Below are positions 1 through 64,000 of a stretch of 64,000 nucleotides of DNA, in pieces. Source of the DNA: Thermicanus aegyptius DSM 12793 (lineage in GTDB: Bacteria > Bacillota > Bacilli > Thermicanales > Thermicanaceae); assembly GCF_000510645.1 (NCBI RefSeq), contig NZ_KI783301.1:2914698-2978697 (forward strand), read 5' to 3'. The position numbers and the translations under genes are program-made. Position 1 is the stretch's first letter. Each line of letters starts with the position of its first letter. Under the pieces are notes generated by a model. The model made no database searches. It saw nothing but the letters and a program-made list of their open reading frames with translations, and had not been told where the DNA came from.

Positions 1-95
1 GCCACCTATATTCATCCATTTATGGAAGTAAGCGATTCGAAAATGGCTCAATTTTTAAGTGATCGACCTGGCTCAATTTATTGTTGACAAAAACA
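1..95. mobile_element. Terminal end of an IS21-like insertion sequence (partial, continues left of the window)
   Basis: The homology of the neighbouring recombinase stops abruptly near position 95. The outer sequence, read on the minus strand, begins TGTTTTTGTCAACA. It carries the 10-base word ggctcaattt twice (at 45-54 and 70-79), about 25 bases apart. A TGT...ACA tip followed by short internal repeats is typical of IS21-family ends; the family call is inference because no transposase gene is in the window. Confidence 0.5.
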
Positions 96-1054
96 ATAAT
101 TTTACTGGAGAAAGAATATCGATTTAGATATTTGCTGTTGCGTTTTTCGATGCTTTTTTCTTTTGCTCTCTGATTAAGAATGGCATCTACTGCTTGAAAA
201 TCCTCATGGCTGATAATTGCCTCATGATGGTTTTCTACTAGATACATATTTTTCTCACCATAATTAGTGTGCCTGTTAAAATGGCTGTCAGTATAAGTCT
301 TTTGTAAAATAACATCGCCAGTATATTTTTCATTGGTCAGAATCCCTCGAATCGTAGTAGCTGTCCAACGACCGCGTCTTTTTGAAGGGATACCCTTTTG
401 ATTAAGATCATTTGCAACTTTCTGTGTACCTTTTCCCGATAATACCTCTGCAAAAATATACTTCACAACTTCAGCCTGCTTGGGGTTTACTATCATCTGA
501 CCGTCAATATTTTGATACCCATATGGTGGGTAGGAAATTTTAAAGGTTCCGTTTTGAAATCGTCTTTGAATTGCCCACTTAGTATTTTCTGAAATGGAAA
601 TTGACTCACTTTCTGCAAGCCCACTTAAAATGGAGAGCATCAATTCACTTTCCATTGAACCCGTATTGATATTTTCCTTCTCAAAATAGATATGAACCCC
701 AAGGTCTATCAGTTTTCGAACCATCTCCAAGCAGTCTGTAGTATTTCTCGCAAATCGGCTGATGGACTTTGTAATAATTAAGTCAATCCTTCCAGTTTCA
801 CAGTCTGATAACATTCTAAGCAGGTCAGAGCGGTTTTCCTTTTTCGTGCCACTGATTCCCTCGTCATAATATAAGCCTGCATATTCCCATTCTGGATTCG
901 CCTTTATATAAGTCTCATAATGAGCCTTTTGCGCTTGCAAGCTGACTAGCTGTTCATTACTATCTGTTGAAACTCGGCAGTAGGCAACTACTCGTGTTTT
1001 TGGCTTAATAAAAGAGTTGGCTAGATTCCCTTCTATTTTCGTTATCTTTTTCAT
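20..1054 (-). pseudogene. Large serine recombinase, C-terminally truncated
   Basis: This is a phage-type large serine integrase/excisionase that would catalyse att-site recombination. The catalytic domain is at the N-terminus, with the nucleophile in the RVVAYCRVSTD segment (about residue 30). The SRFARN motif and the recombinase domain (about residues 160-260) are intact. After the SKYLNRYSFSSKII segment the usual zinc-ribbon (CGEC-type) and coiled-coil parts are missing. The last 20 or so residues come from IS-like sequence. The start chosen (1054) follows a strong AGGAGGTGAGAGG ribosome site. Its place after the lysis genes fits the end of a prophage. Without the zinc ribbon and coiled coil it is probably inactive. 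Confidence 0.85.
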
Positions 1055-1115
1055 CCTCTCACCTCCTTCTTGGTAGGTCACATATTACCTCTGAAACCCT
1101 TATATATCAACGGTT

Positions 1116-1355
1116 TCAGGGCATTATCTCAGCTAAAAAGGGGGAGAATGTTTGGCGATTGAGTGCATCTATCTTGTTGAATTCTACTTCAGTTATTAAG
1201 CCTTTTTCGAGCATCTTTCTCAGCAATTTTTCTGCCTGAATATAATCAAACTCACGTTGTAACTGTTCCTGTGACACTCTCTTAAGTGCGGTGGTGTTTT
1301 TGTCTATAACCTCATCCGAGATCTTCGTAACTTTTTTATCCTCGTGCTGATTCAC
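1116..1355 (-). CDS. Small SHOCT-domain phage protein
   Basis: A 79-residue protein with a charged N-terminus and a C-terminal stretch (roughly residues 28-65: EFDYIQAEKLLRKMLEKGLI and following) that resembles SHOCT domains, short helical modules often found at protein ends. In Firmicute prophages such a small gene often lies just upstream of the large serine recombinase, as here, and is probably co-transcribed with it. The start appears to be GTG at 1355, preceded by AGGAGGTGATTCCTA. A role in recombination directionality is possible but is only inference from position. Confidence 0.65.
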   Translation of the reverse strand: MNQHEDKKVTKISDEVIDKNTTALKRVSQEQLQREFDYIQAEKLLRKMLEKGLITEVEFNKIDALNRQTFSPFLAEIMP

Positions 1356-1433
1356 TAGGAATCACCTCCTACCTAATAGCCGTGGGAACAGGTCGAAGTT
1401 GAGGATTTGTAGAATTTAATTAAATCAAGGCAT

Positions 1434-1470
1434 AAAAAAAGAGCCTGCAAGGGAAGAACCCCCGCAGGCT
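1434..1470 (-). terminator. Intrinsic terminator after the lysis genes
   Basis: On the minus strand an AGCCTGC...GCAGGCT stem with a C/G-rich inner part is followed by a run of seven T. It lies directly downstream of the amidase gene and closes the late transcript before the SHOCT/recombinase pair. Confidence 0.8.
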
Positions 1471-1533
1471 AGATAAATTAATAGTTTAATATTTTATTTA
1501 GGAATCTCGATGATTTTTAACTCGCTCAATTTG

Positions 1534-2235
1534 TTAATCATACTTAATAAATGCATCCGTAAAGCCTGCCTTTTTAGCCTTGGCAAGCTGTGCCTCAGCA
1601 TTTGCTTTGTCCGAATATGCACCAATTTGCACACGGTAATATTTCTTATTCACCAGCTCAACTGTTTTATTTTCAGCACTTAATAGTTTCTTCACATCCA
1701 CTCGAAAGGTGTCCATACTCTTCCCATGTTTAGGAAACCAGTGCATCACATCCCCATGATTGCTGGCAATGCCTCGTTTATAACCTTCGCTATGGCAGAT
1801 GATATCCTTCTCACTAAACCTATAGAGTTTGCAGAGATATACACAAAGCTCTACAGATTCCTTATAAACGGCAGAAAAATACGAGGCATCGGTTAGACTG
1901 TCCTCGCAGATTTCAAATCCTATATGAGTATTGTTCGCAGCTCCGCCAGCATGCCAACCTCGGTGATTCCAAGGCAATGTTTGATAGGTGGCAATAGAGC
2001 CATCTGCTAATTTACCAATAAAGGCATGAACACAAACTTGACGACCTCCAGGTTTATCTTGATTCCAATGGTTGTTGTACTGGTTCTTTCCAAGCAAACC
2101 GTCGTCTGGGCCAACATATCGCTTGAGCCACGGGTTATTGGCTCCGGTCGAGTGAACCATAATACCCTTTGGCGTTATGGTTTTACCCGCTTTGAAGCAG
2201 GCATTGTTCGTAAGTAATAGTTTGCGTAACTTCAT
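1534..2235 (-). CDS. Phage endolysin, N-acetylmuramoyl-L-alanine amidase with SPOR domain
   Basis: The protein cuts the amide bond between muramic acid and the peptide stem of peptidoglycan at host lysis. The N-terminal Amidase_2-type domain shows the zinc-ligand pattern: GIMVHSTGA near the start, WHAGG in the middle and CHSEGY with a later aspartate/histidine near residue 160. The last 40 residues (YYRVQIGAYSDKANAEAQLA and following) form a SPOR-type repeat that binds glycan strands. Start ATG at 2235 follows AGAGGTG. It is next to the holin gene, giving a standard lysis cassette. Confidence 0.9.
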   Translation of the reverse strand: MKLRKLLLTNNACFKAGKTITPKGIMVHSTGANNPWLKRYVGPDDGLLGKNQYNNHWNQDKPGGRQVCVHAFIGKLADGSIATYQTLPWNHRGWHAGGAANNTHIGFEICEDSLTDASYFSAVYKESVELCVYLCKLYRFSEKDIICHSEGYKRGIASNHGDVMHWFPKHGKSMDTFRVDVKKLLSAENKTVELVNKKYYRVQIGAYSDKANAEAQLAKAKKAGFTDAFIKYD

Positions 2236-2266
2236 TAAAATCACCTCTAATCAAATATTAAGTCAA

Positions 2267-2707
2267 TCATCTTCCACCACCAGGCTTAGGCGGTTCCCCA
2301 TCACGTCCATGTAGTTGCTGTAAAACCGATTTTAGGTTTTCTGGAATAGGCAGTCCAATATGTCCAGCGTTCTCTAAAATGGATACTCCTTCATTACTTA
2401 GGTAGAAAAAGATTACTGCTGTTCGTAAAATGCCACTGTTTTCTCCAATACTAACCAAAATTTGTGTATCGATAATATGAGCGATGCCTACCATTATAAA
2501 GATGAGTACCTTTTTGAAAATTCCCTTAGCACCGATTTCGCTATACAGTTTTTTGTTTACAATTGCACAAAAGACACCTGTCAGGTAGTCAATGATCACA
2601 AAGGCTACCAGTGCATAGAGAAATCCGTCATAACCTCCGAGAAACCATCCAAGAAATCCACCGACTGCGGCAATAGCCAGCTGTATCCAATTCCAAATCT
2701 CTTTCAT
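2267..2707 (-). CDS. Phage holin (toxin-secretion/phage-lysis holin family)
   Basis: A 146-residue membrane protein with three or four hydrophobic segments (IQLAIAAVGGFLGWFLGG, FLYALVAFVIIDYLTGVF, VLIFIMVGIAHIID and TAVIFFYLSNEGV). The DYLTG and EGVSILEN motifs are typical of the phi-CTX/Holin_4 family. It would form membrane lesions that let the endolysin out. A ribosome site (GGAGGTG) lies 7 bases before ATG. The proline/glycine-rich tail (PPKPGGGR) is common in the family. The gene is 31 bases upstream of the amidase gene. Confidence 0.9.
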   Translation of the reverse strand: MKEIWNWIQLAIAAVGGFLGWFLGGYDGFLYALVAFVIIDYLTGVFCAIVNKKLYSEIGAKGIFKKVLIFIMVGIAHIIDTQILVSIGENSGILRTAVIFFYLSNEGVSILENAGHIGLPIPENLKSVLQQLHGRDGEPPKPGGGR

Positions 2708-2783
2708 TAATAGACACCTCCATTTCGTGTATTTCCATATATAAAAGCGCCCTTGCAGATGACAAGAGCGCTGAATATTACCT

Positions 2784-5138
2784 TTACATTATTTGAATTA
2801 GATCATGAATTTGTTGCATTACATCCGCCTTTGGTCGTCCTGTACCGAAAGGTAGCCATGTGACTGGTGGTATATCGAATGCCTGCGAAGAATCAAAGCC
2901 ATTAATCATTATAATAATTGAATCAATAGCCTTGCGTATTTCAACGATATGAAATGGCCAATTCTTAACAGTGGTCTTTCCTGTGATGATCTCCTCTTTC
3001 CAAGTCACAGGAGATAGATTGTAATAGCTACGCACTCTATTTACAGCAGTTCGAAGCGTCTGAATATGTGCTGCCTTCACGTGTGTCACATTTGGAGTGA
3101 TGATTTCAAAAGGTAATGCCAATATCGTAAAAGTACGAACAACTTCTATACTTGCTGATTCGATATCACTGTCAAGACAACGGAAGGTAACCGTATGATT
3201 ACCTGCAGAAAGCGGTTCAGCTTGGTAAATTGTCTTGACCCCATTACCAAGATAGCCGCTTACAGAAAACCGCTCAGGATTGTCTACGCTGTTTTGCCAT
3301 GAACCAGAGTCAATCCTTACCTCCACTATTTGTGTTTGTCCATCCGGTTCAATTCCTGTTGTGATCATAAAACGTGGTGTAGCATTATAAGTAAAATTGC
3401 CAGACATTGGACAGTCCACTATCGGTGCTACAGGCGGGCTGTTTTTCTTTACCGCGTTACTAACAACATAGGCAGACACTGCATCAAGTGCATCTGTGAC
3501 GCTGATTCGATAACGAGTATATCTACCGGCAACCTGTGAGGCATTTACCTGAAGAGTGCCTGAAGTCGCATTGGAAATAACTGTCGTCAGTGCTTCATAA
3601 GCAGACCAATTTAGTCCATCTATCGAAGTGGCCTGTTGAATAACATATTGCTTGATGGAGCTGGTTCCAGGTACCGTTCCACTCCACGAAAGGTTTATTG
3701 TATTTACTTCATAGATAGGAGGGTTTGCGGTAAAAGAAGTCGGCGGTATTGGTAGTATGTTTTTACGAACAGTATTACTGGTAATAGTCCAGCCTGAGTA
3801 AAAATCCTCTCCAGCTGTACCACGGGTTCTTATTCGGAACCGACGATAATGACCACGTGTAGCAGGTGGACTGACATTTAAAATACTGCTTGTTGCAGAA
3901 GTATTGACTATCGCCAATGCCAACCAAGCACCCCAATTGCTATTATCTGGCGAATCACTATATTGTATTTCGTAGGAAGTGATGGGATTACCTGCGCCAC
4001 CAGCTGCTCCACTCCACGAAAGAGTAACGTTTCCTTCAGATAATGTTGCACTTACCGTGCAGGCAGTCGGTGCTGCACAGGCAGTGATGTTGCAATAAAT
4101 GCTATTACTGATTTTCTCTATTGAGTAAACATCAAATGTGTCAATTGTCCAAATACCAAATTGTGTATATGTTCCTGGGGTCCTCGATACAATTGGATTA
4201 TAGCTACCACCGCTTGCTGCCAATGTCAACATGGTCAACACATTCCACGCACTCCATGTGCTGTTATCCGTGGATGTGCGACTGGCAATTTGATACCCCT
4301 TAATTGGACTGGTACCGCTAGACGCTCCGCTCCAAGTAAGTGTGATAGTCTCATTACTATATGCCGCAGGGGAGGCAACAGCAGTCGTTGCTGGCTTTGG
4401 TACCGTATTCCTGCGGACGCTGTTTGTGGATACTTTCCAGCTAGAGTAATAACTAGCTCCTGCTGTACCACGGGTTCGTACACGAAATCTTCGGTAATTA
4501 CCTCGCGTTGAGGGCGGTGCTACTGATACACTGCCACTTGATGCTGTGGTGGTCACAGTTGTCAGAGCAGTCCATGCTCCCCATGTGATGTTATCGGCAG
4601 AATCACTATATTGAATCTCATAACTAGAAATCGTATTATTGATGCCCCCAGAAGCACCACTCCAAGAAAGAGTCACATCCCCTTCCGCAAGTGTCGGGGA
4701 AACCGTACAAGATGTCGGTGCTCCACATGCTGTAGTAAGCAATGGAGAGCTTAATACCGTATAACTCGAATTGGTAATTACACCAGAGGATAATGGCAAT
4801 CGCCCATCAGATACCACTTTGAATGTGACTGGCTGGGTTGCATTACCTGTAGTAGAAGCACAGGTCACCGAAACATACCTGAGTCTTGGTGTAGTTCCAT
4901 CCCAGTTATCCCCGTCCGCCGCTTTGATTCGCACCTGCGAAGAAGATCCATTTACAGTCATTGTACAAAGCAATGCATAACCATTATGGATGAAGGAACC
5001 TGAAGAACCCAATGCAGCGGATATGGTAAAGTTGTATGTCATCTGGCTATTATTAGGTCGGCTTTTAGTATAAGTAATCGTGTAATAAACGGTCGGGCTG
5101 GAACCCGCCTGCAGAGTGATGCCGTTAATATCCGCCAC
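2784..5138 (-). CDS. Phage tail/host-contact protein with alternating FN3-like modules
   Basis: A 784-residue, Ser/Thr-rich structural protein. About residues 1-135 form a beta-rich N-terminal domain. Four fibronectin-III-like modules follow in the order A-B-A-B (about 140-245, 245-350, 350-455, 455-560). The two A modules share long near-identical stretches (the VTLSWSGA, EIQYSDS and YRRFR motifs). A further Ig-like domain and a helical C-terminus (about 680-784) follow. Its position between the baseplate genes and the holin suggests a tail-tip or fibre protein that contacts the cell surface. The exact receptor function cannot be read from the sequence. Confidence 0.7.
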   Translation of the reverse strand: MADINGITLQAGSSPTVYYTITYTKSRPNNSQMTYNFTISAALGSSGSFIHNGYALLCTMTVNGSSSQVRIKAADGDNWDGTTPRLRYVSVTCASTTGNATQPVTFKVVSDGRLPLSSGVITNSSYTVLSSPLLTTACGAPTSCTVSPTLAEGDVTLSWSGASGGINNTISSYEIQYSDSADNITWGAWTALTTVTTTASSGSVSVAPPSTRGNYRRFRVRTRGTAGASYYSSWKVSTNSVRRNTVPKPATTAVASPAAYSNETITLTWSGASSGTSPIKGYQIASRTSTDNSTWSAWNVLTMLTLAASGGSYNPIVSRTPGTYTQFGIWTIDTFDVYSIEKISNSIYCNITACAAPTACTVSATLSEGNVTLSWSGAAGGAGNPITSYEIQYSDSPDNSNWGAWLALAIVNTSATSSILNVSPPATRGHYRRFRIRTRGTAGEDFYSGWTITSNTVRKNILPIPPTSFTANPPIYEVNTINLSWSGTVPGTSSIKQYVIQQATSIDGLNWSAYEALTTVISNATSGTLQVNASQVAGRYTRYRISVTDALDAVSAYVVSNAVKKNSPPVAPIVDCPMSGNFTYNATPRFMITTGIEPDGQTQIVEVRIDSGSWQNSVDNPERFSVSGYLGNGVKTIYQAEPLSAGNHTVTFRCLDSDIESASIEVVRTFTILALPFEIITPNVTHVKAAHIQTLRTAVNRVRSYYNLSPVTWKEEIITGKTTVKNWPFHIVEIRKAIDSIIIMINGFDSSQAFDIPPVTWLPFGTGRPKADVMQQIHDLIQIM

Positions 5139-5151
5139 TTATATTCACCTC

Positions 5152-5655
5152 CTATTCATAAACCGCAGAAACTAGCGAGTTTACCAACCCGCAAAGACTA
5201 GTATTCAACCGAGTATCAATAATGTTATTTGCTGAAATCGATGTAGCAGCTGAAGGTATTAGAACATCAGCAATACCTAGTTCATAGACATCGCTTGTTC
5301 TTGTCAATTCCGGAGCTATGGGCGATGCCGTTGGAGTACCAGTAACAATGGCGAGCTGAATGCTTCTCGTAATTTGACTTAAACGAACCACAACCCTGTC
5401 TATGCGAGGATTGCTCCCAGCTGCTGTAGCAAGGGGTTTATTTAAAACATCCGTATTTTCATATCTATAACCATTAATCCATGCACTGCCCGGTGCTATG
5501 GTTACTGCTAATCCAATCCCAGGAGATACCAGTAAGTTTGTTGGTGTCGCATAAAACACACCATTCGAGACAAGGCTTCCAAAGTATGCAGCGAAGTCCG
5601 TTGCATCATAGACTCTATCACCATCGGATGAATTGAAAAATCCGCTTTTTTCCAT
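5152..5655 (-). CDS. Phage baseplate/tail-tip structural protein
   Basis: A 167-residue protein opening with MEKSGFFNSSDGDRVYDATDF, followed by SPGIGLAVTIAPGSAWINGY. This is the layout of small baseplate-upper or receptor-binding accessory proteins in Firmicute siphophages. No enzymatic motif is seen. The ATG at 5655 follows AGGAGGAGTGATTG and is preferred over the upstream in-frame codon. It lies between the Gp37-like tail protein and the FN3 tail protein. Confidence 0.6.
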   Translation of the reverse strand: MEKSGFFNSSDGDRVYDATDFAAYFGSLVSNGVFYATPTNLLVSPGIGLAVTIAPGSAWINGYRYENTDVLNKPLATAAGSNPRIDRVVVRLSQITRSIQLAIVTGTPTASPIAPELTRTSDVYELGIADVLIPSAATSISANNIIDTRLNTSLCGLVNSLVSAVYE

Positions 5656-5670
5656 CAATCACTCCTCCTT

Positions 5671-7608
5671 CTATTCCGTTTTTGTATACTCTATTACTAC
5701 ATAGCCTGTATACGCAGTTCTATCATTGCCTGGTTCGACTACAATGTCGGTCTTATTTGCGAAGAGTCCGATTTGCGATGCGAAGTTGTTGTACCGGGCA
5801 AGGGGCAGTGGCAAGAATACGGTCCCATTTGTCGCAAAGCCTGTTAAACTGACAATAGTGCTGAGGTTTGATATGCCGTGAGCTACGCTTTTCGGTGTCG
5901 CATTTGTAAGTGACCCAAGATTCACTTGCTTGCGATAAATTGTCTTACCATCTATCCATAGTCGCCCAGTGTTTTGTTCTGTAGTTGAATAGTCGCTAAA
6001 AGAAGAAACCATTTTAGTAGCTGTAATTGTACGGTCTGCAATTTTTAAACCTGTAACTGCTCCATTGGCAATTCTTGCAGTAGTTACAGGTTCATTATTG
6101 ATATTAAGCCAGTTTGCTTGTCCAGAAGGGTTATTAAATACGAAAACAGAAATCACATAGAAAGTCAGCGTATTGCGAGAAATAAAGAAACCCATTGCCC
6201 GCTGATATCCATTTCCCGTATTGTCCCCGCTATGTTTTATCAAAAAGACATGGCCGTCGTCACTTGGCTGGTCACTAAACTTATTGCCACTCCATGAGGT
6301 GAAATAAAAGGCATCTCCAGGTTTCATATAATACAACGCATATTGTCCAATCGATATAGTTCCTCCGCCAACATTGATTTCGAGCGCAGGTAGTTTTCCA
6401 TACAGATTGTTGATAGTAGATGCTACGTTGTCTCCTTGAATCTTTGAATCTACCTCCGTCAAGTCGCCTAAGGTTTCCTCAACTGTTACTAGCGTATCCT
6501 CCACTGCTCCTAAAGCCTGTGCAATTTCAGATATGCCAGTTGGAGCCGATATTGCTGTTTTCACCTCGCTCAAGTCGGAGTGTAATTTTTGGGCTATTGT
6601 CAATTCAGCTTTTCCGAATACTACACTGATACTCTGGCCATCTGCGTCATAGGTTTCTTCAACTTCGGTGATGCGTGTCGTCATGGATACACCCCATGCT
6701 TTGGAAATGACTTTGACGGTCTGCCCAAGATCGAAGTCTATCTTATATGACAAATTACCGTGTGGATTGACCGATGTATCAAATGAATAGCGTATGGCTT
6801 GCTCACTCAGCTTACTTTGACCTCGAAAGATTAGTGTATCAATGTAATCTAAACCAAAGTCTTCTGCCCGTAAGTCCTTAGCATCCACAAAAATTTCGTG
6901 CCTTGTCTCACCAGAGCCACTTGTAATTGCAACAAAAGTTCTGTCTGGACCTTCTCCTTCACCACCAACAAGGGCGGTGTTGGCATAATCTCCAGCACTT
7001 ATTGTATAAATCTGTTCTGTAAGGTTTTCATATTCCTTAGAAAATACAGCTTGTGATTCCGTTCCCATATATAACGCTACGGTAAAAACCCCTGTAGCAG
7101 GAGTGAACACAGTCTTAATGCCAACATCCGATGCAACACATAGTTCCGTCACAGCATCCATCAAATTTCGATACGATACCTGTGTGCTGATAGGAACATT
7201 AAAGTTTGGAGCAGAAAAGGATATGTTCGCAATCTTCCTTGCTACATCAGAAGGATTGATAAGATTATTATTTAAAAGTTGCTCTACACAAGTAGAAATA
7301 TCACCAGACAATTTCTCCGTTTGCCAAACAATGCGGCGGGAGAGGAAGGAAGTTGCAAACCGACCACTTGCAGTAATAATTTCATGCTCGGTTTGAGAAA
7401 GTTCCAGATGTTCGATGATCCCGACTTCCTCATCATCATTTTTCCAGATGATATTTCCTTCCTTTAATAGCTCTGTATTTTCCGTAGTTGCAATCGCTTT
7501 TAACTCAAATGAGCCGCACTGGGAATAGCGTCTCGTCCAGCGTAAGTACTCAAAGGACTCCACAATGCCCACAAGCTCTCGGTTTGAATTGTAGATATAC
7601 AGTTCCAT
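5671..7608 (-). CDS. Phage tail-associated (ReqiPepy6 Gp37-like) protein
   Basis: A protein of about 645 residues. Its first 350 residues resemble the siphovirus Gp37-like/Tal N-terminal domain (MELYIYNSNRELVGIVESFE, then WTRRYSQCGSFELKA). That domain forms the tail-tip hub below the distal tail protein. The C-terminal part is glycine- and threonine-rich with an inserted jelly-roll-like region and ends in a possible trimerisation segment. The start follows GGGGGTG. The end overlaps the vicinity of the Dit gene, as usual in these tail modules. Confidence 0.75.
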   Translation of the reverse strand: MELYIYNSNRELVGIVESFEYLRWTRRYSQCGSFELKAIATTENTELLKEGNIIWKNDDEEVGIIEHLELSQTEHEIITASGRFATSFLSRRIVWQTEKLSGDISTCVEQLLNNNLINPSDVARKIANISFSAPNFNVPISTQVSYRNLMDAVTELCVASDVGIKTVFTPATGVFTVALYMGTESQAVFSKEYENLTEQIYTISAGDYANTALVGGEGEGPDRTFVAITSGSGETRHEIFVDAKDLRAEDFGLDYIDTLIFRGQSKLSEQAIRYSFDTSVNPHGNLSYKIDFDLGQTVKVISKAWGVSMTTRITEVEETYDADGQSISVVFGKAELTIAQKLHSDLSEVKTAISAPTGISEIAQALGAVEDTLVTVEETLGDLTEVDSKIQGDNVASTINNLYGKLPALEINVGGGTISIGQYALYYMKPGDAFYFTSWSGNKFSDQPSDDGHVFLIKHSGDNTGNGYQRAMGFFISRNTLTFYVISVFVFNNPSGQANWLNINNEPVTTARIANGAVTGLKIADRTITATKMVSSFSDYSTTEQNTGRLWIDGKTIYRKQVNLGSLTNATPKSVAHGISNLSTIVSLTGFATNGTVFLPLPLARYNNFASQIGLFANKTDIVVEPGNDRTAYTGYVVIEYTKTE

Positions 7609-7610
7609 CT

Positions 7611-8462
7611 TCACACCCCCAAAAACTGCGGACGAAAGTATATGCTAACCTCTAACAGTTCCATATTGACAGAAGCATCGTAACGCAGTGTATTAAGACC
7701 CGCCGCGAGTTGAAAGAACACCGAATTGGTATCCAACAGGGAAAATGCATTTGTAACCGTTGACCCATCAATCTGGACCACACGCTTACTAGCGAAGTGG
7801 GTATATACACGAAGTTCATCCCCAGCGCTCATTGTTGTGAGAAGTCGGATATACTCGCCAGTATCTATGTTTAATAGTTCAGGATTCGACACAGTGCCTA
7901 ATGCCCTAAACACAATTTCACATCCGCAAGATACATCCCCGATATTTTCCACCGTTATAATCTGGCTAGGCTGACGCATTCCAAACTCCATCCCACTCGT
8001 TGGAATTTCCAGTTCAAACTCAAACAGTGGTATCCATGATGCCAGTTCCTCTCGCACCTCATTTAATGTCTCGAAGAAAGGGGATGGGCAGAGTAGGCTG
8101 ATAAAGAAATTAGGTATTCGTTGCCGATTAGAAACACTAAAGCCTGCCTCCTCCACCACACAGGATATCTGTCGGTCACGGTATTGAAGGGTCCCAAGTA
8201 GCTTTGGGCTAAATATTTGAAGGAATCGTTGTCTCCTTTTATAGGCTTCATCGGGAGTATCAGCAACAACCGTACCTTCAATTGTTATGTTTCGCATATC
8301 TAGCGTGGAAGAAATATAAAAAGCGCCATCCTGATCTGGCGCCTTGAAAGTGTTGACGGTTTGACGCACATTGCCAGTACCATCTACCTTCGTAAGAAAG
8401 TACGGTCGGCTTTGCTTAAGCGTAATGCTCTCTCCGTCTCTATTGGTGTATGTTAGCTCCAT
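7611..8462 (-). CDS. Distal tail protein (Dit), siphovirus type
   Basis: A protein of 283 residues, typical of siphovirus distal tail proteins. The N-terminal half (MELTYTNRDGESITL, then KVDGTGNVRQTVNTFKAPDQDG) forms the ring domain that joins the tail tube to the tip. The C-terminal galectin-like half includes the FGMRQPSQIITVENIGDVSCG segment. ATG at 8462 follows GGGAGGTACGGCA and overlaps the end of the tape-measure gene. The order TMP - Dit - Tal matches many Firmicute phages. Confidence 0.85.
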   Translation of the reverse strand: MELTYTNRDGESITLKQSRPYFLTKVDGTGNVRQTVNTFKAPDQDGAFYISSTLDMRNITIEGTVVADTPDEAYKRRQRFLQIFSPKLLGTLQYRDRQISCVVEEAGFSVSNRQRIPNFFISLLCPSPFFETLNEVREELASWIPLFEFELEIPTSGMEFGMRQPSQIITVENIGDVSCGCEIVFRALGTVSNPELLNIDTGEYIRLLTTMSAGDELRVYTHFASKRVVQIDGSTVTNAFSLLDTNSVFFQLAAGLNTLRYDASVNMELLEVSIYFRPQFLGV

Positions 8463-8475
8463 TGCCGTACCTCCC

Positions 8476-10896
8476 TTACAATTCAAGTGCCAGTTTACGG
8501 GATAGATTCTTAAACTCCCGTGCTAGTTCTTTTTCTGATAGAGCCTTAGGTGTCATAACTGAAATATTTTGAGTGATACTTGCACCAGTGGCATTGCCTT
8601 GCCCAGATACACCTCTGTAATTAAAATCAAAGGTCGTTGGTACTGCATTTTGCATATCCTTTGAAACTGCTGTCATTGCATCCTCAAAACCCACGCCGAT
8701 ACCTTCACCCATGTTGTGACCAATTCCAGCAAATAGGGTTGAAGGGGAGCGGATACCCAAGAAGTCTTTAATCCTTGAAACAACATTTCCGAAAAATCCA
8801 GAGATTTTACTCCATAGCCATGCACCTGCGTCTGAAATCCCCTTCCACAATCCTTTAATTAAATTTCCGCCTACTTGAGACATTTGACCGATATAACCAG
8901 TAAAGGCTCTGACCAGTCCAGAGATAATCTGAGGAACTGCTTTAACGATCTCCACGATTATCCTTGGCAGATTTGCAATAAGTGCCACAAACAGTTGTAC
9001 ACCCGCTAGGATAATCTTATCGATGTTGCCAATAATTGCATTCACCAGTGAACTAACAATCTTGGGAATAGCACCTACAACAGTAGTAATAATCTGTGGC
9101 AATGCCTGTATGAGTGATATTAGAAGCCGGATACCTGCATCAATAATCAAAGGAATCGACCCAATAACAGCACTGATGATACTATCGATAATTTGCGGAA
9201 TTGCTTCCACAACTGCTGTAATAATGGTAGGCAAAGCTGTAACCAGTGAGGTCAATAATTGAATCCCCGCTTCAATAATCTGCGGAATAGATTTAATGAT
9301 GAAATCCACTATTGCTTTGATGATGACAGGCAACGCAGAAGTAAGCTGAGGTATTGCATCTACCAATCCCTTTGCTAATCCTATAATCAACTGCAATGCG
9401 GCATCCAAAATGAGAGGTAGATTATCCATCAATCCTTGGACAATCTGCATAACTGCAGAAACTGCCGCAGGGATGAGTTGTGGTAACGCTATGCCGATTC
9501 CCTCCACAAGTGCTGTTACTAATTCAATTGCTGCATTTATTAGCAGTGGAAGGTTATCAATTAATGCACCGACAATCGTCATTAGAGCACTGACCGCAGC
9601 CGGAATAAGTTCCGGTAAAAGGTTCAAAATTGTTTCCAGTACTTGCGTGAATATATTTGTGACTAATTCAAGAAGCATAGGAAGCAAGTCACCTACAGCT
9701 GTTAAAATTGCACCTGTCGCTGTCGGTAATGCGGCTACGATATTCTCTAAAACCGGTACGATATTGGTGACAACCGCCTCAAAGGCATCCACAAGATTCT
9801 CAGTCAGATTTGTCATATCCGCATTGGCATTGCCGAGTCCGGCTGTAAATGAGCCAAGTGCAGCTTGTAACAATCCAATGGAACCGGATATTGTCTGGGT
9901 TGACTCTCTCGCAAAATTCCCAGCATACTGCTCCGTATTCTCAAAGAACATCTGCATTGCCACTTCAGCCTTTTCCGCTTGTGTTGCGGTATTCCAAGTA
10001 AAATCCAGACCCTTTGCGAGAGCATAGGCTTCGATGTTTGTAGCGTTCATCGCAACACCTAAGTTATCCATCATATCAAAGTTACCCTTTGCCGCCCCAG
10101 TGACTGCCTCCAATGCCGAGGACATATCAATACCCATAACAGATGCCATATCTGCCGCACGTTGCATGGCCTTTTCAGTTAGCTCAAGACTCCTCTGTTG
10201 CTGTATACCAGAACCTTGTAACAATGCCCCCATTTTATTGGCAGTAGCAAGATACTCACTTTGGGAAATACCGAGGTTTTTATAGGCTTCCTCACCGGTT
10301 TTCTGAATCGATGCAGCGTATGCTCCAAAAACCGCCTCCGATCCACCTAGGTTTTGTTCTAATTCTCCGAACTGAGTAACTACCTCTTTACCTAACTTAA
10401 TAGCCGCGGCTCCAGCTGCAACGGCAACTGCACCCATAGCCACACCAATTCCCTTTAGTACACCGCCAAGCTTTTCAAACCTGCCACCTGCGTCTTCTGC
10501 ACTTTTACCGGAATCCTCTAACTCTTCACCAAGATTCTCGGCTTCAACTGTGGACTCCTCAAGTTCACGCTCCATAAGGTTCAGTTCTGCTTGTGCCCTG
10601 TTCAGCTGAATCTGCCAGTTCTGAGTACGGCGGTCATTTTCACCAAAAGAGGAGGAGGCATTATCAAGGGCAGCCTTAAGGGTAGAAATCTTTTCTTTCT
10701 GTGCGTCAATTTCTTTATTCAAAACGGCATTACGAGCGGTAACTGACTGAATGGATTTATCGTTTTTATCAAACTGACTCGTTACAAGGGCCATTTCACT
10801 GCCCAATACTTTAAATGATTGATTGATTTCTCGCAGTGCGTTCTTGAATTCACGCTCGCCTTCAACACCTATTTTTAAACCAAAATTGTCTGCCAT
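8476..10896 (-). CDS. Phage tail tape measure protein
   Basis: An 806-residue protein that sets tail length and fills the tail tube. The N-terminus (about 1-130) is coiled coil rich (EINQSFKVLGSEMAL and onwards). An alanine-rich amphipathic region and a glycine-rich hydrophobic hairpin follow near 150-170. A long series of repeated hydrophobic helices (LPQLIPAAV-like, IPQIIDSI-like) occupies about 380-640. The C-terminal segment carries LWSKISGFFGNVVSRIKDFLGIRSPS-type sequence typical of the family. AGGAGGAGGTGAAGGC precedes the ATG. Confidence 0.92.
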   Translation of the reverse strand: MADNFGLKIGVEGEREFKNALREINQSFKVLGSEMALVTSQFDKNDKSIQSVTARNAVLNKEIDAQKEKISTLKAALDNASSSFGENDRRTQNWQIQLNRAQAELNLMERELEESTVEAENLGEELEDSGKSAEDAGGRFEKLGGVLKGIGVAMGAVAVAAGAAAIKLGKEVVTQFGELEQNLGGSEAVFGAYAASIQKTGEEAYKNLGISQSEYLATANKMGALLQGSGIQQQRSLELTEKAMQRAADMASVMGIDMSSALEAVTGAAKGNFDMMDNLGVAMNATNIEAYALAKGLDFTWNTATQAEKAEVAMQMFFENTEQYAGNFARESTQTISGSIGLLQAALGSFTAGLGNANADMTNLTENLVDAFEAVVTNIVPVLENIVAALPTATGAILTAVGDLLPMLLELVTNIFTQVLETILNLLPELIPAAVSALMTIVGALIDNLPLLINAAIELVTALVEGIGIALPQLIPAAVSAVMQIVQGLMDNLPLILDAALQLIIGLAKGLVDAIPQLTSALPVIIKAIVDFIIKSIPQIIEAGIQLLTSLVTALPTIITAVVEAIPQIIDSIISAVIGSIPLIIDAGIRLLISLIQALPQIITTVVGAIPKIVSSLVNAIIGNIDKIILAGVQLFVALIANLPRIIVEIVKAVPQIISGLVRAFTGYIGQMSQVGGNLIKGLWKGISDAGAWLWSKISGFFGNVVSRIKDFLGIRSPSTLFAGIGHNMGEGIGVGFEDAMTAVSKDMQNAVPTTFDFNYRGVSGQGNATGASITQNISVMTPKALSEKELAREFKNLSRKLALEL

Positions 10897-10910
10897 GCCT
10901 TCACCTCCTC

Positions 10911-11485
10911 CTAAATACCTGGTGGGATAATATCGTCAATGGTCCGTGTTTTCTTTGGCTTTTCAATACGATGCCATTGTTTATGACAAGTCCATAAATC
11001 AAAAAACAGCCCAATTGGCATAAGCCAGAATTCCTCTGTCTCCATGCCCATCTGAACTGTTCCATAATAAAGAAGCCGGGTAAAGACCTCATCGTCCGTT
11101 ACCCGACTTCCACGTTTTTTGGAGTTTCCTCCTCACTTTCTACATTTCGCTTTGTACCTTTGAACATCGCCTCGGTAATTGCAGTTTTATATGCCGATAA
11201 ATCAAGCGGTGAGGTAAGAAGCTCTACTTCTTCCTCTGTCAGTAATTCTTCTGGTGCATTCTTATTCTTTAGGTTTCGAATCAAAATGGACTGGTTTGCA
11301 AGCAGCGTGATTAACCAAACAATCTCGTCCAGTGCCATCTCGAAGTTTTCTGATTTCATCAGTTTTTCTCCAAGGTTTTCAAGACCACCATAACGACCGG
11401 CAATGGCCTTTGTAGCTCGTGTAGTTAAAACCAGTTCATACTCTTTGTCACCTATGTTAATTGTGGCACTTCTCTCATTATCCAT
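10911..11485 (-). CDS. Tail assembly chaperone, -1 frameshift product (gpGT-like)
   Basis: Reading through the slippery heptamer with a -1 shift continues the gpG frame. About 67 further residues follow (beginning RGSRVTDDEVFTRLLYYGTV, with an FWLMPIGLFFDLW core and ending IDDIIPPGI) to a TAG at 10911-10913. The combined length (575 bases plus one re-read base) divides exactly into 191 codons and a stop. No ribosome site or start serves the second frame on its own. This reproduces the G/GT arrangement of lambda-like and HK97-like tails. Both products are expected; only mass spectrometry or a reporter would show the ratio. Confidence 0.78.
11099..11485 (-). CDS. Tail assembly chaperone, unshifted product (gpG-like)
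   Basis: A 128-residue helical, acidic protein (MDNERSATINIGDKEYELVL and onwards) between the major tail protein and tape measure genes, the standard place of the gpG-type chaperone that coats the tape measure during assembly. Its last codons contain a perfect slippery heptamer, so a fraction of ribosomes should shift into the downstream reading frame. The zero-frame stop TAA is at 11099-11101. Confidence 0.8.
   Translation of the reverse strand: MDNERSATINIGDKEYELVLTTRATKAIAGRYGGLENLGEKLMKSENFEMALDEIVWLITLLANQSILIRNLKNKNAPEELLTEEEVELLTSPLDLSAYKTAITEAMFKGTKRNVESEEETPKNVEVG
11114..11120 (-). promoter_or_regulatory. Programmed -1 frameshift site
   Basis: On the minus strand the heptamer A AAA AAC lies in phase with the gpG codons (CCA AAA AAC). 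This is one of the most efficient X XXY YYZ slip sites. It sits six codons before the gpG stop, and the -1 frame is open for 63 codons beyond that stop. Confidence 0.8.
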
Positions 11486-11496
11486 GATTTCTCCTC

Positions 11497-12087
11497 CTAT
11501 GGTACAGGTGTATAAACAGGTTCATAGACCTCAGTGAACCAACCTGTTATGGTGGTCGATGAAACACCAGGATCACCTTCTGTAACTTCCGCTTTCCATG
11601 GGTGCTTGCCCAATCCATCCAGCTTATTCCTGCGCATAACGGTTCCTTCAATGGTGGGTGTAGAAAAGGTAATGGAATCAGCCTTTGTCTGTAAGTTGGT
11701 AGCTGGTAGTCCAAACTTAACACGATACAGCCAAAAATAGCGGTATGTTCCATTAGCCCTTTGCGCACGAAACCCCACTGCAACAGGTGTACCCACGTTT
11801 TCACTAGCAGAGATTAGTACCCCGTTGTCATCAGTAGAAGCGCCAGTTAAATCCGCTGCGACCGTTGGACCAATGTCGTCTACACCGAGAGTGAGAGTAC
11901 CACTGTTAAAGTCTTTCACAACCTCAGCCGCACCATCGTCAGCATACAGAATTGCTTCCACCAGTTCTACCGAGAGTTCAGCAGTGATGGCTTTTGCAAG
12001 TACGGAAGGTTGGGCATAAGTTTCCTCACCGTTAGTGTCCTCGGTTATTTTTGAATAGTACAGTCTATCAAGACCGATTGTTGCCAT
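11497..12087 (-). CDS. Major tail (tube) protein
   Basis: A 196-residue protein starting MATIGLDRLYYSKITEDTNG. This matches the phi13-type major tail proteins that polymerise into the tail tube. The segments YADDGAAEVVKDFNSGTLTLGVDDIG and VGFRAQRANGTYRYFWLYRVKFG carry the typical beta-strand pattern. It stands immediately upstream of the tail chaperone and after the tail-completion gene, the conserved order for this module. Confidence 0.85.
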   Translation of the reverse strand: MATIGLDRLYYSKITEDTNGEETYAQPSVLAKAITAELSVELVEAILYADDGAAEVVKDFNSGTLTLGVDDIGPTVAADLTGASTDDNGVLISASENVGTPVAVGFRAQRANGTYRYFWLYRVKFGLPATNLQTKADSITFSTPTIEGTVMRRNKLDGLGKHPWKAEVTEGDPGVSSTTITGWFTEVYEPVYTPVP

Positions 12088-12090
12088 TTG

Positions 12091-12432
12091 TTATTCCTCC
12101 ATTCTATAGTTTTTCGCCACATCGATGGCGTAATGGTGATATCCAGTATCATCTTCGTGACCGATATATCTTCGTTCAGTCACAGTAAAATCCGCATTTA
12201 TTAAAGCAGTTGTGAGCTGCCATTTCCGCTCTAGGTAGTTATTTTTTGAGAACAGTGATATCCTCGCTTCCTGCACATCAAAGCCTGGACGATTATCCGC
12301 ATGAACTTCAAAAATATCCGAAAGAGGGAGAATCACGACATACTCATCTGGTGCCAAACCTGAAAAAACCCCGGTTTCCACGGGGAGCGGTATGGCGGTC
12401 ACAAGTGTATTAAGTTCCTCTAAGATATTCAT
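12091..12432 (-). CDS. Phage tail terminator/completion-like protein
   Basis: A 113-residue protein (MNILEELNTLVTAIPLPVET and onwards). It has the size and position of siphovirus tail terminator proteins, which cap the tail tube and join it to the head. It overlaps the HK97 gp10-like gene by four bases and directly precedes the major tail protein. No specific motif makes the assignment certain; position is the main argument. Confidence 0.6.
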   Translation of the reverse strand: MNILEELNTLVTAIPLPVETGVFSGLAPDEYVVILPLSDIFEVHADNRPGFDVQEARISLFSKNNYLERKWQLTTALINADFTVTERRYIGHEDDTGYHHYAIDVAKNYRMEE

Positions 12433-12860
12433 ATTTTGTCGATCTCCTCCTCCAGCTTGGCAACCATTGCGTTGATACAGGGTTTCCTAGATGCATTCCT
12501 CGCAGGCTTTAGGAAGGGTTTTGCAGGCTGACCATGCTTCCCATATTCGATGATGCTGGCAAGTTTAGCATTGCTCTCACCATCAGAACGTGGCTCTGCA
12601 AAGCCAACTTTTACATTGAAGTTACCGTTTCTATCCTGCTTTGCTCCAGAAAGACCCAGTGAAGATAGCAACTCACCAGTGCTTTTGGATGGATATTTCG
12701 TGCCCTTGCCAACCACCTTACTTAGATTTCCTTTGACTTTATCAAGCACCACTTCACCGCCAACTTCCAAAACCTTAGGAAGAATCACATCGGTCTGGTC
12801 AGCTAATCGAGATACCTTTAAAAGGAATTCTTCTGGCATCTTTATATTCGCTTTTGCCAT
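12429..12860 (-). CDS. HK97 gp10-like head-tail morphogenesis protein
   Basis: About 143 residues, from MAKANIKMPEEF. The central VLEVGGEVVLDKVKGNL stretch and the late HGQPAKPFLKPARNASR stretch are the hallmarks of the HK97 gp10 family, which helps finish the neck/tail connection. ATG at 12860 has GAGGTGA at good spacing. The gene overlaps both neighbours, showing tight translational coupling. Confidence 0.82.
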   Translation of the reverse strand: MAKANIKMPEEFLLKVSRLADQTDVILPKVLEVGGEVVLDKVKGNLSKVVGKGTKYPSKSTGELLSSLGLSGAKQDRNGNFNVKVGFAEPRSDGESNAKLASIIEYGKHGQPAKPFLKPARNASRKPCINAMVAKLEEEIDKI

Positions 12861-12865
12861 ATCCA

Positions 12866-13201
12866 TCACCTCACAGTTGGTTCTAGCTTTTCGGCTAAAA
12901 CCTCGACATACATCCCTCGATTTCTTACATCCTCAACACTTAAAATTTGATATCTGCCATCATCACAGACGATGACCATTTCATTCGTCACCTTAAGCCC
13001 AAAGATTTTCCTAAACCTGAATAAGGAAGTTGCAGAAGAAAAGGATGCCATATTCGTCCACCGTTCACTGCCATGCCGATCTTCCTTATAAGCAAGTACA
13101 CTTGCGAGTATGTTGTCACCTTTTGTGGCGAAACCTTCCTCATCCTTTATTGGTACCGTGCTGATGATATCGATGAAGGTGTTCATCTTTCCAAAACTCA
13201 T
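12866..13201 (-). CDS. Phage head closure protein (SPP1 gp16-like)
   Basis: A protein of 111 residues, starting MSFGKMNTFIDIISTV, with the family pattern of a small beta-barrel stopper (DEEGFATKGDNILASVLAYKE, later FRFRK and YQILSVEDV). It closes the portal channel after DNA packaging. The gene starts one or two bases from the end of the gp6-like connector gene. Confidence 0.8.
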   Translation of the reverse strand: MSFGKMNTFIDIISTVPIKDEEGFATKGDNILASVLAYKEDRHGSERWTNMASFSSATSLFRFRKIFGLKVTNEMVIVCDDGRYQILSVEDVRNRGMYVEVLAEKLEPTVR

Positions 13202-13202
13202 G

Positions 13203-13523
13203 CTAAACACCCCACTCTCGATCAAGTCGTAAAAGCAAGTTCACTGTGTTCCATACTTGTTGCCCTGCCTGTACGCTATCAGCAAAGAAACCTGCCGTTG
13301 AGCCATCCCTGCTTTCATAGAAATGACTCGACAACATAATCACTGCTTGTTCTGTTGTTGGAGGCATGGCATGTGTTTCATAATAGTTTTCAGGAACGTG
13401 TTGATAGCTCTGTGCATATGAAATTGCAGCAGTAATAAATCCAATTAGGAGGGCATCATCCTGATCATGCGTTAAAATTAAGTTCGCTTTAACTTTTGGC
13501 AAGAGATTATCTGCCACTGCCAT
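13203..13523 (-). CDS. Phage head-tail connector (gp6-like adaptor)
   Basis: A 106-residue helical protein (LPKVKANLILTHDQDDALL, then ITAAISYAQSYQHVP) matching the gp6-like/SPP1 gp15 adaptor family. The family binds the portal and receives the stopper. AAAGGAGGTTGGTGGT precedes the ATG. Its position between the capsid/fibre genes and the head closure gene is standard. Confidence 0.82.
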   Translation of the reverse strand: MAVADNLLPKVKANLILTHDQDDALLIGFITAAISYAQSYQHVPENYYETHAMPPTTEQAVIMLSSHFYESRDGSTAGFFADSVQAGQQVWNTVNLLLRLDREWGV

Positions 13524-13549
13524 ACCACCAACCTCCTTTACATTCCACC

Positions 13550-13762
13550 TTAGTCAGTCTCCATAAGCCCCGCTGCCTTTAGTTTGGCAAGCAGAGCATT
13601 GAAGTCCGTAACTAGACCAGCAACATCGGTGGCTGTGCTGTCTTCTTGGTTTTCAAGAACAGGAAGCCCCGTAACCGAGGCCCCCTCTTTGATTTCTAAA
13701 ACACCACCGATGACAGTTTTTTCTCCGCCTTGTTCGGTATAATTCTTCGTGTTATAACTCAT
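13550..13762 (-). CDS. Phage head fibre-like protein
   Basis: A 70-residue protein (MSYNTKNYTEQGGEKTVIGG and onwards) whose EIKEGASVTGLP and DFNALLAKLKAAGLM segments resemble the C-terminal part of phi29-type head fibre proteins. Such short forms commonly follow the major capsid gene in Firmicute prophages and probably decorate the capsid. It is 12 bases downstream of the capsid gene. Confidence 0.7.
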   Translation of the reverse strand: MSYNTKNYTEQGGEKTVIGGVLEIKEGASVTGLPVLENQEDSTATDVAGLVTDFNALLAKLKAAGLMETD

Positions 13763-13774
13763 AAAGCACCTCCG

Positions 13775-14968
13775 TTAGGCTTTCTGTTGGAGTACCTTAA
13801 CGGCCTCCGGTAAGATAAGCTTTCCGTCAACTCGTTGAGTCGCAATAAATCCTACTTGACCTGTGACAGCATAGAGTTCATTTAGTCGTTTGAATACTCG
13901 TCCTTGACGGTCTGCCACCCAGTAATAACTAAAATCACCGAATACCACTGTCTTTGCACCTGCTTCAGCAGTAGGTACATAGGATGAGGTATACAGCGGG
14001 CGGTTAAGAATCGTATCAGGTGTTCCCGCTTGGATGGAAGGTTGCCATAGGTACTGTCCATTACCGTCTTTTAATTTGCGGATAGCTTTTATAGTTGCAT
14101 CATTCATTACGAAAACTGCCTTGTTTCGATAAGGTGCTTTCAAGCTATAGAATAAATCTAAAACCTCATCCAAAGTGATGGCAGTTGCACTTGCCGCAGT
14201 AACACCAACTTGACCACCGCCTGTGGCATTTAAAATCCCTGTTGGCTTACCTGTGCCATCACCTACAAAGAAGGCTTCCTCTTCCTTGTTACCAATGCGA
14301 CGGGCGAATTCTCTTGTGATGTAGCTTTCGAGATTAAATACGGAATCATTTAGCAATTCCTCAGAGACTTTAATCATCGTTGCTAGTTTATAAGCACCGA
14401 TGGATACTTGACCGAAGCTGTCATCACTTTCGGGAATGGCTCCTTCTTCATCGATCCAGCTTGCAGTGCCTTTGCTTGCAACAACAGGAATCTTACGGTC
14501 ACCAGAAGATGTAGTGATTACATTAGCCAATCTACGGAAAATATTTTCTTCCTCAAGAGCTTCTACTAGAGTACGTTCAAACTCATCTGGTACAAGAAAT
14601 CCGCCTTCAGAATCAGTGCCAATCTTTAGAGCGTTTCTTACTTCATAGCTAACATTGTCACGCATCGCATTCCAGAAAGCTTTTTTGTATTCAGCACTTG
14701 CACGACCGGTCTTTTCCTCTCCAGTTCTAGTAGGTTCGTTGGTAATTGGGTTACTGGTTGCTTTCGACAGTTCCAAGTCGATAGATGCTTGGCGTTCTAA
14801 ACGTTCAATTTCCTTACCAAGAGCCACCACATCGGCTTCCATTTTTTCATAGGTGGTCGTGTCCTCAGCGGATAACAGTCCATCACCGCCACGTTTTGAA
14901 TCAAGGAATGCCTTTGCTGCGTCCCAAGCTTTAGCGCGTTTCTCACGCAATTCAAGAATTTTACTCAT
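13775..14968 (-). CDS. Major capsid protein, HK97 fold
   Basis: A 397-residue protein. The first 105 residues form a charged coiled-coil delta/scaffold domain (KILELREKRAKAWDAAKAFL and onwards), probably removed by the neighbouring protease. The mature part starts near residue 105. It contains SEGGFLVPDEFERTLVEAL, the spine-helix region and the GDFSYYWVADRQG P-domain motif near the C-terminus. It builds the icosahedral shell. Confidence 0.93.
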   Translation of the reverse strand: MSKILELREKRAKAWDAAKAFLDSKRGGDGLLSAEDTTTYEKMEADVVALGKEIERLERQASIDLELSKATSNPITNEPTRTGEEKTGRASAEYKKAFWNAMRDNVSYEVRNALKIGTDSEGGFLVPDEFERTLVEALEEENIFRRLANVITTSSGDRKIPVVASKGTASWIDEEGAIPESDDSFGQVSIGAYKLATMIKVSEELLNDSVFNLESYITREFARRIGNKEEEAFFVGDGTGKPTGILNATGGGQVGVTAASATAITLDEVLDLFYSLKAPYRNKAVFVMNDATIKAIRKLKDGNGQYLWQPSIQAGTPDTILNRPLYTSSYVPTAEAGAKTVVFGDFSYYWVADRQGRVFKRLNELYAVTGQVGFIATQRVDGKLILPEAVKVLQQKA

Positions 14969-14987
14969 TGTTATTTCCTCCTTTAAA

Positions 14988-15677
14988 TTAGTGCGAAATT
15001 AAAGAAAGCCGCTTATCCAGCGACTCAATGGGTGTACCTGTTTTCTGTTTTGGTTGTTTTGGCAGTTTGCTGATGAGCGAGTTAGTAACCGCCATCCTGC
15101 TAAAAATAAGACTATCCGTCAAATCCGGTGTTTCACTTTCCATGAACATGATTTTGTCTGCAAAACCAAGTTCAATCGCTTTGTTTGCATTCATCCATGA
15201 CTCTGCATCCATTAGATGGGAGAGTTTTGTTCGAGAGAGACCCGTTTTTAACTCATAGGCATTAATAATGCTTTCCTTGACCTCATCCAATAGAGCCTTT
15301 GCCCGCAACATTTCCTCACTGTCACCGATAGCAATTGTTGAGGGGTTATGAATCATAAGCATAGATACAGGAGACATATATACATCTCCACCAGCCATTG
15401 CAATAACGGATGCCGCACTTGCCGCAAGCCCATCAATCTTTACAGTGACTTTTCCGGTATACTCCATCAGCATGTTATAAATCTGAGCTGCTGCGAACAC
15501 ATCACCACCAGGGGAATTAATCCACACCGTAATATCGCCAGTGCCTGCCAGCAGTTCATCCTTAAACATCTTAGGTGTGACCTCATCGCCCCACCACGTT
15601 TCTTCGGATATCACTCCATTTAAATAGAGGGTACGTACTTCATCTGAATCTCGCACCCAGTTCCAGAACTTCCTCAT
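14988..15677 (-). CDS. Head maturation protease, ClpP-related
   Basis: A 229-residue serine protease of the phage ClpP-like (S14) type. INSPGGDVFAAAQIYNML forms the oxyanion region, AASAASVIAMAGGDVYM holds the catalytic serine (near residue 88), MLMIHNP the histidine and LSHLMDAESWMNANKA the aspartate. It cleaves the capsid scaffold domain during head maturation. It ends one base before the start of the portal reading frame's stop region, so portal, protease and capsid form one unit. Confidence 0.92.
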   Translation of the reverse strand: MRKFWNWVRDSDEVRTLYLNGVISEETWWGDEVTPKMFKDELLAGTGDITVWINSPGGDVFAAAQIYNMLMEYTGKVTVKIDGLAASAASVIAMAGGDVYMSPVSMLMIHNPSTIAIGDSEEMLRAKALLDEVKESIINAYELKTGLSRTKLSHLMDAESWMNANKAIELGFADKIMFMESETPDLTDSLIFSRMAVTNSLISKLPKQPKQKTGTPIESLDKRLSLISH

Positions 15678-16922
15678 TTACTGACCTCCTTCGGTTTTGG
15701 CAAACGCACCTGCGTCAGCCAGTTTTGTCATATTTCCGTTAACCAGATATAAATCGCCACCTTCCTCAGCCGGTATCCGGTTCATATCCTCCAGTTCACG
15801 GATATCGTTGGCTGACATCCAGCCATTTTGTCGACCTGTAGCGTAGCCATTCATACGACTTTGGTAATCACCACGAAGCAAACCGTCCAAATTGAACTTG
15901 ATAAACAGTGAAGTTTTCTCAGAAGGCAAAATAAGCGATTGCTGGAGACTTTGTTCCCATCGCACCACCCACGGATCGAGGGTGTATTTTACAAACTCCA
16001 ACGATTGCTGCTCAATATTGGAAAAACTAGACTTCTCAAGATCACCCACCATATGAGGCGGTACTCGGAAAATCCTCGCAATCTCATTAATTTGGAATTT
16101 CCGTGTTTCAAGAAATTGCGCCTGTTCCGGCGGGATACCAATGGCTTGAAACTTCATGCCTTCTTCCAACACAGCAATTTTGTGAGCATTTCCTGTGCCT
16201 TGGTAGGCGCTATTCCAACTATCTTTGACCCTCTGTATATCTTTGATTACTCCTGGGTGTTCCAGCACACCTCCCGGATTAGCACCATTGGCAAAGAATG
16301 CCGCACCGTATTCTTCAGTAGCAAGTGACATACCGATTGCATTTTTTGCCATAGCGATTGGGCTATAACCAATGAGTCCATCAAAACCTAAGCCGGGGAT
16401 GTGTAGAACTTCATCTTTACGGAGTGTGACATAGCCACCTTTTGGGTTTAGACCACTTTCGTCAGTATCACGGTAATAGGTGTAGACCAGCTCACCATTT
16501 GTTGCTCGGCTAACTTCCATTTTGTTGGGGAGTAGGGGATAAAGAGCCACTGCCTGCCCACGACCGTTTCTGACCACCTGTGCATAGGCATTGCCCCAAA
16601 GCAAAAGATGACTCATCAGTGTTTCTCGAAACACGAATGAAGTCATCTCTGGATTTGGTTCATCATGAAGAAGGTAATACAGCGGATGGAAAGGAATCTT
16701 TTCTTTACCTCCATCAGAACGATATCTATATACATGAAGTGGCAGTCCGGCAATCGCTTCAGCTAATATCCTTACGCAGGCATACACTGCTGTTGCCTGC
16801 ATTGCAGTACGTTCATTAACCATTTTGCCAGATGACGTACCGCCAAACAGGAAGGAGAACGCACTACCCACACGGTTTTGCGGTTTGTCTCTTGAACGAA
16901 ACAGTCCTTTTATTAGATTCAT
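15678..16922 (-). CDS. Phage portal protein, HK97 family
   Basis: A protein of about 414 residues; the portal dodecamer forms the DNA entry channel. Family segments include AVYACVRILAEAIAGLPLHVYR, WGNAYAQVVRNGRG, DEVLHIPGLGFDGLIGYSP and FRVPPHMVGDLEKSSFSNIEQ. The start (ATG 16922) follows GGAGGTGATGCCT. It lies between terminase large subunit and protease genes. Confidence 0.93.
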   Translation of the reverse strand: MNLIKGLFRSRDKPQNRVGSAFSFLFGGTSSGKMVNERTAMQATAVYACVRILAEAIAGLPLHVYRYRSDGGKEKIPFHPLYYLLHDEPNPEMTSFVFRETLMSHLLLWGNAYAQVVRNGRGQAVALYPLLPNKMEVSRATNGELVYTYYRDTDESGLNPKGGYVTLRKDEVLHIPGLGFDGLIGYSPIAMAKNAIGMSLATEEYGAAFFANGANPGGVLEHPGVIKDIQRVKDSWNSAYQGTGNAHKIAVLEEGMKFQAIGIPPEQAQFLETRKFQINEIARIFRVPPHMVGDLEKSSFSNIEQQSLEFVKYTLDPWVVRWEQSLQQSLILPSEKTSLFIKFNLDGLLRGDYQSRMNGYATGRQNGWMSANDIRELEDMNRIPAEEGGDLYLVNGNMTKLADAGAFAKTEGGQ

Positions 16923-16965
16923 AGGCATCACCTCCGAATATAAACATTGTGCTAACCATTAAGGT

Positions 16966-18570
16966 TTAAAAGACAATCAAACCTCGCTCGTCATACACCG
17001 AATCTCCACTATTACCTGAGCCACAACGAATAGCACGATCAAGTGCCATGATAGTTGCCACCGCGCCATCTATTTTTTCTGTACTTTTTTCTTTATCCGG
17101 CTTCACGTTGCCAGCCGGATCGGTTTTTATAAAGATGTTGTCCATCATCCAACGAAGCACTGGATGCCCACCGTGCGCTATTCTTTCTTCTAATGTCAAT
17201 TTCATCAGTTCTTTGGTTGGTGGTGACATATCTTTAAAGCCTTGACCGAAAGGAACGACAGTAAAGCCTAATCCTTCAAGGTTCTGAACCATTTGAACAG
17301 CTCCCCAACGGTCAAACGCAATTTCTCGAATGTTATACTTTTCGCCCAGTTCTTCAATAAACCGCTCAATGTAGCCGTAATGCACTACATTGCCTTCTGT
17401 GGTTTGAATATACCCTTGCTTCTCCCAAAGATCGTATTGCACATGGTCTCTTCGGACTCGGAGGTCAATGTTGTCCTCTGGCATCCAAAAATACGGAAGA
17501 ACAATGTATTTATCTGTTTCATCCTCTGGTGGGAACACCAACACAAAGGCTGTAATGTCTGTTGTAGAAGATAGGTCAAGACCTCCATAACATACCCTCC
17601 CTTCAAGACTTTCTGGAATAACTGGAAATGCACAGGCATCCCATTTTGCCATTGGCATCCAACGGACAGACTGTTTAACCCATTGATTCAAGCGCAATTG
17701 CCGGAAGCTATTTTCCTCAGCTGGGTTCTGCTTTGCACTTTCACAAGCAGCCCTTACCTTGTCAATCCCCACCGTAATTCCCAAGCTTGGATTTGCTTTC
17801 TTCCACACTTTTGGATCTGTCCAATCATCCTCTTCTTTGGCACCATAGATTACGGGATAAAAGGTAGGATCGTATTTTCTGCCCTCAATAATATCAACCG
17901 CTTTTTGGTGTGTTTCGTAGCAGATACTCTGAGTATCCGTCCCCGCAGTGGTGATAAGAAAATACAGCGGTTGGGTCCTTGCATCCCCAGATCCTTTCGT
18001 CATAACATCAAATAGTTTCCGATTTGGCTGAGTATGAAGTTCATCAAAAACAACACCATGTATATTGAAGCCGTGTTTGGAGTAGGCTTCAGCCGACAAT
18101 ACCTGATAGAAGCTGTTGGTCGGCAGGTACACCAATCGCTTAGTTGAAGCAAGCAACTTTACTCGTTTATTCAGCGCTGGACACATCCGCACCATATCGG
18201 CTGCTACTTCAAATACAATTGATGCCTGCTGGCGGTCAGCGGCACAACCGTACACCTCTGCCCGTTCTTCACCATCACCGCAAGTGAGGAGAAGCGCAAT
18301 TGCTGCGGCAAGCTCGCTTTTTCCCATCTTTTTAGGTATCTCTACATAAGCAGTGTTAAACTGCCGATATCCATCTGGCTTTAAAATTCCGAATAAATCA
18401 CGGACTATTTGCTCCTGCCAATCGATAAGTTCAAAAGGCTTACCTGCCCATAAACCTTTCGTATGGGAGAGTGCTTCGATAAAAGCTACAGCGTAATCAG
18501 CAGCATCCTCATCGTAATATGAACCATCAGCTATAAAGGCGGTCGGCTTATATTTCTTCAGTTTCCGCAT
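16966..18570 (-). CDS. Terminase large subunit
   Basis: A protein of about 534 residues that powers and terminates DNA packaging. The N-terminal ATPase has a Walker A-like IPKKMGKSE segment and a Walker B GVVFDEL. A later YFLITTAG coupling motif follows. The C-terminal RNase H-like nuclease begins with CYGGLDLSSTTD and includes EIAFDRWGA. ATG at 18570 follows AAAGGGGCGGTG. It is separated from its small-subunit gene by a 6-kb block with the methylation genes, an arrangement seen in some Firmicute phages. Confidence 0.93.
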   Translation of the reverse strand: MRKLKKYKPTAFIADGSYYDEDAADYAVAFIEALSHTKGLWAGKPFELIDWQEQIVRDLFGILKPDGYRQFNTAYVEIPKKMGKSELAAAIALLLTCGDGEERAEVYGCAADRQQASIVFEVAADMVRMCPALNKRVKLLASTKRLVYLPTNSFYQVLSAEAYSKHGFNIHGVVFDELHTQPNRKLFDVMTKGSGDARTQPLYFLITTAGTDTQSICYETHQKAVDIIEGRKYDPTFYPVIYGAKEEDDWTDPKVWKKANPSLGITVGIDKVRAACESAKQNPAEENSFRQLRLNQWVKQSVRWMPMAKWDACAFPVIPESLEGRVCYGGLDLSSTTDITAFVLVFPPEDETDKYIVLPYFWMPEDNIDLRVRRDHVQYDLWEKQGYIQTTEGNVVHYGYIERFIEELGEKYNIREIAFDRWGAVQMVQNLEGLGFTVVPFGQGFKDMSPPTKELMKLTLEERIAHGGHPVLRWMMDNIFIKTDPAGNVKPDKEKSTEKIDGAVATIMALDRAIRCGSGNSGDSVYDERGLIVF

Positions 18571-18658
18571 AAACACCGCCCCTTTATGAAAAAGGACAAA
18601 AGAAAAGAGCCTCAATCCTATAGATGAAGCCCTACTTCTTATCCTAGTTTAATTTTAT

Positions 18659-18847
18659 TTACTTATTTTCATCCACTTCCCCCGTCAGTATGAAATGAGC
18701 ATATTCCGTTTTATGGTCTATTATATAAACTACCAATTCATAAAACCCTCGTTCATTTGCTTCATACTGGACTCGGTTCACATCAAACATATTTGTGACT
18801 CCACTTTCTCGGATGGAAAGGATTTGTTCCTTGATTATTTCATTCAT
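18659..18847 (-). CDS. DUF5049-like small phage protein
   Basis: A 62-residue protein (MNEIIKEQILSIRESGVTNM, then FDVNRVQYEANERGFYELV) matching DUF5049 proteins that often accompany terminase genes in clostridial and bacillar prophages. Function unknown. Its position between DUF4314 and TerL genes is conserved in such phages. Confidence 0.7.
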   Translation of the reverse strand: MNEIIKEQILSIRESGVTNMFDVNRVQYEANERGFYELVVYIIDHKTEYAHFILTGEVDENK

Positions 18848-18925
18848 TAGTTGACTCCTTCGAAAACAATACTACAATATAAATCTACATATTTACTGCC
18901 ACATTTGGCTTAAATTGTGTATGTT

Positions 18926-19153
18926 TTACTCTTCGATTTTCTTGCATAAATCCTCACCAAAGGCCACTCCAAGAGAGCCACCGGAATCCCAACTGACATG
19001 AATCGTTCCTATGTCGTCAACACTAGTAACCGTACCTTTAGATCCAGTTTGAAGTTTGGTATAAGGGTCGTTCATTTTAAGTAGCATGACACGAGTTCCT
19101 GGAGTGTAATAGCTTCTTAGTTGCTTTAACATTTCAGGGTGAATGATATTCAT
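18926..19153 (-). CDS. DUF4314-like small phage protein
   Basis: A 75-residue protein with a compact beta-barrel-like pattern (YYTPGTRVMLLKMNDPYTKL, then GSKGTVTSVDDIGTIHVSWD). This is the DUF4314 signature. The function is unknown; the fold suggests a small nucleic-acid or protein-binding SH3-like barrel. It overlaps the preceding gene by four bases. Confidence 0.72.
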   Translation of the reverse strand: MNIIHPEMLKQLRSYYTPGTRVMLLKMNDPYTKLQTGSKGTVTSVDDIGTIHVSWDSGGSLGVAFGEDLCKKIEE

Positions 19154-19848
19154 TGTTCACTCACCTCCTGCTTGAACGTTCCGCTTTTGAAAGCGGAGCT
19201 ACCTGAAAGCTTCGAGAGGAGAATCTTTCGTCCCATCTTATATTCTGGTCCGATAAAGCCGAGCCTTAGTAGGAAGCAACGGAAAGCGTACTTTTCATTC
19301 TCTATTGATTTCTCGGTGGAATTGACACGGGTCTGTTTTTTCGCCATTTCGCAAAGTGCCTTGACAAAATGGGTGTATGCCTTAACCTCCTCTGAGGCGC
19401 ACTTACCTTGAAACCAAGGGAAGGTAACATATTCCTCATCTTCAATGATGGGAATGGAGTCCGTATCAAGTGCTTTCTTTATAAGAGTAGCTTTACTTTC
19501 TACTAATCCTTTTAGGTTCTCGATTGCCGTGTCGGTAAAATCCGCCCGTGGCATTTGAATTATCAGATTGATAGATTCTTCCCTTTCATTTACTTCTGCT
19601 TTCGGAAGTGGTGTGTCAAATTCTTCTGAAATTGCTTTGAGATCGTGAAATCTCAATAGATCATCGACCAGTTCCTTATTGTCTGGTCCACTTAGAACTC
19701 CGTTTTTGTTAACATTGTAGTCTGCCACCTCATATGCAAATGTAGGTGCTCCGAGATATTTTACAGGGGCATTTAGTTCTTGGCTGATTGCGTTAACCAG
19801 TGCTTTTCTTTTTGGTCCTGTAACATTATAGTTAATCTGCATTTTCAT
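19150..19848 (-). CDS. Conserved phage protein often labelled 'virulence-related'
   Basis: A 232-residue protein. The N-terminal part (residues 1-65; INYNVTGPKRKALVNAISQE, then APTFAYEVADYNVNKNGVLSG) and the C-terminal part (QTRVNSTEKSIENEKYAFRC, then LLRLGFIG) match a family common in Firmicute prophages that is usually annotated as a virulence protein without experimental support. It is encoded between the C5 methyltransferase and the DUF4314 gene. I see no catalytic motif. Confidence 0.65.
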   Translation of the reverse strand: MKMQINYNVTGPKRKALVNAISQELNAPVKYLGAPTFAYEVADYNVNKNGVLSGPDNKELVDDLLRFHDLKAISEEFDTPLPKAEVNEREESINLIIQMPRADFTDTAIENLKGLVESKATLIKKALDTDSIPIIEDEEYVTFPWFQGKCASEEVKAYTHFVKALCEMAKKQTRVNSTEKSIENEKYAFRCFLLRLGFIGPEYKMGRKILLSKLSGSSAFKSGTFKQEVSEQ

Positions 19849-19942
19849 ACCGCCTTTCTACTTTCGGTACGTACATATATCACTCTAAAAGCTGTTATTA
19901 TCAAGTCATTTAGAGCATCTTTCTGTAGAAAATACGGTTCCA

Positions 19943-22108
19943 TTAATCGGCGGTATTTTGTGTAGATAACACAATGCCAGTCAGCACAAAACAAACGCAT
20001 GGAAGTGCTACACCATTACCCCACATTTTATATTCAGCTGAATCAGAATGAGGATTGTTAAGCCATTTTATAATCTGATTTCTTGTTTTTGGTTTTTTAC
20101 TTTTACCTATAATTTTGCGGTGGGTTTCCCAAACCTCCGTCCAGAATGAAATTTCATCTTCTGTAGGATTTTCCGTACCAAGGTCATCACACCAATCATC
20201 GGGGAAGCCTTGCAATCTTGCACATTCCGTTGGTGTAAGCCTTCGAACAATATAGTCCGGTTCAACCAATCCATTTTGATAGCCTGGATTGGTGCCATTG
20301 ATAATCGTATTTGATGTACCGTCCTGTCTGTAGCATTGACTTTCAGCTTTCATCTGAGGATAAAATGATGCTGGTTGTGCCACTGCTCCAGGACCTTTTG
20401 CTGTAAGCGTAGGTTGCTGTTCTTCATCTATAGTCGGTTTATAAAGAGCGTTCTGTCCTTGATTAAAAGCCGCCCGATCAATACCGTAAGAAGGCTGAGT
20501 CACAACAGGAGCATCCTTATAATCTCTCGACAATAGAGTAGGTGCTTTATCTTCTTCAACCTGTGCATAGGCTCCGGTAGTCATGGCATAGGCAACAGCA
20601 TGACGATCAGCGGTATTAAGCGTAAAAGAAACATCTTCATCTATACCGCTTCCTTGGGGACCGTTTTTATCCTCTCTTCCAATCATCGAGCCTTGCAGAG
20701 CAACTACTGCAATACCACCTTGATTACATCCCGGATTTCCCCCATTGGCATCAATGGTCCGAGAAGTATCAGCTTCATATATACCGCTATGCGGATTGCT
20801 AGACTGCATGGAATTGCTTTTATCAGAACAGATGCCATATGCGGTGGGCACAAAAACGGTCTGATCATTATTGCATCCAAGAGTTGCAGACTTGTCATCC
20901 TGTATCAATGCACCCTTGCCACCGCCTTCACAGCCGGAGCGGATTTTTAAAGTTTTAGGAGTGTTCATAACAAGGGGTACATTTCCACCACCAGTTCCCA
21001 TCCGAGAGGTTAGCGTCTGTACTTTATTATCCTCCGAGAGTTTCACACGGCTATCGGTTGGATGGTTTTCTATTACAACAGCTGTTTGATTATCTCCCAT
21101 GTTTGCACGAAGTGATCCACTTAAGTTTTCGTCAGTATGGCCACCAACTCGAGAAGCAGCCCCCGGTTCAAAGGACATGACTGCACCTGGGACAACACCT
21201 GCTCTAAGTGTAGGGGAGCGTTCTTCCTCATATCCTACACTTCTGCTCTTGGCACTGTGTTCGGTGCAAAAACCGCTTGACTGCATTACACAAGGCTGAT
21301 GTCCATGTTCCTCTGCACGAAGTGTTGCAGTAATATCCTTTGAAACAGACATCACTCTTCCACCTTGGTCATTTAGGCAAGTTATGCTATCGCCTGTTTT
21401 TCCAGTGCAGTTTTTAGCATTCTCGGCAGTTCTTTGCCACGGGCTGCCGCTCGGCGTAAAATTCCTTGGCATGCCTTCGGACTCAAATAGTATTTCTCCG
21501 GCACATCTGTCTGCAAAATCTGCGACAAGGTAGATTCTACGACGACGTTGGGGGACTCCGAAATATTGCGCATCGATAGTTCGGTAAGCCACACTCCATC
21601 TGTCTCCCATATAGATGTCTGCGTAAGGCCATCGTCTTTTTTCAGGAAAAGGCACCGAGGTGTTCGGTTCTTTGACACCGATGACCGTTTCGAGGACTGC
21701 CCTGAAGTCCTCTCCTTTATTTGACGAGAATGCGCCGGGGACATTTTCCCAGACTGCGTACCTTGGATATTGTCCATTGGTCTTACACCTCATTTCTTTA
21801 ATAATTCGGATTGCTTCATAAAAAAGGACTGATTGCTCTCCGTCCAGACCGGCTCTTTTACCCGCCACACTCATATCCGTGCATGGAGAGCCAAAGGTTA
21901 TGATATCTACAGGCGGAAGCTCCGCACCATTTAATTTGTTTATATCTCCATAATGCTTCATCTGAGGGATACGTTTAGTCGTAACCCTTATAGGAAACGG
22001 CTCAATTTCAGATGCCCATAAAGGTTCGATGCCACAAAGCAAACCACCCAGAGGAAAGCCACCACTACCATCAAAGAGGGAACCAAGTGTTAATTTACTC
22101 ATCCTCAT
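19943..22108 (-). CDS. DNA (cytosine-5) methyltransferase with a large repeated insert
   Basis: A 721-residue C5 methyltransferase that would transfer a methyl group from AdoMet to cytosine. Motif I FDGSGGF, motif IV GSPCTDMS with the catalytic cysteine, motif VI ENVPG, motif VIII QRRRRIY, motif IX RLTPTECARLQGFPDDW and motif X GNGVALP are all present. Between motifs VIII and IX lies about 370 residues. That is much longer than usual and made of about eleven degenerate units with a (D/E)..S.TL core followed by a G-rich turn and hydrophobic strand. The gene overlaps the start of the next methyltransferase's end by 14 bases. It may protect phage DNA from host restriction. Confidence 0.9.
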   Translation of the reverse strand: MRMSKLTLGSLFDGSGGFPLGGLLCGIEPLWASEIEPFPIRVTTKRIPQMKHYGDINKLNGAELPPVDIITFGSPCTDMSVAGKRAGLDGEQSVLFYEAIRIIKEMRCKTNGQYPRYAVWENVPGAFSSNKGEDFRAVLETVIGVKEPNTSVPFPEKRRWPYADIYMGDRWSVAYRTIDAQYFGVPQRRRRIYLVADFADRCAGEILFESEGMPRNFTPSGSPWQRTAENAKNCTGKTGDSITCLNDQGGRVMSVSKDITATLRAEEHGHQPCVMQSSGFCTEHSAKSRSVGYEEERSPTLRAGVVPGAVMSFEPGAASRVGGHTDENLSGSLRANMGDNQTAVVIENHPTDSRVKLSEDNKVQTLTSRMGTGGGNVPLVMNTPKTLKIRSGCEGGGKGALIQDDKSATLGCNNDQTVFVPTAYGICSDKSNSMQSSNPHSGIYEADTSRTIDANGGNPGCNQGGIAVVALQGSMIGREDKNGPQGSGIDEDVSFTLNTADRHAVAYAMTTGAYAQVEEDKAPTLLSRDYKDAPVVTQPSYGIDRAAFNQGQNALYKPTIDEEQQPTLTAKGPGAVAQPASFYPQMKAESQCYRQDGTSNTIINGTNPGYQNGLVEPDYIVRRLTPTECARLQGFPDDWCDDLGTENPTEDEISFWTEVWETHRKIIGKSKKPKTRNQIIKWLNNPHSDSAEYKMWGNGVALPCVCFVLTGIVLSTQNTAD

Positions 22109-23336
22109 TCACCTCTGGCAGGTCACAATATCTGAATTTCGAACCATCTCTTAATAGAAATACACCATCAGAATTTCCCACTTGCTCAATATACCTTTTT
22201 ACAATGACATCACAGTACTTTTCATCCAGTTCAATGGTGTAGCAGATTCTATTTGTCTGCTCACAGGCAATCAGTGTACTTCCTGAACCGCCGAAGGGAT
22301 CAAGCACGATACAGTTACTAAGGCTCGAATTCATAATGGGGTATGCCACAAGTGCCACTGGTTTCATGGTTGGGTGGTCGCCGTTTTTCTTCGGTTTCTC
22401 AAACTCCCAGATGGTGGTCTGCTTACGGTCTGAATACCAGAGATGCTTGCCTTTCCTTTTCCATCCAAAGAGTACAGGTTCATGTTGCCACTGATAAGGA
22501 GAGCGACCGAGAACAAGGGACTGCTTTTTCCATATACAAGTACCAGAAAGATAAAATCCTGCATCGGAGAATGCTCTTCTAAAATTGAGTCCTTCCGTAT
22601 CAGCATGGAATACATAAATAGAAGCGTCCTTTGCCATCGCTGCCTCGGTGTTTTGAAATGCCGCAAGCAGGAAATCATAGAACGCTTCATTCGCCATATT
22701 GTCATTTTTGATTTTTCCAGCAGTGCCTTCATAGTTGACGTTATATGGAGGGTCCGTAACTACCAGATTTGCAGCTTTCCCATCCATTAAGACATCAAAG
22801 GTGTCTTTCTTTGTACTGTCTCCGCAGACTAATCGATGCTGTCCGAGTATCCAAACATCCCCTAAATTCGAAACAGCGGGCTTTTTCAGCTCGCTGTCTA
22901 CATCGAAATCATCTTCTTTTATATTATCCTTAAGGGAATCTTTGAAAAGATCCTCCAACTCTCCTGGGTCAAATCCTGTAAGAGAAACATCAAAATCAGA
23001 AGCATTTAGGTCTGTAATGAGAAGTGCCAATTTATCTTTATTCCAATCGCCACTTATTTTATTTAGTGCAATGTTTAGAGCCTTTTCCTTTTGCTCATCC
23101 ATTTCGACAACTACGCATTCTATTTCATCCATGCCCATACTCAGCAGGACTTTCAAGCGTTGATGCCCTCCGATAACTTTGCCTGTGGTCTTATTCCATA
23201 TAACGGGTTCTACATATCCAAACTCCTCAAGGGAGCGTTTAAGTTTCTCATATTCCGGATCACCCGGTTTTAAATCCTTCCTTGGGTTATATTCAGCGGG
23301 GATGAGTTGTTTCGTTTTAATCTTCTCTATCAACAT
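22095..23336 (-). CDS. N6-adenine/N4-cytosine DNA methyltransferase with ParB-like N-terminus
   Basis: About 413 residues. The N-terminal 100 residues form a ParB/sulfiredoxin-like domain (IPAEYNPRKDL, VIGGHQRLKVLLSMG). The methyltransferase domain has DPPYNVNYEG (catalytic motif IV) before VLDPFGGSGSTLIACEQ (AdoMet motif I), the beta-class order. The start at 23336 follows AAAGGCGGTGG and overlaps the MetK stop. Target sequence is not readable. It belongs to the MetK-methyltransferase unit. Confidence 0.9.
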   Translation of the reverse strand: MLIEKIKTKQLIPAEYNPRKDLKPGDPEYEKLKRSLEEFGYVEPVIWNKTTGKVIGGHQRLKVLLSMGMDEIECVVVEMDEQKEKALNIALNKISGDWNKDKLALLITDLNASDFDVSLTGFDPGELEDLFKDSLKDNIKEDDFDVDSELKKPAVSNLGDVWILGQHRLVCGDSTKKDTFDVLMDGKAANLVVTDPPYNVNYEGTAGKIKNDNMANEAFYDFLLAAFQNTEAAMAKDASIYVFHADTEGLNFRRAFSDAGFYLSGTCIWKKQSLVLGRSPYQWQHEPVLFGWKRKGKHLWYSDRKQTTIWEFEKPKKNGDHPTMKPVALVAYPIMNSSLSNCIVLDPFGGSGSTLIACEQTNRICYTIELDEKYCDVIVKRYIEQVGNSDGVFLLRDGSKFRYCDLPEVNEDE

Positions 23337-24492
23337 ACTTTTCCACCGCCTTTCTAAATTCACTGTATTTATTTACATCCTCCCACGGGAACAGACAACT
23401 ATTAAAGTGACCATAAGCCGCTGTGTCAGAATAAACCACATTTCTAAGACGTAGTTTTTCAATGATGGCCGCAGGTCTTAAGTTGAAAGTCTCCTGAGCT
23501 GCAATAGTTAATATTTCATCAGAAACAGTTCCAGTGCCAAGGGTATTTACAGTAAAGGCTACTGGATTTGCCTTACCAATGGCATAGGAAATACTCACTT
23601 CACACTTCTTTGCATAACCACACCAAACAATATGCTTGGCAATATACCGAGCCATGTAAGCACCGCTTCGGTCAACTTTGGTTGGGTCTTTACCACAAAG
23701 AGCACCACCCCCATGGGATGCAAGCCCTCCATAGGTGTCGACCATGATTTTTCTTCCAGTCAAACCCGTGTCGGCAGCGGGTCCACCAAGAACAAACTGA
23801 CCAGATGGATTGACGAGAAGTTCTGTTTCATCATCAAAAGGGAAATCCTCAAAGCATTGCCATAAGACATTGTTAAGAATATCCGCCTTAAGTTCTTCCT
23901 GTGTTTTATTCTTATCATGCTGCACCGAAATCACAATCGTCTTTATTCTTACTGGAGTGTCATCTTCATACTCCACTGTTACCTGTGCTTTACCATCAGG
24001 AAGAATCCCTTTTATCAGTTTTCCTTTGCGACAATCATCCAGTCTCTTTACGATTCTGTGGGAAAGCACAAGAGGTAGGGGAAGCATTTCTCTTGTTTCC
24101 TTTGTAGCATAACCATACATAGTTCCCTGGTCTCCAGCACCGATAGAACCGTACTGTTCGTTTATCCCATTTCGTGCTTCCAGTGCGGTGTTCACACCAG
24201 CCGCAATATCTACACTTTGATTATGTACATATACATAAATCAAAAATTTTAGAGGATTGTATCCCACATCCTTCAGTACAGTTTTTACAATGTCTCTAAT
24301 ATTTACTTTCTCGCTGCAGGAGATCTCGCCCGCCACGATAATTTTCCCCTTAGTTGCCATTACCTCACAAGCGACACGTGATGCCTTATCTTTACGTAGG
24401 CATGCTTCCAAAATGCTATCTGCAATAATGTCGCATAGTTTATCAGGATGTCCAGCACATACACTTTCTGCTGTTAAATATCTCTTACTCAT
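23317..24492 (-). CDS. metK: S-adenosylmethionine synthetase, phage-encoded
   Basis: A 391-residue enzyme that makes S-adenosylmethionine from methionine and ATP. Motifs include SVCAGHPDKLCDIIADS, GAGDQGTMYGYATKE and the phosphate loop GGGALCGKDPTKVDRSGAYMARYI. The length equals that of bacterial MetK. It sits in the late operon between TerS and two DNA methyltransferase genes and overlaps the next gene, so I read it as a phage gene supplying AdoMet for methylation. Sequence features differ enough from host MetK style (for example the CVCAGHP variant) to suggest a phage lineage. Confidence 0.92.
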   Translation of the reverse strand: MSKRYLTAESVCAGHPDKLCDIIADSILEACLRKDKASRVACEVMATKGKIIVAGEISCSEKVNIRDIVKTVLKDVGYNPLKFLIYVYVHNQSVDIAAGVNTALEARNGINEQYGSIGAGDQGTMYGYATKETREMLPLPLVLSHRIVKRLDDCRKGKLIKGILPDGKAQVTVEYEDDTPVRIKTIVISVQHDKNKTQEELKADILNNVLWQCFEDFPFDDETELLVNPSGQFVLGGPAADTGLTGRKIMVDTYGGLASHGGGALCGKDPTKVDRSGAYMARYIAKHIVWCGYAKKCEVSISYAIGKANPVAFTVNTLGTGTVSDEILTIAAQETFNLRPAAIIEKLRLRNVVYSDTAAYGHFNSCLFPWEDVNKYSEFRKAVEKYVDRED

Positions 24493-24512
24493 TACACCGT
24501 ATCTCCTCATCT

Positions 24513-25064
24513 TTATTTTCCTCTGCGGGCAGATAGCAATCGCTCCATCACATCGTCCTGTGGGTTTAAACCAGAGTACTCTGTAGCACAGTTCTCCCTA
24601 ACGATTTGATATATCTCCATCCATAGCCTGTTTGTCTGACTCATAAAGCTCTGGCTCATCGCTACATAAGGACTTTGAATTGCATTGCCGGTAGTTGGAT
24701 GCTTTGCTAGAAAACCAAACTCGGTTACCGCTTCCTCACACTGTATCCATCTGGCCGCACTCATGGCATACCGTTCTAGAAGCTGTGGAAGTACCAAATG
24801 GGCACATTCTCGCTCCTCAAGCCATTTCCATGTAATTTCATAGATTTCACTCGCTTCTAAGGTTTTCCCATCCTTTTGCACTGCGGAGAGCATGGCCCTT
24901 GGCTTTGGCATTTCCTGCCCCTTCAGGTCAGCAGTATTCTTGAACTCGACGACCTCAAGCTTTCTTTTACCGGGATTTCCCTCTGCAATTTTGTCAGCAA
25001 GTGGTTTTTTCTTTTGACCGGAGCCTATACGGGCGCCGCCTCGGTTTGTTCCGTCTTTGGCCAT
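24513..25064 (-). CDS. Terminase small subunit, P27 family
   Basis: A 183-residue protein. The N-terminal basic/glycine segment (GGARIGSGQKKKPLADKI) is followed by NPGKRKLEVVEF and a helical region (LERYAMSAARWIQCEEAVTE) typical of P27-type small terminases. These recognise the packaging site and recruit the large subunit. It is directly downstream of the HNH gene and the probable cos region. Confidence 0.85.
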   Translation of the reverse strand: MAKDGTNRGGARIGSGQKKKPLADKIAEGNPGKRKLEVVEFKNTADLKGQEMPKPRAMLSAVQKDGKTLEASEIYEITWKWLEERECAHLVLPQLLERYAMSAARWIQCEEAVTEFGFLAKHPTTGNAIQSPYVAMSQSFMSQTNRLWMEIYQIVRENCATEYSGLNPQDDVMERLLSARRGK

Positions 25065-25175
25065 TCACTCACCTCTTTTCATCGATGGACCTATTACCCC
25101 GTTTGAAACCGCGAATTTTCACGCGTTACCCCACGCCCGTTACACAAATGAAAAGCTGTAGAGATTTGACTCCCC
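25065..25175. other. Probable cos/packaging region between HNH and TerS genes
   Basis: This 111-base noncoding segment is markedly GC-clustered. On the minus strand it has GGGGGAGTCAAATCTCTAC next to the HNH stop codon and CGGGCGTGGGG further on. A similar GC-rich pattern between HNH and terS is a recurrent feature of cos-type Firmicute prophages where the packaging cut is made. There is also CGCG-aattttca-CGCG. The exact nick sites cannot be read. Confidence 0.45.
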
Positions 25176-25535
25176 CTACCGGGTTCCCCAACGGTCTCCA
25201 TCTCTTGCAGTGATTGCAGAGTGGCAAGGAGTACAAAGAGCCATCAGATTACTTCTATCGTGAGTTCCTCCTCTTGCAAGAGGAAGAATGTGATGCACTT
25301 CAGCTGCTGGGGTCAGCTTTCCTTGTCTTTTACATTCCTCACAAAGAGGATGGGCTGCAATGTAGCGGTCACGTATCCTTTTCCAAGCACGACCATAACG
25401 CTTGCGGGTTGCTGGATCGCGGTCATACTTCTCATACCGTGCAGCTTCCTTCTTGCTATGCTCTTCACAAAAGCGCTTGTCAGTTAGCTCTGGGCAACCG
25501 GGGTAAGAGCACGGTCGCTTAGGTTTCTTTGGCAT
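25176..25535 (-). CDS. Phage HNH endonuclease
   Basis: A 119-residue HNH nuclease that acts with terminase in cos-type packaging. It has two Cys pairs (CEEC and CTPC) around the AAEVHHILPLARGGTHDRSNL catalytic segment, plus an N-terminal CSYPGCPEL knuckle. Start ATG 25535 has AAAAGGAGGTGCAAGT. The IS66 element sits only 28 bases upstream of the start, but its 58-base flanking repeat restores the ribosome site and first ten codons. The coding region is therefore intact although cut off from the upstream promoter. Confidence 0.88.
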   Translation of the reverse strand: MPKKPKRPCSYPGCPELTDKRFCEEHSKKEAARYEKYDRDPATRKRYGRAWKRIRDRYIAAHPLCEECKRQGKLTPAAEVHHILPLARGGTHDRSNLMALCTPCHSAITARDGDRWGTR

Positions 25536-25563
25536 ACTTGCACCTCCTTTTGCCCATAGAAAA
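25506..25563. repeat. Left copy of a 58-bp direct repeat flanking IS66
   Basis: Identical to 28067-28124 over all 58 bases. It abuts the left inverted repeat of the IS66 element and includes the HNH ribosome-binding site and first codons. Confidence 0.9.
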
Positions 25564-25646
25564 GTAAGCGTCAAATAAAACCCACCTACAATCTTCACCG
25601 CCTTCGTGAGATAATCCTCCAAAAAGAATAGAATGGAGGCTTTTTC

Positions 25647-25967
25647 ATGACGAAACTCACTTTACGTGAAGAATGGGAAGCTCGGGTGGCTGACTTTAGG
25701 GCAAGTGGGAAGACAGCGAAAGCATGGTGTGACGAACATCAATTAAAGCTACATCAGTTATGGTACTGGGTTCGAAAGATTGAATCCACCAGACTGTCTA
25801 AATCAAGTGGGAAAGCCTTGTCTCCTCAATGGGTTCGCCTCCCAATGGAAGGTCCATCATCCCATGATGCCTTGACTTTAAAAGTGGGAAATGTCGCCCT
25901 CGAGGTAAGGCCCGGAATTGATCTTGCCTTCCTCGCCGATGTAATCAAGGTGCTGAAGGCGTTATGA
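25647..25967 (+). CDS. tnpA: IS66 accessory protein TnpA
   Basis: A 106-residue protein with an N-terminal helix-turn-helix-like region (LREEWEARVADFRASGKTAK, then HQLKLHQLWYWVRKIE) as in IS66 Orf1. It probably binds DNA and assists transposition. Its stop overlaps the tnpB start by four bases (ATGA). Confidence 0.9.
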   Translation: MTKLTLREEWEARVADFRASGKTAKAWCDEHQLKLHQLWYWVRKIESTRLSKSSGKALSPQWVRLPMEGPSSHDALTLKVGNVALEVRPGIDLAFLADVIKVLKAL

Positions 25968-26320
25968 TCCCAGACGTGAGTGCGGCACAGGTTTATCTTG
26001 CCTTGGGCAGTACCGATATGCGTAAATCGATCGATGGACTCGCTGTACTTGTGAAAGAGAGTTTTCGGCTTGATCCTTTCTCCAATGCCCTCTTTGTTTT
26101 CTGTAATCGGAAACGGGACAAACTAAAGATCCTCTATTGGGAAAACAATGGTTTTTGGCTCTATTACCGGCGCCTTGAACGGGGGAGGTTTCAATGGCCG
26201 GATCACGTGACAGACCAAACGATGCATGTGACGAAGCGTCAGTTGCGCTGGCTGCTCGATGGGCTTTCCCTTGACCAAAAACAGGCGCATCCCCCGGTTA
26301 CGGCGCGTACCATCCTTTAA
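25964..26320 (+). CDS. tnpB: IS66 accessory protein TnpB
   Basis: A 118-residue IS66 Orf2 protein. It shows the family hallmark ALGSTDMRKSIDGLAVLV near the N-terminus and FCNRKRDKLKILYWENNGFWLYYRRLE in the middle. It is needed for IS66 transposition along with TnpA and TnpC; the mechanism is not established. Confidence 0.93.
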   Translation: MIPDVSAAQVYLALGSTDMRKSIDGLAVLVKESFRLDPFSNALFVFCNRKRDKLKILYWENNGFWLYYRRLERGRFQWPDHVTDQTMHVTKRQLRWLLDGLSLDQKQAHPPVTARTIL

Positions 26321-26373
26321 ATCCCGGGAGAATTTTTTCTTTTCTTTCGCTATTAAAAGGGTTTAAGGGGGGA

Positions 26374-27984
26374 ATGTCGAATAAAGAAAGTATGGACAAA
26401 ACGACGACCCTAACCATCGAACAACTTCAAAATCAAATAGAAGAACAGAATCAGCAAATTGCACTTCAAAATCAGCAAATTGCTGAACTAACGTTAAAGC
26501 TGAAATGGTATGAGGAGAGACTTCTCCTAAACCAGAAAAAGCGGTTTGGCTCATCCAGCGAGAAAACGGATGAGGCTCAACTAACACTTCCCCTCTTTAA
26601 CGAAGCGGAAGAAACCGCCGATCCTGCTGCCGAAGAGCCGACGCTTGAAACGATTACTTACAGCCGTCATAAACAAAGTGGAAAGCGCGAGAAAGAGCTG
26701 AAAGACCTGCCGGTAGAAGTGATCGAGTACCACTTACCTGAGAACGAACAAACCTGTTCTTCCTGTGGGAATCCCCTGCATGAAATGAGCGTAGAGGTCC
26801 GGCAAGAGTTAAAGGTCATTCCTGCTCAAGTGAAGGTTGTAAAGCATGTCCGGCACGTTTATGCCTGCCGCCACTGCGAGCACCATGAAGCGCACACCCC
26901 CATCGTCACGGCACCCATGCCTACGCCAGTATTTCCAGGGAGCTTAGCTTCTCCGTCCGCAATGGCCTACATTATGTCGCAAAAATATGTGTATGCCCAG
27001 CCGCTCTACCGGCAAGAGAAGCATTTAGAACGCTTGGGAGTGCCCTTATCCCGGCAAACCTTGGCCAATTGGATGCTCTATGGTGCTCACCAATGGCTTC
27101 ATCCGCTCTATGAACGGATGAAGGAGCACCTCATTCGTCAAGAGATCCTGCATGCGGACGAAACGACGGTACAAGTACTCCGGGAAGAGAATCGGGCTGC
27201 GGAAACCACCTCCTACATGTGGCTATACCGTACCGGAAGAGATGGACCGCCCATTATCCTCTTTGATTACCAAAAGACAAGAGCGGGAGAACATCCCAAA
27301 GCCTTCTTAGCTGGGTTCCGCGGATTCCTCCATGTGGATGGATATGCCGGATACAACCAATTAAAACCGGAGGTTACGCTAGTAGGATGTTTCGCCCATG
27401 CCAGAAGGAAATTTGATGAGGCACTAAATGCCCTTCCTCCATCGGATCGAAATAAAAACGTAGCAGCCAAAATCGGGCTTGGGTTTTGCAACCAGCTTTA
27501 TGCCGTCGAACGGGATTTAAAAGAGGCTTCCCCGGAAGAACGGTATGAAGAACGCTTAAAACGAAGTAAGCCCATTTTGGAGGCTTTTTCCGTATGGCTT
27601 CACCAAATGAAGGATCAAGTCCTACCCAAAAGCACCTTTGGGCAGGCGGTTCAGTATTGCCTTAATCAGTGGGAGAGCCTCACAAACTATCTCAAAGATG
27701 GGAGACTTGAAATCGATAATAACAGAAGCGAACGCTCTATTAAGCCATTTGTCATTGGGAGGAAGAACTGGCTCTTTAGCAACACACCAAGGGGAGCGAA
27801 GGCGAGCGCGATCATCTACAGTATCATAGAGACTGCGAAAGAGAATAACCTTAATCCGTACAACTACCTCACCTATCTCTTTGAGCGGCTACCGAATATC
27901 GATTTGAAGGATAAAGACATGATCGATCAGCTCCTTCCTTGGTCGGCCGCCTTGCCTTCAAATTGCCGGGTAAACCAAAAGTAA
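26374..27984 (+). CDS. tnpC: IS66 transposase TnpC
   Basis: A 536-residue DDE transposase. Residues about 10-60 form a leucine-zipper-like coiled coil (IEEQNQQIALQNQQIAELTL). A zinc-binding region with CSSCGNPL and CRHCEHH follows near 125-170. The DDE-type domain includes HADETTVQVL, HVDGYAGYNQL and the C-terminal DNNRSERSIKPFVIGRKNW. Length and motifs are complete, so the element may be active. Confidence 0.95.
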   Translation: MSNKESMDKTTTLTIEQLQNQIEEQNQQIALQNQQIAELTLKLKWYEERLLLNQKKRFGSSSEKTDEAQLTLPLFNEAEETADPAAEEPTLETITYSRHKQSGKREKELKDLPVEVIEYHLPENEQTCSSCGNPLHEMSVEVRQELKVIPAQVKVVKHVRHVYACRHCEHHEAHTPIVTAPMPTPVFPGSLASPSAMAYIMSQKYVYAQPLYRQEKHLERLGVPLSRQTLANWMLYGAHQWLHPLYERMKEHLIRQEILHADETTVQVLREENRAAETTSYMWLYRTGRDGPPIILFDYQKTRAGEHPKAFLAGFRGFLHVDGYAGYNQLKPEVTLVGCFAHARRKFDEALNALPPSDRNKNVAAKIGLGFCNQLYAVERDLKEASPEERYEERLKRSKPILEAFSVWLHQMKDQVLPKSTFGQAVQYCLNQWESLTNYLKDGRLEIDNNRSERSIKPFVIGRKNWLFSNTPRGAKASAIIYSIIETAKENNLNPYNYLTYLFERLPNIDLKDKDMIDQLLPWSAALPSNCRVNQK

Positions 27985-28066
27985 ATTTAACGAAACGAAG
28001 CTTCGTCTCCTTCTTGGTGACGGAGCTTTTAATTTTGGCGGCATGTGGTCCGTATTTGACGCTTAC

Positions 28067-28124
28067 AGAGCACGGTCGCTTAGGTTTCTTTGGCATACTT
28101 GCACCTCCTTTTGCCCATAGAAAA
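28067..28124. repeat. Right copy of the 58-bp direct repeat flanking IS66
   Basis: Identical to 25506-25563. It begins right after the IS66 right end and stops at the A-run that forms the 3' tail of the minus-strand terminator. It contains an orphan ribosome site and the first ten HNH codons, which then run into IS sequence. Confidence 0.9.
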
Positions 28125-28157
28125 AGCCCTCGCAGGAGAAATGCTCCCGTGAAGGCT
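28121..28157 (-). terminator. Strong intrinsic terminator (or attenuator) in the late leader
   Basis: On the minus strand a 14-bp stem with one mismatch (AGCCTTCACGGGAG pairing CTCCTGCGAGGGCT), a five-base loop and a TTTTTC tail. It lies about 20 bases downstream of the start expected from the TATAAT at 28184. It would stop transcription before the HNH gene unless overridden. Confidence 0.8.
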
Positions 28158-28183
28158 ACTGTTTATTAATATTCCATACTACC

Positions 28184-28250
28184 ATTATATAACTTTCACC
28201 ACGGACAAACAGTGTCATCGTATGCCAAACTGTGCCAAAGTGTGCCAATT
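28184..28250 (-). promoter_or_regulatory. Candidate phage late promoter with three 10-bp iterons
   Basis: On the minus strand a perfect TATAAT (28184-28189) has no good -35 box at 17 bases. Upstream lie three direct repeats in exact 10-base register at 28221-28250 (plus-strand units tatgccaaac, tgtgccaaag, tgtgccaatt). Such iterons one helical turn apart at about -40 to -70 are expected for an activator-dependent promoter. The DUF1492 regulator gene ends only two bases beyond them. Confidence 0.55.
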
Positions 28251-28251
28251 T

Positions 28252-28665
28252 TTATTTAGGTACCTTCAAATGTTGTAAAGCGGATGAATGAAGTCTATGC
28301 ACGGTTCTCATAGAAACATTAAGATTGACACAGATTTCTTCCCAGTTAAGAAAGTTAATGTATCGGTAGCGAAGAAGTAGCTTCTCATCCACGTTTTCCA
28401 TCTGATTAATCGCTTCACGGATATCTGATTTCAGCTTTATTAATCGCTCAACCTCTTGTTGTATCTGTTGCTCCAAATCTACTATTCTTATCACATATTT
28501 TTCAAAAGGTGGATCAGTACTTTTTGTTTTACTGACTTTTTCCTCAAGAACGGGTGATGAAACACTTCGTGATAGATCTCTTAAGTTTTGTAGCTCTTCA
28601 AGGTCGGAATTAATCAATTCATTCAAACGGTAAGCCTGTTTTAAGAATTCCTTAGCTGTCATCAT
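28252..28665 (-). CDS. Phage regulator of the DUF1492/ArpU type
   Basis: A 137-residue protein. The N-terminal two thirds are predicted coiled coil with a conserved AKEFLKQAYRLNELINSDLE start. The C-terminus has a sigma-region-4-like helix-turn-helix (LNWEEICVNLNVSMRTVHRL, then HSSALQHL). Proteins of this type control late transcription in several Firmicute phages. Its place directly before the candidate late promoter supports such a role. Target binding is inference. Confidence 0.75.
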   Translation of the reverse strand: MMTAKEFLKQAYRLNELINSDLEELQNLRDLSRSVSSPVLEEKVSKTKSTDPPFEKYVIRIVDLEQQIQQEVERLIKLKSDIREAINQMENVDEKLLLRYRYINFLNWEEICVNLNVSMRTVHRLHSSALQHLKVPK

Positions 28666-28883
28666 CGCACCGCCTCCTCTTGTAGCTGTTGAATTAATAT
28701 GTCAGGGTTTAGGGATGTGAGGACATTAAACAATCCAGAATGAAAGAAGCACTCAACCTCACGTTTTGTATATAAAGCAGAATCATTGCGAGGGTGTTTT
28801 GCTAATCTTTTCAGTGCAAAACGATAATCCTTGACCGCCTGTAGAATAATGGCATTCGCCAGTTTTTCAAATGCATCTATCAT
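28662..28883 (-). CDS. Conserved hypothetical phage protein
   Basis: A 73-residue protein (MIDAFEKLANAIILQAVKDY, then RFALKRLAKHPRNDS) overlapping both neighbours by four bases. Similar small proteins lie next to the DUF1492 gene in related prophages. The RFALKRL and CFFHSGLF words are the only conserved-looking parts. Function unknown. Confidence 0.6.
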   Translation of the reverse strand: MIDAFEKLANAIILQAVKDYRFALKRLAKHPRNDSALYTKREVECFFHSGLFNVLTSLNPDILIQQLQEEAVR

Positions 28884-30241
28884 ACAACACCCCTCGCTTT
28901 CCCAAGATTTGCTTTGACCGCATTGATAAGATCAGATTGTGTCTTTTCCTTTCGTTTCAAGGCCCTCATCACATCTTCATCAATCGTTCCTTTAGTAATA
29001 ATGTGATGGATAACCACCGTTTCATTTTGTCCTTGTCTCCAAAGTCTTGCATTGGTTTGCTGATAGAGTTCTAGACTCCAGGTAAGACCAAACCAAATAA
29101 GTGTTGAACCACCACTTTGTAAGTTAAGGCCGTGTCCTGCTGATGCAGGATGGATAACCGCCACAGAAATATCGCCGTTGTTCCAATCCTTGATATCCTT
29201 GGATGTTTTAATTTCTCTAACATTAAATCTTGCTTTAATACGCTCTAAATCGTGATTATACCAATATGCAATAAGAACAGGTTTGCCGTTTGCACCTTCG
29301 ATTAAATCTTCAAGAGCATCCAGCTTGCGGTCATGGATAATATGAGTATTTTTATCATCATCATAGACAGCACCGTTTGCCATTTGCAGGAGTTTGCCAG
29401 AAAGGACTGCTGCATTCATGGCATCAATCTCCTCATTGGCAAGCTCAAGAACCATCTCTTCACGAAAGTGATCATATACGGATTGTTCTTTGTCATTCAG
29501 ATACACGGGCACTTCATTGATAACGCACTCTGGCATTTTCAGAAAATCGACTGATTTCATGGAAATGGTGATATCCGAAATGAGCCGATATATGGCATCT
29601 TCAGCACCTGGCAATGGTTTATATGAAAATACGATTTGCTGATTACGTTTATCCGGTGTAAAAAAGGAATTGCGGTAGTGAGTTATGTATCTGCCGAGTC
29701 TTTTACCCATGTCGAGAATACGAAACTCTGCCCACAAATCCATTAACCCATTACTGGAGGGTGTACCCGTAAGACCCACGATCCGTTTTGCCCTCGGCCT
29801 TACTTTTAGTAAACTTTTAAATCTTTTTGCACCATAGGATTTAAAGGATGATAGCTCATCGATTACCACCATGTCATAGTCAAAAGGGATGCCACTTTTG
29901 TTTACCAACCAGTCCACATTTTCTCTATTTATAAGGTAGACACTTGCAGGTTTTCTAAGAGCCGCCAATCGCTCCTGCTCTGTTCCAATCGCTACCGAAA
30001 ACTCCACCCTTTTTAAATGCTCCCACTTATTTATCTCAGCTGGCCAAGTATCCCTTGCTACCCGAAGTGGAGCAATGACCAGAACCTTTCCAATTTCAAA
30101 ACTATCAAGACATAAATCAAATATAGCTGTTAGAGTAATGACGCTTTTGCCAAGACCCATTTCTAAAAACACCGCAGCGATGGGATGCTCAAGTATGAAG
30201 TTCGTTGCATAGGTCTGATATTTATGAGGATTGTATTTCAC
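28880..30241 (-). CDS. SNF2/DEAD-type helicase
   Basis: A protein of about 453 residues. ATPase motifs: LEMGLGKSVITL (Walker A), VVIDELSSFK (DExx variant), VGLTGTPSSNGLMDLWAEF and, late, AGHGLNLQSGG with LYQQTNARLWRQGQ (motifs V and VI). This phage SNF2-like helicase belongs to the replication block with VapE and VRR-NUC. The likely start is GTG at 30241 (VKYNPHKYQTY), preceded by GGAGGG at seven bases. Longer forms overlap the VRR-NUC gene without a ribosome site. Confidence 0.88.
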   Translation of the reverse strand: MKYNPHKYQTYATNFILEHPIAAVFLEMGLGKSVITLTAIFDLCLDSFEIGKVLVIAPLRVARDTWPAEINKWEHLKRVEFSVAIGTEQERLAALRKPASVYLINRENVDWLVNKSGIPFDYDMVVIDELSSFKSYGAKRFKSLLKVRPRAKRIVGLTGTPSSNGLMDLWAEFRILDMGKRLGRYITHYRNSFFTPDKRNQQIVFSYKPLPGAEDAIYRLISDITISMKSVDFLKMPECVINEVPVYLNDKEQSVYDHFREEMVLELANEEIDAMNAAVLSGKLLQMANGAVYDDDKNTHIIHDRKLDALEDLIEGANGKPVLIAYWYNHDLERIKARFNVREIKTSKDIKDWNNGDISVAVIHPASAGHGLNLQSGGSTLIWFGLTWSLELYQQTNARLWRQGQNETVVIHHIITKGTIDEDVMRALKRKEKTQSDLINAVKANLGKARGVV

Positions 30242-30503
30242 CCAGTATCCCTCCAATCTGCTTAACATCATCAATGACATAGCAGGTAAAGCCTAACTTC
30301 TGTAATTGCTTTATTCTTCTAATCTGTAACGGACGAGGTTTCTTTCCGGGAGCCTTTAATTCCACAAAAGCCATCTTCCCATATGGTAAAAGCACAAGAC
30401 GGTCTGGCATTCCATCTAAACCTGGACTAACAAACTTCGCCGCAATACCTCCTATCTTTTTTACCTCAGCCACCAGTTTCTTTTCGATATATTTTTCAAG
30501 CAT
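30222..30503 (-). CDS. VRR-NUC domain nuclease
   Basis: A 93-residue stand-alone VRR-NUC protein. The PD-(D/E)xK core is visible as GLDGMPDRLVLLPYGKMAFVE with the following LKAPGKKPRPLQ. These small Holliday-junction-type nucleases accompany SNF2 helicases in phages. ATG at 30503 follows GGGAGGTATTT. It overlaps the helicase gene by about 20 bases. Confidence 0.9.
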   Translation of the reverse strand: MLEKYIEKKLVAEVKKIGGIAAKFVSPGLDGMPDRLVLLPYGKMAFVELKAPGKKPRPLQIRRIKQLQKLGFTCYVIDDVKQIGGILGEIQSS

Positions 30504-30722
30504 AAATACCTCCCATATAAAAAGGCTCGGAACAAGAAAACAACTTTGACCCAATTTTCCTATACGCGCGCGTATGCGTGTATGCACAGGCTACTATTAC
30601 TTCTTTTTACTATTTATAAATAAATAGGATACTTCTTGTTCCACTTGTTCCGAACCGTTGATTTTCCTTATCATTACTAGCTTTAGGGAAAGAAAGAGTA
30701 TGGGAACAAGGTAAGGTACAAC

Positions 30723-33089
30723 TTAGCGTTGTTCCTCGACTCGGGAATAAGCTCGTTGCTTTCCGTAGACAGGAAACGTCACAACACCATTCTTGTTCCC
30801 AGTGTACTTGTTCCACTCACTGATCTTTCTCATAATGGCACCGATGGCATAGGAATCTGAAGGCTTTAGCATGGATGCCTCTTTACCGAAACACTCACAC
30901 CAAATTTCCATATTACAGACAAGGGTCCTTTTTACGGTTCCAACACGGGTGCCGCCGCCAAATTCGCTACCGCCGAGAAAATTTCTACGCTCGTACAAAG
31001 ACATCGTGTCCCAATCATCCGGCAAGAGCGTATCCAAGTAAGTACGAACCAGTCCTTCTCGTTCATCTGTTTCCATAGCATCTGCCTGTTCACTAGTTGC
31101 CATGGATACATCATCACCTTCAAGGTAGAGTTTTTCGCCCTTCTCATATAATACTAGTGCCTCTGCCCAAATCTGCTGTACTTCTTCTTTAGTCATCTGC
31201 CAAGCTTTCTTTCTACTGTTACCACTAATGCGGACTGGCCAAAATCTGCGGTTGCCCGTAATATCACGAAGAAAACCGCTTTCCGCATTGGTAGAACCTA
31301 CAATCACGCATTGACGGGGATGGCTTTCGACGTTGACCCCATAACTTGCACGGTACTTATCATCTGCCCTTGAAATAAAGGACTTCACAACCTCCACATC
31401 CGTCTTACGCATTCCAGCAAGCTCTCCTAGTTCCAGCAACCAATATCCCTGAAGTTTCTCAGCCCCGGATTTATCCTTCATATCTGTAATAGTCAAACTG
31501 TCTGAAAACCAGTCTCCAGCAAGCTTAGCAAAGAAGGTTGATTTACCGATTCCTTGAGGACCGTTTAAGATAAGAACACTATCAAACTTTGTACCTGGTC
31601 TATAAATACGGGCTACCGCTGCAACCATCGTTTTGCGTATGACTGCTTTTGTATAGGAATTATCTGTTGCACCGAAATAATCAATTAATAGATTATCTAC
31701 TCGGCTAATACCATCCCATTTTGGCAGGGAGTCCAGATATTCCTTAACAGGATGGTAGGCTCGTTCTGACGCTACAGCTAACACAGCATCTTTGGTCTTG
31801 GTAGGGGAATAGACTCCGTATTTACTGCTTAAGTACACCTTAAGAAGCGCGTTATCCGAATCATTCCAACCAGCCTTGATCTGTTCCCAAGGCAGACCAC
31901 CTTTGGCATCAATCCCATCACGGTGGCAGTTGAAAGCGATATGCTGTAAATTCTCATCATGCCGAATAATCAGAACGATGTTATCCAATGTGTCTTTTAT
32001 TCGGCCTTGCTTATCCAATTCCAAAGCTGTCTGCCAATCCTCATCACTAAACTCCTCTTCAGCCTGAGCCTGTCTTTCCTTTGCGAACTCAGCTTTTACC
32101 GCTTCATCTTTTATAGCAAACTCGCACATTGCCACAAAAGATGGCATCTTACCAGGAACCGTGGTGGTAGAAGCTTTATCATCTAAAGAACCAAATTTAT
32201 GAATACGAACAAGATCAAAAGCATTGAGGAGCAGGCTGCTTGCTGGGTCTGTGGCATGGTGGCTGTATGCAAATTTATCATCATAGATAATCACACCCGC
32301 ACTGCTGTCAGCTGGAATATAATCGTACCGTCCTTCCATAGCAGAGGGGGCATAAACAGCACCTAAGAATTTTTCTATAGCTTCACGAACGAAATAGGCA
32401 CGACAGAATGTTCCTACCACACCTTCCTTTAAAAGCGGATCTGCTTGTTCTTTCAGACTTCGATTAATCACTTCAGACTGCCTGCTTGATACCGGCCAAG
32501 TTGATGTATCCCGCCAGTTTTGATATTTTGAAAGATAAACATCCGGGTCAAGTAATGCTCCATCCTGCTCTTCGTAGACAAATTCACCATTAGAGGAAGT
32601 GGATGGCCAATACATAAGGCGATGTGCTTCATATGTCGTATCATCGAAAAGGTCCATACCAATTTCTTTTGCCACCATACGTCCAACGGCTGCATATTCT
32701 TCTTCACTGATCTCACGAGCAAGAGGAACGATAAGTCTGAGTCTCGGATTTTCCGGTGTGTGCTTATGGGTGGAGTAAACACAACATTTGAAATCGAAAA
32801 GTATTGAGATTTGTTCCCAAATATCCGGTCTACCGTAATCCATATCAAGGGTAAGCAAAGAGCGACATAGAACATTGCCCTTCTTTCGCCTTCCTTCTTT
32901 TAAATGTCCTCCGACAAAGCCACCCACGTCTTTGATATCATCTTGTTGACCTTTTTTAAGTTTCCGATATTCCTCTACCGTTTCTGTAGTACGTTGTGTT
33001 GTCTTTACACGGGAGCAAAAATCCTCCCAGGATATATCTTTGTTTTTCCATTTTCTATCCATCCGGCTATTGCCTACTGCAATTTTCAT
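30723..33089 (-). CDS. VapE-like primase/helicase protein
   Basis: A 788-residue protein. The N-terminal part (about 1-200) resembles a PrimPol-like primase (SLLTLDMDYGRPDIWEQI, then CCVYSTHKHTPENPRLRLIVPL). The C-terminal half is a virulence-associated E superfamily 3-like ATPase with LNGPQGIGKSTFFAKLAGDW (Walker A), LLELGELAGM (Walker B-like), GSTNAESGFL and NRRFWPV. It probably primes and unwinds DNA for phage replication. GGAGGTCG precedes the ATG. Confidence 0.88.
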   Translation of the reverse strand: MKIAVGNSRMDRKWKNKDISWEDFCSRVKTTQRTTETVEEYRKLKKGQQDDIKDVGGFVGGHLKEGRRKKGNVLCRSLLTLDMDYGRPDIWEQISILFDFKCCVYSTHKHTPENPRLRLIVPLAREISEEEYAAVGRMVAKEIGMDLFDDTTYEAHRLMYWPSTSSNGEFVYEEQDGALLDPDVYLSKYQNWRDTSTWPVSSRQSEVINRSLKEQADPLLKEGVVGTFCRAYFVREAIEKFLGAVYAPSAMEGRYDYIPADSSAGVIIYDDKFAYSHHATDPASSLLLNAFDLVRIHKFGSLDDKASTTTVPGKMPSFVAMCEFAIKDEAVKAEFAKERQAQAEEEFSDEDWQTALELDKQGRIKDTLDNIVLIIRHDENLQHIAFNCHRDGIDAKGGLPWEQIKAGWNDSDNALLKVYLSSKYGVYSPTKTKDAVLAVASERAYHPVKEYLDSLPKWDGISRVDNLLIDYFGATDNSYTKAVIRKTMVAAVARIYRPGTKFDSVLILNGPQGIGKSTFFAKLAGDWFSDSLTITDMKDKSGAEKLQGYWLLELGELAGMRKTDVEVVKSFISRADDKYRASYGVNVESHPRQCVIVGSTNAESGFLRDITGNRRFWPVRISGNSRKKAWQMTKEEVQQIWAEALVLYEKGEKLYLEGDDVSMATSEQADAMETDEREGLVRTYLDTLLPDDWDTMSLYERRNFLGGSEFGGGTRVGTVKRTLVCNMEIWCECFGKEASMLKPSDSYAIGAIMRKISEWNKYTGNKNGVVTFPVYGKQRAYSRVEEQR

Positions 33090-33520
33090 AAACTTTCGAC
33101 CTCCTCATGCTCCGGACTAAAATATCTAACCGTTTGTCTGCGTTTCTTGGCGACTTCAATTTCCCTCTCCATACCGTTTGAGATGGTATTGCCCAGCACC
33201 CACACCTCGGAACATTTGCCCATGAGCACAATGTCCATAAATATGGCAAGCTCCCGTTCCTCTGGATTTTCATCATCCATAAACTGTGGAAACATAAGGT
33301 GGGGAGCAATTGGAATACAGTTACTTTCCAAGGCAAACCTGCAAAAACTACGAGCCTTTTTAACGTTTTCTTCTACATCACCGGAATAGGGAGAACAGAT
33401 ATATACAAGCGGCTTAAAGGCAGATTTTTTCTCTGCCTTTTCCTTTCTCATTATGTTGGTCAGTGCTTCATGGGGAGTTGGGTCATGGTATCCTTCATGG
33501 TTAAATTTGTTGATTCCCAT
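33086..33520 (-). CDS. DUF4406-type nucleoside 2-deoxyribosyltransferase-like protein
   Basis: A protein of 144 residues. VYICSPYSGDVEENVKKARSF and PIAPHLMFPQFMDDENPEE match DUF4406, a Rossmann-like fold related to nucleoside deoxyribosyltransferases. NTISNGMEREIEVAKKR follows. It may act in nucleotide metabolism; the substrate is unknown. Start ATG 33520 follows GGAGGGTGTGTA. The gene overlaps the VapE start by four bases. Confidence 0.75.
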   Translation of the reverse strand: MGINKFNHEGYHDPTPHEALTNIMRKEKAEKKSAFKPLVYICSPYSGDVEENVKKARSFCRFALESNCIPIAPHLMFPQFMDDENPEERELAIFMDIVLMGKCSEVWVLGNTISNGMEREIEVAKKRRQTVRYFSPEHEEVESL

Positions 33521-34332
33521 TACACACCCTCCATTTCTATTTGAGGCAAAATACCGTCTGCCTTCATCAGTTCGTAAATGAAGAGTCTGCCTTTTTGTGT
33601 CCAATATGTATGGACCTTTGTATGCTGTTGCCCGTTACTGCCAAGGTAGTTATGTGTCTTAGTACTGGTGTATCCTTTTTCCGCATACTTCTGATATAAA
33701 AGCCAAATGCCGCCTTGTTTAAATTGGATGCCCTTTTTATTAAGATAGCGGTTCATCCAAATAGCTGACTTACCATAATCTTTGGCGATTGCTGATGTGG
33801 AAATGAGGTCTTTGCAATTTAAAACCACATCGTAATAAGACACTTTCGGTTTCATTTCTGCAATTTGCTGATTCTGAACAGCAACTGTACCTTCAAGCAC
33901 TTTATTTTGTTTCCTTACTTGTGTTAGCTGTTGATTGGCAATCTGAAGTGCCCTTGCCATGATTGCTTCTGGAGAGTTCCATCGTCTTTCAATTTCAAGA
34001 AAGTACCCGCGGCATTGTTTTCCTTTTGGAGTACGCTGTATCATGCATAGCTCTTTTGCCATATCAATTGTTATTTGGTGGTCAACAGCTGGTCTTCCAC
34101 CTGTACTTTCCGACAGAAATGTCGAAAAGTCCGTACCCTCCACAAATCCATACTCACACATTCTTGGAAACCATTTATCATATTTCGGAAGTTTAGAATG
34201 AATGTCATTTGAATCCGTTTCCAGAAACATATCCACTATATCTGTAACAAAATGCATTGTGCTCATAAGTTCCTTGACAAATTGGAATTGATCTAAAGAA
34301 TTTCCTTTCCAAATCTTTCGTAATGTCATCAC
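33520..34332 (-). CDS. Phage antirepressor with AntA-like and KilAC domains
   Basis: A 270-residue protein. Residues about 50-120 match an AntA/AntB-type domain (YDKWFPRMCEYGFVEGTDFS, then STGGRPAVDHQITIDMAKEL). Residues about 150-265 match KilAC (KVSYYDVVLNCKDLISTSAI, then LNKKGIQFKQGGIW and YTSTKTHNYLGSNG). The first 50 residues do not look like the family, and no ribosome site precedes the ATG. The true 5' end may be lost or rearranged. The domain would counter a repressor, yet no repressor gene is present nearby. Confidence 0.8.
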   Translation of the reverse strand: MMTLRKIWKGNSLDQFQFVKELMSTMHFVTDIVDMFLETDSNDIHSKLPKYDKWFPRMCEYGFVEGTDFSTFLSESTGGRPAVDHQITIDMAKELCMIQRTPKGKQCRGYFLEIERRWNSPEAIMARALQIANQQLTQVRKQNKVLEGTVAVQNQQIAEMKPKVSYYDVVLNCKDLISTSAIAKDYGKSAIWMNRYLNKKGIQFKQGGIWLLYQKYAEKGYTSTKTHNYLGSNGQQHTKVHTYWTQKGRLFIYELMKADGILPQIEMEGV

Positions 34333-34436
34333 ATTGTAAATGCAAGAATATGTAGTTTGATTTTTATTTCAGCCTCACGATACATCTATGATTTTGCGGA
34401 ATTTTTCTTTATTAAAAATATTACATAGTCCTTCAA

Positions 34437-34670
34437 CTATTTTATAGCTCGTGTAATTAGTGCTAAACAACAATTAAAAAGATAGTCATAATAACGGAAT
34501 TTAGTTATTTCAATCTCATGATGTCGTATACGATATTTATTTCCAATGTCCGTCAACATCTTAAATTCATTATGAAACAGATCAGTAAAATCATCATTTC
34601 CTTTTGCCATATCACTTACTATTTTTTCTGATAAATAGTTCTTATCTAAATCTAGTATGCCTTTAATCAT
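34437..34670 (-). CDS. Hypothetical small protein at the prophage edge
   Basis: A 77-residue protein (MIKGILDLDKNYLSEKIVSD and onwards) with mixed charged helices, not recognised. AAAGAAGTTTA precedes the ATG. It lies in AT-rich DNA between the last recognisable phage gene and the surface-protein cluster. It could belong to either. Confidence 0.4.
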   Translation of the reverse strand: MIKGILDLDKNYLSEKIVSDMAKGNDDFTDLFHNEFKMLTDIGNKYRIRHHEIEITKFRYYDYLFNCCLALITRAIK

Positions 34671-34868
34671 TAAACTTCTTTACTTGTCAAACTGTTACAT
34701 GATAGACGACAGCACAATCACATAGTCAACATTGACATAATATAGCATAAACACTTTCACTGAGTGTCATATATCTCATCTGCTTTAATAATCGTTATAG
34801 ATTTGATTCTATGTTTGAAAGCGTGAGATATCATTAAGCATTAATACTTGAAAGGAGGAATTTACTCT

Positions 34869-35201
34869 ATGTCAATGCCCAATATACCTAACATAAATGC
34901 AACCATCAGTATCACTCTTGAAGATTCTGTCAATCTTTTGCTTGCTTCCGTGGCCTTTGAGGAACTGGGGCTTTCTCATATCATCAACGCCGAAGCTGAA
35001 AAGATTCAGTATGCCCTTGGAACGCTCAGAGGACAGAATCCCCCCACTACGCCCCCGACGATTGATGAACTTCTAGGAATCAATGAGTCGGTTAGTCAAA
35101 CATTGAGAAACGTCATTAAAAACCAAATGCTTCTTCATTTTAAGTTGAAAGATACGCTATCCATTTCGACATCCACAACGACGACTACCGGGACGCCATA
35201 A
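34869..35201 (+). CDS. Small protein with 'EELGLSHIINAEAEKIQ' module, paralogue 1
   Basis: A 110-residue protein. Its core (LLASVAFEELGLSHIINAEA followed by EKIQYALGTL) is a helical module that, from memory, recurs in surface or spore-associated proteins of Bacillales and Paenibacillaceae, often next to collagen-like or DUF11 proteins. The C-terminus is a Thr/Ser-rich tail (STSTTTTTGTP). No signal peptide is seen. Start ATG 34869 follows GGAGG at ten bases. It shares a 40-base identical DNA block with the next gene. Confidence 0.65.
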   Translation: MSMPNIPNINATISITLEDSVNLLLASVAFEELGLSHIINAEAEKIQYALGTLRGQNPPTTPPTIDELLGINESVSQTLRNVIKNQMLLHFKLKDTLSISTSTTTTTGTP

Positions 35202-35337
35202 CTTTGTAATTGCAAATTTTAATGAGTAGATAAGCAGACACATATGCACCGCCTTGTTATTCATTTAGTTTTGAGCGTTGAACCAATGTCGAAAAAACAT
35301 CTTGTGATATAAAAACCAAATAGAAAGGAGTCCAATT

Positions 35338-35739
35338 ATGTCATTTCCAAACATGCCTAATGTAACTCCACATATCAATATTAACCGAGATAGCGTCATC
35401 AATCTTTTGTTGGCGTCCATAGCATTGGAAGAATTAGGATTGTCTCATATCATCAACGCCGAAGCTGAAAAGATTCAGTATGTCCTTGGAACACTTGACG
35501 GGCAAACCCCACCAGAGCCCGCTACAATTGATGATTTATTGAAAATCAACAATTCGGTGAATCAGACGCTCAAAGATACTATTAAAACCCAGATACTTCT
35601 TCAGTTCCAACTCGAGGATCTCATCAATTATGAACAGCTTGGCATACACGTTAATACTGCAAGCGTAACGGCCGTATTCGAAGGCAACACCTACTACGCC
35701 AGCGACAGTGCATATTATCATACAACGGGAGGAATGTAA
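35338..35739 (+). CDS. Small protein with the same module, paralogue 2, hybrid C-terminus
   Basis: A 133-residue paralogue of the preceding gene. The module is nearly identical (EELGLSHIINAEAEKIQYVL). After residue 100 it switches to NTASVTAVFEGNTYYASDSA, which resembles the end of the DUF11 repeats of the 810-residue neighbour (VNTATATGEYDGNTFSDTNS). This suggests an internal deletion that joined the module to the tail of a DUF11 repeat. AAAGGAGTCCAATT precedes ATG. Confidence 0.65.
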   Translation: MSFPNMPNVTPHININRDSVINLLLASIALEELGLSHIINAEAEKIQYVLGTLDGQTPPEPATIDDLLKINNSVNQTLKDTIKTQILLQFQLEDLINYEQLGIHVNTASVTAVFEGNTYYASDSAYYHTTGGM

Positions 35740-35741
35740 TA

Positions 35742-35888
35742 ATGTCAACGAATTTAAACTGCATTAACACTCCTGTTAAATGGAGTAACATTCAGAAAAG
35801 GTTTCACTATAACCTCAACGATGTTCGTAATATGACGATTATTGGCTCGATTTTCGTTGAAAAGGAGGGAATGGAAAAATGGCAGTAA
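35742..35888 (+). CDS. Possible 48-residue protein overlapping the next start
   Basis: ATG at 35742 follows GGGAGGAATGTAATA, and the frame runs 48 codons (MSTNLNCINTPVKWSNIQKR and onwards) to TAA at 35886-35888. Its last codons contain the ribosome site and overlap the start of the 810-residue gene by ten bases. That points to translational coupling. No relative is recognised; it may be only a leader peptide. Confidence 0.4.
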   Translation: MSTNLNCINTPVKWSNIQKRFHYNLNDVRNMTIIGSIFVEKEGMEKWQ

Positions 35889-38311
35889 ACCTTGGACCAA
35901 TAGGCATTTACAATGTGTTTGTGATACAAGATATGAATATGAGCAATACAGATGCCGAAGGAAGAGTAGCCGTAGGAGGTAATGTTACCTTGCAAAACTA
36001 CGGAATAGGCGCTTCCATCTCACCATTACCACCCTTTGGAACGGATGCCTCTTTTGTAATTGGCGGTAATGTAAATGTTACAAGTGGTTCGAATTTTAGT
36101 GGCAATACTATCAGAAGAGCATCTAGTTCAGTAATCAATTATACTATGGGAAACCCAAACGGTACTTTTGTAACTGGGAATCCAATCAATTTTACAGAGA
36201 AAGCAACTTATTTAAAATGCGCAAGTACCTTTTGGGGCAATCTGACGGCAACTGGTACTGCAAGTGTAAGCTTTGGGGGATTAACTCTAACCGGTACCGA
36301 GCCAGATTTGAATATATTTGAAATAAATGCAAATGATGTAGCAGGGTCAGGATTGTCACTGAATCAGTTGAATGGCATCAATATTGTAGCTCCACTAAGT
36401 TCTACAGTTTTAATCAATGTCATAGGAACAAACATTGCATTTGGTAGTTACCAAATTTTTAGAAATGGAGTAACCGCAACTCGAAGCGATGCACGATTAA
36501 TCCTTTGGAATTTTCCTCAAGCAGCAACATGGACTAATAGTACGACCGCAATATATGGCTCGGTATTGGCCCCATTTGCAGATGCAACTACCGTATCTAG
36601 CCAAATTAATGGCAATATTATTTTTAACTCTCTTACGGGAACTTCCGAAAGTCATAATGAATTGTTTGAAGGAACTCTGCCTGATCCGCAGTCATGCTTA
36701 ACTGAAATCGCTTCCATCTCGATAGAAAAAGAGGTTTCGCCTGATAATGGTGTAACATGGTTCTCGGCAGATACTGCCCCAGGACCGGATGTGCCTTCTA
36801 ACACAAATCCGCGTTTTCGTTTCACTGTTACAAATAATGGAACTGCTACACTAACCAATGTTATAGTTACGGACGATGTTTACGGTTTAATTGGAACAAT
36901 AGCTACACTGGAGAAGTCCGCTTCGGACCAATTCATTTTCGATGGAACATGGGTACTTGGTCAAAACGTGAATACCGCGACGGCAACTGGTGAATATGAC
37001 GGCAATACCTTCTCTGACACCAATTCGACATATTGGGTAGGTGTGGAAGCGGCACTTCCGGCGATTACCGTGAAAAAGGAAGTATCGCCAGACAATGGGG
37101 TTACATGGTTCGATGCAAACAAGCTTCCAGGCCCGAATGTAGTTTTTCCCAACAATCCGCAGTTTCGATTTACAGTTACAAACACAGGAAATGTTACGTT
37201 GACCAATGTTACCGTGACGGATAATGTTTATTTAACGGTTATCGGTCCAACGGATTTGAACCCCGGCGAATCGGAAACAGTAACAATTAACGGCACATGG
37301 GCACTTGGCCAGCAGTCCAATATTGCGACGGCAACATGTGATCAGGGGGTTACCCATGAGAACACGGCATTTTGGTTTGGGGTTGAAGCGGCCGCACCGT
37401 CCATTGAAGTAGACAAATACGTTTCACCAGATAATGGGGTCACATGGTTTGAAGCAAATGCTCCTGTAGGCCCACCTGTACCACAAGGCACAGATCCACA
37501 ATTTCAATTCACAGTTGTTAATACGGGCAATATCACGTTGACCAATGTTATAGTAAATGACAATGTTTATGGCTTAGTGCTTGGACCAATCGCAAGTTTA
37601 GCCCCCGGTGAATCATCATCCACAATAGTTGTTGGTACATGGGCACTTGGGAATCAAATGAATATTGCAACAGCAACATCTGACGAAGGAGTATCCGATG
37701 CTGATGTCGCATATTGGTTCGGCGAAGAAGCTCCACAGCCAGAAATTAATATAATAAAAGAGGTATCTAACGATAACGGGATTACCTGGTATGACGCGGA
37801 TACACCTCCAGGATTAAATGTTGCCATAGGGACCAATCCTTTGTTTAGAGTTACAGTTACTAATGTGGGAGACGTAACCTTAACCAATGTCCAAGTAACG
37901 GACGATATATACGGTTTTGTTGGGACCATGCCCGTTCTGCCACCGGGAGATTCAGCTAGTTGGATTATTGTCGGTACCTGGGTGCTTGGACAAAACGTGA
38001 ATGCCGCAACGGTAACTGGTGAATATGACGGCAATACTCTCTCTGACACCAATTCGACATATTGGTTTGGCGTCATCCCTTCCATCACCATTGAGAAATA
38101 TGTTTCGGTAGATAATGGAGCAACATGGCAGGAAGCCGATACGTCTCCAGGACCGTTGCTTCCAGACGGAGTAACACCGCAATTTAAATTCATCGTAACA
38201 AATACTGGTGATGTGACGCTTACCAATATTGAAGTAACCGACAGCGTATTCGGCGTTATTGGAACCCTCCCATCACTTGATCCCGGTGATTCCAACGAAT
38301 GGATTATTTAA
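35879..38311 (+). CDS. Choice-of-anchor-A protein with five DUF11-like repeats, C-terminally truncated
   Basis: An 810-residue protein. Residues 1-275 form a choice-of-anchor-A domain (NLGPIGIYNVFVIQDMNMSN, then AEGRVAVGGNVTLQNYGIG). Five repeats of about 113 residues follow, starting near 279, 394, 506, 620 and 735. Each begins like (S)IxxEKEVSPDNGVTWF and contains FTVTNTGNVTLTNVxVTDNVYG. The fifth stops after about 75 residues at GDSNEWII, where the others continue into GTWxLGxxxNxATAT. No signal peptide or cell-wall anchor remains. A surface or spore-coat role is inference. AAGGAGGGAATGGAAAA precedes ATG. Confidence 0.75.
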   Translation: MAVNLGPIGIYNVFVIQDMNMSNTDAEGRVAVGGNVTLQNYGIGASISPLPPFGTDASFVIGGNVNVTSGSNFSGNTIRRASSSVINYTMGNPNGTFVTGNPINFTEKATYLKCASTFWGNLTATGTASVSFGGLTLTGTEPDLNIFEINANDVAGSGLSLNQLNGINIVAPLSSTVLINVIGTNIAFGSYQIFRNGVTATRSDARLILWNFPQAATWTNSTTAIYGSVLAPFADATTVSSQINGNIIFNSLTGTSESHNELFEGTLPDPQSCLTEIASISIEKEVSPDNGVTWFSADTAPGPDVPSNTNPRFRFTVTNNGTATLTNVIVTDDVYGLIGTIATLEKSASDQFIFDGTWVLGQNVNTATATGEYDGNTFSDTNSTYWVGVEAALPAITVKKEVSPDNGVTWFDANKLPGPNVVFPNNPQFRFTVTNTGNVTLTNVTVTDNVYLTVIGPTDLNPGESETVTINGTWALGQQSNIATATCDQGVTHENTAFWFGVEAAAPSIEVDKYVSPDNGVTWFEANAPVGPPVPQGTDPQFQFTVVNTGNITLTNVIVNDNVYGLVLGPIASLAPGESSSTIVVGTWALGNQMNIATATSDEGVSDADVAYWFGEEAPQPEINIIKEVSNDNGITWYDADTPPGLNVAIGTNPLFRVTVTNVGDVTLTNVQVTDDIYGFVGTMPVLPPGDSASWIIVGTWVLGQNVNAATVTGEYDGNTLSDTNSTYWFGVIPSITIEKYVSVDNGATWQEADTSPGPLLPDGVTPQFKFIVTNTGDVTLTNIEVTDSVFGVIGTLPSLDPGDSNEWII

Positions 38312-38329
38312 CTGATTCAAAATACAATG

Positions 38330-38563
38330 AAATATGCTTCTTAGATAACAGAGAGCAATGTTTTTCTATACGTTTTCGGGGTTTTGGCATACTTGGATAG
38401 TAACTGCCTTTGTGAGGTTTTCGAATCTTCAAATCTAGTGTACCTAGCCATGTGTCCAATTCATGATGATAACCATTTCTTTGCGTGGCGCGTTCCGGAC
38501 TTCGTTTGTATCAACCTGGGACGCTGCCACAACTTCCAATAATGAATTAACAAGAACATTCAT
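38330..38563 (-). pseudogene. Remnant of an IS256 (mutator) family transposase
   Basis: On the minus strand three frames together give the N-terminal pattern of mutator-type transposases. MNVLVNSLLEVVAASQVDTN comes first, then, frameshifted, RSPERATQRNGYHHELDTWL with GTLDLKIRKPHKGSYYPS and PRKRIEK. A last frame gives LLSVI-stop-EAYF, where the family has LLSVIQEAYF. It carries at least two frameshifts and a nonsense codon. It begins about 20 bases beyond the stop of the DUF11 protein gene. The rest of the 454-base gap to 38765 holds nothing else I recognise. Confidence 0.7.
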
Positions 38564-38765
38564 AACCTCTCTCAAAAATCAAGATGACCGTCAGATACAC
38601 TCCTGCGCAAAAGATTTAAAAATGAAATTCTATTTATAAAAGCTCGGCGCGATTTTACATCACTACTATAAGAGTGGACTATAAAATCCAAGTGTAGATG
38701 TCTTGATTCGAATTTTGCAACATTATAATAGCAAGATTTTCTTCCACAAGTTGTGCTATATCATT

Positions 38766-39575
38766 TTAATCTCTATATTTTCCATTATAAGATGTACCCT
38801 TAATCAGCTTACTAAATTCTTCTTCGCTTATGGCAAAATCACGCACATCTTTTCCATATTGATCATTTGCCCATTCTCGTGTGTACTGCATATTATAGGA
38901 GGTTAGCCCGTCATTTAGGTTAAAATTGATATATTCTACGTTTCCAATCAAGGCAAACATAATGATAGCATTAACTTCAAACTGTTGTTGATTTGCTTCA
39001 TCACTATAAAAATTTCTAGTCTCTGTATCCGTTTGTAAATTTACAGTTATTGCAAAAGGCTCACTATCAGTAGAAAGCTCAAAGTAATCGTAATCGATGT
39101 TTTTAGGGAACGTTAATAAAAAGATGATACCTCCAACTTTTGAGTTATTGCCTACATACTCGGTTTTATTTTTTAAAAACTGAGAAACAAGAGGGTCATC
39201 ACCTGATTTAGTTGTAATTAAATTGGTAACTAGAGCAACCACAAGTACTACAATTGCAACTAAAGTAACAGCAATCACCCAAAATTTTGGCTTTCTATAA
39301 TTTAACACGTTTTTAATCCTCCCCTTTACATTTCCCTTGTCAAAAGCTAGAGAAGTTCCTCTTAAAATACGCTTTCCGATAGCAAGCAACAGCAATGGAT
39401 TAACATAAGTTTTTTGTGTTTTCATGCATACTTTTAATACGCTTTCATCACAGAAAAGTTCCATATCCTTACTCATTAAAAAAAATGAAAGCCATACAAG
39501 AGAATTAAGCCAATGTAATATTAAGAAGGCTAATATCTTAAAGTAACTATTACATCTACCCCTATAGCAATAGTA
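38766..39575 (-). pseudogene. 5'-truncated BlaR1/MecR1-like (M56) membrane protein remnant
   Basis: The frame open from about 39575 gives FKILAFLILHWLNSLVWLSF, then MSKDMELFCDESVLKV, LAFDKGNVKGRIKNVLNYRK and PKFWVIAVTL. This is the second half of an M56 peptidase domain with its last membrane helix, followed by an extracytoplasmic C-terminal part. The HExxH part and upstream helices are absent, and the frame is closed upstream by TGA at 39576-39578. The open frame from ATG 39476 is not a complete gene. The family senses beta-lactams or cell-wall stress, but this copy cannot. Confidence 0.7.
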
Positions 39576-39706
39576 TCAATTTCTAATAGCTTTTCATAGA
39601 GATTATGGCAAATGTCAGATTGGTAAGCACTATAATCGGCTTTATCCCAAGCTATTACAAGGTATCGTTTTATTCTTTGAACGTTAAAATCATTATTTAG
39701 TGACAT
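39530..39706 (-). CDS. Short unassigned open frame
   Basis: A 58-codon frame (MSLNNDFNVQRIKRYLVIAW and onwards) overlaps the 5' side of the M56 remnant in another frame. It has no clear ribosome site. It might be a piece of another decayed gene. Function unknown. Confidence 0.2.
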   Translation of the reverse strand: MSLNNDFNVQRIKRYLVIAWDKADYSAYQSDICHNLYEKLLEIDTIAIGVDVIVTLRY

Positions 39707-40267
39707 GCAAATAAAATTTGAAGCAACTCATCTGTTGCTCCATTAACCTGTGATAATCTATTTTAATAAGATGAATTGTTTCTCAATTAAAATGTACAAA
39801 ATTCCGGCTTAGACTCATAAGCTATAAAGTACATTGAAACAGTTTGCATTAAAGTGAATTATTTACTTTGCATGCGCCTTATCTAAGTTATCGTAATCAC
39901 CATTTCTACGAAAAGCTAAGTTATGTTAAAACCACAGAATACAAACAAACCAATAAATTAATATTCTTTAAATATGAAAAAATTTAATTGCAGCTAGGAC
40001 AAAACCCTCCTTTAAAACATTAAAAAAGCCAGTGAGGTTTTACTCGTCGTAAAATTTCACTGGCTTTTCATTTTTCAAAATAAAATAAAGATTATTTCTG
40101 ATAAAATGAATTTTTCTACCTAATCATATGGAATGAAGGATTCTTAACATGAATCAATTAACTTTACCTTTTCGATTTAATAGTAAAATTATAAATACAC
40201 ATGAGTTGATAGGATTCATTTTCCCTCTAATTTTTATGCATTACCTCATTCTACTGTCCCTGTCCTG
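39707..40267. other. AT-rich noncoding stretch
   Basis: Contains no supported gene. The only clear structure is the terminator at 40024-40075. A 46-codon plus-strand frame at 40149-40289 starts like a transposase (MNQLTLPFRFNSK) but is too short to call. Confidence 0.5.
40024..40075. terminator. Long bidirectional intrinsic terminator
   Basis: AAAAGCCAGTGA pairs with TCACTGGCTTTT and an inner TTTTAC pairs with GTAAAA around a TCGTC loop. T-runs follow on both strands. It is downstream of the dus gene on the minus strand. Confidence 0.8.
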
Positions 40268-41230
40268 TCAACACTTTTTTTCAAAATGATCAAGTAATTG
40301 ACGTACTTCATCCGTTGACTTTGTGTTCATCAATTGATTTCTTAACATGCTTGCTCCAGGAAATCCTTTGACATATATTTTGAAAAAACGATGGAGCCCA
40401 GTAATTGGACGTGGCAGTTTTTCTAAATAGTAGTCATAAAGATCAAGATGATATCTTAGAAGATTGAGATACTCCATACTACTATGCTCTTTCGGCTCTT
40501 TTTCAAAGGCAAATGGGTTTTTAAAAATTCCGCGCCCAATCATAACCCCATCCACACCATATTGACGAACAAGTTTCAGTCCTGTTTCACGATCAGGAAT
40601 GTCCCCGTTGATGGTTAGTAGCGTATTCGGTGCCACACGATCACGTAATTTCTTGATTTCTGGAATCAGCTCCCAGTGTGCCTCTACTTTGCTCATTTCC
40701 TTTCTTGTACGTAAATGAATAGAAAGATTTGCGATATCCTGTTTTAAAATATGCGTTAGCCACTCCTCCCATTCATTTACATCCGAATAGCCAAGTCGTG
40801 TTTTCACACTGACAGGCAGTCCACCCGCTTTTGCTGCTTCAATAAGTTCTGCTGCGACTTCTGGACGCAGAATAAGTCCACTACCTTTCCCTCTCGATAC
40901 CACATTCGGTACAGGGCAGCCCATATTAATATCAAGGCCTTTAAATCCTAGCTCTTTCATCCCAATACTCATTTGTCGGAAATATTCGGGCTTATCTCCC
41001 CAAATATGTGCCACCATTGGCTGTTCATCTTCTGTAAACAACAAACGACCCCGAACACTGTTCTTTCCCTCAGGATGACAATAGCTATCCGAGTTTGTAA
41101 ACTCTGTAAAAAATACATCCGGTCGACCTGCTTTACTTACTACATGGCGAAAAACAACATCCGTCACATCTTCCATTGGCGCAAGTATAAAAAATGGTCG
41201 TGGTAAATCACGCCAAAAATTATCAATCAT
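40268..41230 (-). CDS. dus: tRNA-dihydrouridine synthase
   Basis: A flavoenzyme of 320 residues that reduces uridine in tRNA to dihydrouridine. [17 protein letters not shown] is the FMN-binding N-terminus. [20 protein letters not shown] carries the catalytic cysteine, VSVKTRLGY and [11 protein letters not shown] follow, and [18 protein letters not shown] is the phosphate loop. ATG at 41230 ([14 protein letters not shown]) is preferred over the slightly longer frame. The gene is AT-richer than the core region, so it may be part of the acquired island or from a different lineage. Confidence 0.92.
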
Positions 41231-41847
41231 TGCAAACTCAAATCCTCTCATTACTGATACAACTTTAAACTATCTGTCAGTCAAAAATATAAAGTGAAAC
41301 TTTTAATCACTGGGGTTTCTTCATCCTCCACCGAACTAGAGAAACTCAGGTTAAAGGCGCCATGTCCTATGACACCTGAAGAACCAACATCTTATTAGCC
41401 TGAACCAATTGGGTTTTTATGGGCAATTGATTCCTTTCCTAACTTCTTTGCTTTCGCTAAATTTTGAGGTAGAAGCATTACAACCCATTAATGCGGGATA
41501 AAACCGCTTTTTTTACACTAACATCATGTTTCCTAACTTACTATCATACACTAGTATATTTGAATATGGATCATTTATGAAAATCGCCATGTATATTTTA
41601 ACGAAAATCAGTCCTGAATGGTATTTTCACAAACGAAAAAGCAGATAGTATAGACTTTTTACGATATCAACTGCTTTTATGTATATGATATTTGAAGTAT
41701 CAATTCGTGTGTATTTTACTTTAATTTTTCTTTATATTAAAGTCTCCCATACAAAAATCGAAGCATAAAAAGGCTCCTCGCCGCCATAATGGTAGTTGAG
41801 GAGCCTTGGTTTGTCTAATACAAACTGGGATTTATCTTTTTTTGAAC
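41231..41847. other. Noncoding stretch between dus and the XRE regulator
   Basis: About 617 bases with no supported gene. It holds the terminator at 41767-41807 and a weak GCGG-ataaaa-CCGC hairpin followed by T7 near 41493. The rest shows no feature I can identify. Confidence 0.5.
41767..41807 (-). terminator. Intrinsic terminator of the XRE regulator gene
   Basis: On the minus strand AAGGCTCCTC pairs with GAGGAGCCTT and the hairpin ends in a T-run. It lies 40 bases downstream of the regulator stop. Confidence 0.8.
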
Positions 41848-42531
41848 TTATTTTACAATTTCAATTCGTTCATACTCCGTTCCGGGATTTTTCTGAACAG
41901 CTTTAAAAAATAAAGTCTTATGAACAATTTCATCTGGATTCAGTGAACTGTATGATTTCTCATAACTAAATCTGGGCACCTGGTTGAATTGAGTGACTGC
42001 AAGATAATCTGAAATAGTAAAAATTGCAAATAATAGAATGGCACATCCGACAACACTCAATATACGTAAGCTTCTCTTTACGAATACAGATTTAATCATG
42101 AAGTAAGCTCCAATTATTAAAATGATACTTCCGATAATTGAATAAATACTTCCCCAGCTGCTATCATTGGGGAATATCGCTAAGGCCGAAATAATGATGA
42201 ATATACCGAATAATGACATCAGATAACTAATCACTTTTTGTTTTCCGTACTTTATCTCGTTTTGTCCATATTCTGCCATTTTAATAGCAGTATCTCTTGT
42301 CTCTTGATTCATATTCTCGCTTTTCCTTTCTCCATTGACAATCTCAGGAATACTAACATCATAAAAATCTGCTATCTCGATGAGCAGACCTATATCTGGC
42401 ATATTCCTGCCGGTCTCCCATCTTGATACTGTTCTGCCAGAGACATTCAGCTTTTCAGCCAATTGCTCCTGCGTCAAATCTTTTTCTTTTCGAAGCTCTT
42501 TTAGGAACACTCCGATTTTGATTTGATCCAT
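41848..42531 (-). CDS. XRE-family regulator with membrane-spanning C-terminus
   Basis: A 227-residue protein. The N-terminal helix-turn-helix (GVFLKELRKEKDLTQEQLAE, then LNVSGRTVSRWETGRNMPDI) binds DNA. The middle and end contain three or four hydrophobic segments (VISYLMSLFGIFIIISALAI, SIYSIIGSIILIIGAYFMI and SVVGCAILLFAIFTISDYL). Such membrane-tethered XRE proteins are common in Firmicutes and often respond to envelope stress. No partner operon is adjacent. Confidence 0.85.
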   Translation of the reverse strand: MDQIKIGVFLKELRKEKDLTQEQLAEKLNVSGRTVSRWETGRNMPDIGLLIEIADFYDVSIPEIVNGERKSENMNQETRDTAIKMAEYGQNEIKYGKQKVISYLMSLFGIFIIISALAIFPNDSSWGSIYSIIGSIILIIGAYFMIKSVFVKRSLRILSVVGCAILLFAIFTISDYLAVTQFNQVPRFSYEKSYSSLNPDEIVHKTLFFKAVQKNPGTEYERIEIVK

Positions 42532-42854
42532 ATGGATGACCTCCTTTTCTCTGCCAGATTACTACCAGCAGGCATTTTTTAACACGACACAAAGCGAGAA
42601 ATGCCCTGTTAATGCCTATAGACAACCTTGTCTAATTGCTATATTTCTCTATTTTCTGCTCAGACATCTAAATCACAGCCCGAGCTCGATGTTATCCAAA
42701 TCACTAACTCAATCCTAACGCAAAAACATCCCAATCGGCTACTCAAACCCTCCGAAGAAAAGTGTAGATAAGTTTTCTTAGAGTGATAGTTCGATTCTCA
42801 CGTTCAAAGCAAGCCTCCTCCTGCGGCGCTTACGCTCAGACTTCCGAAAAGTCT
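42532..42854. other. Noncoding boundary between AT-rich island and GC-richer core
   Basis: A 323-base stretch with no supported gene. Base composition changes sharply near 42.8 kb. A promoter for the XRE gene must lie at its left side but no clear boxes are visible. Confidence 0.5.
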
Positions 42855-44288
42855 TTACTTCAGGCAATTTTTGTTGGTCATCCCTTTTACCCTTGACATC
42901 AAGGCAACGCACTCCACATGCGCCGTCTGCGGGAACATATCGACCGGCTGGATCCACTTCACCTCGTAGCCCTTCTCCATGAGATAGGCGGTGTTCTTCG
43001 CCAGTGTGGAGGGATTGCAGGAAACATAGACGAGGCGTGCAGGGCGTACCCTAACGATGGCATCCATCATTCCCTGTCCCATTCCGGTGCGGGGCGGATC
43101 CACCACCACCACATCGGGGCGAAAGCCCTCCTTCACCCAGCGGGGCATGATCTCCTCTGCCCTGCCCGCCGTAAAATGAACATGGGAAAATCCGGCTACT
43201 TTCGCGTTCTCCCGGGCATCCGCCACCGCCTCAGGAACCTCTTCGATCCCTCGGATCTCCTTCGCATCCGGGGCGAGCCAGAGGGCGATGCTCCCTACGC
43301 CGGAATAAGCGTCGATCACCCGTTCCGAACCCGTAAGGGAGGCAGCCTCCGCCACCACCCGGTAAAGCTTCACCGTCTGCACCGGATTTAGCTGAAAGAA
43401 CGCCCTGGGGGAGAGACGGTACTCCACCTCCCCCAATCTCTCCATCATCTTCTCCTTTCCCCAGAGGAGAAGGGTGGTGGGGCCAAAGACAAGGGAGGTC
43501 TTCCCCGGATTTACGTTGAGACTTATGCTCGCCAGGTGGGGAATCCGCCGTCTTAATTCTTCGACCACTTCCTCCTCATGGGGGAGCCTGGGTTCTGTGG
43601 CGACCAGGGTGAGCTGGATCTCTCCCGTGGCAAAGCTCACCCTCGCCACCAAGGTGCGGATCAATCCCTTATTCTTCCTTTCATCATAAATGGGCAAGCG
43701 CCACTCCGTGATCACTTCCTTCGCCTTACGGATGGCTTCATTTACCTTTGGATGTTGGATCGGGCAATCGGAGAGGTCCACCAACCGATGGGAACCCGCC
43801 GCATATAGACCGGCGATCACTTTCCCCTTCGCCATGCCCACCTGCAGCTGTCCCTTATTCCGATATCCCCACGGCTCTTCCATGCCGATGATCGGCCGAA
43901 TGGGAGGATGCTTCAATGAAGTGTACCGGACAAAAGCTTCACGCACCTGATCCTCCTTTGCCTTTAATTGGGCCGGATAGGAAAGATGCTGAAGCTGACA
44001 GCCTCCACATTCCGCAGAAATGGGACATGGTGGCGTGCGCCTTTCCGGAGAGGGTTTGATCACCTGAAGAAGTTCCGCATGGGCGAACCGCCTCTCCACC
44101 TTGGTTACCTTCACCTTCACCAACTCGTTGGGAAGGGCTCCCGGAATAAAGAGAACCTGTCGCCTGTCGTATCCGATGCCTTCTCCGTTAATCCCGATTC
44201 TCTTAACGGGCACCGTTAAGATCTCCCCTTCTTTAAACTGGGTGAGACTCTCCTTCCCTCTTGCCAGGGGAAATCCCTCCTTGTGCAT
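42855..44288 (-). CDS. RlmD/RumA-family 23S rRNA (uracil-5)-methyltransferase
   Basis: A 477-residue AdoMet-dependent RNA m5U methyltransferase. The N-terminal TRAM domain (GEILTVPVKRIGINGEGIGY) is followed by a [4Fe-4S] ligand set (CPISAECGGCQLQH). The Rossmann domain includes DAYSGVGSIALWLA, VVVDPPRTGMGQGM and the nucleophile motif VYVSCNPSTLAKN. It probably methylates a 23S rRNA uridine; which position cannot be told. It is next to the M50 protease gene with 8 bases between. Confidence 0.92.
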   Translation of the reverse strand: MHKEGFPLARGKESLTQFKEGEILTVPVKRIGINGEGIGYDRRQVLFIPGALPNELVKVKVTKVERRFAHAELLQVIKPSPERRTPPCPISAECGGCQLQHLSYPAQLKAKEDQVREAFVRYTSLKHPPIRPIIGMEEPWGYRNKGQLQVGMAKGKVIAGLYAAGSHRLVDLSDCPIQHPKVNEAIRKAKEVITEWRLPIYDERKNKGLIRTLVARVSFATGEIQLTLVATEPRLPHEEEVVEELRRRIPHLASISLNVNPGKTSLVFGPTTLLLWGKEKMMERLGEVEYRLSPRAFFQLNPVQTVKLYRVVAEAASLTGSERVIDAYSGVGSIALWLAPDAKEIRGIEEVPEAVADARENAKVAGFSHVHFTAGRAEEIMPRWVKEGFRPDVVVVDPPRTGMGQGMMDAIVRVRPARLVYVSCNPSTLAKNTAYLMEKGYEVKWIQPVDMFPQTAHVECVALMSRVKGMTNKNCLK

Positions 44289-44296
44289 AGATTCGT

Positions 44297-45406
44297 TTAA
44301 TCAAGAAATGAAATGGGCGGGCTCCATTGATACGTCAAATAAATCAGCCATCCTAGGGCTCCGGCCAAACCAAAGTAACTGATCCCGTAAAAAAGGCGTT
44401 GTAATGCCGGCACCTTATAATATTCCGGTTTCTTGAGGAAGTAAGAATCCTCATTCGGAATATACCGGATCATTAACGGAATATATAGGGCTTCCTCATT
44501 TGCCTGCTTGATCCCCTTCATTTTCACTTCAACAATTTCCCCATGGGGAAAAGAGATCTCTCCGAGTGAGCCAGCCCCCGGATAAAAGATTTCTACCTTC
44601 TCGCTCCGATCCTCTAAAGAGGAGTAATGGGAAAAATCTAAGACCCGTTCATGCTCGGTCCCCGGCATGAGGAGAATCCTCTCTTCGAAAACCTGACGGT
44701 TTATTTTCAGGTACTCTACGGCTCTCCGTTCATTGCTCTTATTCTTGCCGATATAAGAATGAAATAATTGCCATGCAAAGAGAATCCAAATGAATAAGAA
44801 GAGAAAAGAACGAAGATAGAGGATGACGCCTAAACCTCCGATTAACCCCAGAAGCCAGAGCCACCTGGAAATGGCGACAACGATTCGTCCCCCATCGAGG
44901 GGGTGAATCGGCAAGAGATTGATGAGATTGATGGAAAAACCGACCAATGCGATGAGATAAAAGGGAGGGTGATTGATTCCTAGGGCCAACAACAATACAA
45001 TGAAAGCTCCGATGCTGCCCAATAATGGTCCGCCCAGGGCGATGAAGGCCTCCGTAGCGGCATTCTGCGGCTGTTTTTTTAGGGTAATCAATGCCCCGAG
45101 AAAAGGGATAAAAGCCGGAGCGGAAACAGGCACTTTTTTCATATGAGCAGCCCAAACATGCCCCATTTCGTGAAGAAAAATCATGAGGACCACCCCGATA
45201 GAGAACTCCAGCGGGTAGATGAGCGTATAAGCCCAAATCATCAGGAGCATGCTCCAGAGGGTACCGCCCGCCTGGCCCAGCTTTAGAAATGGGAGAAGAA
45301 GTTTTAATTTCGATCCTAAAAAGGATAAAAAGGCAAGGACACCCCCCCACTTTCCCCATGACTTAAATATCCTTCCCGTTTTCTCACCTTCACCTGAGAT
45401 GCCCAT
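44297..45406 (-). CDS. Site-2-type (M50) membrane metalloprotease
   Basis: A 369-residue intramembrane protease. FLHEMGHVWAAHM carries the zinc-binding HExxH in a membrane helix and LLPIHPLDGGRIVVAI the third ligand (DGGR). Six or so hydrophobic segments are visible. The C-terminal third (about 220-369) is a soluble beta-rich part ending in another membrane helix. AAGGAGAGCAGT precedes ATG. The substrate is unknown; it is not next to a sigma or anti-sigma gene. Confidence 0.85.
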   Translation of the reverse strand: MGISGEGEKTGRIFKSWGKWGGVLAFLSFLGSKLKLLLPFLKLGQAGGTLWSMLLMIWAYTLIYPLEFSIGVVLMIFLHEMGHVWAAHMKKVPVSAPAFIPFLGALITLKKQPQNAATEAFIALGGPLLGSIGAFIVLLLALGINHPPFYLIALVGFSINLINLLPIHPLDGGRIVVAISRWLWLLGLIGGLGVILYLRSFLFLFIWILFAWQLFHSYIGKNKSNERRAVEYLKINRQVFEERILLMPGTEHERVLDFSHYSSLEDRSEKVEIFYPGAGSLGEISFPHGEIVEVKMKGIKQANEEALYIPLMIRYIPNEDSYFLKKPEYYKVPALQRLFYGISYFGLAGALGWLIYLTYQWSPPISFLD

Positions 45407-45577
45407 ACTGCTCTCCTTCCTACGTCGTGATACTCTAACCTCCCTCTATTTTAGACCATTTCAAACCGCTTTGCCTCAACTATTTTTCATACGATCAAGA
45501 AAATGCGCTTCTGCGGACATCGATTCTCTCCTTCGTGCCATATGATGTAGTACCCTGCGAGAAAGGAAGTGAAAGCT

Positions 45578-45919
45578 TTGGCCTTCGCTTACGCTCATGC
45601 GATGAATTATGTTGGAAAGCCTGTCATCGCCGTCACCTCGGATGGACGACGTTATATGGGATTGGTTCACCATGTAACCCCCACCCATTTAATTCTCCGT
45701 CCCTTCCCATCCGGTTATCTTGCTCCTATGAAAAATCGCGAGGATCATCCGGATATTCTCCCCTTAGGAGGAGAAACCCATGAACAGCAAGTTGATGTGG
45801 AGACAGCCGCATTTCTGGGGTACCCCTTGGCAGGGGTGCGTCCTTTTGCGCCTTGGTCCGGCGCATTTATTGCCTTGCCTCTTTATGTATTGCTCGTTCT
45901 TTCCTTATTATGGTGGTAA
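45578..45919 (+). CDS. Small LSm/SH3-like protein with C-terminal membrane helix
   Basis: About 113 residues. KPVIAVTSDGRRYMGLVHHV followed by TPTHLILRPFP is the strand pattern of small barrel proteins such as the YuzF/LSm-like family. A hydrophobic helix (AFIALPLYVLLVLSLLWW) ends the protein. TTG at 45578 fits best with AAGGAAGTGA at six bases; a GTG at 45569 is also possible. It lies divergent from the M50 gene. Function unknown. Confidence 0.55.
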   Translation: MAFAYAHAMNYVGKPVIAVTSDGRRYMGLVHHVTPTHLILRPFPSGYLAPMKNREDHPDILPLGGETHEQQVDVETAAFLGYPLAGVRPFAPWSGAFIALPLYVLLVLSLLWW

Positions 45920-46005
45920 TCTAAAAACGCCGCATAGGCCGCCTCCCTTTTATAAAAGATAGTAAATGTATAGAAGTGACACATTTTAAAACGAGGGATA
46001 GGACC

Positions 46006-46653
46006 ATGCGGCGTTTTTTTCTGCTTTTTCTCCTCATATTTTTCCCCGCGGAAGAAACATGGGTTCCCCCGGAACCCTCCAAGATGGAGATCTATGTGAA
46101 TCTTTGGAAAAAGGAACTCCTTCTAATGAGGGACGGAACCGTGATCAAGAGATACCCTATTTCCGCAGGTACTTCCGACACACCCACCCCGATCGGAGAT
46201 TTCCGTATCGTTCAGAAATCGGCGGAGTGGGGGAGCGGATTCGGTTCCCGCTGGTTGGGCCTTAATGTCCCTTTCGGCATCTATGGCATTCACGGGACAA
46301 ACAAGCCCCATCTGATTGGGAGATATGTAAGCCATGGCTGCATTCGAATGCGTAACCGGGATGTGGAGGACCTGTATGATCGGGTGAGTCTAAATACGCC
46401 GGTGCGCGTGGACGGTCCCATACTTGGAAAAGAAGAGTTGAATTATCGGATCTTGGTACGCGGGTCGATGGGATCCCTGGTCCAACTGGTCCAAAACCGC
46501 CTTTCGGCAGGAGGGTATTACGCCGGTCCCCCCCACGGGATCTTTGATTATGCCACTGAACAGGCGGTAAAACGATACCAGAAAGAAAACGGACTCAACG
46601 TGACGGGACAGATTCATTTCATCGATTTAGTCTCCCTTGGGATCGTGGAGTGA
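46006..46653 (+). CDS. L,D-transpeptidase (YkuD) with peptidoglycan-binding domain
   Basis: A protein of 215 residues. An N-terminal hydrophobic segment (FFLLFLLIFFPA) serves as signal or anchor. The YkuD domain (about 25-125) contains GTSDTPTPIGDFRI, FGIYGIHGTN and the catalytic SHGCIRMRNRDVEDL. A C-terminal PG_binding_1 repeat (VQLVQNRLSAGGYYAGPP and onwards) follows. It would crosslink cell-wall peptides. ATG 46006 follows GAGGGATAGGACC. Confidence 0.9.
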   Translation: MRRFFLLFLLIFFPAEETWVPPEPSKMEIYVNLWKKELLLMRDGTVIKRYPISAGTSDTPTPIGDFRIVQKSAEWGSGFGSRWLGLNVPFGIYGIHGTNKPHLIGRYVSHGCIRMRNRDVEDLYDRVSLNTPVRVDGPILGKEELNYRILVRGSMGSLVQLVQNRLSAGGYYAGPPHGIFDYATEQAVKRYQKENGLNVTGQIHFIDLVSLGIVE

Positions 46654-46711
46654 GAGGATAGGAATGAGCTCCGGGAACGTTGAATCCTCATGAAACGGGA
46701 CGAATCAAGGC

Positions 46712-46757
46712 AGAAAGCCTTTCCGGATGAAACCATCTAGAAAGGCTTTCGGTTTTT
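46712..46757 (+). terminator. Intrinsic terminator after the L,D-transpeptidase gene
   Basis: GAAAGCCTTTC pairs with GAAAGGCTTTC around a 16-base loop and is followed by a T-run on the plus strand. Confidence 0.75.
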
Positions 46758-46804
46758 AGAATCGGTTTTCAGAATCGGTTTTTCGGATAGAGGCTTTCGG
46801 ATGA

Positions 46805-47011
46805 TTAGCTTTGGCGATATTGGGGTTCCTGTCCTTCGATATATTGCTGGCGTTGTTGCAAGGATTGGACGGCATTGTCCATCTCCTTGGCTAATTGTTG
46901 AAACTGCTGCTTGGCCTGTTGATCTTGGGTTTGGAGAGAAAAGTTTTTCAGGGTGGCAGCGGCACTTTGAATGCTGGCAATGGTTTGTTGTAATTGAGTC
47001 GCTACTGTCAT
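46805..47011 (-). CDS. DUF1657 protein (operon copy 2)
   Basis: A 68-residue protein (MTVATQLQQTIASIQSAAAT and onwards) of the DUF1657 type, a glutamine-rich helical pair. DUF1657 genes flank spoVA genes in the spoVA2mob operon. Here it is the last gene of the minus-strand unit, about 85 bases beyond spoVAEb. Function unknown. Confidence 0.85.
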   Translation of the reverse strand: MTVATQLQQTIASIQSAAATLKNFSLQTQDQQAKQQFQQLAKEMDNAVQSLQQRQQYIEGQEPQYRQS

Positions 47012-47095
47012 CTTTACTCACCTCCGTTTCACGTTCATTATTGTGACCCAACCCGGTTCGTTTACACGAGGAAATCACATCCTTCTTTTCCCTCA

Positions 47096-47446
47096 TTATC
47101 CTCTCGAACGGAAGATTAATGCAGCCAGGAAACCAAAAATGATGGCTGAGGAGATCCCGGCGCTCGTTACCTCGAACATACCGGTTACCACGCCGATCAA
47201 CCCATGTTTCTCCGCTTCCGCCATGGCACCGTGAACGAGAGAATTGCCAAAGCTGGTGATGGGAACCGTTGCCCCCGCCCCGGCAAAATCGATGAGAGGC
47301 TCATAAAGATCAAAACCATCCAGGATCGCACCCAGCACCACCAATGTGGCCGTGGTATGAGCAGGCGTCAGTTTGAGTACGTCCATCATCAATTGGCCGA
47401 CGACACAAATAAGCCCCCCTACGACGAAAGCCCAGAAAAAGATCAT
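47096..47446 (-). CDS. spoVAE: Stage V sporulation protein AE (SpoVAEb type)
   Basis: A 116-residue membrane protein with three hydrophobic segments. [40 protein letters not shown], then [17 protein letters not shown] and [20 protein letters not shown] match the SpoVAEb family. It is part of the channel that moves calcium-dipicolinate into the forespore and out at germination. The gene overlaps the spoVAD stop by four bases. Confidence 0.93.
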
Positions 47447-48453
47447 TTCTCATCCATCCTTTCTACTGCAACGGCATGGGCGATCCCGGGAACGGACTCT
47501 TTCTGTTGATAGGTGACGGGAGAAAGGAGGGCCCCCGTCGCCACCATTAAAACCTTCTTCAACCTTCCCTGTCTCATTTCCTTCAAAATATGGCCGTAAA
47601 AGACGGTGGCAGAGCAGGCGGCACCGCTCCCTCCCGCAAATACGGGTTGGTCTTCCCGATATATCATGATCCCCGAATCGGCATACTTCTCCTCCTTTAT
47701 GGGGATTCCATGCTCTTGAAAGAGGTCGAGGGAGATTTTATGGCCCACCCTGCCCAAGTCGCCGGTCAGAATCAGGTCATAATCATCAGGATCTATCCGA
47801 AGATCCTTGAGGTGATTCGTGATGGTATCCACTGCGGCCGGTGCCATGGCGGCTCCCATATTAAAGGGATCCTTGATCCCCATATCAACAACTCTGCCTA
47901 TGGTGGCGGAAGTAATATGGATGTTTCCCCCATTTTTCGCCACGATCCCAACCCCCGATCCGGTAACGGTCCACTGGGAAGTGGGAGGTTTCTGGGCGCC
48001 ATATTCGGTGGGGTAGCGAAATTGGCGTTCCGCCGCCAAGTTATGGCTTGCCGTCCCTGTAAGGACATAATCCGCCTTGCCGGCATCAACCAATAGTGCC
48101 GCTAAGGCAAGCCCCTCCATGGAGGTGGAACAGGCACCAAAAAGGCCCAAATAAGGCGCCGCGAGCGTCCTGGCTGCAAAGCTGGAGGTAACAATCTGAT
48201 TCATCAAGTCCCCGGCTAGGAAAAAGTCGATCTCCTCTTTCTTCATTTCCGCTTTTTCGACGGCAATTTCGCTTGCTTCTTCCAAAAATTTTTTCTCCGC
48301 CTTCTCATAGCTATCCTGGCCTAACCAGAAATCTTCGTGAAGGCGATCAAAATCTTGGGCTAAAGGGCCTTGGGCTTCAAAAGGCCCTCCAACGGCGGCT
48401 GAAGCGAGGAGGACAGGCCGATTCGGAAAGATCCATGTTCTTCCCTCCCTCAT
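47443..48453 (-). CDS. spoVAD: Stage V sporulation protein AD
   Basis: A protein of 336 residues with a thiolase-like fold. [40 protein letters not shown] and [20 protein letters not shown] are typical. SpoVAD binds dipicolinic acid at the inner spore membrane. ATG at 48453 ([11 protein letters not shown]) follows AAGGGGGAATGTAAGG just after the spoVAC stop. Confidence 0.95.
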
Positions 48454-48455
48454 CC

Positions 48456-48938
48456 TTACATTCCCCCTTGGGTAAACATAAGCCACAAGGTTTTCAAGAT
48501 GGCGACGACAAAAGCCGAAAAAACCCCAAAAACAATAACAGGCCCCGCGATTTTAAACATATTTCCCCCTACCCCCAATACATAGCCTTCGCTCCGGTAA
48601 TCTATGGCTGCGGATGTGATCGTATTGGCAAAACCGGTTACGGGTATAGCCGCTCCCGCTCCCCCCCACTGTCCAATGTGATCATATACACCAAACCCCG
48701 TCAGCATTGCAGAAATCAAGATGAGGGTACTTACCGTCGGATTGCCAACCGTCTTTTCGGTAAAGTCAAAGTAAGTCATGTAAAAGAGGGAGATAAACTG
48801 TCCTACGAGGGAGATGATTCCCCCTACCAAAAAGGCTTTGATCACATTGGCCAATACGGGACGTTTCGGTTCCCTCTCCTTGGCAAACTTCTGGTATTTA
48901 TCCTGGGTCGTGGTTATCTTCTTCTTTTTCTGCGCCAT
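48456..48938 (-). CDS. spoVAC: Stage V sporulation protein AC
   Basis: A protein of 160 residues with a charged N-terminus (MAQKKKKITTTQDKYQKFAK) and four or five membrane helices. VIKAFLVGGIISLVGQFIS and IGQWGGAGAAIPVTGFANTI are family motifs. SpoVAC is the mechanosensitive channel part of the dipicolinate transporter. ATG 48938 follows GGAAAGGAAGAGAAAC. Confidence 0.95.
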   Translation of the reverse strand: MAQKKKKITTTQDKYQKFAKEREPKRPVLANVIKAFLVGGIISLVGQFISLFYMTYFDFTEKTVGNPTVSTLILISAMLTGFGVYDHIGQWGGAGAAIPVTGFANTITSAAIDYRSEGYVLGVGGNMFKIAGPVIVFGVFSAFVVAILKTLWLMFTQGGM

Positions 48939-49057
48939 GTTTCTCTTCCTTTCCGTTGAATCTTGTTCACCATGGGAATCCAATATCCATGGTTCAGCCA
49001 TCCCCATCGTTTTCGGAGGGCAACACTCCCTTCCTTTCCGTCCATTTTATTTCACTT

Positions 49058-49918
49058 TCATTTCAAATATGGTTTTAGTTCCTTTAGAATGGTTTTTATC
49101 TCCTCCCTCCCCCGTTTATACAGGTCTTTCGCCTTTTGATCCTTTGTCTCCAGTTCATAGGTTAATAGGTCCGCCTCTACGGATTGAAGCTGGGCTTCGA
49201 GCAGCCTGCGGGTAGAAGGGGCCGGAATCTGTACCGCATCATCAAATAGATCGACATAAAGATCTCCCGACGCATCCACCTGTCCGATCAGGACATTCTC
49301 AGGGAGCACACCGATCTTCTCTAACTCCGTTTTCAGCCAATCCCTGCTTAAGCCTAAATTCCCCAACCCTTCATCCAGGACCTTCCCATCGAGGAGGACG
49401 GTTTGGGGAGCCGTAGCCGCTTCGGCATGAACGCCTAAATCGATGGGGGTGATGGGTCGTTTATCCGATTTCAGGAGGACGTTAATCTCCCCATCGGACT
49501 CCATTACAGCAAATTCCACATCCGCCACTTGAAAGATCTGCTTGGTTCTAAGCTCACGGAGGAAGTCTTCCGGCGTCATCCCTGTTTCCTTTAAATGATC
49601 CTCCAATACCTTCCCATGCTGCACCACCACGACCTCCTTGCCTACCAGAAGGTCCCGGATTGCTTTACTCCGTTCCATGAGAAAATTGGTGAGAAGGAGG
49701 AGAAAGAACCAGGTGAGGATTGAAAAGATCCCCGCTTGGAGAGAAAAAAGATTCACTGCGGTCCCTGCAATGAGGAACGCTAAGACGATCCCGCTTAGCC
49801 GTTCCCAACCGGTTCTCCCATGAACCCAGCGTCGTCCCAAGATCCTGACGAGAAAGACCAGGCCGATAAATAGGAAAAAAGACTTCACGATCACTTGAAG
49901 TGCAACAGGCATTCCCAT
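49058..49918 (-). CDS. DUF421 (YetF-like) membrane protein
   Basis: A 286-residue protein. Three N-terminal helices (about 10-85) precede the soluble DUF421 part (GKEVVVVQHGKVLEDHLKET, then LRTKQIFQVADVEFAVMESD with SDKRPIT). The last 60 residues are helical (LEAQLQSVEADLLTYELETK) and may resemble DUF1657. A YetF/DUF421 gene of this kind belongs to the spoVA2mob operon. It starts six bases from the upstream DUF1657 gene. Confidence 0.88.
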   Translation of the reverse strand: MGMPVALQVIVKSFFLFIGLVFLVRILGRRWVHGRTGWERLSGIVLAFLIAGTAVNLFSLQAGIFSILTWFFLLLLTNFLMERSKAIRDLLVGKEVVVVQHGKVLEDHLKETGMTPEDFLRELRTKQIFQVADVEFAVMESDGEINVLLKSDKRPITPIDLGVHAEAATAPQTVLLDGKVLDEGLGNLGLSRDWLKTELEKIGVLPENVLIGQVDASGDLYVDLFDDAVQIPAPSTRRLLEAQLQSVEADLLTYELETKDQKAKDLYKRGREEIKTILKELKPYLK

Positions 49919-49923
49919 TCCCC

Positions 49924-50130
49924 CTATAACCCTTTATATTGCGGCTCTTCAAATTCCAACTTCATAATCCTGTTTTCAAGAAGATGCACGACCGACCACG
50001 CTCGTGGGACCTGCTGTTGCCAAACCTTTTTCGCGTCAGGATGCCGGGTAAGTTCCGCATATTGTTCCAGTTGCGATGCGATCCCTTTGATCGTGGCCAA
50101 GGTCTTCTTCACATTACTTCCTACCGTCAT
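49924..50130 (-). CDS. DUF1657 protein (operon copy 1)
   Basis: A 68-residue helical DUF1657 protein (MTVGSNVKKTLATIKGIASQ and onwards), first gene of the minus-strand spoVA-type unit and related to the last gene of the unit. AGGAGGATAAGGC precedes ATG. Function unknown. Confidence 0.85.
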   Translation of the reverse strand: MTVGSNVKKTLATIKGIASQLEQYAELTRHPDAKKVWQQQVPRAWSVVHLLENRIMKLEFEEPQYKGL

Positions 50131-50268
50131 GCCTTATCCTCCTTCCTCATTACCCTTCCCTTCTATCCCTGCCTTATCTATCCTTGCCTTCCAATATTTT
50201 TCCCCATAATGCTTCCTTCCATGTGAAAAATTAAAGATAAAGAACTTCTCTCGTAAGGAGGCCTTGTG

Positions 50269-50721
50269 ATGCGCATTCTCTTCTTAACCCTGAGTCTTCT
50301 CCTCCTGTTAACAGGTTGCAATCCAAAGCCGGGCGGGAAAATCGAAGCCGCCCAAAAGCTGAAATGCGATCAATTTTACATCAGGGAAGAGGAAGTGGAG
50401 AAGGAAGCCATCTCTCTGGCTAAAAAGGTCTCGGGGGTTGATGATGCGGCGGCGGTGGTATTGAAGGAGAATACGAAACGGAAGATTGTTGTAGGAGTTA
50501 AAGTGAGCAATTTTAATCGATTGCGCATGAAGGGAATTCGGAAAGAGATTTACGATGACCTAGAAGCGAAGTATAAGGATGGGGAGATTCATGTAAGTAC
50601 GGATGCGAAGGTATATAAGGAGATCGAAACGTTACAAAAAAAAGGAACTCCCGGAAGTAAAGAGGAGTCCTGTAACCAGAAAAAAGAATTAAAAAAGATC
50701 GAAAAAGACATGAAGGGATAA
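50269..50721 (+). CDS. YhcN/YlaJ-like sporulation lipoprotein
   Basis: A 150-residue lipoprotein. The signal peptide ends in the lipobox LTGC at about residue 17. The mature part has the YhcN/YlaJ pattern (AAVVLKENTKRKIVVGVKVS) and a long lysine-rich C-terminus. AAGGAGGCCTTGTG precedes ATG. The gene is divergent from the DUF1657/spoVA unit, 139 bases away. A YhcN-type gene is a constant member of the spoVA2mob operon. Confidence 0.85.
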   Translation: MRILFLTLSLLLLLTGCNPKPGGKIEAAQKLKCDQFYIREEEVEKEAISLAKKVSGVDDAAAVVLKENTKRKIVVGVKVSNFNRLRMKGIRKEIYDDLEAKYKDGEIHVSTDAKVYKEIETLQKKGTPGSKEESCNQKKELKKIEKDMKG

Positions 50722-50750
50722 GAGAAAGAGGGAGGAGGTGCCGTTGAATC

Positions 50751-51461
50751 TCAAGGAAGGAAAGCCTCGGCCCGGCATACGGGTACTCCCTGCTGCCAAA
50801 ACTTCTCTTCATATTCGGTCATCACATTCTCTTCACGGTAGGAAGAGCGATGCAAATCAAGGGTAACATGGCGCAACTGAAAGCCCGCTTCGGACAGGGT
50901 CTTCAGAGAGTACTGAAAATACGCGATGTGATCGGTTTTTAAATGGATCTCCCCGCCCGGTTTCAGCAGTTTCTTGTACATCTCAAGGTAACGGGGGTGG
51001 GTAAGTCTCCGCTTGGCATGGCGTGCTTTTGGCCAAGGGTCTGTGAAATTCAGGTAAATGCGAGTTAACTCCCCCTCCTCAAAAACCTCCTCCAACCGAT
51101 CGGCGTTTAATAGGAGAAAACCAATATTTACAGGGGGCTGGATTTCTTCCGCCTTTAATACGGCATATACCAAAGCCTCCGGCTTCATCTCGATGCCTAG
51201 AAAAAGGTTTTCCGGATGAAGGGAGGCTAACGTGTTCAGAAATTTCCCCTTTCCCGTCCCAATTTCCACATGGAGGGGACCCTCCCTGCCGAAAAAGGAA
51301 AACCAGCGCCCCCGGTAGAGAAGGGGATCGGTTGCGACCAAGGGGGATTTTTCTAAAGTGGGGAGGGCCCACTGTTTCTTCCGCAATCGCACCGGTATGA
51401 CACCTCGGCAAATCGTAGTCTGGTCATAAAGAGGTTTTGCTTGATCATGCGATTCACTCAC
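50751..51461 (-). CDS. trmB: tRNA (guanine-N7-)-methyltransferase
   Basis: A 236-residue enzyme that methylates guanine 46 of tRNA. LHVEIGTGKGKFLNTLASLH is the AdoMet loop, IYLNFTDPWPKARHAKRRLT the TrmB signature and EIHLKTDHIAYFQYSLKTLS another family motif. The frame starts at 51461 and overlaps the upstream gene. A shorter start is also possible because the first 45 residues are not conserved-looking. Confidence 0.93.
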   Translation of the reverse strand: MSESHDQAKPLYDQTTICRGVIPVRLRKKQWALPTLEKSPLVATDPLLYRGRWFSFFGREGPLHVEIGTGKGKFLNTLASLHPENLFLGIEMKPEALVYAVLKAEEIQPPVNIGFLLLNADRLEEVFEEGELTRIYLNFTDPWPKARHAKRRLTHPRYLEMYKKLLKPGGEIHLKTDHIAYFQYSLKTLSEAGFQLRHVTLDLHRSSYREENVMTEYEEKFWQQGVPVCRAEAFLP

Positions 51462-51808
51462 GAACGATCTTTAATCGTCTCCGGAGTATCCCCTGAACCT
51501 GGAGGGGGAGAACCAAACCAGTCGTTCAATACCTTCCCTTCCAGCACCTTTTTCTCCAGGAAAGCCCGCTGTTCGTCGGTAAAGAGCCCTTCCCAATCGA
51601 TCTCCAATTCCCGGGCGATCTGAAGATAAGTGATTAATTCCGTCCAAGCCACATACCGCTTATACCAGAAAAATTGAGGATGATCGCCCATATAGGGATA
51701 AAGATCGTCAAATTCCGTGTGTTTACATTCGATGGTTCGCTCAAACTGAAGTTTTGCCCCTTCAATTTTCTCCAAGATATATTTCTGCATGGCTTTCGAT
51801 ACATTCAT
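51458..51808 (-). CDS. Hypothetical protein, trmB partner
   Basis: A 116-residue protein (MNVSKAMQKYILEKIEGAKL, then DLYPYMGDHPQFFWYKRYVA) with aromatic and acidic residues, not recognised as a named family. It overlaps trmB by four bases, so the two are probably made together. Function unknown. Confidence 0.65.
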   Translation of the reverse strand: MNVSKAMQKYILEKIEGAKLQFERTIECKHTEFDDLYPYMGDHPQFFWYKRYVAWTELITYLQIARELEIDWEGLFTDEQRAFLEKKVLEGKVLNDWFGSPPPGSGDTPETIKDRS

Positions 51809-51842
51809 GAAAAACCTCTCCCTCCTCCTGTATTATATCGCG

Positions 51843-52589
51843 TTATCCCCCTGATGCCGCTTCCCGTAGGTCGTTCATCTCATCCTCGGTGAGAGGGCGA
51901 ATCTCCCCCTCCTCAAGATGGGGATCAAGGCGCAATGGACCCATCGAAATCCGTTTCAGATACAAAACTTTCATCCCACAGGCTTGGAACATCCGCTTAA
52001 TTTGATGGTACTTCCCCTCCGTTATGGTCACCTCAGCCTCCGATACGTCCCCTTGGGATAAAATCACAAGCTGGGCCGGCAAGGTTATATCTTCCTCTCC
52101 ATCGAGGCGGAACCCTTCCGCAAACTTTCTTGCTTCCCTTTCCGTAACGCGCCCTTCTACGCGAACAAAATATCGTTTCGGCACATGATGCCTGGGGGAG
52201 GTGAGCCGATGAGCCAACTTTCCGTCATTGGTAAGCAGGAGAAGTCCCACGGCATCTTTATCCAACCTTCCGACGGGAAAGAGATTAAAGTGCGCGTACT
52301 CCTTAGGAACCAGATCCAGTACGGTTGAATCTACGGGGTCATAGGTCGCGGAGATGTAACCTGCCGGCTTATTCAACATGAGATAGAGATGTTGGATATA
52401 TTTTACTTCTTCCTCCCAAACCTGGATCACGTCCTCCTCAGGATCCACATGGATGGAAGAATCGGTAACCACTTCTCCGTTTACCATGACCACCCCTTCC
52501 CTCACCAGCTTTTTTAATTGGCTTCTGGTTCCAAATCCAAGATGGGCAAGCATTTTATCGAGACGCATCCGTTTCGCCAAACGATTCAC
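51843..52589 (-). CDS. Pseudouridine synthase, RsuA family
   Basis: A 248-residue enzyme for rRNA pseudouridylation. The N-terminal S4 domain (MRLDKMLAHLGFGTRSQLKK, then VREGVVMVNGEVV) precedes the catalytic domain with VGRLDKDAVGLLLLTNDG (catalytic Asp) and KYHQIKRMFQACGMKVLYLK. It resembles 16S-type RsuA/YtzG. The start may be either 52589 (with AAAGGATCGGTGA) or the internal ATG at 52568. Confidence 0.9.
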   Translation of the reverse strand: MNRLAKRMRLDKMLAHLGFGTRSQLKKLVREGVVMVNGEVVTDSSIHVDPEEDVIQVWEEEVKYIQHLYLMLNKPAGYISATYDPVDSTVLDLVPKEYAHFNLFPVGRLDKDAVGLLLLTNDGKLAHRLTSPRHHVPKRYFVRVEGRVTEREARKFAEGFRLDGEEDITLPAQLVILSQGDVSEAEVTITEGKYHQIKRMFQACGMKVLYLKRISMGPLRLDPHLEEGEIRPLTEDEMNDLREAASGG

Positions 52590-52667
52590 CGATCCTTTCC
52601 CTTATAGACGCCCTCTTCTCCTGAGTGAACAACCCGTAGAGGATTTCATGGCAGACCTACCTCAGGA

Positions 52668-54017
52668 TTACCGGTTGAAGCGTTTGTTAAGGCGCTCCCT
52701 CTCCTCTTCATATCCCGGTTTTCCCAGGAGAGCAAACATGTTTTTCTTGTAGGCCTCCACGCCCGGCTGGTCGAATGGGTTTACACCCAGCAAGTAACCG
52801 CTCATCCCACACGCCTTTTCAAAGAAATAAACCATCTCTCCAAAGGTATATTCTTTGAGGTGAGGGATCTCAAGGACCAGGTTAGGAACTCCACCATCCG
52901 TATGGGCGAGCAGGGTCCCCTCAAATGCCTTATGGTTGACAAATTGCAGGCTTTTCCCCGCCAGGTAATTCAGCCCGTCCAGATTCTCCTCCTCTTCCGG
53001 AATGAGAACCTCCTCTTCGCTTTCCTGTACCACAAGAACGGTCTCGAAAAGATGCCTTCTTCCCTCTTGGATATATTGGCCCATCGAATGGAGGTCTGTG
53101 GTAAAATCGACGGCGGCAGGATAAATTCCTTTATGATCCTTCCCTTCACTCTCTCCATAAAGCTGTTTCCACCACTCGTTAAACATGTGGAGCCGGGGTT
53201 CATAGTTCACCAAAAGCTCAATCTCATACCCTTTCTGGTAAAGGGCATATCGGGTTGCCGCATAACGGTAGGCTTCATTCTCCATTAAATCCCGATTCCC
53301 ATAACGCTGCATGGCATCTTGGGCTCCCGCCAACATCTCCTCCACATCAAGCCCGGAGACCGCGATGGGAAGAAGACCCACAGGCGTGAGAACGCTGTAA
53401 CGCCCTCCTACATCGTCCGGTATAATAAAGGTCTCATACCCTTCCTGTTCGGCCATCGTCCTTAACGCCCCTTTGGCCCGGTCGGTAGTCGCGATGATTC
53501 GTTTTGCCGCTTCCTCTTTTCCCACCTGTTTTTCTAACCACTGTTTTAATATGCGGAAAGCAATGGCCGGTTCAGTTGTGGTCCCCGATTTGGAGATCAC
53601 GTTAATATAAAATTTCTTTCCTTCCAGAACCTCAAGGAGATGTTTCATATACGAAGGGCTTAGCTGATTCCCCGCATAATAAATCTCCGGTTTCTTCTGC
53701 CGCGCAGCAACCGTGTTATAAAAGGTATGGTTTAACATCTCGATGGCTGCACGGGCCCCAAGGTAAGATCCCCCAATCCCCACGACGACCAGGGCATCCG
53801 CCTCTTCCTTTATTTTCTCCGCGGTCTTTAACAAGCGAGCAAACTCTTCCTTATCGTAAGAAGAGGGTAAGGTAACCCAACCCAAAAAGTCGCGGCCCGT
53901 TCCTTTCTTCTCATGCAGTGCATCATGGTAAAAAGAAACCGCCGGCGCCAATTGGCGCAACTCTTCCTCCCGCACAAAAGGACGTACTTGTTGATCCTGA
54001 AATGAAATATGCGACAC
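52668..54017 (-). CDS. pgi: Glucose-6-phosphate isomerase
   Basis: A 449-residue Firmicute-type Pgi that interconverts glucose-6-phosphate and fructose-6-phosphate. [60 protein letters not shown] and [15 protein letters not shown] are present. Length and motifs are complete. Confidence 0.96.
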
Positions 54018-54159
54018 GAAAATCCCTCCACCCTTTTCTATTCAAAATCCCTTTCGCTTTAAGTATAGCAAAAAACGAGGGAATAAATCTAAAAAATTAT
54101 GAAGCAACCGCATCCCACTTTGAAACATTAAGGAAATGGCATAAAAAACCACACGAAAG

Positions 54160-54187
54160 AAGGAGAAGTCCTGTTGGACCTCTCCTT
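54160..54187 (-). terminator. Intrinsic terminator between sco and pgi
   Basis: AAGGAGAGGTCC pairs with GGACTTCTCCTT (one mismatch) around a four-base loop, followed by a T-rich stretch. It is about 70 bases beyond the sco stop. Confidence 0.7.
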
Positions 54188-54256
54188 TATTTCCCATTCC
54201 GATTTAAATGGCCATTCATTTCCCTCCGGCTCGTTTTCCACTCGGAGGGAGAGAAG

Positions 54257-54832
54257 CTATTCGTTAACCAAGTCCTTCATATCCTTTAGGACCTCAGGCA
54301 GGTTTAACCGACTTCCCACATAGGTTTTCCTCACTTCACCCTTCCCATCGACTAAAAAGATGCGGTCGGTATGAATGAAGTCGTTCTCCACCTTTTGAAC
54401 CAACACACCGAAATCGGCCGCAGCCTTTCCGGTATCCTCCACGCTGCCGCGGAGGAAGGCCCATCCTGTGGGGTCCATTTTCCACTTTTTCATATATGCT
54501 TTTATCACTTCGCCGGTATCGTTCTCCGGATCAAAGGTGATGTTATAGAGGTAGACCTTGCTTCCGAACAAGTTCTCCTTTTTCAGCTCATCCTGGAGCT
54601 TCACCATCCAGTGAACCGTAGCCGGACATACCGTGGTGCAATTGGTATAAATAAAGGAAACGAGGCGGACCTTTCCATTCTGATCTGAAAATGAAACAGG
54701 TTTTCCGTCTGCATCTTCCAGATGAAAATCAGGGGCAGGCATTAAAACAGGAAGCTTATCTTTCCCACAGCCAACGAGGATTAAAATCATCGCGCTGAGG
54801 AGGAGGAACAGGCGAAGCAATGGATTACGCAT
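54257..54832 (-). CDS. SCO1/SenC family cytochrome oxidase assembly lipoprotein
   Basis: A 191-residue copper chaperone for the CuA site. A lipobox (ILVGC) lies near residue 22. YTNCTTVCPATVHWMVKLQD carries the CxxxC copper ligands and DFIHTDRIFLVDGKGEVRKT the histidine. It follows ctaB in the same direction, within a heme A/oxidase assembly block. Confidence 0.93.
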   Translation of the reverse strand: MRNPLLRLFLLLSAMILILVGCGKDKLPVLMPAPDFHLEDADGKPVSFSDQNGKVRLVSFIYTNCTTVCPATVHWMVKLQDELKKENLFGSKVYLYNITFDPENDTGEVIKAYMKKWKMDPTGWAFLRGSVEDTGKAAADFGVLVQKVENDFIHTDRIFLVDGKGEVRKTYVGSRLNLPEVLKDMKDLVNE

Positions 54833-54878
54833 CAGTTAAAACCACCTTAATCCTTAAAATTCATTTCCTCTTGTACGC

Positions 54879-55811
54879 TTACGCCGCATCGACCATCATC
54901 AATAGATAGAGAAGCGTCAGATAGATGATGGAATAGCGGAACATGAATGAAGCCCATCTTTTTTCTTCTTCCCCTCGCCGGTGAAGCCCTTGATAAGCCT
55001 TAATGAGATAGACCGTCCCTAAAAGAAGAGCTCCGACCAAATAGAGCCAGCCCACCGCTCGAAGAGGATAAAGCATTAAACTGACGGGAAACAGGCTTAC
55101 GGTGTAATAAAAAATCTGTTTCTTCGCCTCTCCAAACCCTTTTACGTTGGGAAGCATCGGAACGCAGGCATTCTTGTAATCGGTATGGCGGCGCATCGCC
55201 AGCGCTAAGAAATGGGGAGGCTGCCAGAGAAACAGGATGGAGAAGAGGATCCAGGCGGTCAGGTCCATCCTTCCGGTCACCGCCACGTATCCCATCACCG
55301 TAGGCACCGCCCCGGAAATCCCTCCGATCACCGTGTTTAGGGTGGTAATCCTCTTTAACCACAAGGTATAAATGATCACGTAAACCACAAAGCCGATCAA
55401 GGCAAGCAAGGCAGCTTGAGGATGCACCCCGAAGGCGAGCACCGCCTCTCCTGTCACGGCCAGAGATAAGCCGAAAAAGGTAGCGGCCTTAACCGATACT
55501 CTTCCCGAATGAATGGGACGGTCTTTTGTCCTCTCCATATAGCCGTCTATATCCCGGTCAATCACATTATTTAAGGTAGTCCCCCCGGCAATGACGAGGG
55601 CAATCCCGAGCAGACTGAAGAAAAAAGTAACCATGAGATCAGGAGTGAACGGCGCCCCTTTCATCGCCAACAGAAACCCGGCAACGGTTCCCAGGAGGTT
55701 GGCAAACACGATTCCCGGTTTCGTTAACCGATAATAAACCCCCAGTGAGGCCCTCTCCCCCGTCCGTTCCATAGAATCCGATTGAAGTTCAACGGCCATG
55801 GACCGTTCCAT
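54879..55811 (-). CDS. ctaB: Protoheme IX farnesyltransferase (heme O synthase)
   Basis: A 310-residue membrane enzyme that adds farnesyl to heme b. RLTKPGIVFANLLGTVAGFL, the first aspartate motif NNVIDRDIDGYMERTKDRP and YTLWLKRITTLNTVIGGISG with GAVPTVMGYVA are signature parts. ATG 55811 has GGGGGAGCGTGT and overlaps the ctaA end by 23 bases, so ctaA and ctaB are coupled. Confidence 0.95.
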   Translation of the reverse strand: MERSMAVELQSDSMERTGERASLGVYYRLTKPGIVFANLLGTVAGFLLAMKGAPFTPDLMVTFFFSLLGIALVIAGGTTLNNVIDRDIDGYMERTKDRPIHSGRVSVKAATFFGLSLAVTGEAVLAFGVHPQAALLALIGFVVYVIIYTLWLKRITTLNTVIGGISGAVPTVMGYVAVTGRMDLTAWILFSILFLWQPPHFLALAMRRHTDYKNACVPMLPNVKGFGEAKKQIFYYTVSLFPVSLMLYPLRAVGWLYLVGALLLGTVYLIKAYQGLHRRGEEEKRWASFMFRYSIIYLTLLYLLMMVDAA

Positions 55812-56730
55812 ACACGCTCCCCCTTTCCGGTTGTAGGATCGAGTAATCATCCCCAAAGAGAGATTTCCCCACGATATAGGAAGAAAGACCGATCCCCGCA
55901 CTGGCTAAGATCATATGCAAGGAGACGGAAAAGGCGGATAAGCGGGTAAAGACGGTAATAAATCCCATTCCCATCTCCAAAAGAACAACCAACGTTAAGA
56001 AGAGAACCGCATTCTTCTCCTTCTTCATCCGCCAGGACCGAAAGAGAAGGCGAAGCAAGAAAATGAGGACAACAAAGGCGAAAATCCAGTGGGTAAAGAA
56101 GAGGAAATGAGCCCAGTACGGGGATTGAATCAGCTGTTGATGGGGGGTGATCCCCATATATACATCGGCAGCGGCACTATGCTTGAAAAAGGCTCCCAAG
56201 ATGGTTTCCGCATAAAAAAGGAGAAGTAAGGTGAGCGCCGGTCCAAAAAGCTTTGACCCCCTCTCACCGCCTATCGGTTCGGGAGATTTCTTCTCCTCTG
56301 TTCCTCTTCTCATTAAGGCGGTCGTCAAAAAAACCAAGCTGCTAAAGAGGGCGAGGCTCACCGCAACATCGAGGGTGGTAAAACCGGGAGGAGTCCCCAG
56401 CATCACGTTAAAGCCTCCCACCAGAACTTGTAAGAAAAGGAGAAATAGAGAGAGGGGAGAGAGGATGGATACCGCCCGTTCACCCGGATACTTCTTAATC
56501 CATGCGAAAATCGCGTTAATGAGTAAGATGAAGCCTAAAAGTCCCACCACGAGACGATGGGTATATTCAATCACTTGTTTATAATCGGTGATGTCGGGAA
56601 AGAGACGGCCGTTACATCCCGGCCAGTCCGTCCCGCACGCATCCTGCGACTGGGTCGCTGTAACCAGGACGCCCATGAACAGTACAAAAAAAGTAAACCC
56701 GACTGTGAATAGAGCAAATCGATGTCTCAC
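55789..56730 (-). CDS. ctaA: Heme A synthase
   Basis: A 313-residue eight-helix membrane protein that oxidises heme O to heme A. VTATQSQDACGTDWPGCNGR contains the conserved cysteine pair and IEYTHRLVVGLLGFILL a heme-ligating histidine. LFFTHWIFAFVVLIFLL and SLHMILASAG are in the second half. Here ctaA and ctaB are in one direction, unlike the divergent arrangement known from B. subtilis. Confidence 0.94.
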   Translation of the reverse strand: MRHRFALFTVGFTFFVLFMGVLVTATQSQDACGTDWPGCNGRLFPDITDYKQVIEYTHRLVVGLLGFILLINAIFAWIKKYPGERAVSILSPLSLFLLFLQVLVGGFNVMLGTPPGFTTLDVAVSLALFSSLVFLTTALMRRGTEEKKSPEPIGGERGSKLFGPALTLLLLFYAETILGAFFKHSAAADVYMGITPHQQLIQSPYWAHFLFFTHWIFAFVVLIFLLRLLFRSWRMKKEKNAVLFLTLVVLLEMGMGFITVFTRLSAFSVSLHMILASAGIGLSSYIVGKSLFGDDYSILQPERGSVYGTVHGR

Positions 56731-56963
56731 GGATGATAACCCTTTCTTTCGGTATTGTCCAATCCGTCTTGTACGTTGCGGCTGTCCGAAAAGATCTCCT
56801 CATAATCTCCATGGCAATAAAACATAATCTTTAAAATATCCTCTTCTCTTGCACAAAAAATCTTCAAAAGTTCAACCACTTTTAGATTAATCAGTTCTCC
56901 ATATTTTTGATAGGCCTTTCAAGGGCTGAGTGGTGACATTTTTGTGAATTTCCTTACCCTGCC

Positions 56964-57881
56964 CTATTTTTTATTGGGTTCCGTGAAAGGAGGAAGGGGA
57001 AGGCGATCTTTTTCCCTCTCCTTTTTTACCCATTGATAAAAAACATACCCCAAAAAGATACCATATATAATCTCCTGCATGATTTTCATGACGACTCCCC
57101 CCAATTGCTGATCTTGCAAGGGGGGTAGAATGCGGAAGAATTTGGCCGTCACGATGGACATATCCACCGTAACCCCGGTGGGAAGGCAGAAACCGATCAT
57201 CGCCGCCCAAGCCTGGGGATTGGTGTAACTCCGGTACAATTCACTGTCTGCAAAAGTGATTAACGCGCAAGCCGGGGTGATGAGAACCCCGTTGGCCACA
57301 ATGTAGGCGATCTTCCGAAGTTCACTTAACTGGTCCGTTTCCCCTAAGGGATTCAAGATCGGCCACCACATGAAGATGGCGGCCAGGAAGAGAAGGATCC
57401 CATACAATGCATTTAGGTTCACATCCGCGTTCAGGGCATCCAGGACAGCAGGCAAATGATAAATGGAGAAGAGTCCGTTAAACCAGAGAAGGGCCAGCAA
57501 CGGTTTCGTAAAAAAGCGAATGATGCTCCGCAAAAATTTCGGCTTCAACAGATATTCATAGAACCACGTGGGCGAGCCTAAGATAAGAAGGGGAGGCACG
57601 ATCAAATAGATGACGGCCATCTTTGCCATATGCAATGTGAAGATGATATGGGACAACAAGTAAAAGGGGCTCCCCTCAGCAACATAATAGAAAAGGAGGC
57701 CGCTCAGAAAGGTTAGTTTCTTTCCGAGAGATACCTCGGTTGCCCCCGGGATATCTTTCCGGAATGGTCCGGTTAGCAGAAGGTAGAGTCCTGCGATGAT
57801 GAGGACCAAGACGATTTTATTGGGATTCCATAAGGCGATAAATCCAAAGGTTTGCAGGTTATACCAAAGGGTCATCTTCAT
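56964..57881 (-). CDS. ctaG: Cytochrome c oxidase assembly factor CtaG (caa3 type)
   Basis: A protein of 305 residues with seven or more membrane helices (FGFIALWNPNKIVLVLIIAG, LTFLSGLLFYYVAEGSPFYL, FTLHMAKMAVIYLIVPPLLI). These match the Bacillus CtaG family needed for formation of the CuB centre. The gene lies just beyond ctaF behind a terminator. ATG at 57881 or 57875 is likely (GGAG at eight bases from the second). Confidence 0.9.
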   Translation of the reverse strand: MKMTLWYNLQTFGFIALWNPNKIVLVLIIAGLYLLLTGPFRKDIPGATEVSLGKKLTFLSGLLFYYVAEGSPFYLLSHIIFTLHMAKMAVIYLIVPPLLILGSPTWFYEYLLKPKFLRSIIRFFTKPLLALLWFNGLFSIYHLPAVLDALNADVNLNALYGILLFLAAIFMWWPILNPLGETDQLSELRKIAYIVANGVLITPACALITFADSELYRSYTNPQAWAAMIGFCLPTGVTVDMSIVTAKFFRILPPLQDQQLGGVVMKIMQEIIYGIFLGYVFYQWVKKEREKDRLPLPPFTEPNKK

Positions 57882-57931
57882 CACTCCAGAAGTGTAACGG
57901 TAAACCCGTCCTTCCTGCGTCAAGAAAGAAA

Positions 57932-57968
57932 GGCTGTATCAAAGCCCATTATACCACTTGATACAGCC
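57932..57968 (-). terminator. Intrinsic terminator after ctaF
   Basis: GGCTGTATCAA pairs with TTGATACAGCC on the minus strand and the hairpin is followed by TTTCTTTC. It separates the ctaCDEF unit from ctaG. Confidence 0.75.
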
Positions 57969-57993
57969 GTTCATCCAATGATTGAGATTGCTG

Positions 57994-58299
57994 TTACCAC
58001 CAGATCATGAAGAGAAAGGCCATGATGGTGATCCATACGACCAAGATAGCCACATAGACATAAATCGTCGGGAAGCGATGCTCCTTATCCTTCATATGCA
58101 TCCAAATGTAAAGCTGGAAAGCGGCTTGAATCGCCCCCAAAACGACGATGAACGGAATGGTGAAACGGGGATTTACCCCATAGGCAACCGGATAAAAAGC
58201 TAAGAGCGTCAGAACGATACTTACAAAAAAGGCAATCAGGTGATGTTTCGTCTCGCTGCGCACTCTCTGAAATTCCCCCCTATTCATTTCCTCAGGCAT
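57994..58299 (-). CDS. ctaF: Cytochrome c oxidase subunit IVB
   Basis: A 101-residue subunit with three membrane helices (LIAFFVSIVLTLLAFYPVAY, IPFIVVLGAIQAAFQLYIWM, YVYVAILVVWITIMAFLFMI). HMKDKEHRF follows the second helix, as in CtaF. It starts three bases from the ctaE stop. Confidence 0.93.
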   Translation of the reverse strand: MPEEMNRGEFQRVRSETKHHLIAFFVSIVLTLLAFYPVAYGVNPRFTIPFIVVLGAIQAAFQLYIWMHMKDKEHRFPTIYVYVAILVVWITIMAFLFMIWW

Positions 58300-58302
58300 T
58301 CT

Positions 58303-58917
58303 TTACCCCACCTTTCCCATCAGGTAAACAACCGTAAAGATGAAGACCCAGACCAGGTCGACGAAGTGCCAGTAAAGGCTGGCAAGATAATACTTCGGGG
58401 CATTATAGAGGGTGATTCCCCGGTTCCAGTTCCGGATGAGGAGCGTGCTGATCCAGAGTAAGCCAAAGAGAACGTGGCTTCCATGGAAACCGACTAACGT
58501 GTAGAATGCAGAACCAAAAGCGCTGCTGGTAAACGTATGCTTCTCCTTCACGTACTCTGTAAATTCATAGATCTCCAACCCTAAAAAAGCGGCGCCAAGA
58601 AGGAGGGTCACGATGAACCAAGCCTTCATTCTGGATGCTTTATTTTCCCGCATGGAGAGAATGGCCATGACACTGGTCATGCTGCTGGTTAACAGGAGAA
58701 CCGTCGCGAGAAAAACCGTGGGCAGTTGGAAAAGTTCTTTCCCCGTCGGTCCCCCCATCGTAGAATGGCGTAAGGCCAAATAGGTGGCGAAGAGGGAAGC
58801 GAAAAGAACCGATTCGGCCGCGAGATAGAGCCAAAAGCCTAGAAACTTATTTTTTCCCTCCATGGTTGCGCGCTCGGGGTGGGCAGGCAGGGATACCGTT
58901 TTTGCCTCATTCATCAT
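58303..58917 (-). CDS. ctaE: Cytochrome c oxidase subunit III
   Basis: A 204-residue subunit with five membrane helices. FLGFWLYLAAESVLFASLFA, GFHGSHVLFGLLWISTLLIR and SLYWHFVDLVWVFIFTVVYL are conserved segments. It overlaps the ctaD stop by four bases. Confidence 0.95.
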   Translation of the reverse strand: MMNEAKTVSLPAHPERATMEGKNKFLGFWLYLAAESVLFASLFATYLALRHSTMGGPTGKELFQLPTVFLATVLLLTSSMTSVMAILSMRENKASRMKAWFIVTLLLGAAFLGLEIYEFTEYVKEKHTFTSSAFGSAFYTLVGFHGSHVLFGLLWISTLLIRNWNRGITLYNAPKYYLASLYWHFVDLVWVFIFTVVYLMGKVG

Positions 58918-60782
58918 GATAGAGACGCCCCTCCTTCCATGCTTTCTACCTCTTCATGGTGGATATGATGGCCGTGATCATCGATGACGGACCGAAGGAA
59001 CATGGTGAGCAAGGTAATCGCCAGTCCTCCTATCCCGACATAGAGAAAGGCCGGATTATATTGATCCTTGAAGATAAAACCAAGTCCTGCGATAAATAAT
59101 CCGAGAGACATGAGGAAGGGAAGAAAAGAGGCGTTGGGCATATGGATATCTCCCAAAGGCTCTGCAGGCAACATCTCCTTATTGCCTGCCTGTTTTTCAA
59201 TCCAGAAGGCATCCAGTCCCCGTACCAGAGGCAAACGAAGGAAATTATACTCCGGAACAGGAGAGGGCAGCGTCCACTCCAAGGTCCTTCCATCCCAGGG
59301 ATCATTCCCTGCCACCGCCCCTTTTCGGAAGGTGACGGCAATATTGGCCACGAAGAAGAGCACCCCAATCGCCATGAGGAAGGCTCCGATGGTGCTGATC
59401 AGATTTCCCAACTCAAAGCCCTGGCCGGGAAGATAGGTGTATATTCTCCGCTGCATACCCCAAAGTCCTAAATAGTGCTGAATGAGAAAGGTTAAATGAA
59501 ACCCGATGAGGAAAAACCAGAAATGCAATTTTCCGAGCGTCTCGTTAAGCAATCGCCCGAATATCTTGGGCCACCAGTAATAAAGGCCGGCAAAGATTCC
59601 GAAAACAACTCCTCCAACCAGGACATAATGGAAATGGGCAACCACAAAGTAGGAGTCATGAAACTGAAGGTCGGCCGGCGGCAGTGCCAACATGACCCCG
59701 GTCACTCCCCCCATGACAAAGGTGGGAATAAATCCCAGAGCGAATAGGTTTGCGCTGGTAAAGCGAATCTTCCCTCCCCACATGGTGGCCAGCCAGTTAA
59801 AGATCTTAATCCCCGTAGGAACGGCAATCGTCGTGGTAGCGATGGCGAAGATGGCATTGGCCACCGGGCCAAGACCAACGGTAAACATGTGGTGAACCCA
59901 TACCATAAAACCAAGGAAGGCGATCAACATGGTGGCAAACACCATGGAATGGTAGCCGAAAAGGCGCTTTTTCGAAAAGGTGGGAATCACCTCGGAAAAG
60001 ATTCCAAAAGCAGGGAGTACGAGAAGGTATACTTCCGGATGTCCAAAAACCCAGAAGAGATGCTCCCAGATGACCACGTTCCCTCCGAACGCAGGATCGA
60101 AAAAGTGGGAACCAAAAAGCCGGTCAAAGATCATGAGGAACAGCCCCACCGTAAGCGGCGGGAAGGCGAAAAGGATCAAGGTGGAGGAGACCAGGGTGGT
60201 CCATGCAAACATCGGCATGCGCATCAGCGTCATCCCCGGCGCCCTCATGTTTAAAATCGTGGCGAGAAAGTTTATTCCACCGATCAGAGTACCGGCTCCG
60301 GAGATTTGCAGCCCTATCGCATAATAGCTTAATCCATGCCCGGTATAATTATTGTCGGAGAGGGGGAAGTAACCCGTCCAGCCCGATTCCGGCGCGCTCC
60401 CCGTAAAGAGGCTAACATAGGTAAGTGTGGCTCCGAAGAAGAAAAGCCAGAAACCTAGGGCGTTCAGGAAAGGAAAGGCGACATCCCGCGCGCCGATCTG
60501 GAGGGGAATGACGGCATTCATTAAGCCGAAGACAAGGGGCATGGCGACAAAGAAAATCATCGTTGTCCCATGCAAAGTCATGATTTCATTATACGTCTTC
60601 CCAACGAGAAAGGTGTTCCCAGGGAACATCAATTGAATCCGTATGAGCAATGCCTCAATTCCGCCCAATACGAAGAAGAAAAGTCCGGACCAAAGATAAA
60701 GGATGGCGATTTTCTTATGATCAACCGTAGTCAGGTAATCCCACAACAGCGGTTTCTTCCCTGCATGAGCCATCTGCGACAT
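58914..60782 (-). CDS. ctaD: Cytochrome c oxidase subunit I
   Basis: A 622-residue catalytic subunit carrying heme a, heme a3 and CuB. MTLHGTTMIFFVAMPLVFGL holds a heme a ligand, WVFGHPEVYLLVLPAFG the CuB/Tyr motif, WVHHMFTVG further CuB ligands and HFHYVLVGGVVFG the a3/a histidines. The extended C-terminus (after about 500) includes two additional helices typical of caa3-type enzymes. Confidence 0.97.
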   Translation of the reverse strand: MSQMAHAGKKPLLWDYLTTVDHKKIAILYLWSGLFFFVLGGIEALLIRIQLMFPGNTFLVGKTYNEIMTLHGTTMIFFVAMPLVFGLMNAVIPLQIGARDVAFPFLNALGFWLFFFGATLTYVSLFTGSAPESGWTGYFPLSDNNYTGHGLSYYAIGLQISGAGTLIGGINFLATILNMRAPGMTLMRMPMFAWTTLVSSTLILFAFPPLTVGLFLMIFDRLFGSHFFDPAFGGNVVIWEHLFWVFGHPEVYLLVLPAFGIFSEVIPTFSKKRLFGYHSMVFATMLIAFLGFMVWVHHMFTVGLGPVANAIFAIATTTIAVPTGIKIFNWLATMWGGKIRFTSANLFALGFIPTFVMGGVTGVMLALPPADLQFHDSYFVVAHFHYVLVGGVVFGIFAGLYYWWPKIFGRLLNETLGKLHFWFFLIGFHLTFLIQHYLGLWGMQRRIYTYLPGQGFELGNLISTIGAFLMAIGVLFFVANIAVTFRKGAVAGNDPWDGRTLEWTLPSPVPEYNFLRLPLVRGLDAFWIEKQAGNKEMLPAEPLGDIHMPNASFLPFLMSLGLFIAGLGFIFKDQYNPAFLYVGIGGLAITLLTMFLRSVIDDHGHHIHHEEVESMEGGASLS

Positions 60783-60818
60783 CAGCGAACCTCCTTTTAA
60801 TCAGCACTATCTATCCTT

Positions 60819-61901
60819 TTATTGGTTCATATTGAGCCCTGAAAGGTATTCGATCAGGTTATTTAGGTCTTGATCCTTTATTTTCCCGCCAAACGCAGGC
60901 ATCTTAATGGTCTTCGGCCCTTCATTCTGCGGCTTCACCTTGGAGGGGTCTTCAATCCATTTTTTCAGGCTCTGTTTAAACTCCTCCGGGGAACCGTTCG
61001 GCAAGATTCCCGCAATCGTCTTTCGATTGGCCAGGTTATCCAGATTAGGACCTACTTTGATCGATTTGTCCGTGCTATCGACCGCATGGCAAGAGGCGCA
61101 ATTCTGGGTAAAGACCGCTTCTCCGGCCTTGGCGGCATTGGTGGTCACCGTAACCGGCTTCTTCATTCCATCCACCCAAGCGTTAAATTCTTTCTCGGTC
61201 ACGGCGATCACTTTAAACTCCATTAACGCGTGGGACGGTCCACACAGTTCCGCGCATTTCCCCAGATATACTCCCGGTTCTTTCGCATCAAAGGAAAAAC
61301 GGTTCACATTCTTCTTCCCGTCCGTGCCGATCATTCCTGGATTGGCATCCCATTTCCCGGAGAGAGCAGGAACCCAGAAGGAATGAATAACGTCGTTCGA
61401 GGTAAGTTCCACGCTAATTTTCTTTCCTACAGGGATGTATAAATCTTCAGCGGTTTTAATTCCCAGATCGGGATACTCAAATTCCCACCAATATTGGTGG
61501 GCGGTCACCTTTACCTTGAGCGCATTCGGATCATTCGCATGATCCTTGGCTAATGCAAAGGTCTGCATCACTGTAGGCACCGCTAAAATAAGGAGCAGGA
61601 TAATGGGGATCACCGTCCAAATCACTTCGAGGAGATGATTTCCCTCCACTTGTTTTGGAACCCCTTCATCCCCTTTCCTTTGGCGGAAGCGGAATAATAC
61701 ATAGATAAATAGGATAAAAACGACAGCCATGACGAAAAGCATAACGCCTAAGCTTAAAATCATCAATTGATACGAGGATTCGCTTGCAGAACCCATCGGC
61801 TTAAGGGTAGAGAGGTATGGATCCCCGCTACAGCCGGATAAAATCGAGATCATGGCGAGTGCAAGCAATAAGATCTTCCAACCGTGATGAAAACGCTTCA
61901 T
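60819..61901 (-). CDS. ctaC: Cytochrome c oxidase subunit II with cytochrome c domain
   Basis: A 360-residue lipoprotein subunit. The lipobox LSGC is near residue 24. Two membrane helices follow (QLMILSLGVMLFVMAVVFIL and LLEVIWTVIPIILLLILAVP). The CuA domain has YLGKCAELCGPSHALMEFKV. A fused cytochrome c (about 255-360) has CASCHAVD and the methionine ligand in TIKMPAFGG. This fusion defines a caa3 oxidase. First gene of the ctaCDEF unit. Confidence 0.96.
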   Translation of the reverse strand: MKRFHHGWKILLLALAMISILSGCSGDPYLSTLKPMGSASESSYQLMILSLGVMLFVMAVVFILFIYVLFRFRQRKGDEGVPKQVEGNHLLEVIWTVIPIILLLILAVPTVMQTFALAKDHANDPNALKVKVTAHQYWWEFEYPDLGIKTAEDLYIPVGKKISVELTSNDVIHSFWVPALSGKWDANPGMIGTDGKKNVNRFSFDAKEPGVYLGKCAELCGPSHALMEFKVIAVTEKEFNAWVDGMKKPVTVTTNAAKAGEAVFTQNCASCHAVDSTDKSIKVGPNLDNLANRKTIAGILPNGSPEEFKQSLKKWIEDPSKVKPQNEGPKTIKMPAFGGKIKDQDLNNLIEYLSGLNMNQ

Positions 61902-62028
61902 CTACAACCCCTCTTTCTGTCTCACTCTTTTCCCTCTACTTCCTTTCTTCCGGGACTCCCCTTCTCTCATGAATGAAGTAGTTTTTTAGAAGATATTTTG
62001 TTTAATCTATGAACTGATTGCTCCTCCT

Positions 62029-62058
62029 ATTTTAATTTGATTCACTTTTATCTGTCAA
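62029..62058 (-). promoter_or_regulatory. Candidate SigA promoter of ctaC
   Basis: On the minus strand TTGACA (62053-62058), 18 bases and TAAAAT (62029-62034). It is about 130 bases before the ctaC start and read towards it. Confidence 0.6.
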
Positions 62059-62082
62059 TAATTCGCCATAAACAAAGCCCGA

Positions 62083-62111
62083 TGTCACAAAAAATACATA
62101 TTTTGTTCACA
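62083..62111 (-). promoter_or_regulatory. Paired TGTGA(A)CA half-sites upstream of the ctaC promoter
   Basis: On the minus strand TGTGAACA and TTGTGACA lie as direct repeats about 21 bases apart, upstream of the -35 box. They resemble TTGTGAA-type sites used by respiratory regulators such as ResD. Binding is inference. Confidence 0.3.
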
Positions 62112-62258
62112 TTTTAAGGGGAAAATTCCCTCATCCGCATACCTTTTTATGTTTTTTATATTCGTTATGTTTTTTATTGGAAGGGCAGAGTTGAAAAAGT
62201 TTGCCCGCATCCTTTGCCTTGTATAAAATAAGGAAAGAGAGGGGAAAGGGGAGATCGA

Positions 62259-63683
62259 ATGACTCTTTTCTTAGAATGGATCGGATGGATTTTTTTACTA
62301 ACCAGCCTCTTGATTAGCATCGTTATCATCTTGGAAAAAAGAGATCCGGAGAAGACCATCGCCTGGCTTCTGATTCTTACTTTTCTCCCTATCGTCGGTT
62401 TCCTTTTGTACCTGCTGTTTGGCCGGAATATGCGAAAGGAGCTGGCGGTACGCACCAAAGAGGAGATCAGTTTTGCCCGCCTGGATGAAGTTCATCATAC
62501 CCATGATTGGCCTGAATTGTCCCACCCCGCCATACGCCGGCTCATCGCGGTGGGGTACAACGCCTTCGCCTCTCCGGTCACTCTGAACAATGAGGTTGGT
62601 TTTTTCTATGAAGGAAAGAGCCTGTATGACTCTCTCTTTACAGAAATGGAACAGGCGACACATCATATTCATCTTGCTTTCTTCATCATCCGGAATGACC
62701 ATGTGGGAGAACGATTGAAGGAAATTCTCCTGCGCAAGCGCAAGGAAGGGGTGGAAGTACGGGTCATCTACGACGATGTGGGTTCGGTCTGGTTAAATAG
62801 GAGATATAAAGAAGAATTGCAGAGGGCCGGGGTGGAGATTTATCCTTTTCTTCCCGTTACCTTCCCCCTCATCGGTAGAAAACTGAATTACCGGTATCAC
62901 CGAAAAATCGTGATCATCGATGGAAGAATCGGCTATCTTGGAGGGTTTAATATCGGGAGGGAGTACCTCGGGGAAAAAAAACGGCTGGGGCACTGGAGAG
63001 ACACCCATCTCCGCATTCAGGGGGAGGCGGTTTACAGTCTACAGCTTCTCTTCCTCCTCGATTTCGAGTTCGTCAGCAAGAAAAGCCCGGATGGTTGGGA
63101 ATACTTTCCGCCTGTCTCTACGCCCGAAGTCCGGCCTTTGCCGATCCAGATCATCAGCAGCGGTCCTGATTCGCCTCACCCCATCATTTTACATACCTAT
63201 TTAATCATGCTTACCAACGCAAAAGAGCGGATTTGGCTCGCCACCCCTTACCTGATCCCCGATGAAGCCGCCCTCGTCGCCATGAAAATGGCCGCTTTAA
63301 GTGGGGTGGACGTTCGAATCCTCATCCCGGACAAGCCGGATCACCCCTTTGTCTATTACGCCACCTCTTCCTATTTGGAGGAGCTCCTCAAAGTAGGGGT
63401 TAAGATCTATAAATATAAAAACGGCTTCATGCATTCCAAAGTATTGCTCTGCGATGATGAAATCGTCTCCGTCGGTACAGCCAACATGGATGTCCGCAGC
63501 TTCTATCTTAATTTTGAAGTGAACGCCCTCATTTATCGCCGCGAAGCCGTTCAAAAAGTGGCGGACCAATTTGAGCAAGATTTTCAAATGAGCGAACTGC
63601 TTGATCTAGAGGTGTATCAAAAACGCCCCTGGTATCGGCAATTTATCGAATCTATCGCCCGGCTCTTCTCTCCCATCATGTAA
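62259..63683 (+). CDS. cls: Cardiolipin synthase
   Basis: A 474-residue membrane enzyme that joins two phosphatidylglycerol molecules. Two N-terminal helices (FLEWIGWIFLLTSLLISIVI and TIAWLLILTFLPIVGFLLYL) are followed by two phospholipase-D HKD motifs: HRKIVIIDGRIGYLGGFN and HSKVLLCDDEIVSVGTANMD. GGGGAGATCGA precedes ATG. Full length. Confidence 0.94.
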   Translation: MTLFLEWIGWIFLLTSLLISIVIILEKRDPEKTIAWLLILTFLPIVGFLLYLLFGRNMRKELAVRTKEEISFARLDEVHHTHDWPELSHPAIRRLIAVGYNAFASPVTLNNEVGFFYEGKSLYDSLFTEMEQATHHIHLAFFIIRNDHVGERLKEILLRKRKEGVEVRVIYDDVGSVWLNRRYKEELQRAGVEIYPFLPVTFPLIGRKLNYRYHRKIVIIDGRIGYLGGFNIGREYLGEKKRLGHWRDTHLRIQGEAVYSLQLLFLLDFEFVSKKSPDGWEYFPPVSTPEVRPLPIQIISSGPDSPHPIILHTYLIMLTNAKERIWLATPYLIPDEAALVAMKMAALSGVDVRILIPDKPDHPFVYYATSSYLEELLKVGVKIYKYKNGFMHSKVLLCDDEIVSVGTANMDVRSFYLNFEVNALIYRREAVQKVADQFEQDFQMSELLDLEVYQKRPWYRQFIESIARLFSPIM

Positions 63684-63726
63684 TGGGTAGGGCGAACCAA
63701 CCATTATAAAAATTAGGAGGCTCCCT

Positions 63727-64000
63727 ATGTTCCTGAATCTTCGCCAATATTTAGAAACCTTGAGAAAAGAAAAAGACCTCGTCGTGATCGAGGTACCGGT
63801 GGACCCATATCTGGAATTGGCTGAGATTCATCGCCGAGTGATCGAAGAAGAAGGACCTGCCCTCCTCTTCACACAGGTAAAGGGAAAGTCCTTCCCTGTC
63901 GTAACCAATCTCTTTGGAACCATGAGGAGGGTGGAGCGGGCCATCGGGACAAAACCGGAGGAGATGGTAAGGGGTCTGGTTCAGCTCTTGCCCGAACTCA
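63727..64000 (+). CDS. UbiD-family decarboxylase (partial, N-terminus only)
   Basis: The first 91 codons of a UbiD-type prenyl-FMN decarboxylase are present (MFLNLRQYLETLRKEKDLVV, then YLELAEIHRRVIEEEGPALL and VVTNLFGTMRRV). In these organisms it is usually a menaquinone-pathway or aromatic-acid decarboxylase; which one cannot be told from the N-terminus. AGGAGG is six bases before the ATG. It runs off the window end. Confidence 0.88.
   Translation, partial: MFLNLRQYLETLRKEKDLVVIEVPVDPYLELAEIHRRVIEEEGPALLFTQVKGKSFPVVTNLFGTMRRVERAIGTKPEEMVRGLVQLLPEL

Follow-up and report, generated by a model that had tools for sequence, protein, structure and literature searches.

What would two short paralogous proteins and a large repeat adhesin, encoded side by side in Thermicanus aegyptius DSM 12793, build together, and for whom? 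The window, that is the whole stretch of DNA that was analysed (64,000 nucleotides, in whose numbering all positions are given), contains the cluster just as a preliminary description had listed it: two paralogues with the EELGLSHIINAEAEKIQ module, a 48-residue frame and a choice-of-anchor-A/DUF11 repeat protein lie together, and all of these reading frames are confirmed. Their layout is as follows.

34720-34744, plus strand: candidate SigK-type promoter (AC at 34720, 14 nt, CATAATATA at 34736)
34869-35201, plus strand: module 1, 110 aa, predicted A-ENA-type spore-fibre subunit; C-terminus Thr-rich, without donor tail
35338-35739, plus strand: module 2, 133 aa, predicted A-ENA-type protein with putative donor-hairpin tail at the C-terminus
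35653-35724, plus strand: putative donor-hairpin tail of module 2 (aa 106-129, NTASVTAVFEGNTYYASDSAYYHT)
35742-35888, plus strand: 48-codon ORF at the module 2/adhesin junction, unproven; possibly a leader or remnant
35879-38311, plus strand: adhesin, 810 aa, choice-of-anchor-A/ice-binding-like head, four complete DUF11 repeats and one truncated
35909-36673, plus strand: choice-of-anchor-A head of the adhesin (aa 11-265)
36728-38095, plus strand: four complete DUF11 repeats (aa 284-739)
38096-38308, plus strand: last DUF11 repeat, truncated (aa 740-810; model positions 1-71 of 116), proposed acceptor

The sequence GAAAGGAGG lies just 5' of the module 1 start. The 48-codon ORF begins 2 nt past the module 2 stop and overlaps the adhesin start at its 3' end; it is unproven as a gene because the fetched loci contain no convincing homologue (best E 0.18), and we have rejected it as a conserved partner. 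The adhesin head (aa 5-265) matches TIGR04215 choice-of-anchor A (1.3e-56) and pAdhesive_15 (6.3e-53) and is followed by DUF7507/DUF11 repeats, above cut-off. Modules 1 and 2 belong to no family in Pfam, NCBIfam or PHROGs, the sole Pfam line being DNA_circ_N at E 0.17, under its cut-off. At E up to 1 the four cluster ORFs gave no match to the exosporium leader TIGR03720 (BclA-type), and DUF4183, the F-ENA subunit domain, is absent from their Pfam matches. Signal peptides are not evident in the cluster proteins (N-termini read by eye).

The prophage and its hosts

The cluster had been placed next to a prophage edge. This was wrong: it is cargo inside the prophage, whose right attachment site (42,921-42,951) lies 4.6 kb further to the right. 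The preliminary description had missed this location, as well as the incomplete last repeat of the adhesin and the matching tail of module 2.

13775-18615, minus strand: prophage capsid, portal and large terminase genes
28880-34332, minus strand: prophage replication/regulation genes left of the cassette (SNF2-like helicase, VapE-type helicase/primase, antirepressor)
34022-42921, strand not given: prophage right-arm cassette; no mismatch to three further host genomes, 2 mismatches to R. yapensis
38766-39476, minus strand: cassette gene, DUF4825 protein whose N-terminus weakly matches BlaR1
40268-41251, minus strand: cassette gene, tRNA-dihydrouridine synthase (Dus)
41848-42531, minus strand: cassette gene, HTH (Cro/CI-like) regulator
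42855-44288, minus strand: host methyltransferase gene (Pfam tRNA_U5-meth_tr and TRAM), which we take to be rlmCD-type

A serine recombinase gene lies to the left of the window, and structural genes, an integrase, a defined attachment site and occurrence in several hosts mark the element as a probable temperate phage. The identity of the right arm ends within five different rlmCD-type genes, entered at identical codons, such that the last 21 codons (HVECVALMSRVKGMTNKNCLK) are common to all five prophage-bearing hosts; the rlmCD-type proteins of the other hosts are 36-52% identical to that of the window, and between the window genome and these hosts rpoB identity is only about 66%. We considered contamination as the source of near-identical DNA in five genomes and rejected it, because each host has the prophage within an rlmCD-type gene of its own, the left arms differ and so does rpoB. 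The four other hosts have three A-ENA genes each, all detected ones within the prophage, and when 41 related genomes were searched with the cluster DNA a full match was obtained in the window's own genome only, with short module-type matches in 3 others. Phage structural genes lie nearby in 5/5 IMG/VR contigs carrying the module (two contigs from one genome). The prophage DNA matched six phage records, each with less than 80% coverage of the query, at 60-90% identity over 1%; module 1 had 0 relatives among viral contigs with their own peptides, and module 2 had no match among phage records.

Relation of the modules to spore fibres

A profile containing module 2 matches PDB 9ihh ('spore-silk A-ENA') with E 6.6e-30 and module 1 matches 9ihh_A by phmmer with E 3.6e-21, the homology of both modules spanning about 95 residues. 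The A-ENA spore-fibre identity of 9ihh is taken from its PDB title (ex vivo spore fibres), and a literature search on A-ENA/spore silk found no paper. In the AF2 model made for L015, a homologue distinct from the window protein, the module part forms two helices, a helical hairpin, that Foldseek relates to 9ihh (E 1.1e-4, TM 0.68 by target length). Homology to a solved spore-fibre subunit makes the predicted spore-surface role of both modules well supported. The family extends beyond chance, with 102 confirmed stretches in the genome collection (80 kept) in addition to 9ihh, and occurs in 35/398 genomes of the phylum sample and 58/398 of the class sample, the window's own genome being in both. 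Among 233 homologous ORFs, at least 61 are collagen-like proteins headed by the module; the 233 include the copies in the window and those in the near-identical prophages.

A SigK-like motif (AC, 14-17 nt, CATANNNT) occurs in 72/258 module upstreams, with 12.5 expected by shuffling, and in 58/747 control upstreams; the prophage copies L006-L008, which are near-identical, and contigs fetched a second time (L168, L174, L179) were left out of these counts, as of those given below, and identical or short upstreams were left out of the promoter test besides. A SigE-type pattern is weakly enriched (57/258, vs 33.6 shuffled and 48 in reverse complements). The candidate SigK-type site of the window lies 133 nt 5' of the module 1 start, where the family peak is at 30-60 nt, and its score of 9.0, slightly below the lower quartile of the training sites (9.6), ranks 22 among the 127,912 window positions scored, with 21 scoring higher. 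We infer from the enrichment across the family that the cluster may be under sporulation (SigK) control. Together with the 9ihh homology and the lack of evident secretion signals, these motifs support the assembly on the spore surface that had been suggested from the sequence. The statement that no function is agreed on no longer holds for the module.

A truncated adhesin repeat and a matching tail

The adhesin stops mid-repeat in its last DUF11 domain, at model position 71 of 116, and the C-terminal tail of module 2 (∼24 residues) resembles the hairpin that is absent from this repeat; the last domain of the adhesin seems to be divided over two proteins. Sequencing error or recent mutation was rejected as the origin of the truncation, since the stop is identical in the window and four other copies, and the stopping point is nearly identical in other loci.

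We counted proteins with a truncated last DUF11, and in 12/13 a tail is present in the adjacent A-ENA protein or in the same chain. These are the window prophage (counted once), L011, L020, L021, L169, L170 and two in L171, with same-chain cases in L015, L017, L019 and L066. A free tail accompanies 0/17 non-truncated DUF11-type proteins (Fisher p 1.5e-7, a value that overstates independence because the 12 cases share descent), where non-truncated means not stopping mid-repeat rather than proven complete, L235 and L237 4032-6563 showing a partial last DUF11 match followed by other sequence. Because 15 of these 17 have no A-ENA gene nearby, the control cannot part truncation with a tail from truncation with an A-ENA neighbour. 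DUF11 ORFs cut C-terminally by the contig (L233 1-1413, L238 1-919, L246) and one masked-base ORF (L238 1813-3228) were left out; the samples are of genomes, with 20 and 14 regions fetched from matches. Within the DUF11-only sample all genomes in which the last repeat is truncated (G000, G049, G270, G336, G358, G012, G456) carry an A-ENA gene at the locus that was fetched; truncation is absent from the 14 fetched loci that lack an A-ENA gene (L173, L233-L244, L246), contig-end-cut ORFs aside. DUF11 proteins away from modules end in LPXTG or LPXT-like signals in L173, L234, L235, L236, L237 and L243, and one with a similar head (L241) ends in a SipL/SPOCS spore domain. Separately, a tail without a partner occurs in L172, and L245, whose 5' part lies off the contig, shows truncation but no visible tail.

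Our first tail model was built partly from tails that it later found, and two of the 12 tails, below the 14-bit line, were accepted by eye (L169, 12.2 bits; the second of L171, 11.3 bits). An HMM made solely from 16 complete-repeat hairpins matched, among 275 module ORFs, none but tail-bearing ones and the two fused to a complete repeat. The window tail by itself scores weakly with this HMM (8.3 bits, E 0.78), and it is by the family pattern that module 2 carries the adhesin's absent strands; the L020 tail gives 4.1 bits and those of L170 and L015 no match. With AF2, the tail region of L015 has pLDDT 41-46 and the truncated repeat 80-95, and completion may therefore not be needed for folding. 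For the L021 pair, with stops read through, the tail is modelled as a hairpin (pLDDT 73-76; mean pLDDT 56), and among the VIA-align matches listed for this model only complete repeats (model 445-792) align with Ig-like domains. Neither AF2 model demonstrates a docked tail.

Could the layout be a relic, with ordinary spore-surface genes by chance in a prophage and truncation and tail left by one ancestral gene fission that was kept by descent? A head would have been inserted in a DUF11 domain, which was then split, and assembly of the halves would be trivial or would not happen. Single proteins that combine tail, head and truncated repeat do occur (L015, L017, L019 and L066), and fission or fusion of one gene would explain the layout. 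However, the split is kept in distant genomes in which heads (choice-of-anchor A in the window, another in L011, L021 and L169-L171, a third type in L020) and repeat numbers differ, which suggests that both halves are still needed together, and we consider this account unlikely. The order module then adhesin holds in 8/8 pairs, with a 4-bp overlap in 4.

Proposed mechanism and known systems

We propose a lysogenic-conversion cassette, carried by a temperate phage and directed at the spore surface of its host. Module 1 would be produced in the mother cell as a fibre subunit of A-ENA type, and module 2 would be an A-ENA adaptor whose C-terminal β-hairpin completes the adhesin (810 aa) at its last, Ig-like DUF11 domain; the DUF11 stalk would thereby be fixed to the spore fibre, with the ice-binding-like head facing outwards. 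To this mechanism as a whole, from phage cassette through A-ENA fibre to donor-hairpin coupling, we assign a probability of roughly 0.64.

It is improbable that the cluster proteins are instead phage virion or host-entry proteins, for instance a spore-binding decoration, rather than components of the lysogen's spore. The genes are found on this phage and on five further phage contigs, and in L190-L192 the module gene shares its contig with tail or lysis genes, but in the window the cluster runs on the strand opposite to the structural and replication genes, the family's upstream regions have SigK-like motifs and the solved relative 9ihh is titled ex vivo spore fibres. Head-to-tail polymerisation of the truncated adhesin into a fibre of its own, each tail completing the last domain of the next subunit as in donor-strand pili, would be allowed where donor and acceptor share a chain (L015, L017, L066, L019), yet has a slim chance here, the window and six other loci having a free donor on the A-ENA protein and none on the adhesin, so that only capping or side-attachment is possible.

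On the lysogenic-conversion reading, the sequence data suggest that bacterial viruses give the spores of their hosts a new surface decoration. The chances are even, in our estimate, that temperate phages convert the host spore surface in the wider sense, through A-ENA fibre genes and an adhesin joined by a split Ig-like socket accepting different heads, on a cassette recently spread across distantly related spore-formers. If so, spore adhesion and dispersal would partly be a phage trait; a lysogen's dormant spores, prophage carriers too, would gain new surface fibres, possibly to the benefit of phage or host; and the split DUF11 socket would be a means to mount exchangeable adhesins on spore fibres. 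A mid-repeat stop together with a hairpin tail gives a sequence signature for finding such pairs, and a spore function is offered for DUF11-repeat proteins, which in several control loci have sortase-type signals at their ends instead.

We propose the coupling of a truncated DUF11 adhesin to a tailed A-ENA protein as a new pattern. Modules 1 and 2 are homologous over about 95 residues to the A-ENA 'spore-silk' endospore appendage (PDB 9ihh), from which the window version differs in being phage-borne, in the DUF11-like putative donor tail of module 2 and in its partner adhesin. In chaperone-usher and other donor-strand pili an incomplete Ig-like domain is completed by a strand of its partner, whereas the window pair apparently uses a two-strand hairpin and has no evident signal peptides. 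The SPbeta prophage in spsM reportedly affects the spore envelope by interrupting a host gene that becomes whole again during sporulation; a prophage tied to the spore envelope is common to both cases, but the window phage brings surface genes of its own. Among the literature matches listed there was no report of phage-encoded or prophage-linked spore-surface genes, and a search for DUF11 with a donor strand matched PMC11952670 only. There, F-ENA with F-Anchor-3 of Clostridium aceticum is a spore appendage linked to a large DUF11-repeat protein, a likeness to the coupling proposed here; F-ENA has DUF4183 domains, none of which was found in the window cluster, and F-Anchor-3 has a CsxA-like domain, with a split DUF11 not described for it in the accessible part of the paper (PMC11952670). 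The genes for the ribbon appendages of Clostridium taeniosporum are likewise clustered, with DUF11 located, in the accessible part of PMC5749712; that cluster is chromosomal and the prophages are described separately, whereas the cluster in the window is carried by the prophage itself.

Gene cluster and spore-fibre module

Four ORFs, all on the plus strand, occupy 34,869-38,311 of the window, including two paralogues that have a module in common and an 810-residue protein with a choice-of-anchor-A/pAdhesive_15 head followed by DUF11-type repeats:

34869-35201 (+), module 1, A-ENA-type domain, 110 aa
35338-35739 (+), module 2, A-ENA-type domain with a C-terminal tail, 133 aa
35879-38311 (+), adhesin, 810 aa, four complete DUF11 repeats and one truncated

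Neither module matched a family in Pfam, NCBIfam or PHROGs. The single solved structure that they match is PDB 9ihh, titled 'Ex vivo spore-silk A-ENA fibers', which was also found by fold using an AF2 model of the homologue from locus L015; a literature search returned no paper describing 9ihh or A-ENA, and the entry is known here by its title alone. Counting the window genome's own and near-identical prophage copies, the module is present in 233 ORFs from 80 loci, with collagen-like GXX runs in at least 61 of the 233. It occurs in 58/398 genomes of one sample and 35/398 of another, in Bacilli and Clostridia as judged from record titles.

When the 200 bp upstream of each module ORF were scanned, a SigK-type pattern was obtained in 72 of 258 cases, as compared with 12.5 in shuffles, 20/258 reverse complements and 58/747 other ORFs, with 57 of the 85 CATANNNTA sites located 30-59 nt ahead of the start codon. 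The SigE-type pattern is weakly enriched (57/258 vs 33.6 shuffled and 48 reverse complement). The top SigK-type candidate of the window cluster is CATAATATA at 34,736, rank 22 among 127,912 scored positions, with an unusual distance to the gene and a modest score.

A DUF11 domain apparently divided between two proteins

The final repeat of the adhesin stops at model position 71 of 116, right ahead of the terminal hairpin seen in its other repeats, and the C-terminus of module 2, NTASVTAVFEGNTYYASDSAYYHT, is similar to such a hairpin, NTATATGEYDGNTFSDTNSTYWVG. A tail-bearing module followed by a truncated adhesin is found also in L011, L020, L021, L169, L170 and L171 (twice), tail and truncated repeat share one chain in L015, L017, L019 and L066, and fusions of the module with a single complete repeat occur in L009 and L175. 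Control DUF11 proteins were sampled by repeat alone. Tails accompany 12 of the 13 truncated proteins, with no tail seen for the remaining one (L245, whose 5' end is beyond the contig), and a free tail accompanies 0/17 non-truncated proteins (Fisher p 1.5e-7, a value to be read with the shared descent of these cases in mind), only 2 of these 17, the fusions, coming from loci with a module gene. In L173, L234, L235, L236, L237 and L243, DUF11 proteins without linked tails carry LPXTG or LPXT-like signals at the C-terminus. The DUF11 protein of L241 (7474-9795) has a similar head, its N-terminal part being like that of L170 in that genome, but ends in a SipL/SPOCS domain, possibly a second way of anchoring this kind of adhesin to the spore.

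The seeds of our first tail model were partly tails themselves. With an HMM built from 16 complete-repeat hairpins only, matches among 275 module ORFs were confined to the tail-bearing ones and the two fusions, although scores were weak in several (8.3 bits for the window tail, 4.1 for L020) and the tails of L170 and L015 were not matched. An AF2 model of L015 (mean pLDDT 48) gave the truncated repeat at 80-95, the module at ~70 and an unfolded tail at 41-46, and in the L021 pair, modelled with its stop codons read through (mean pLDDT 56), the tail forms a hairpin at 73-76 beside low-confidence stretches. Because neither model gives a readable docking, the split-domain mechanism is proposed from sequence and gene order.

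Two further arrangements were observed. In L171 (6413-9871) there are two tandem module-adhesin pairs with a 4-bp gene overlap in each, the second adhesin being headless and 194 aa long, a minimal pair for structure work. An orphan tail-bearing module in L172 (8136-8552) adjoins ORFs that look by eye like IS21 istA/istB, with no adhesin in the stretch.

The prophage and its A-ENA cargo

Four genomes under different names (Robertmurraya yapensis, R. massiliosenegalensis, Ureibacillus massiliensis and Bacillus sp. PS06) match the stretch 28,067-42,95x at 96.5-99.95%, and leftward of 28,067 the alignment runs on across capsid, portal and terminase genes at a lower identity of 68-95% by block. It ends at 42,921-42,951, within the rlmCD-type host methyltransferase gene (42855-44288, minus strand), whose last 21 codons are identical in 5/5 hosts and whose host parts are divergent (whole-gene protein identity to the window's 36-52%). 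Over the right arm, 34,022-42,921, there are 0 mismatches to three hosts and 2 to R. yapensis, intergenic DNA included, despite rpoB nucleotide identities (~1,005 codons) of the window genome to the four hosts of 66.0-66.7% (75.8-84.5% among the four) and 32-54 differences per 500 nt to PS06 at 29,500-33,999; the right arm was thus transferred recently among related phages or hosts. A tRNA-dihydrouridine synthase gene (40268-41251, minus strand) is carried within the identical cassette.

Left of the window are a gene for a large serine recombinase and two rlmCD-tail-like sequences, the latter 27.6 and 37.5 kb away (L109, ~2414-2458 and 12368-12409), that are candidate left ends in the window genome and possibly reflect stacked integrations at one site. 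An IS66-type insertion inside the prophage (25563-28067) is not in the four related prophages, and to the right of the prophage SpoVAD and DUF421/DUF1657 genes (47443-49918) resemble a mobile spoVA operon.

In each of the four other hosts all three A-ENA matches are located in the prophage, the third on a 6-9-kb insert missing from the window, which in R. yapensis also holds transposase-like ORFs and a glycosyltransferase (labels by eye):

L106 10226-12279 (G041:C46), third A-ENA gene (Cys-rich tail) and glycosyltransferase-TPR-like ORF (by eye), on the insert of related prophages with transposase-like ORFs adjoining

Relatives of this glycosyltransferase-TPR ORF occur in 43/96 module loci, and this would be consistent with glycosylated Thr-rich tails. 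The window genome has two more A-ENA copies ~340 kb off. In IMG/VR the module is encoded on five contigs, two of them from one genome, with phage structural genes nearby on 5/5 (PHROGs, ten chosen ORFs), the phage assignment of L191 being based on one partial tape-measure match; module 2 had no match among 50,697 phage records. A-ENA module genes are carried by phage contigs L188-L192, with long genes in L188-L191, and in L188 and L189 lie upstream of terminase and portal genes.

Proposed assembly and relation to known systems

We propose that the cluster would be expressed in the mother cell, where module 1 would build, or enter, A-ENA fibres and module 2 would join the fibre, presenting its hairpin. 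The incomplete final Ig-like domain of the adhesin could then accept this hairpin, such that stalk and head are mounted. Since different heads occur on the same socket (window, L020 and others), the sequences suggest a modular display system, and the benefit may be spore adhesion and dispersal of lysogens.

Both the A-ENA fibre and the DUF11 repeat are known already; carriage of A-ENA genes by phages and the proposed coupling through a split DUF11 domain are new as far as literature searches tell, no earlier report of either having been found, which is weak evidence given thin coverage of subscription papers and preprints. In F-ENA, F-Anchor-3 is reported to be a DUF11-bearing spore anchor (PMC11952670), much as the window adhesin has DUF11 repeats.
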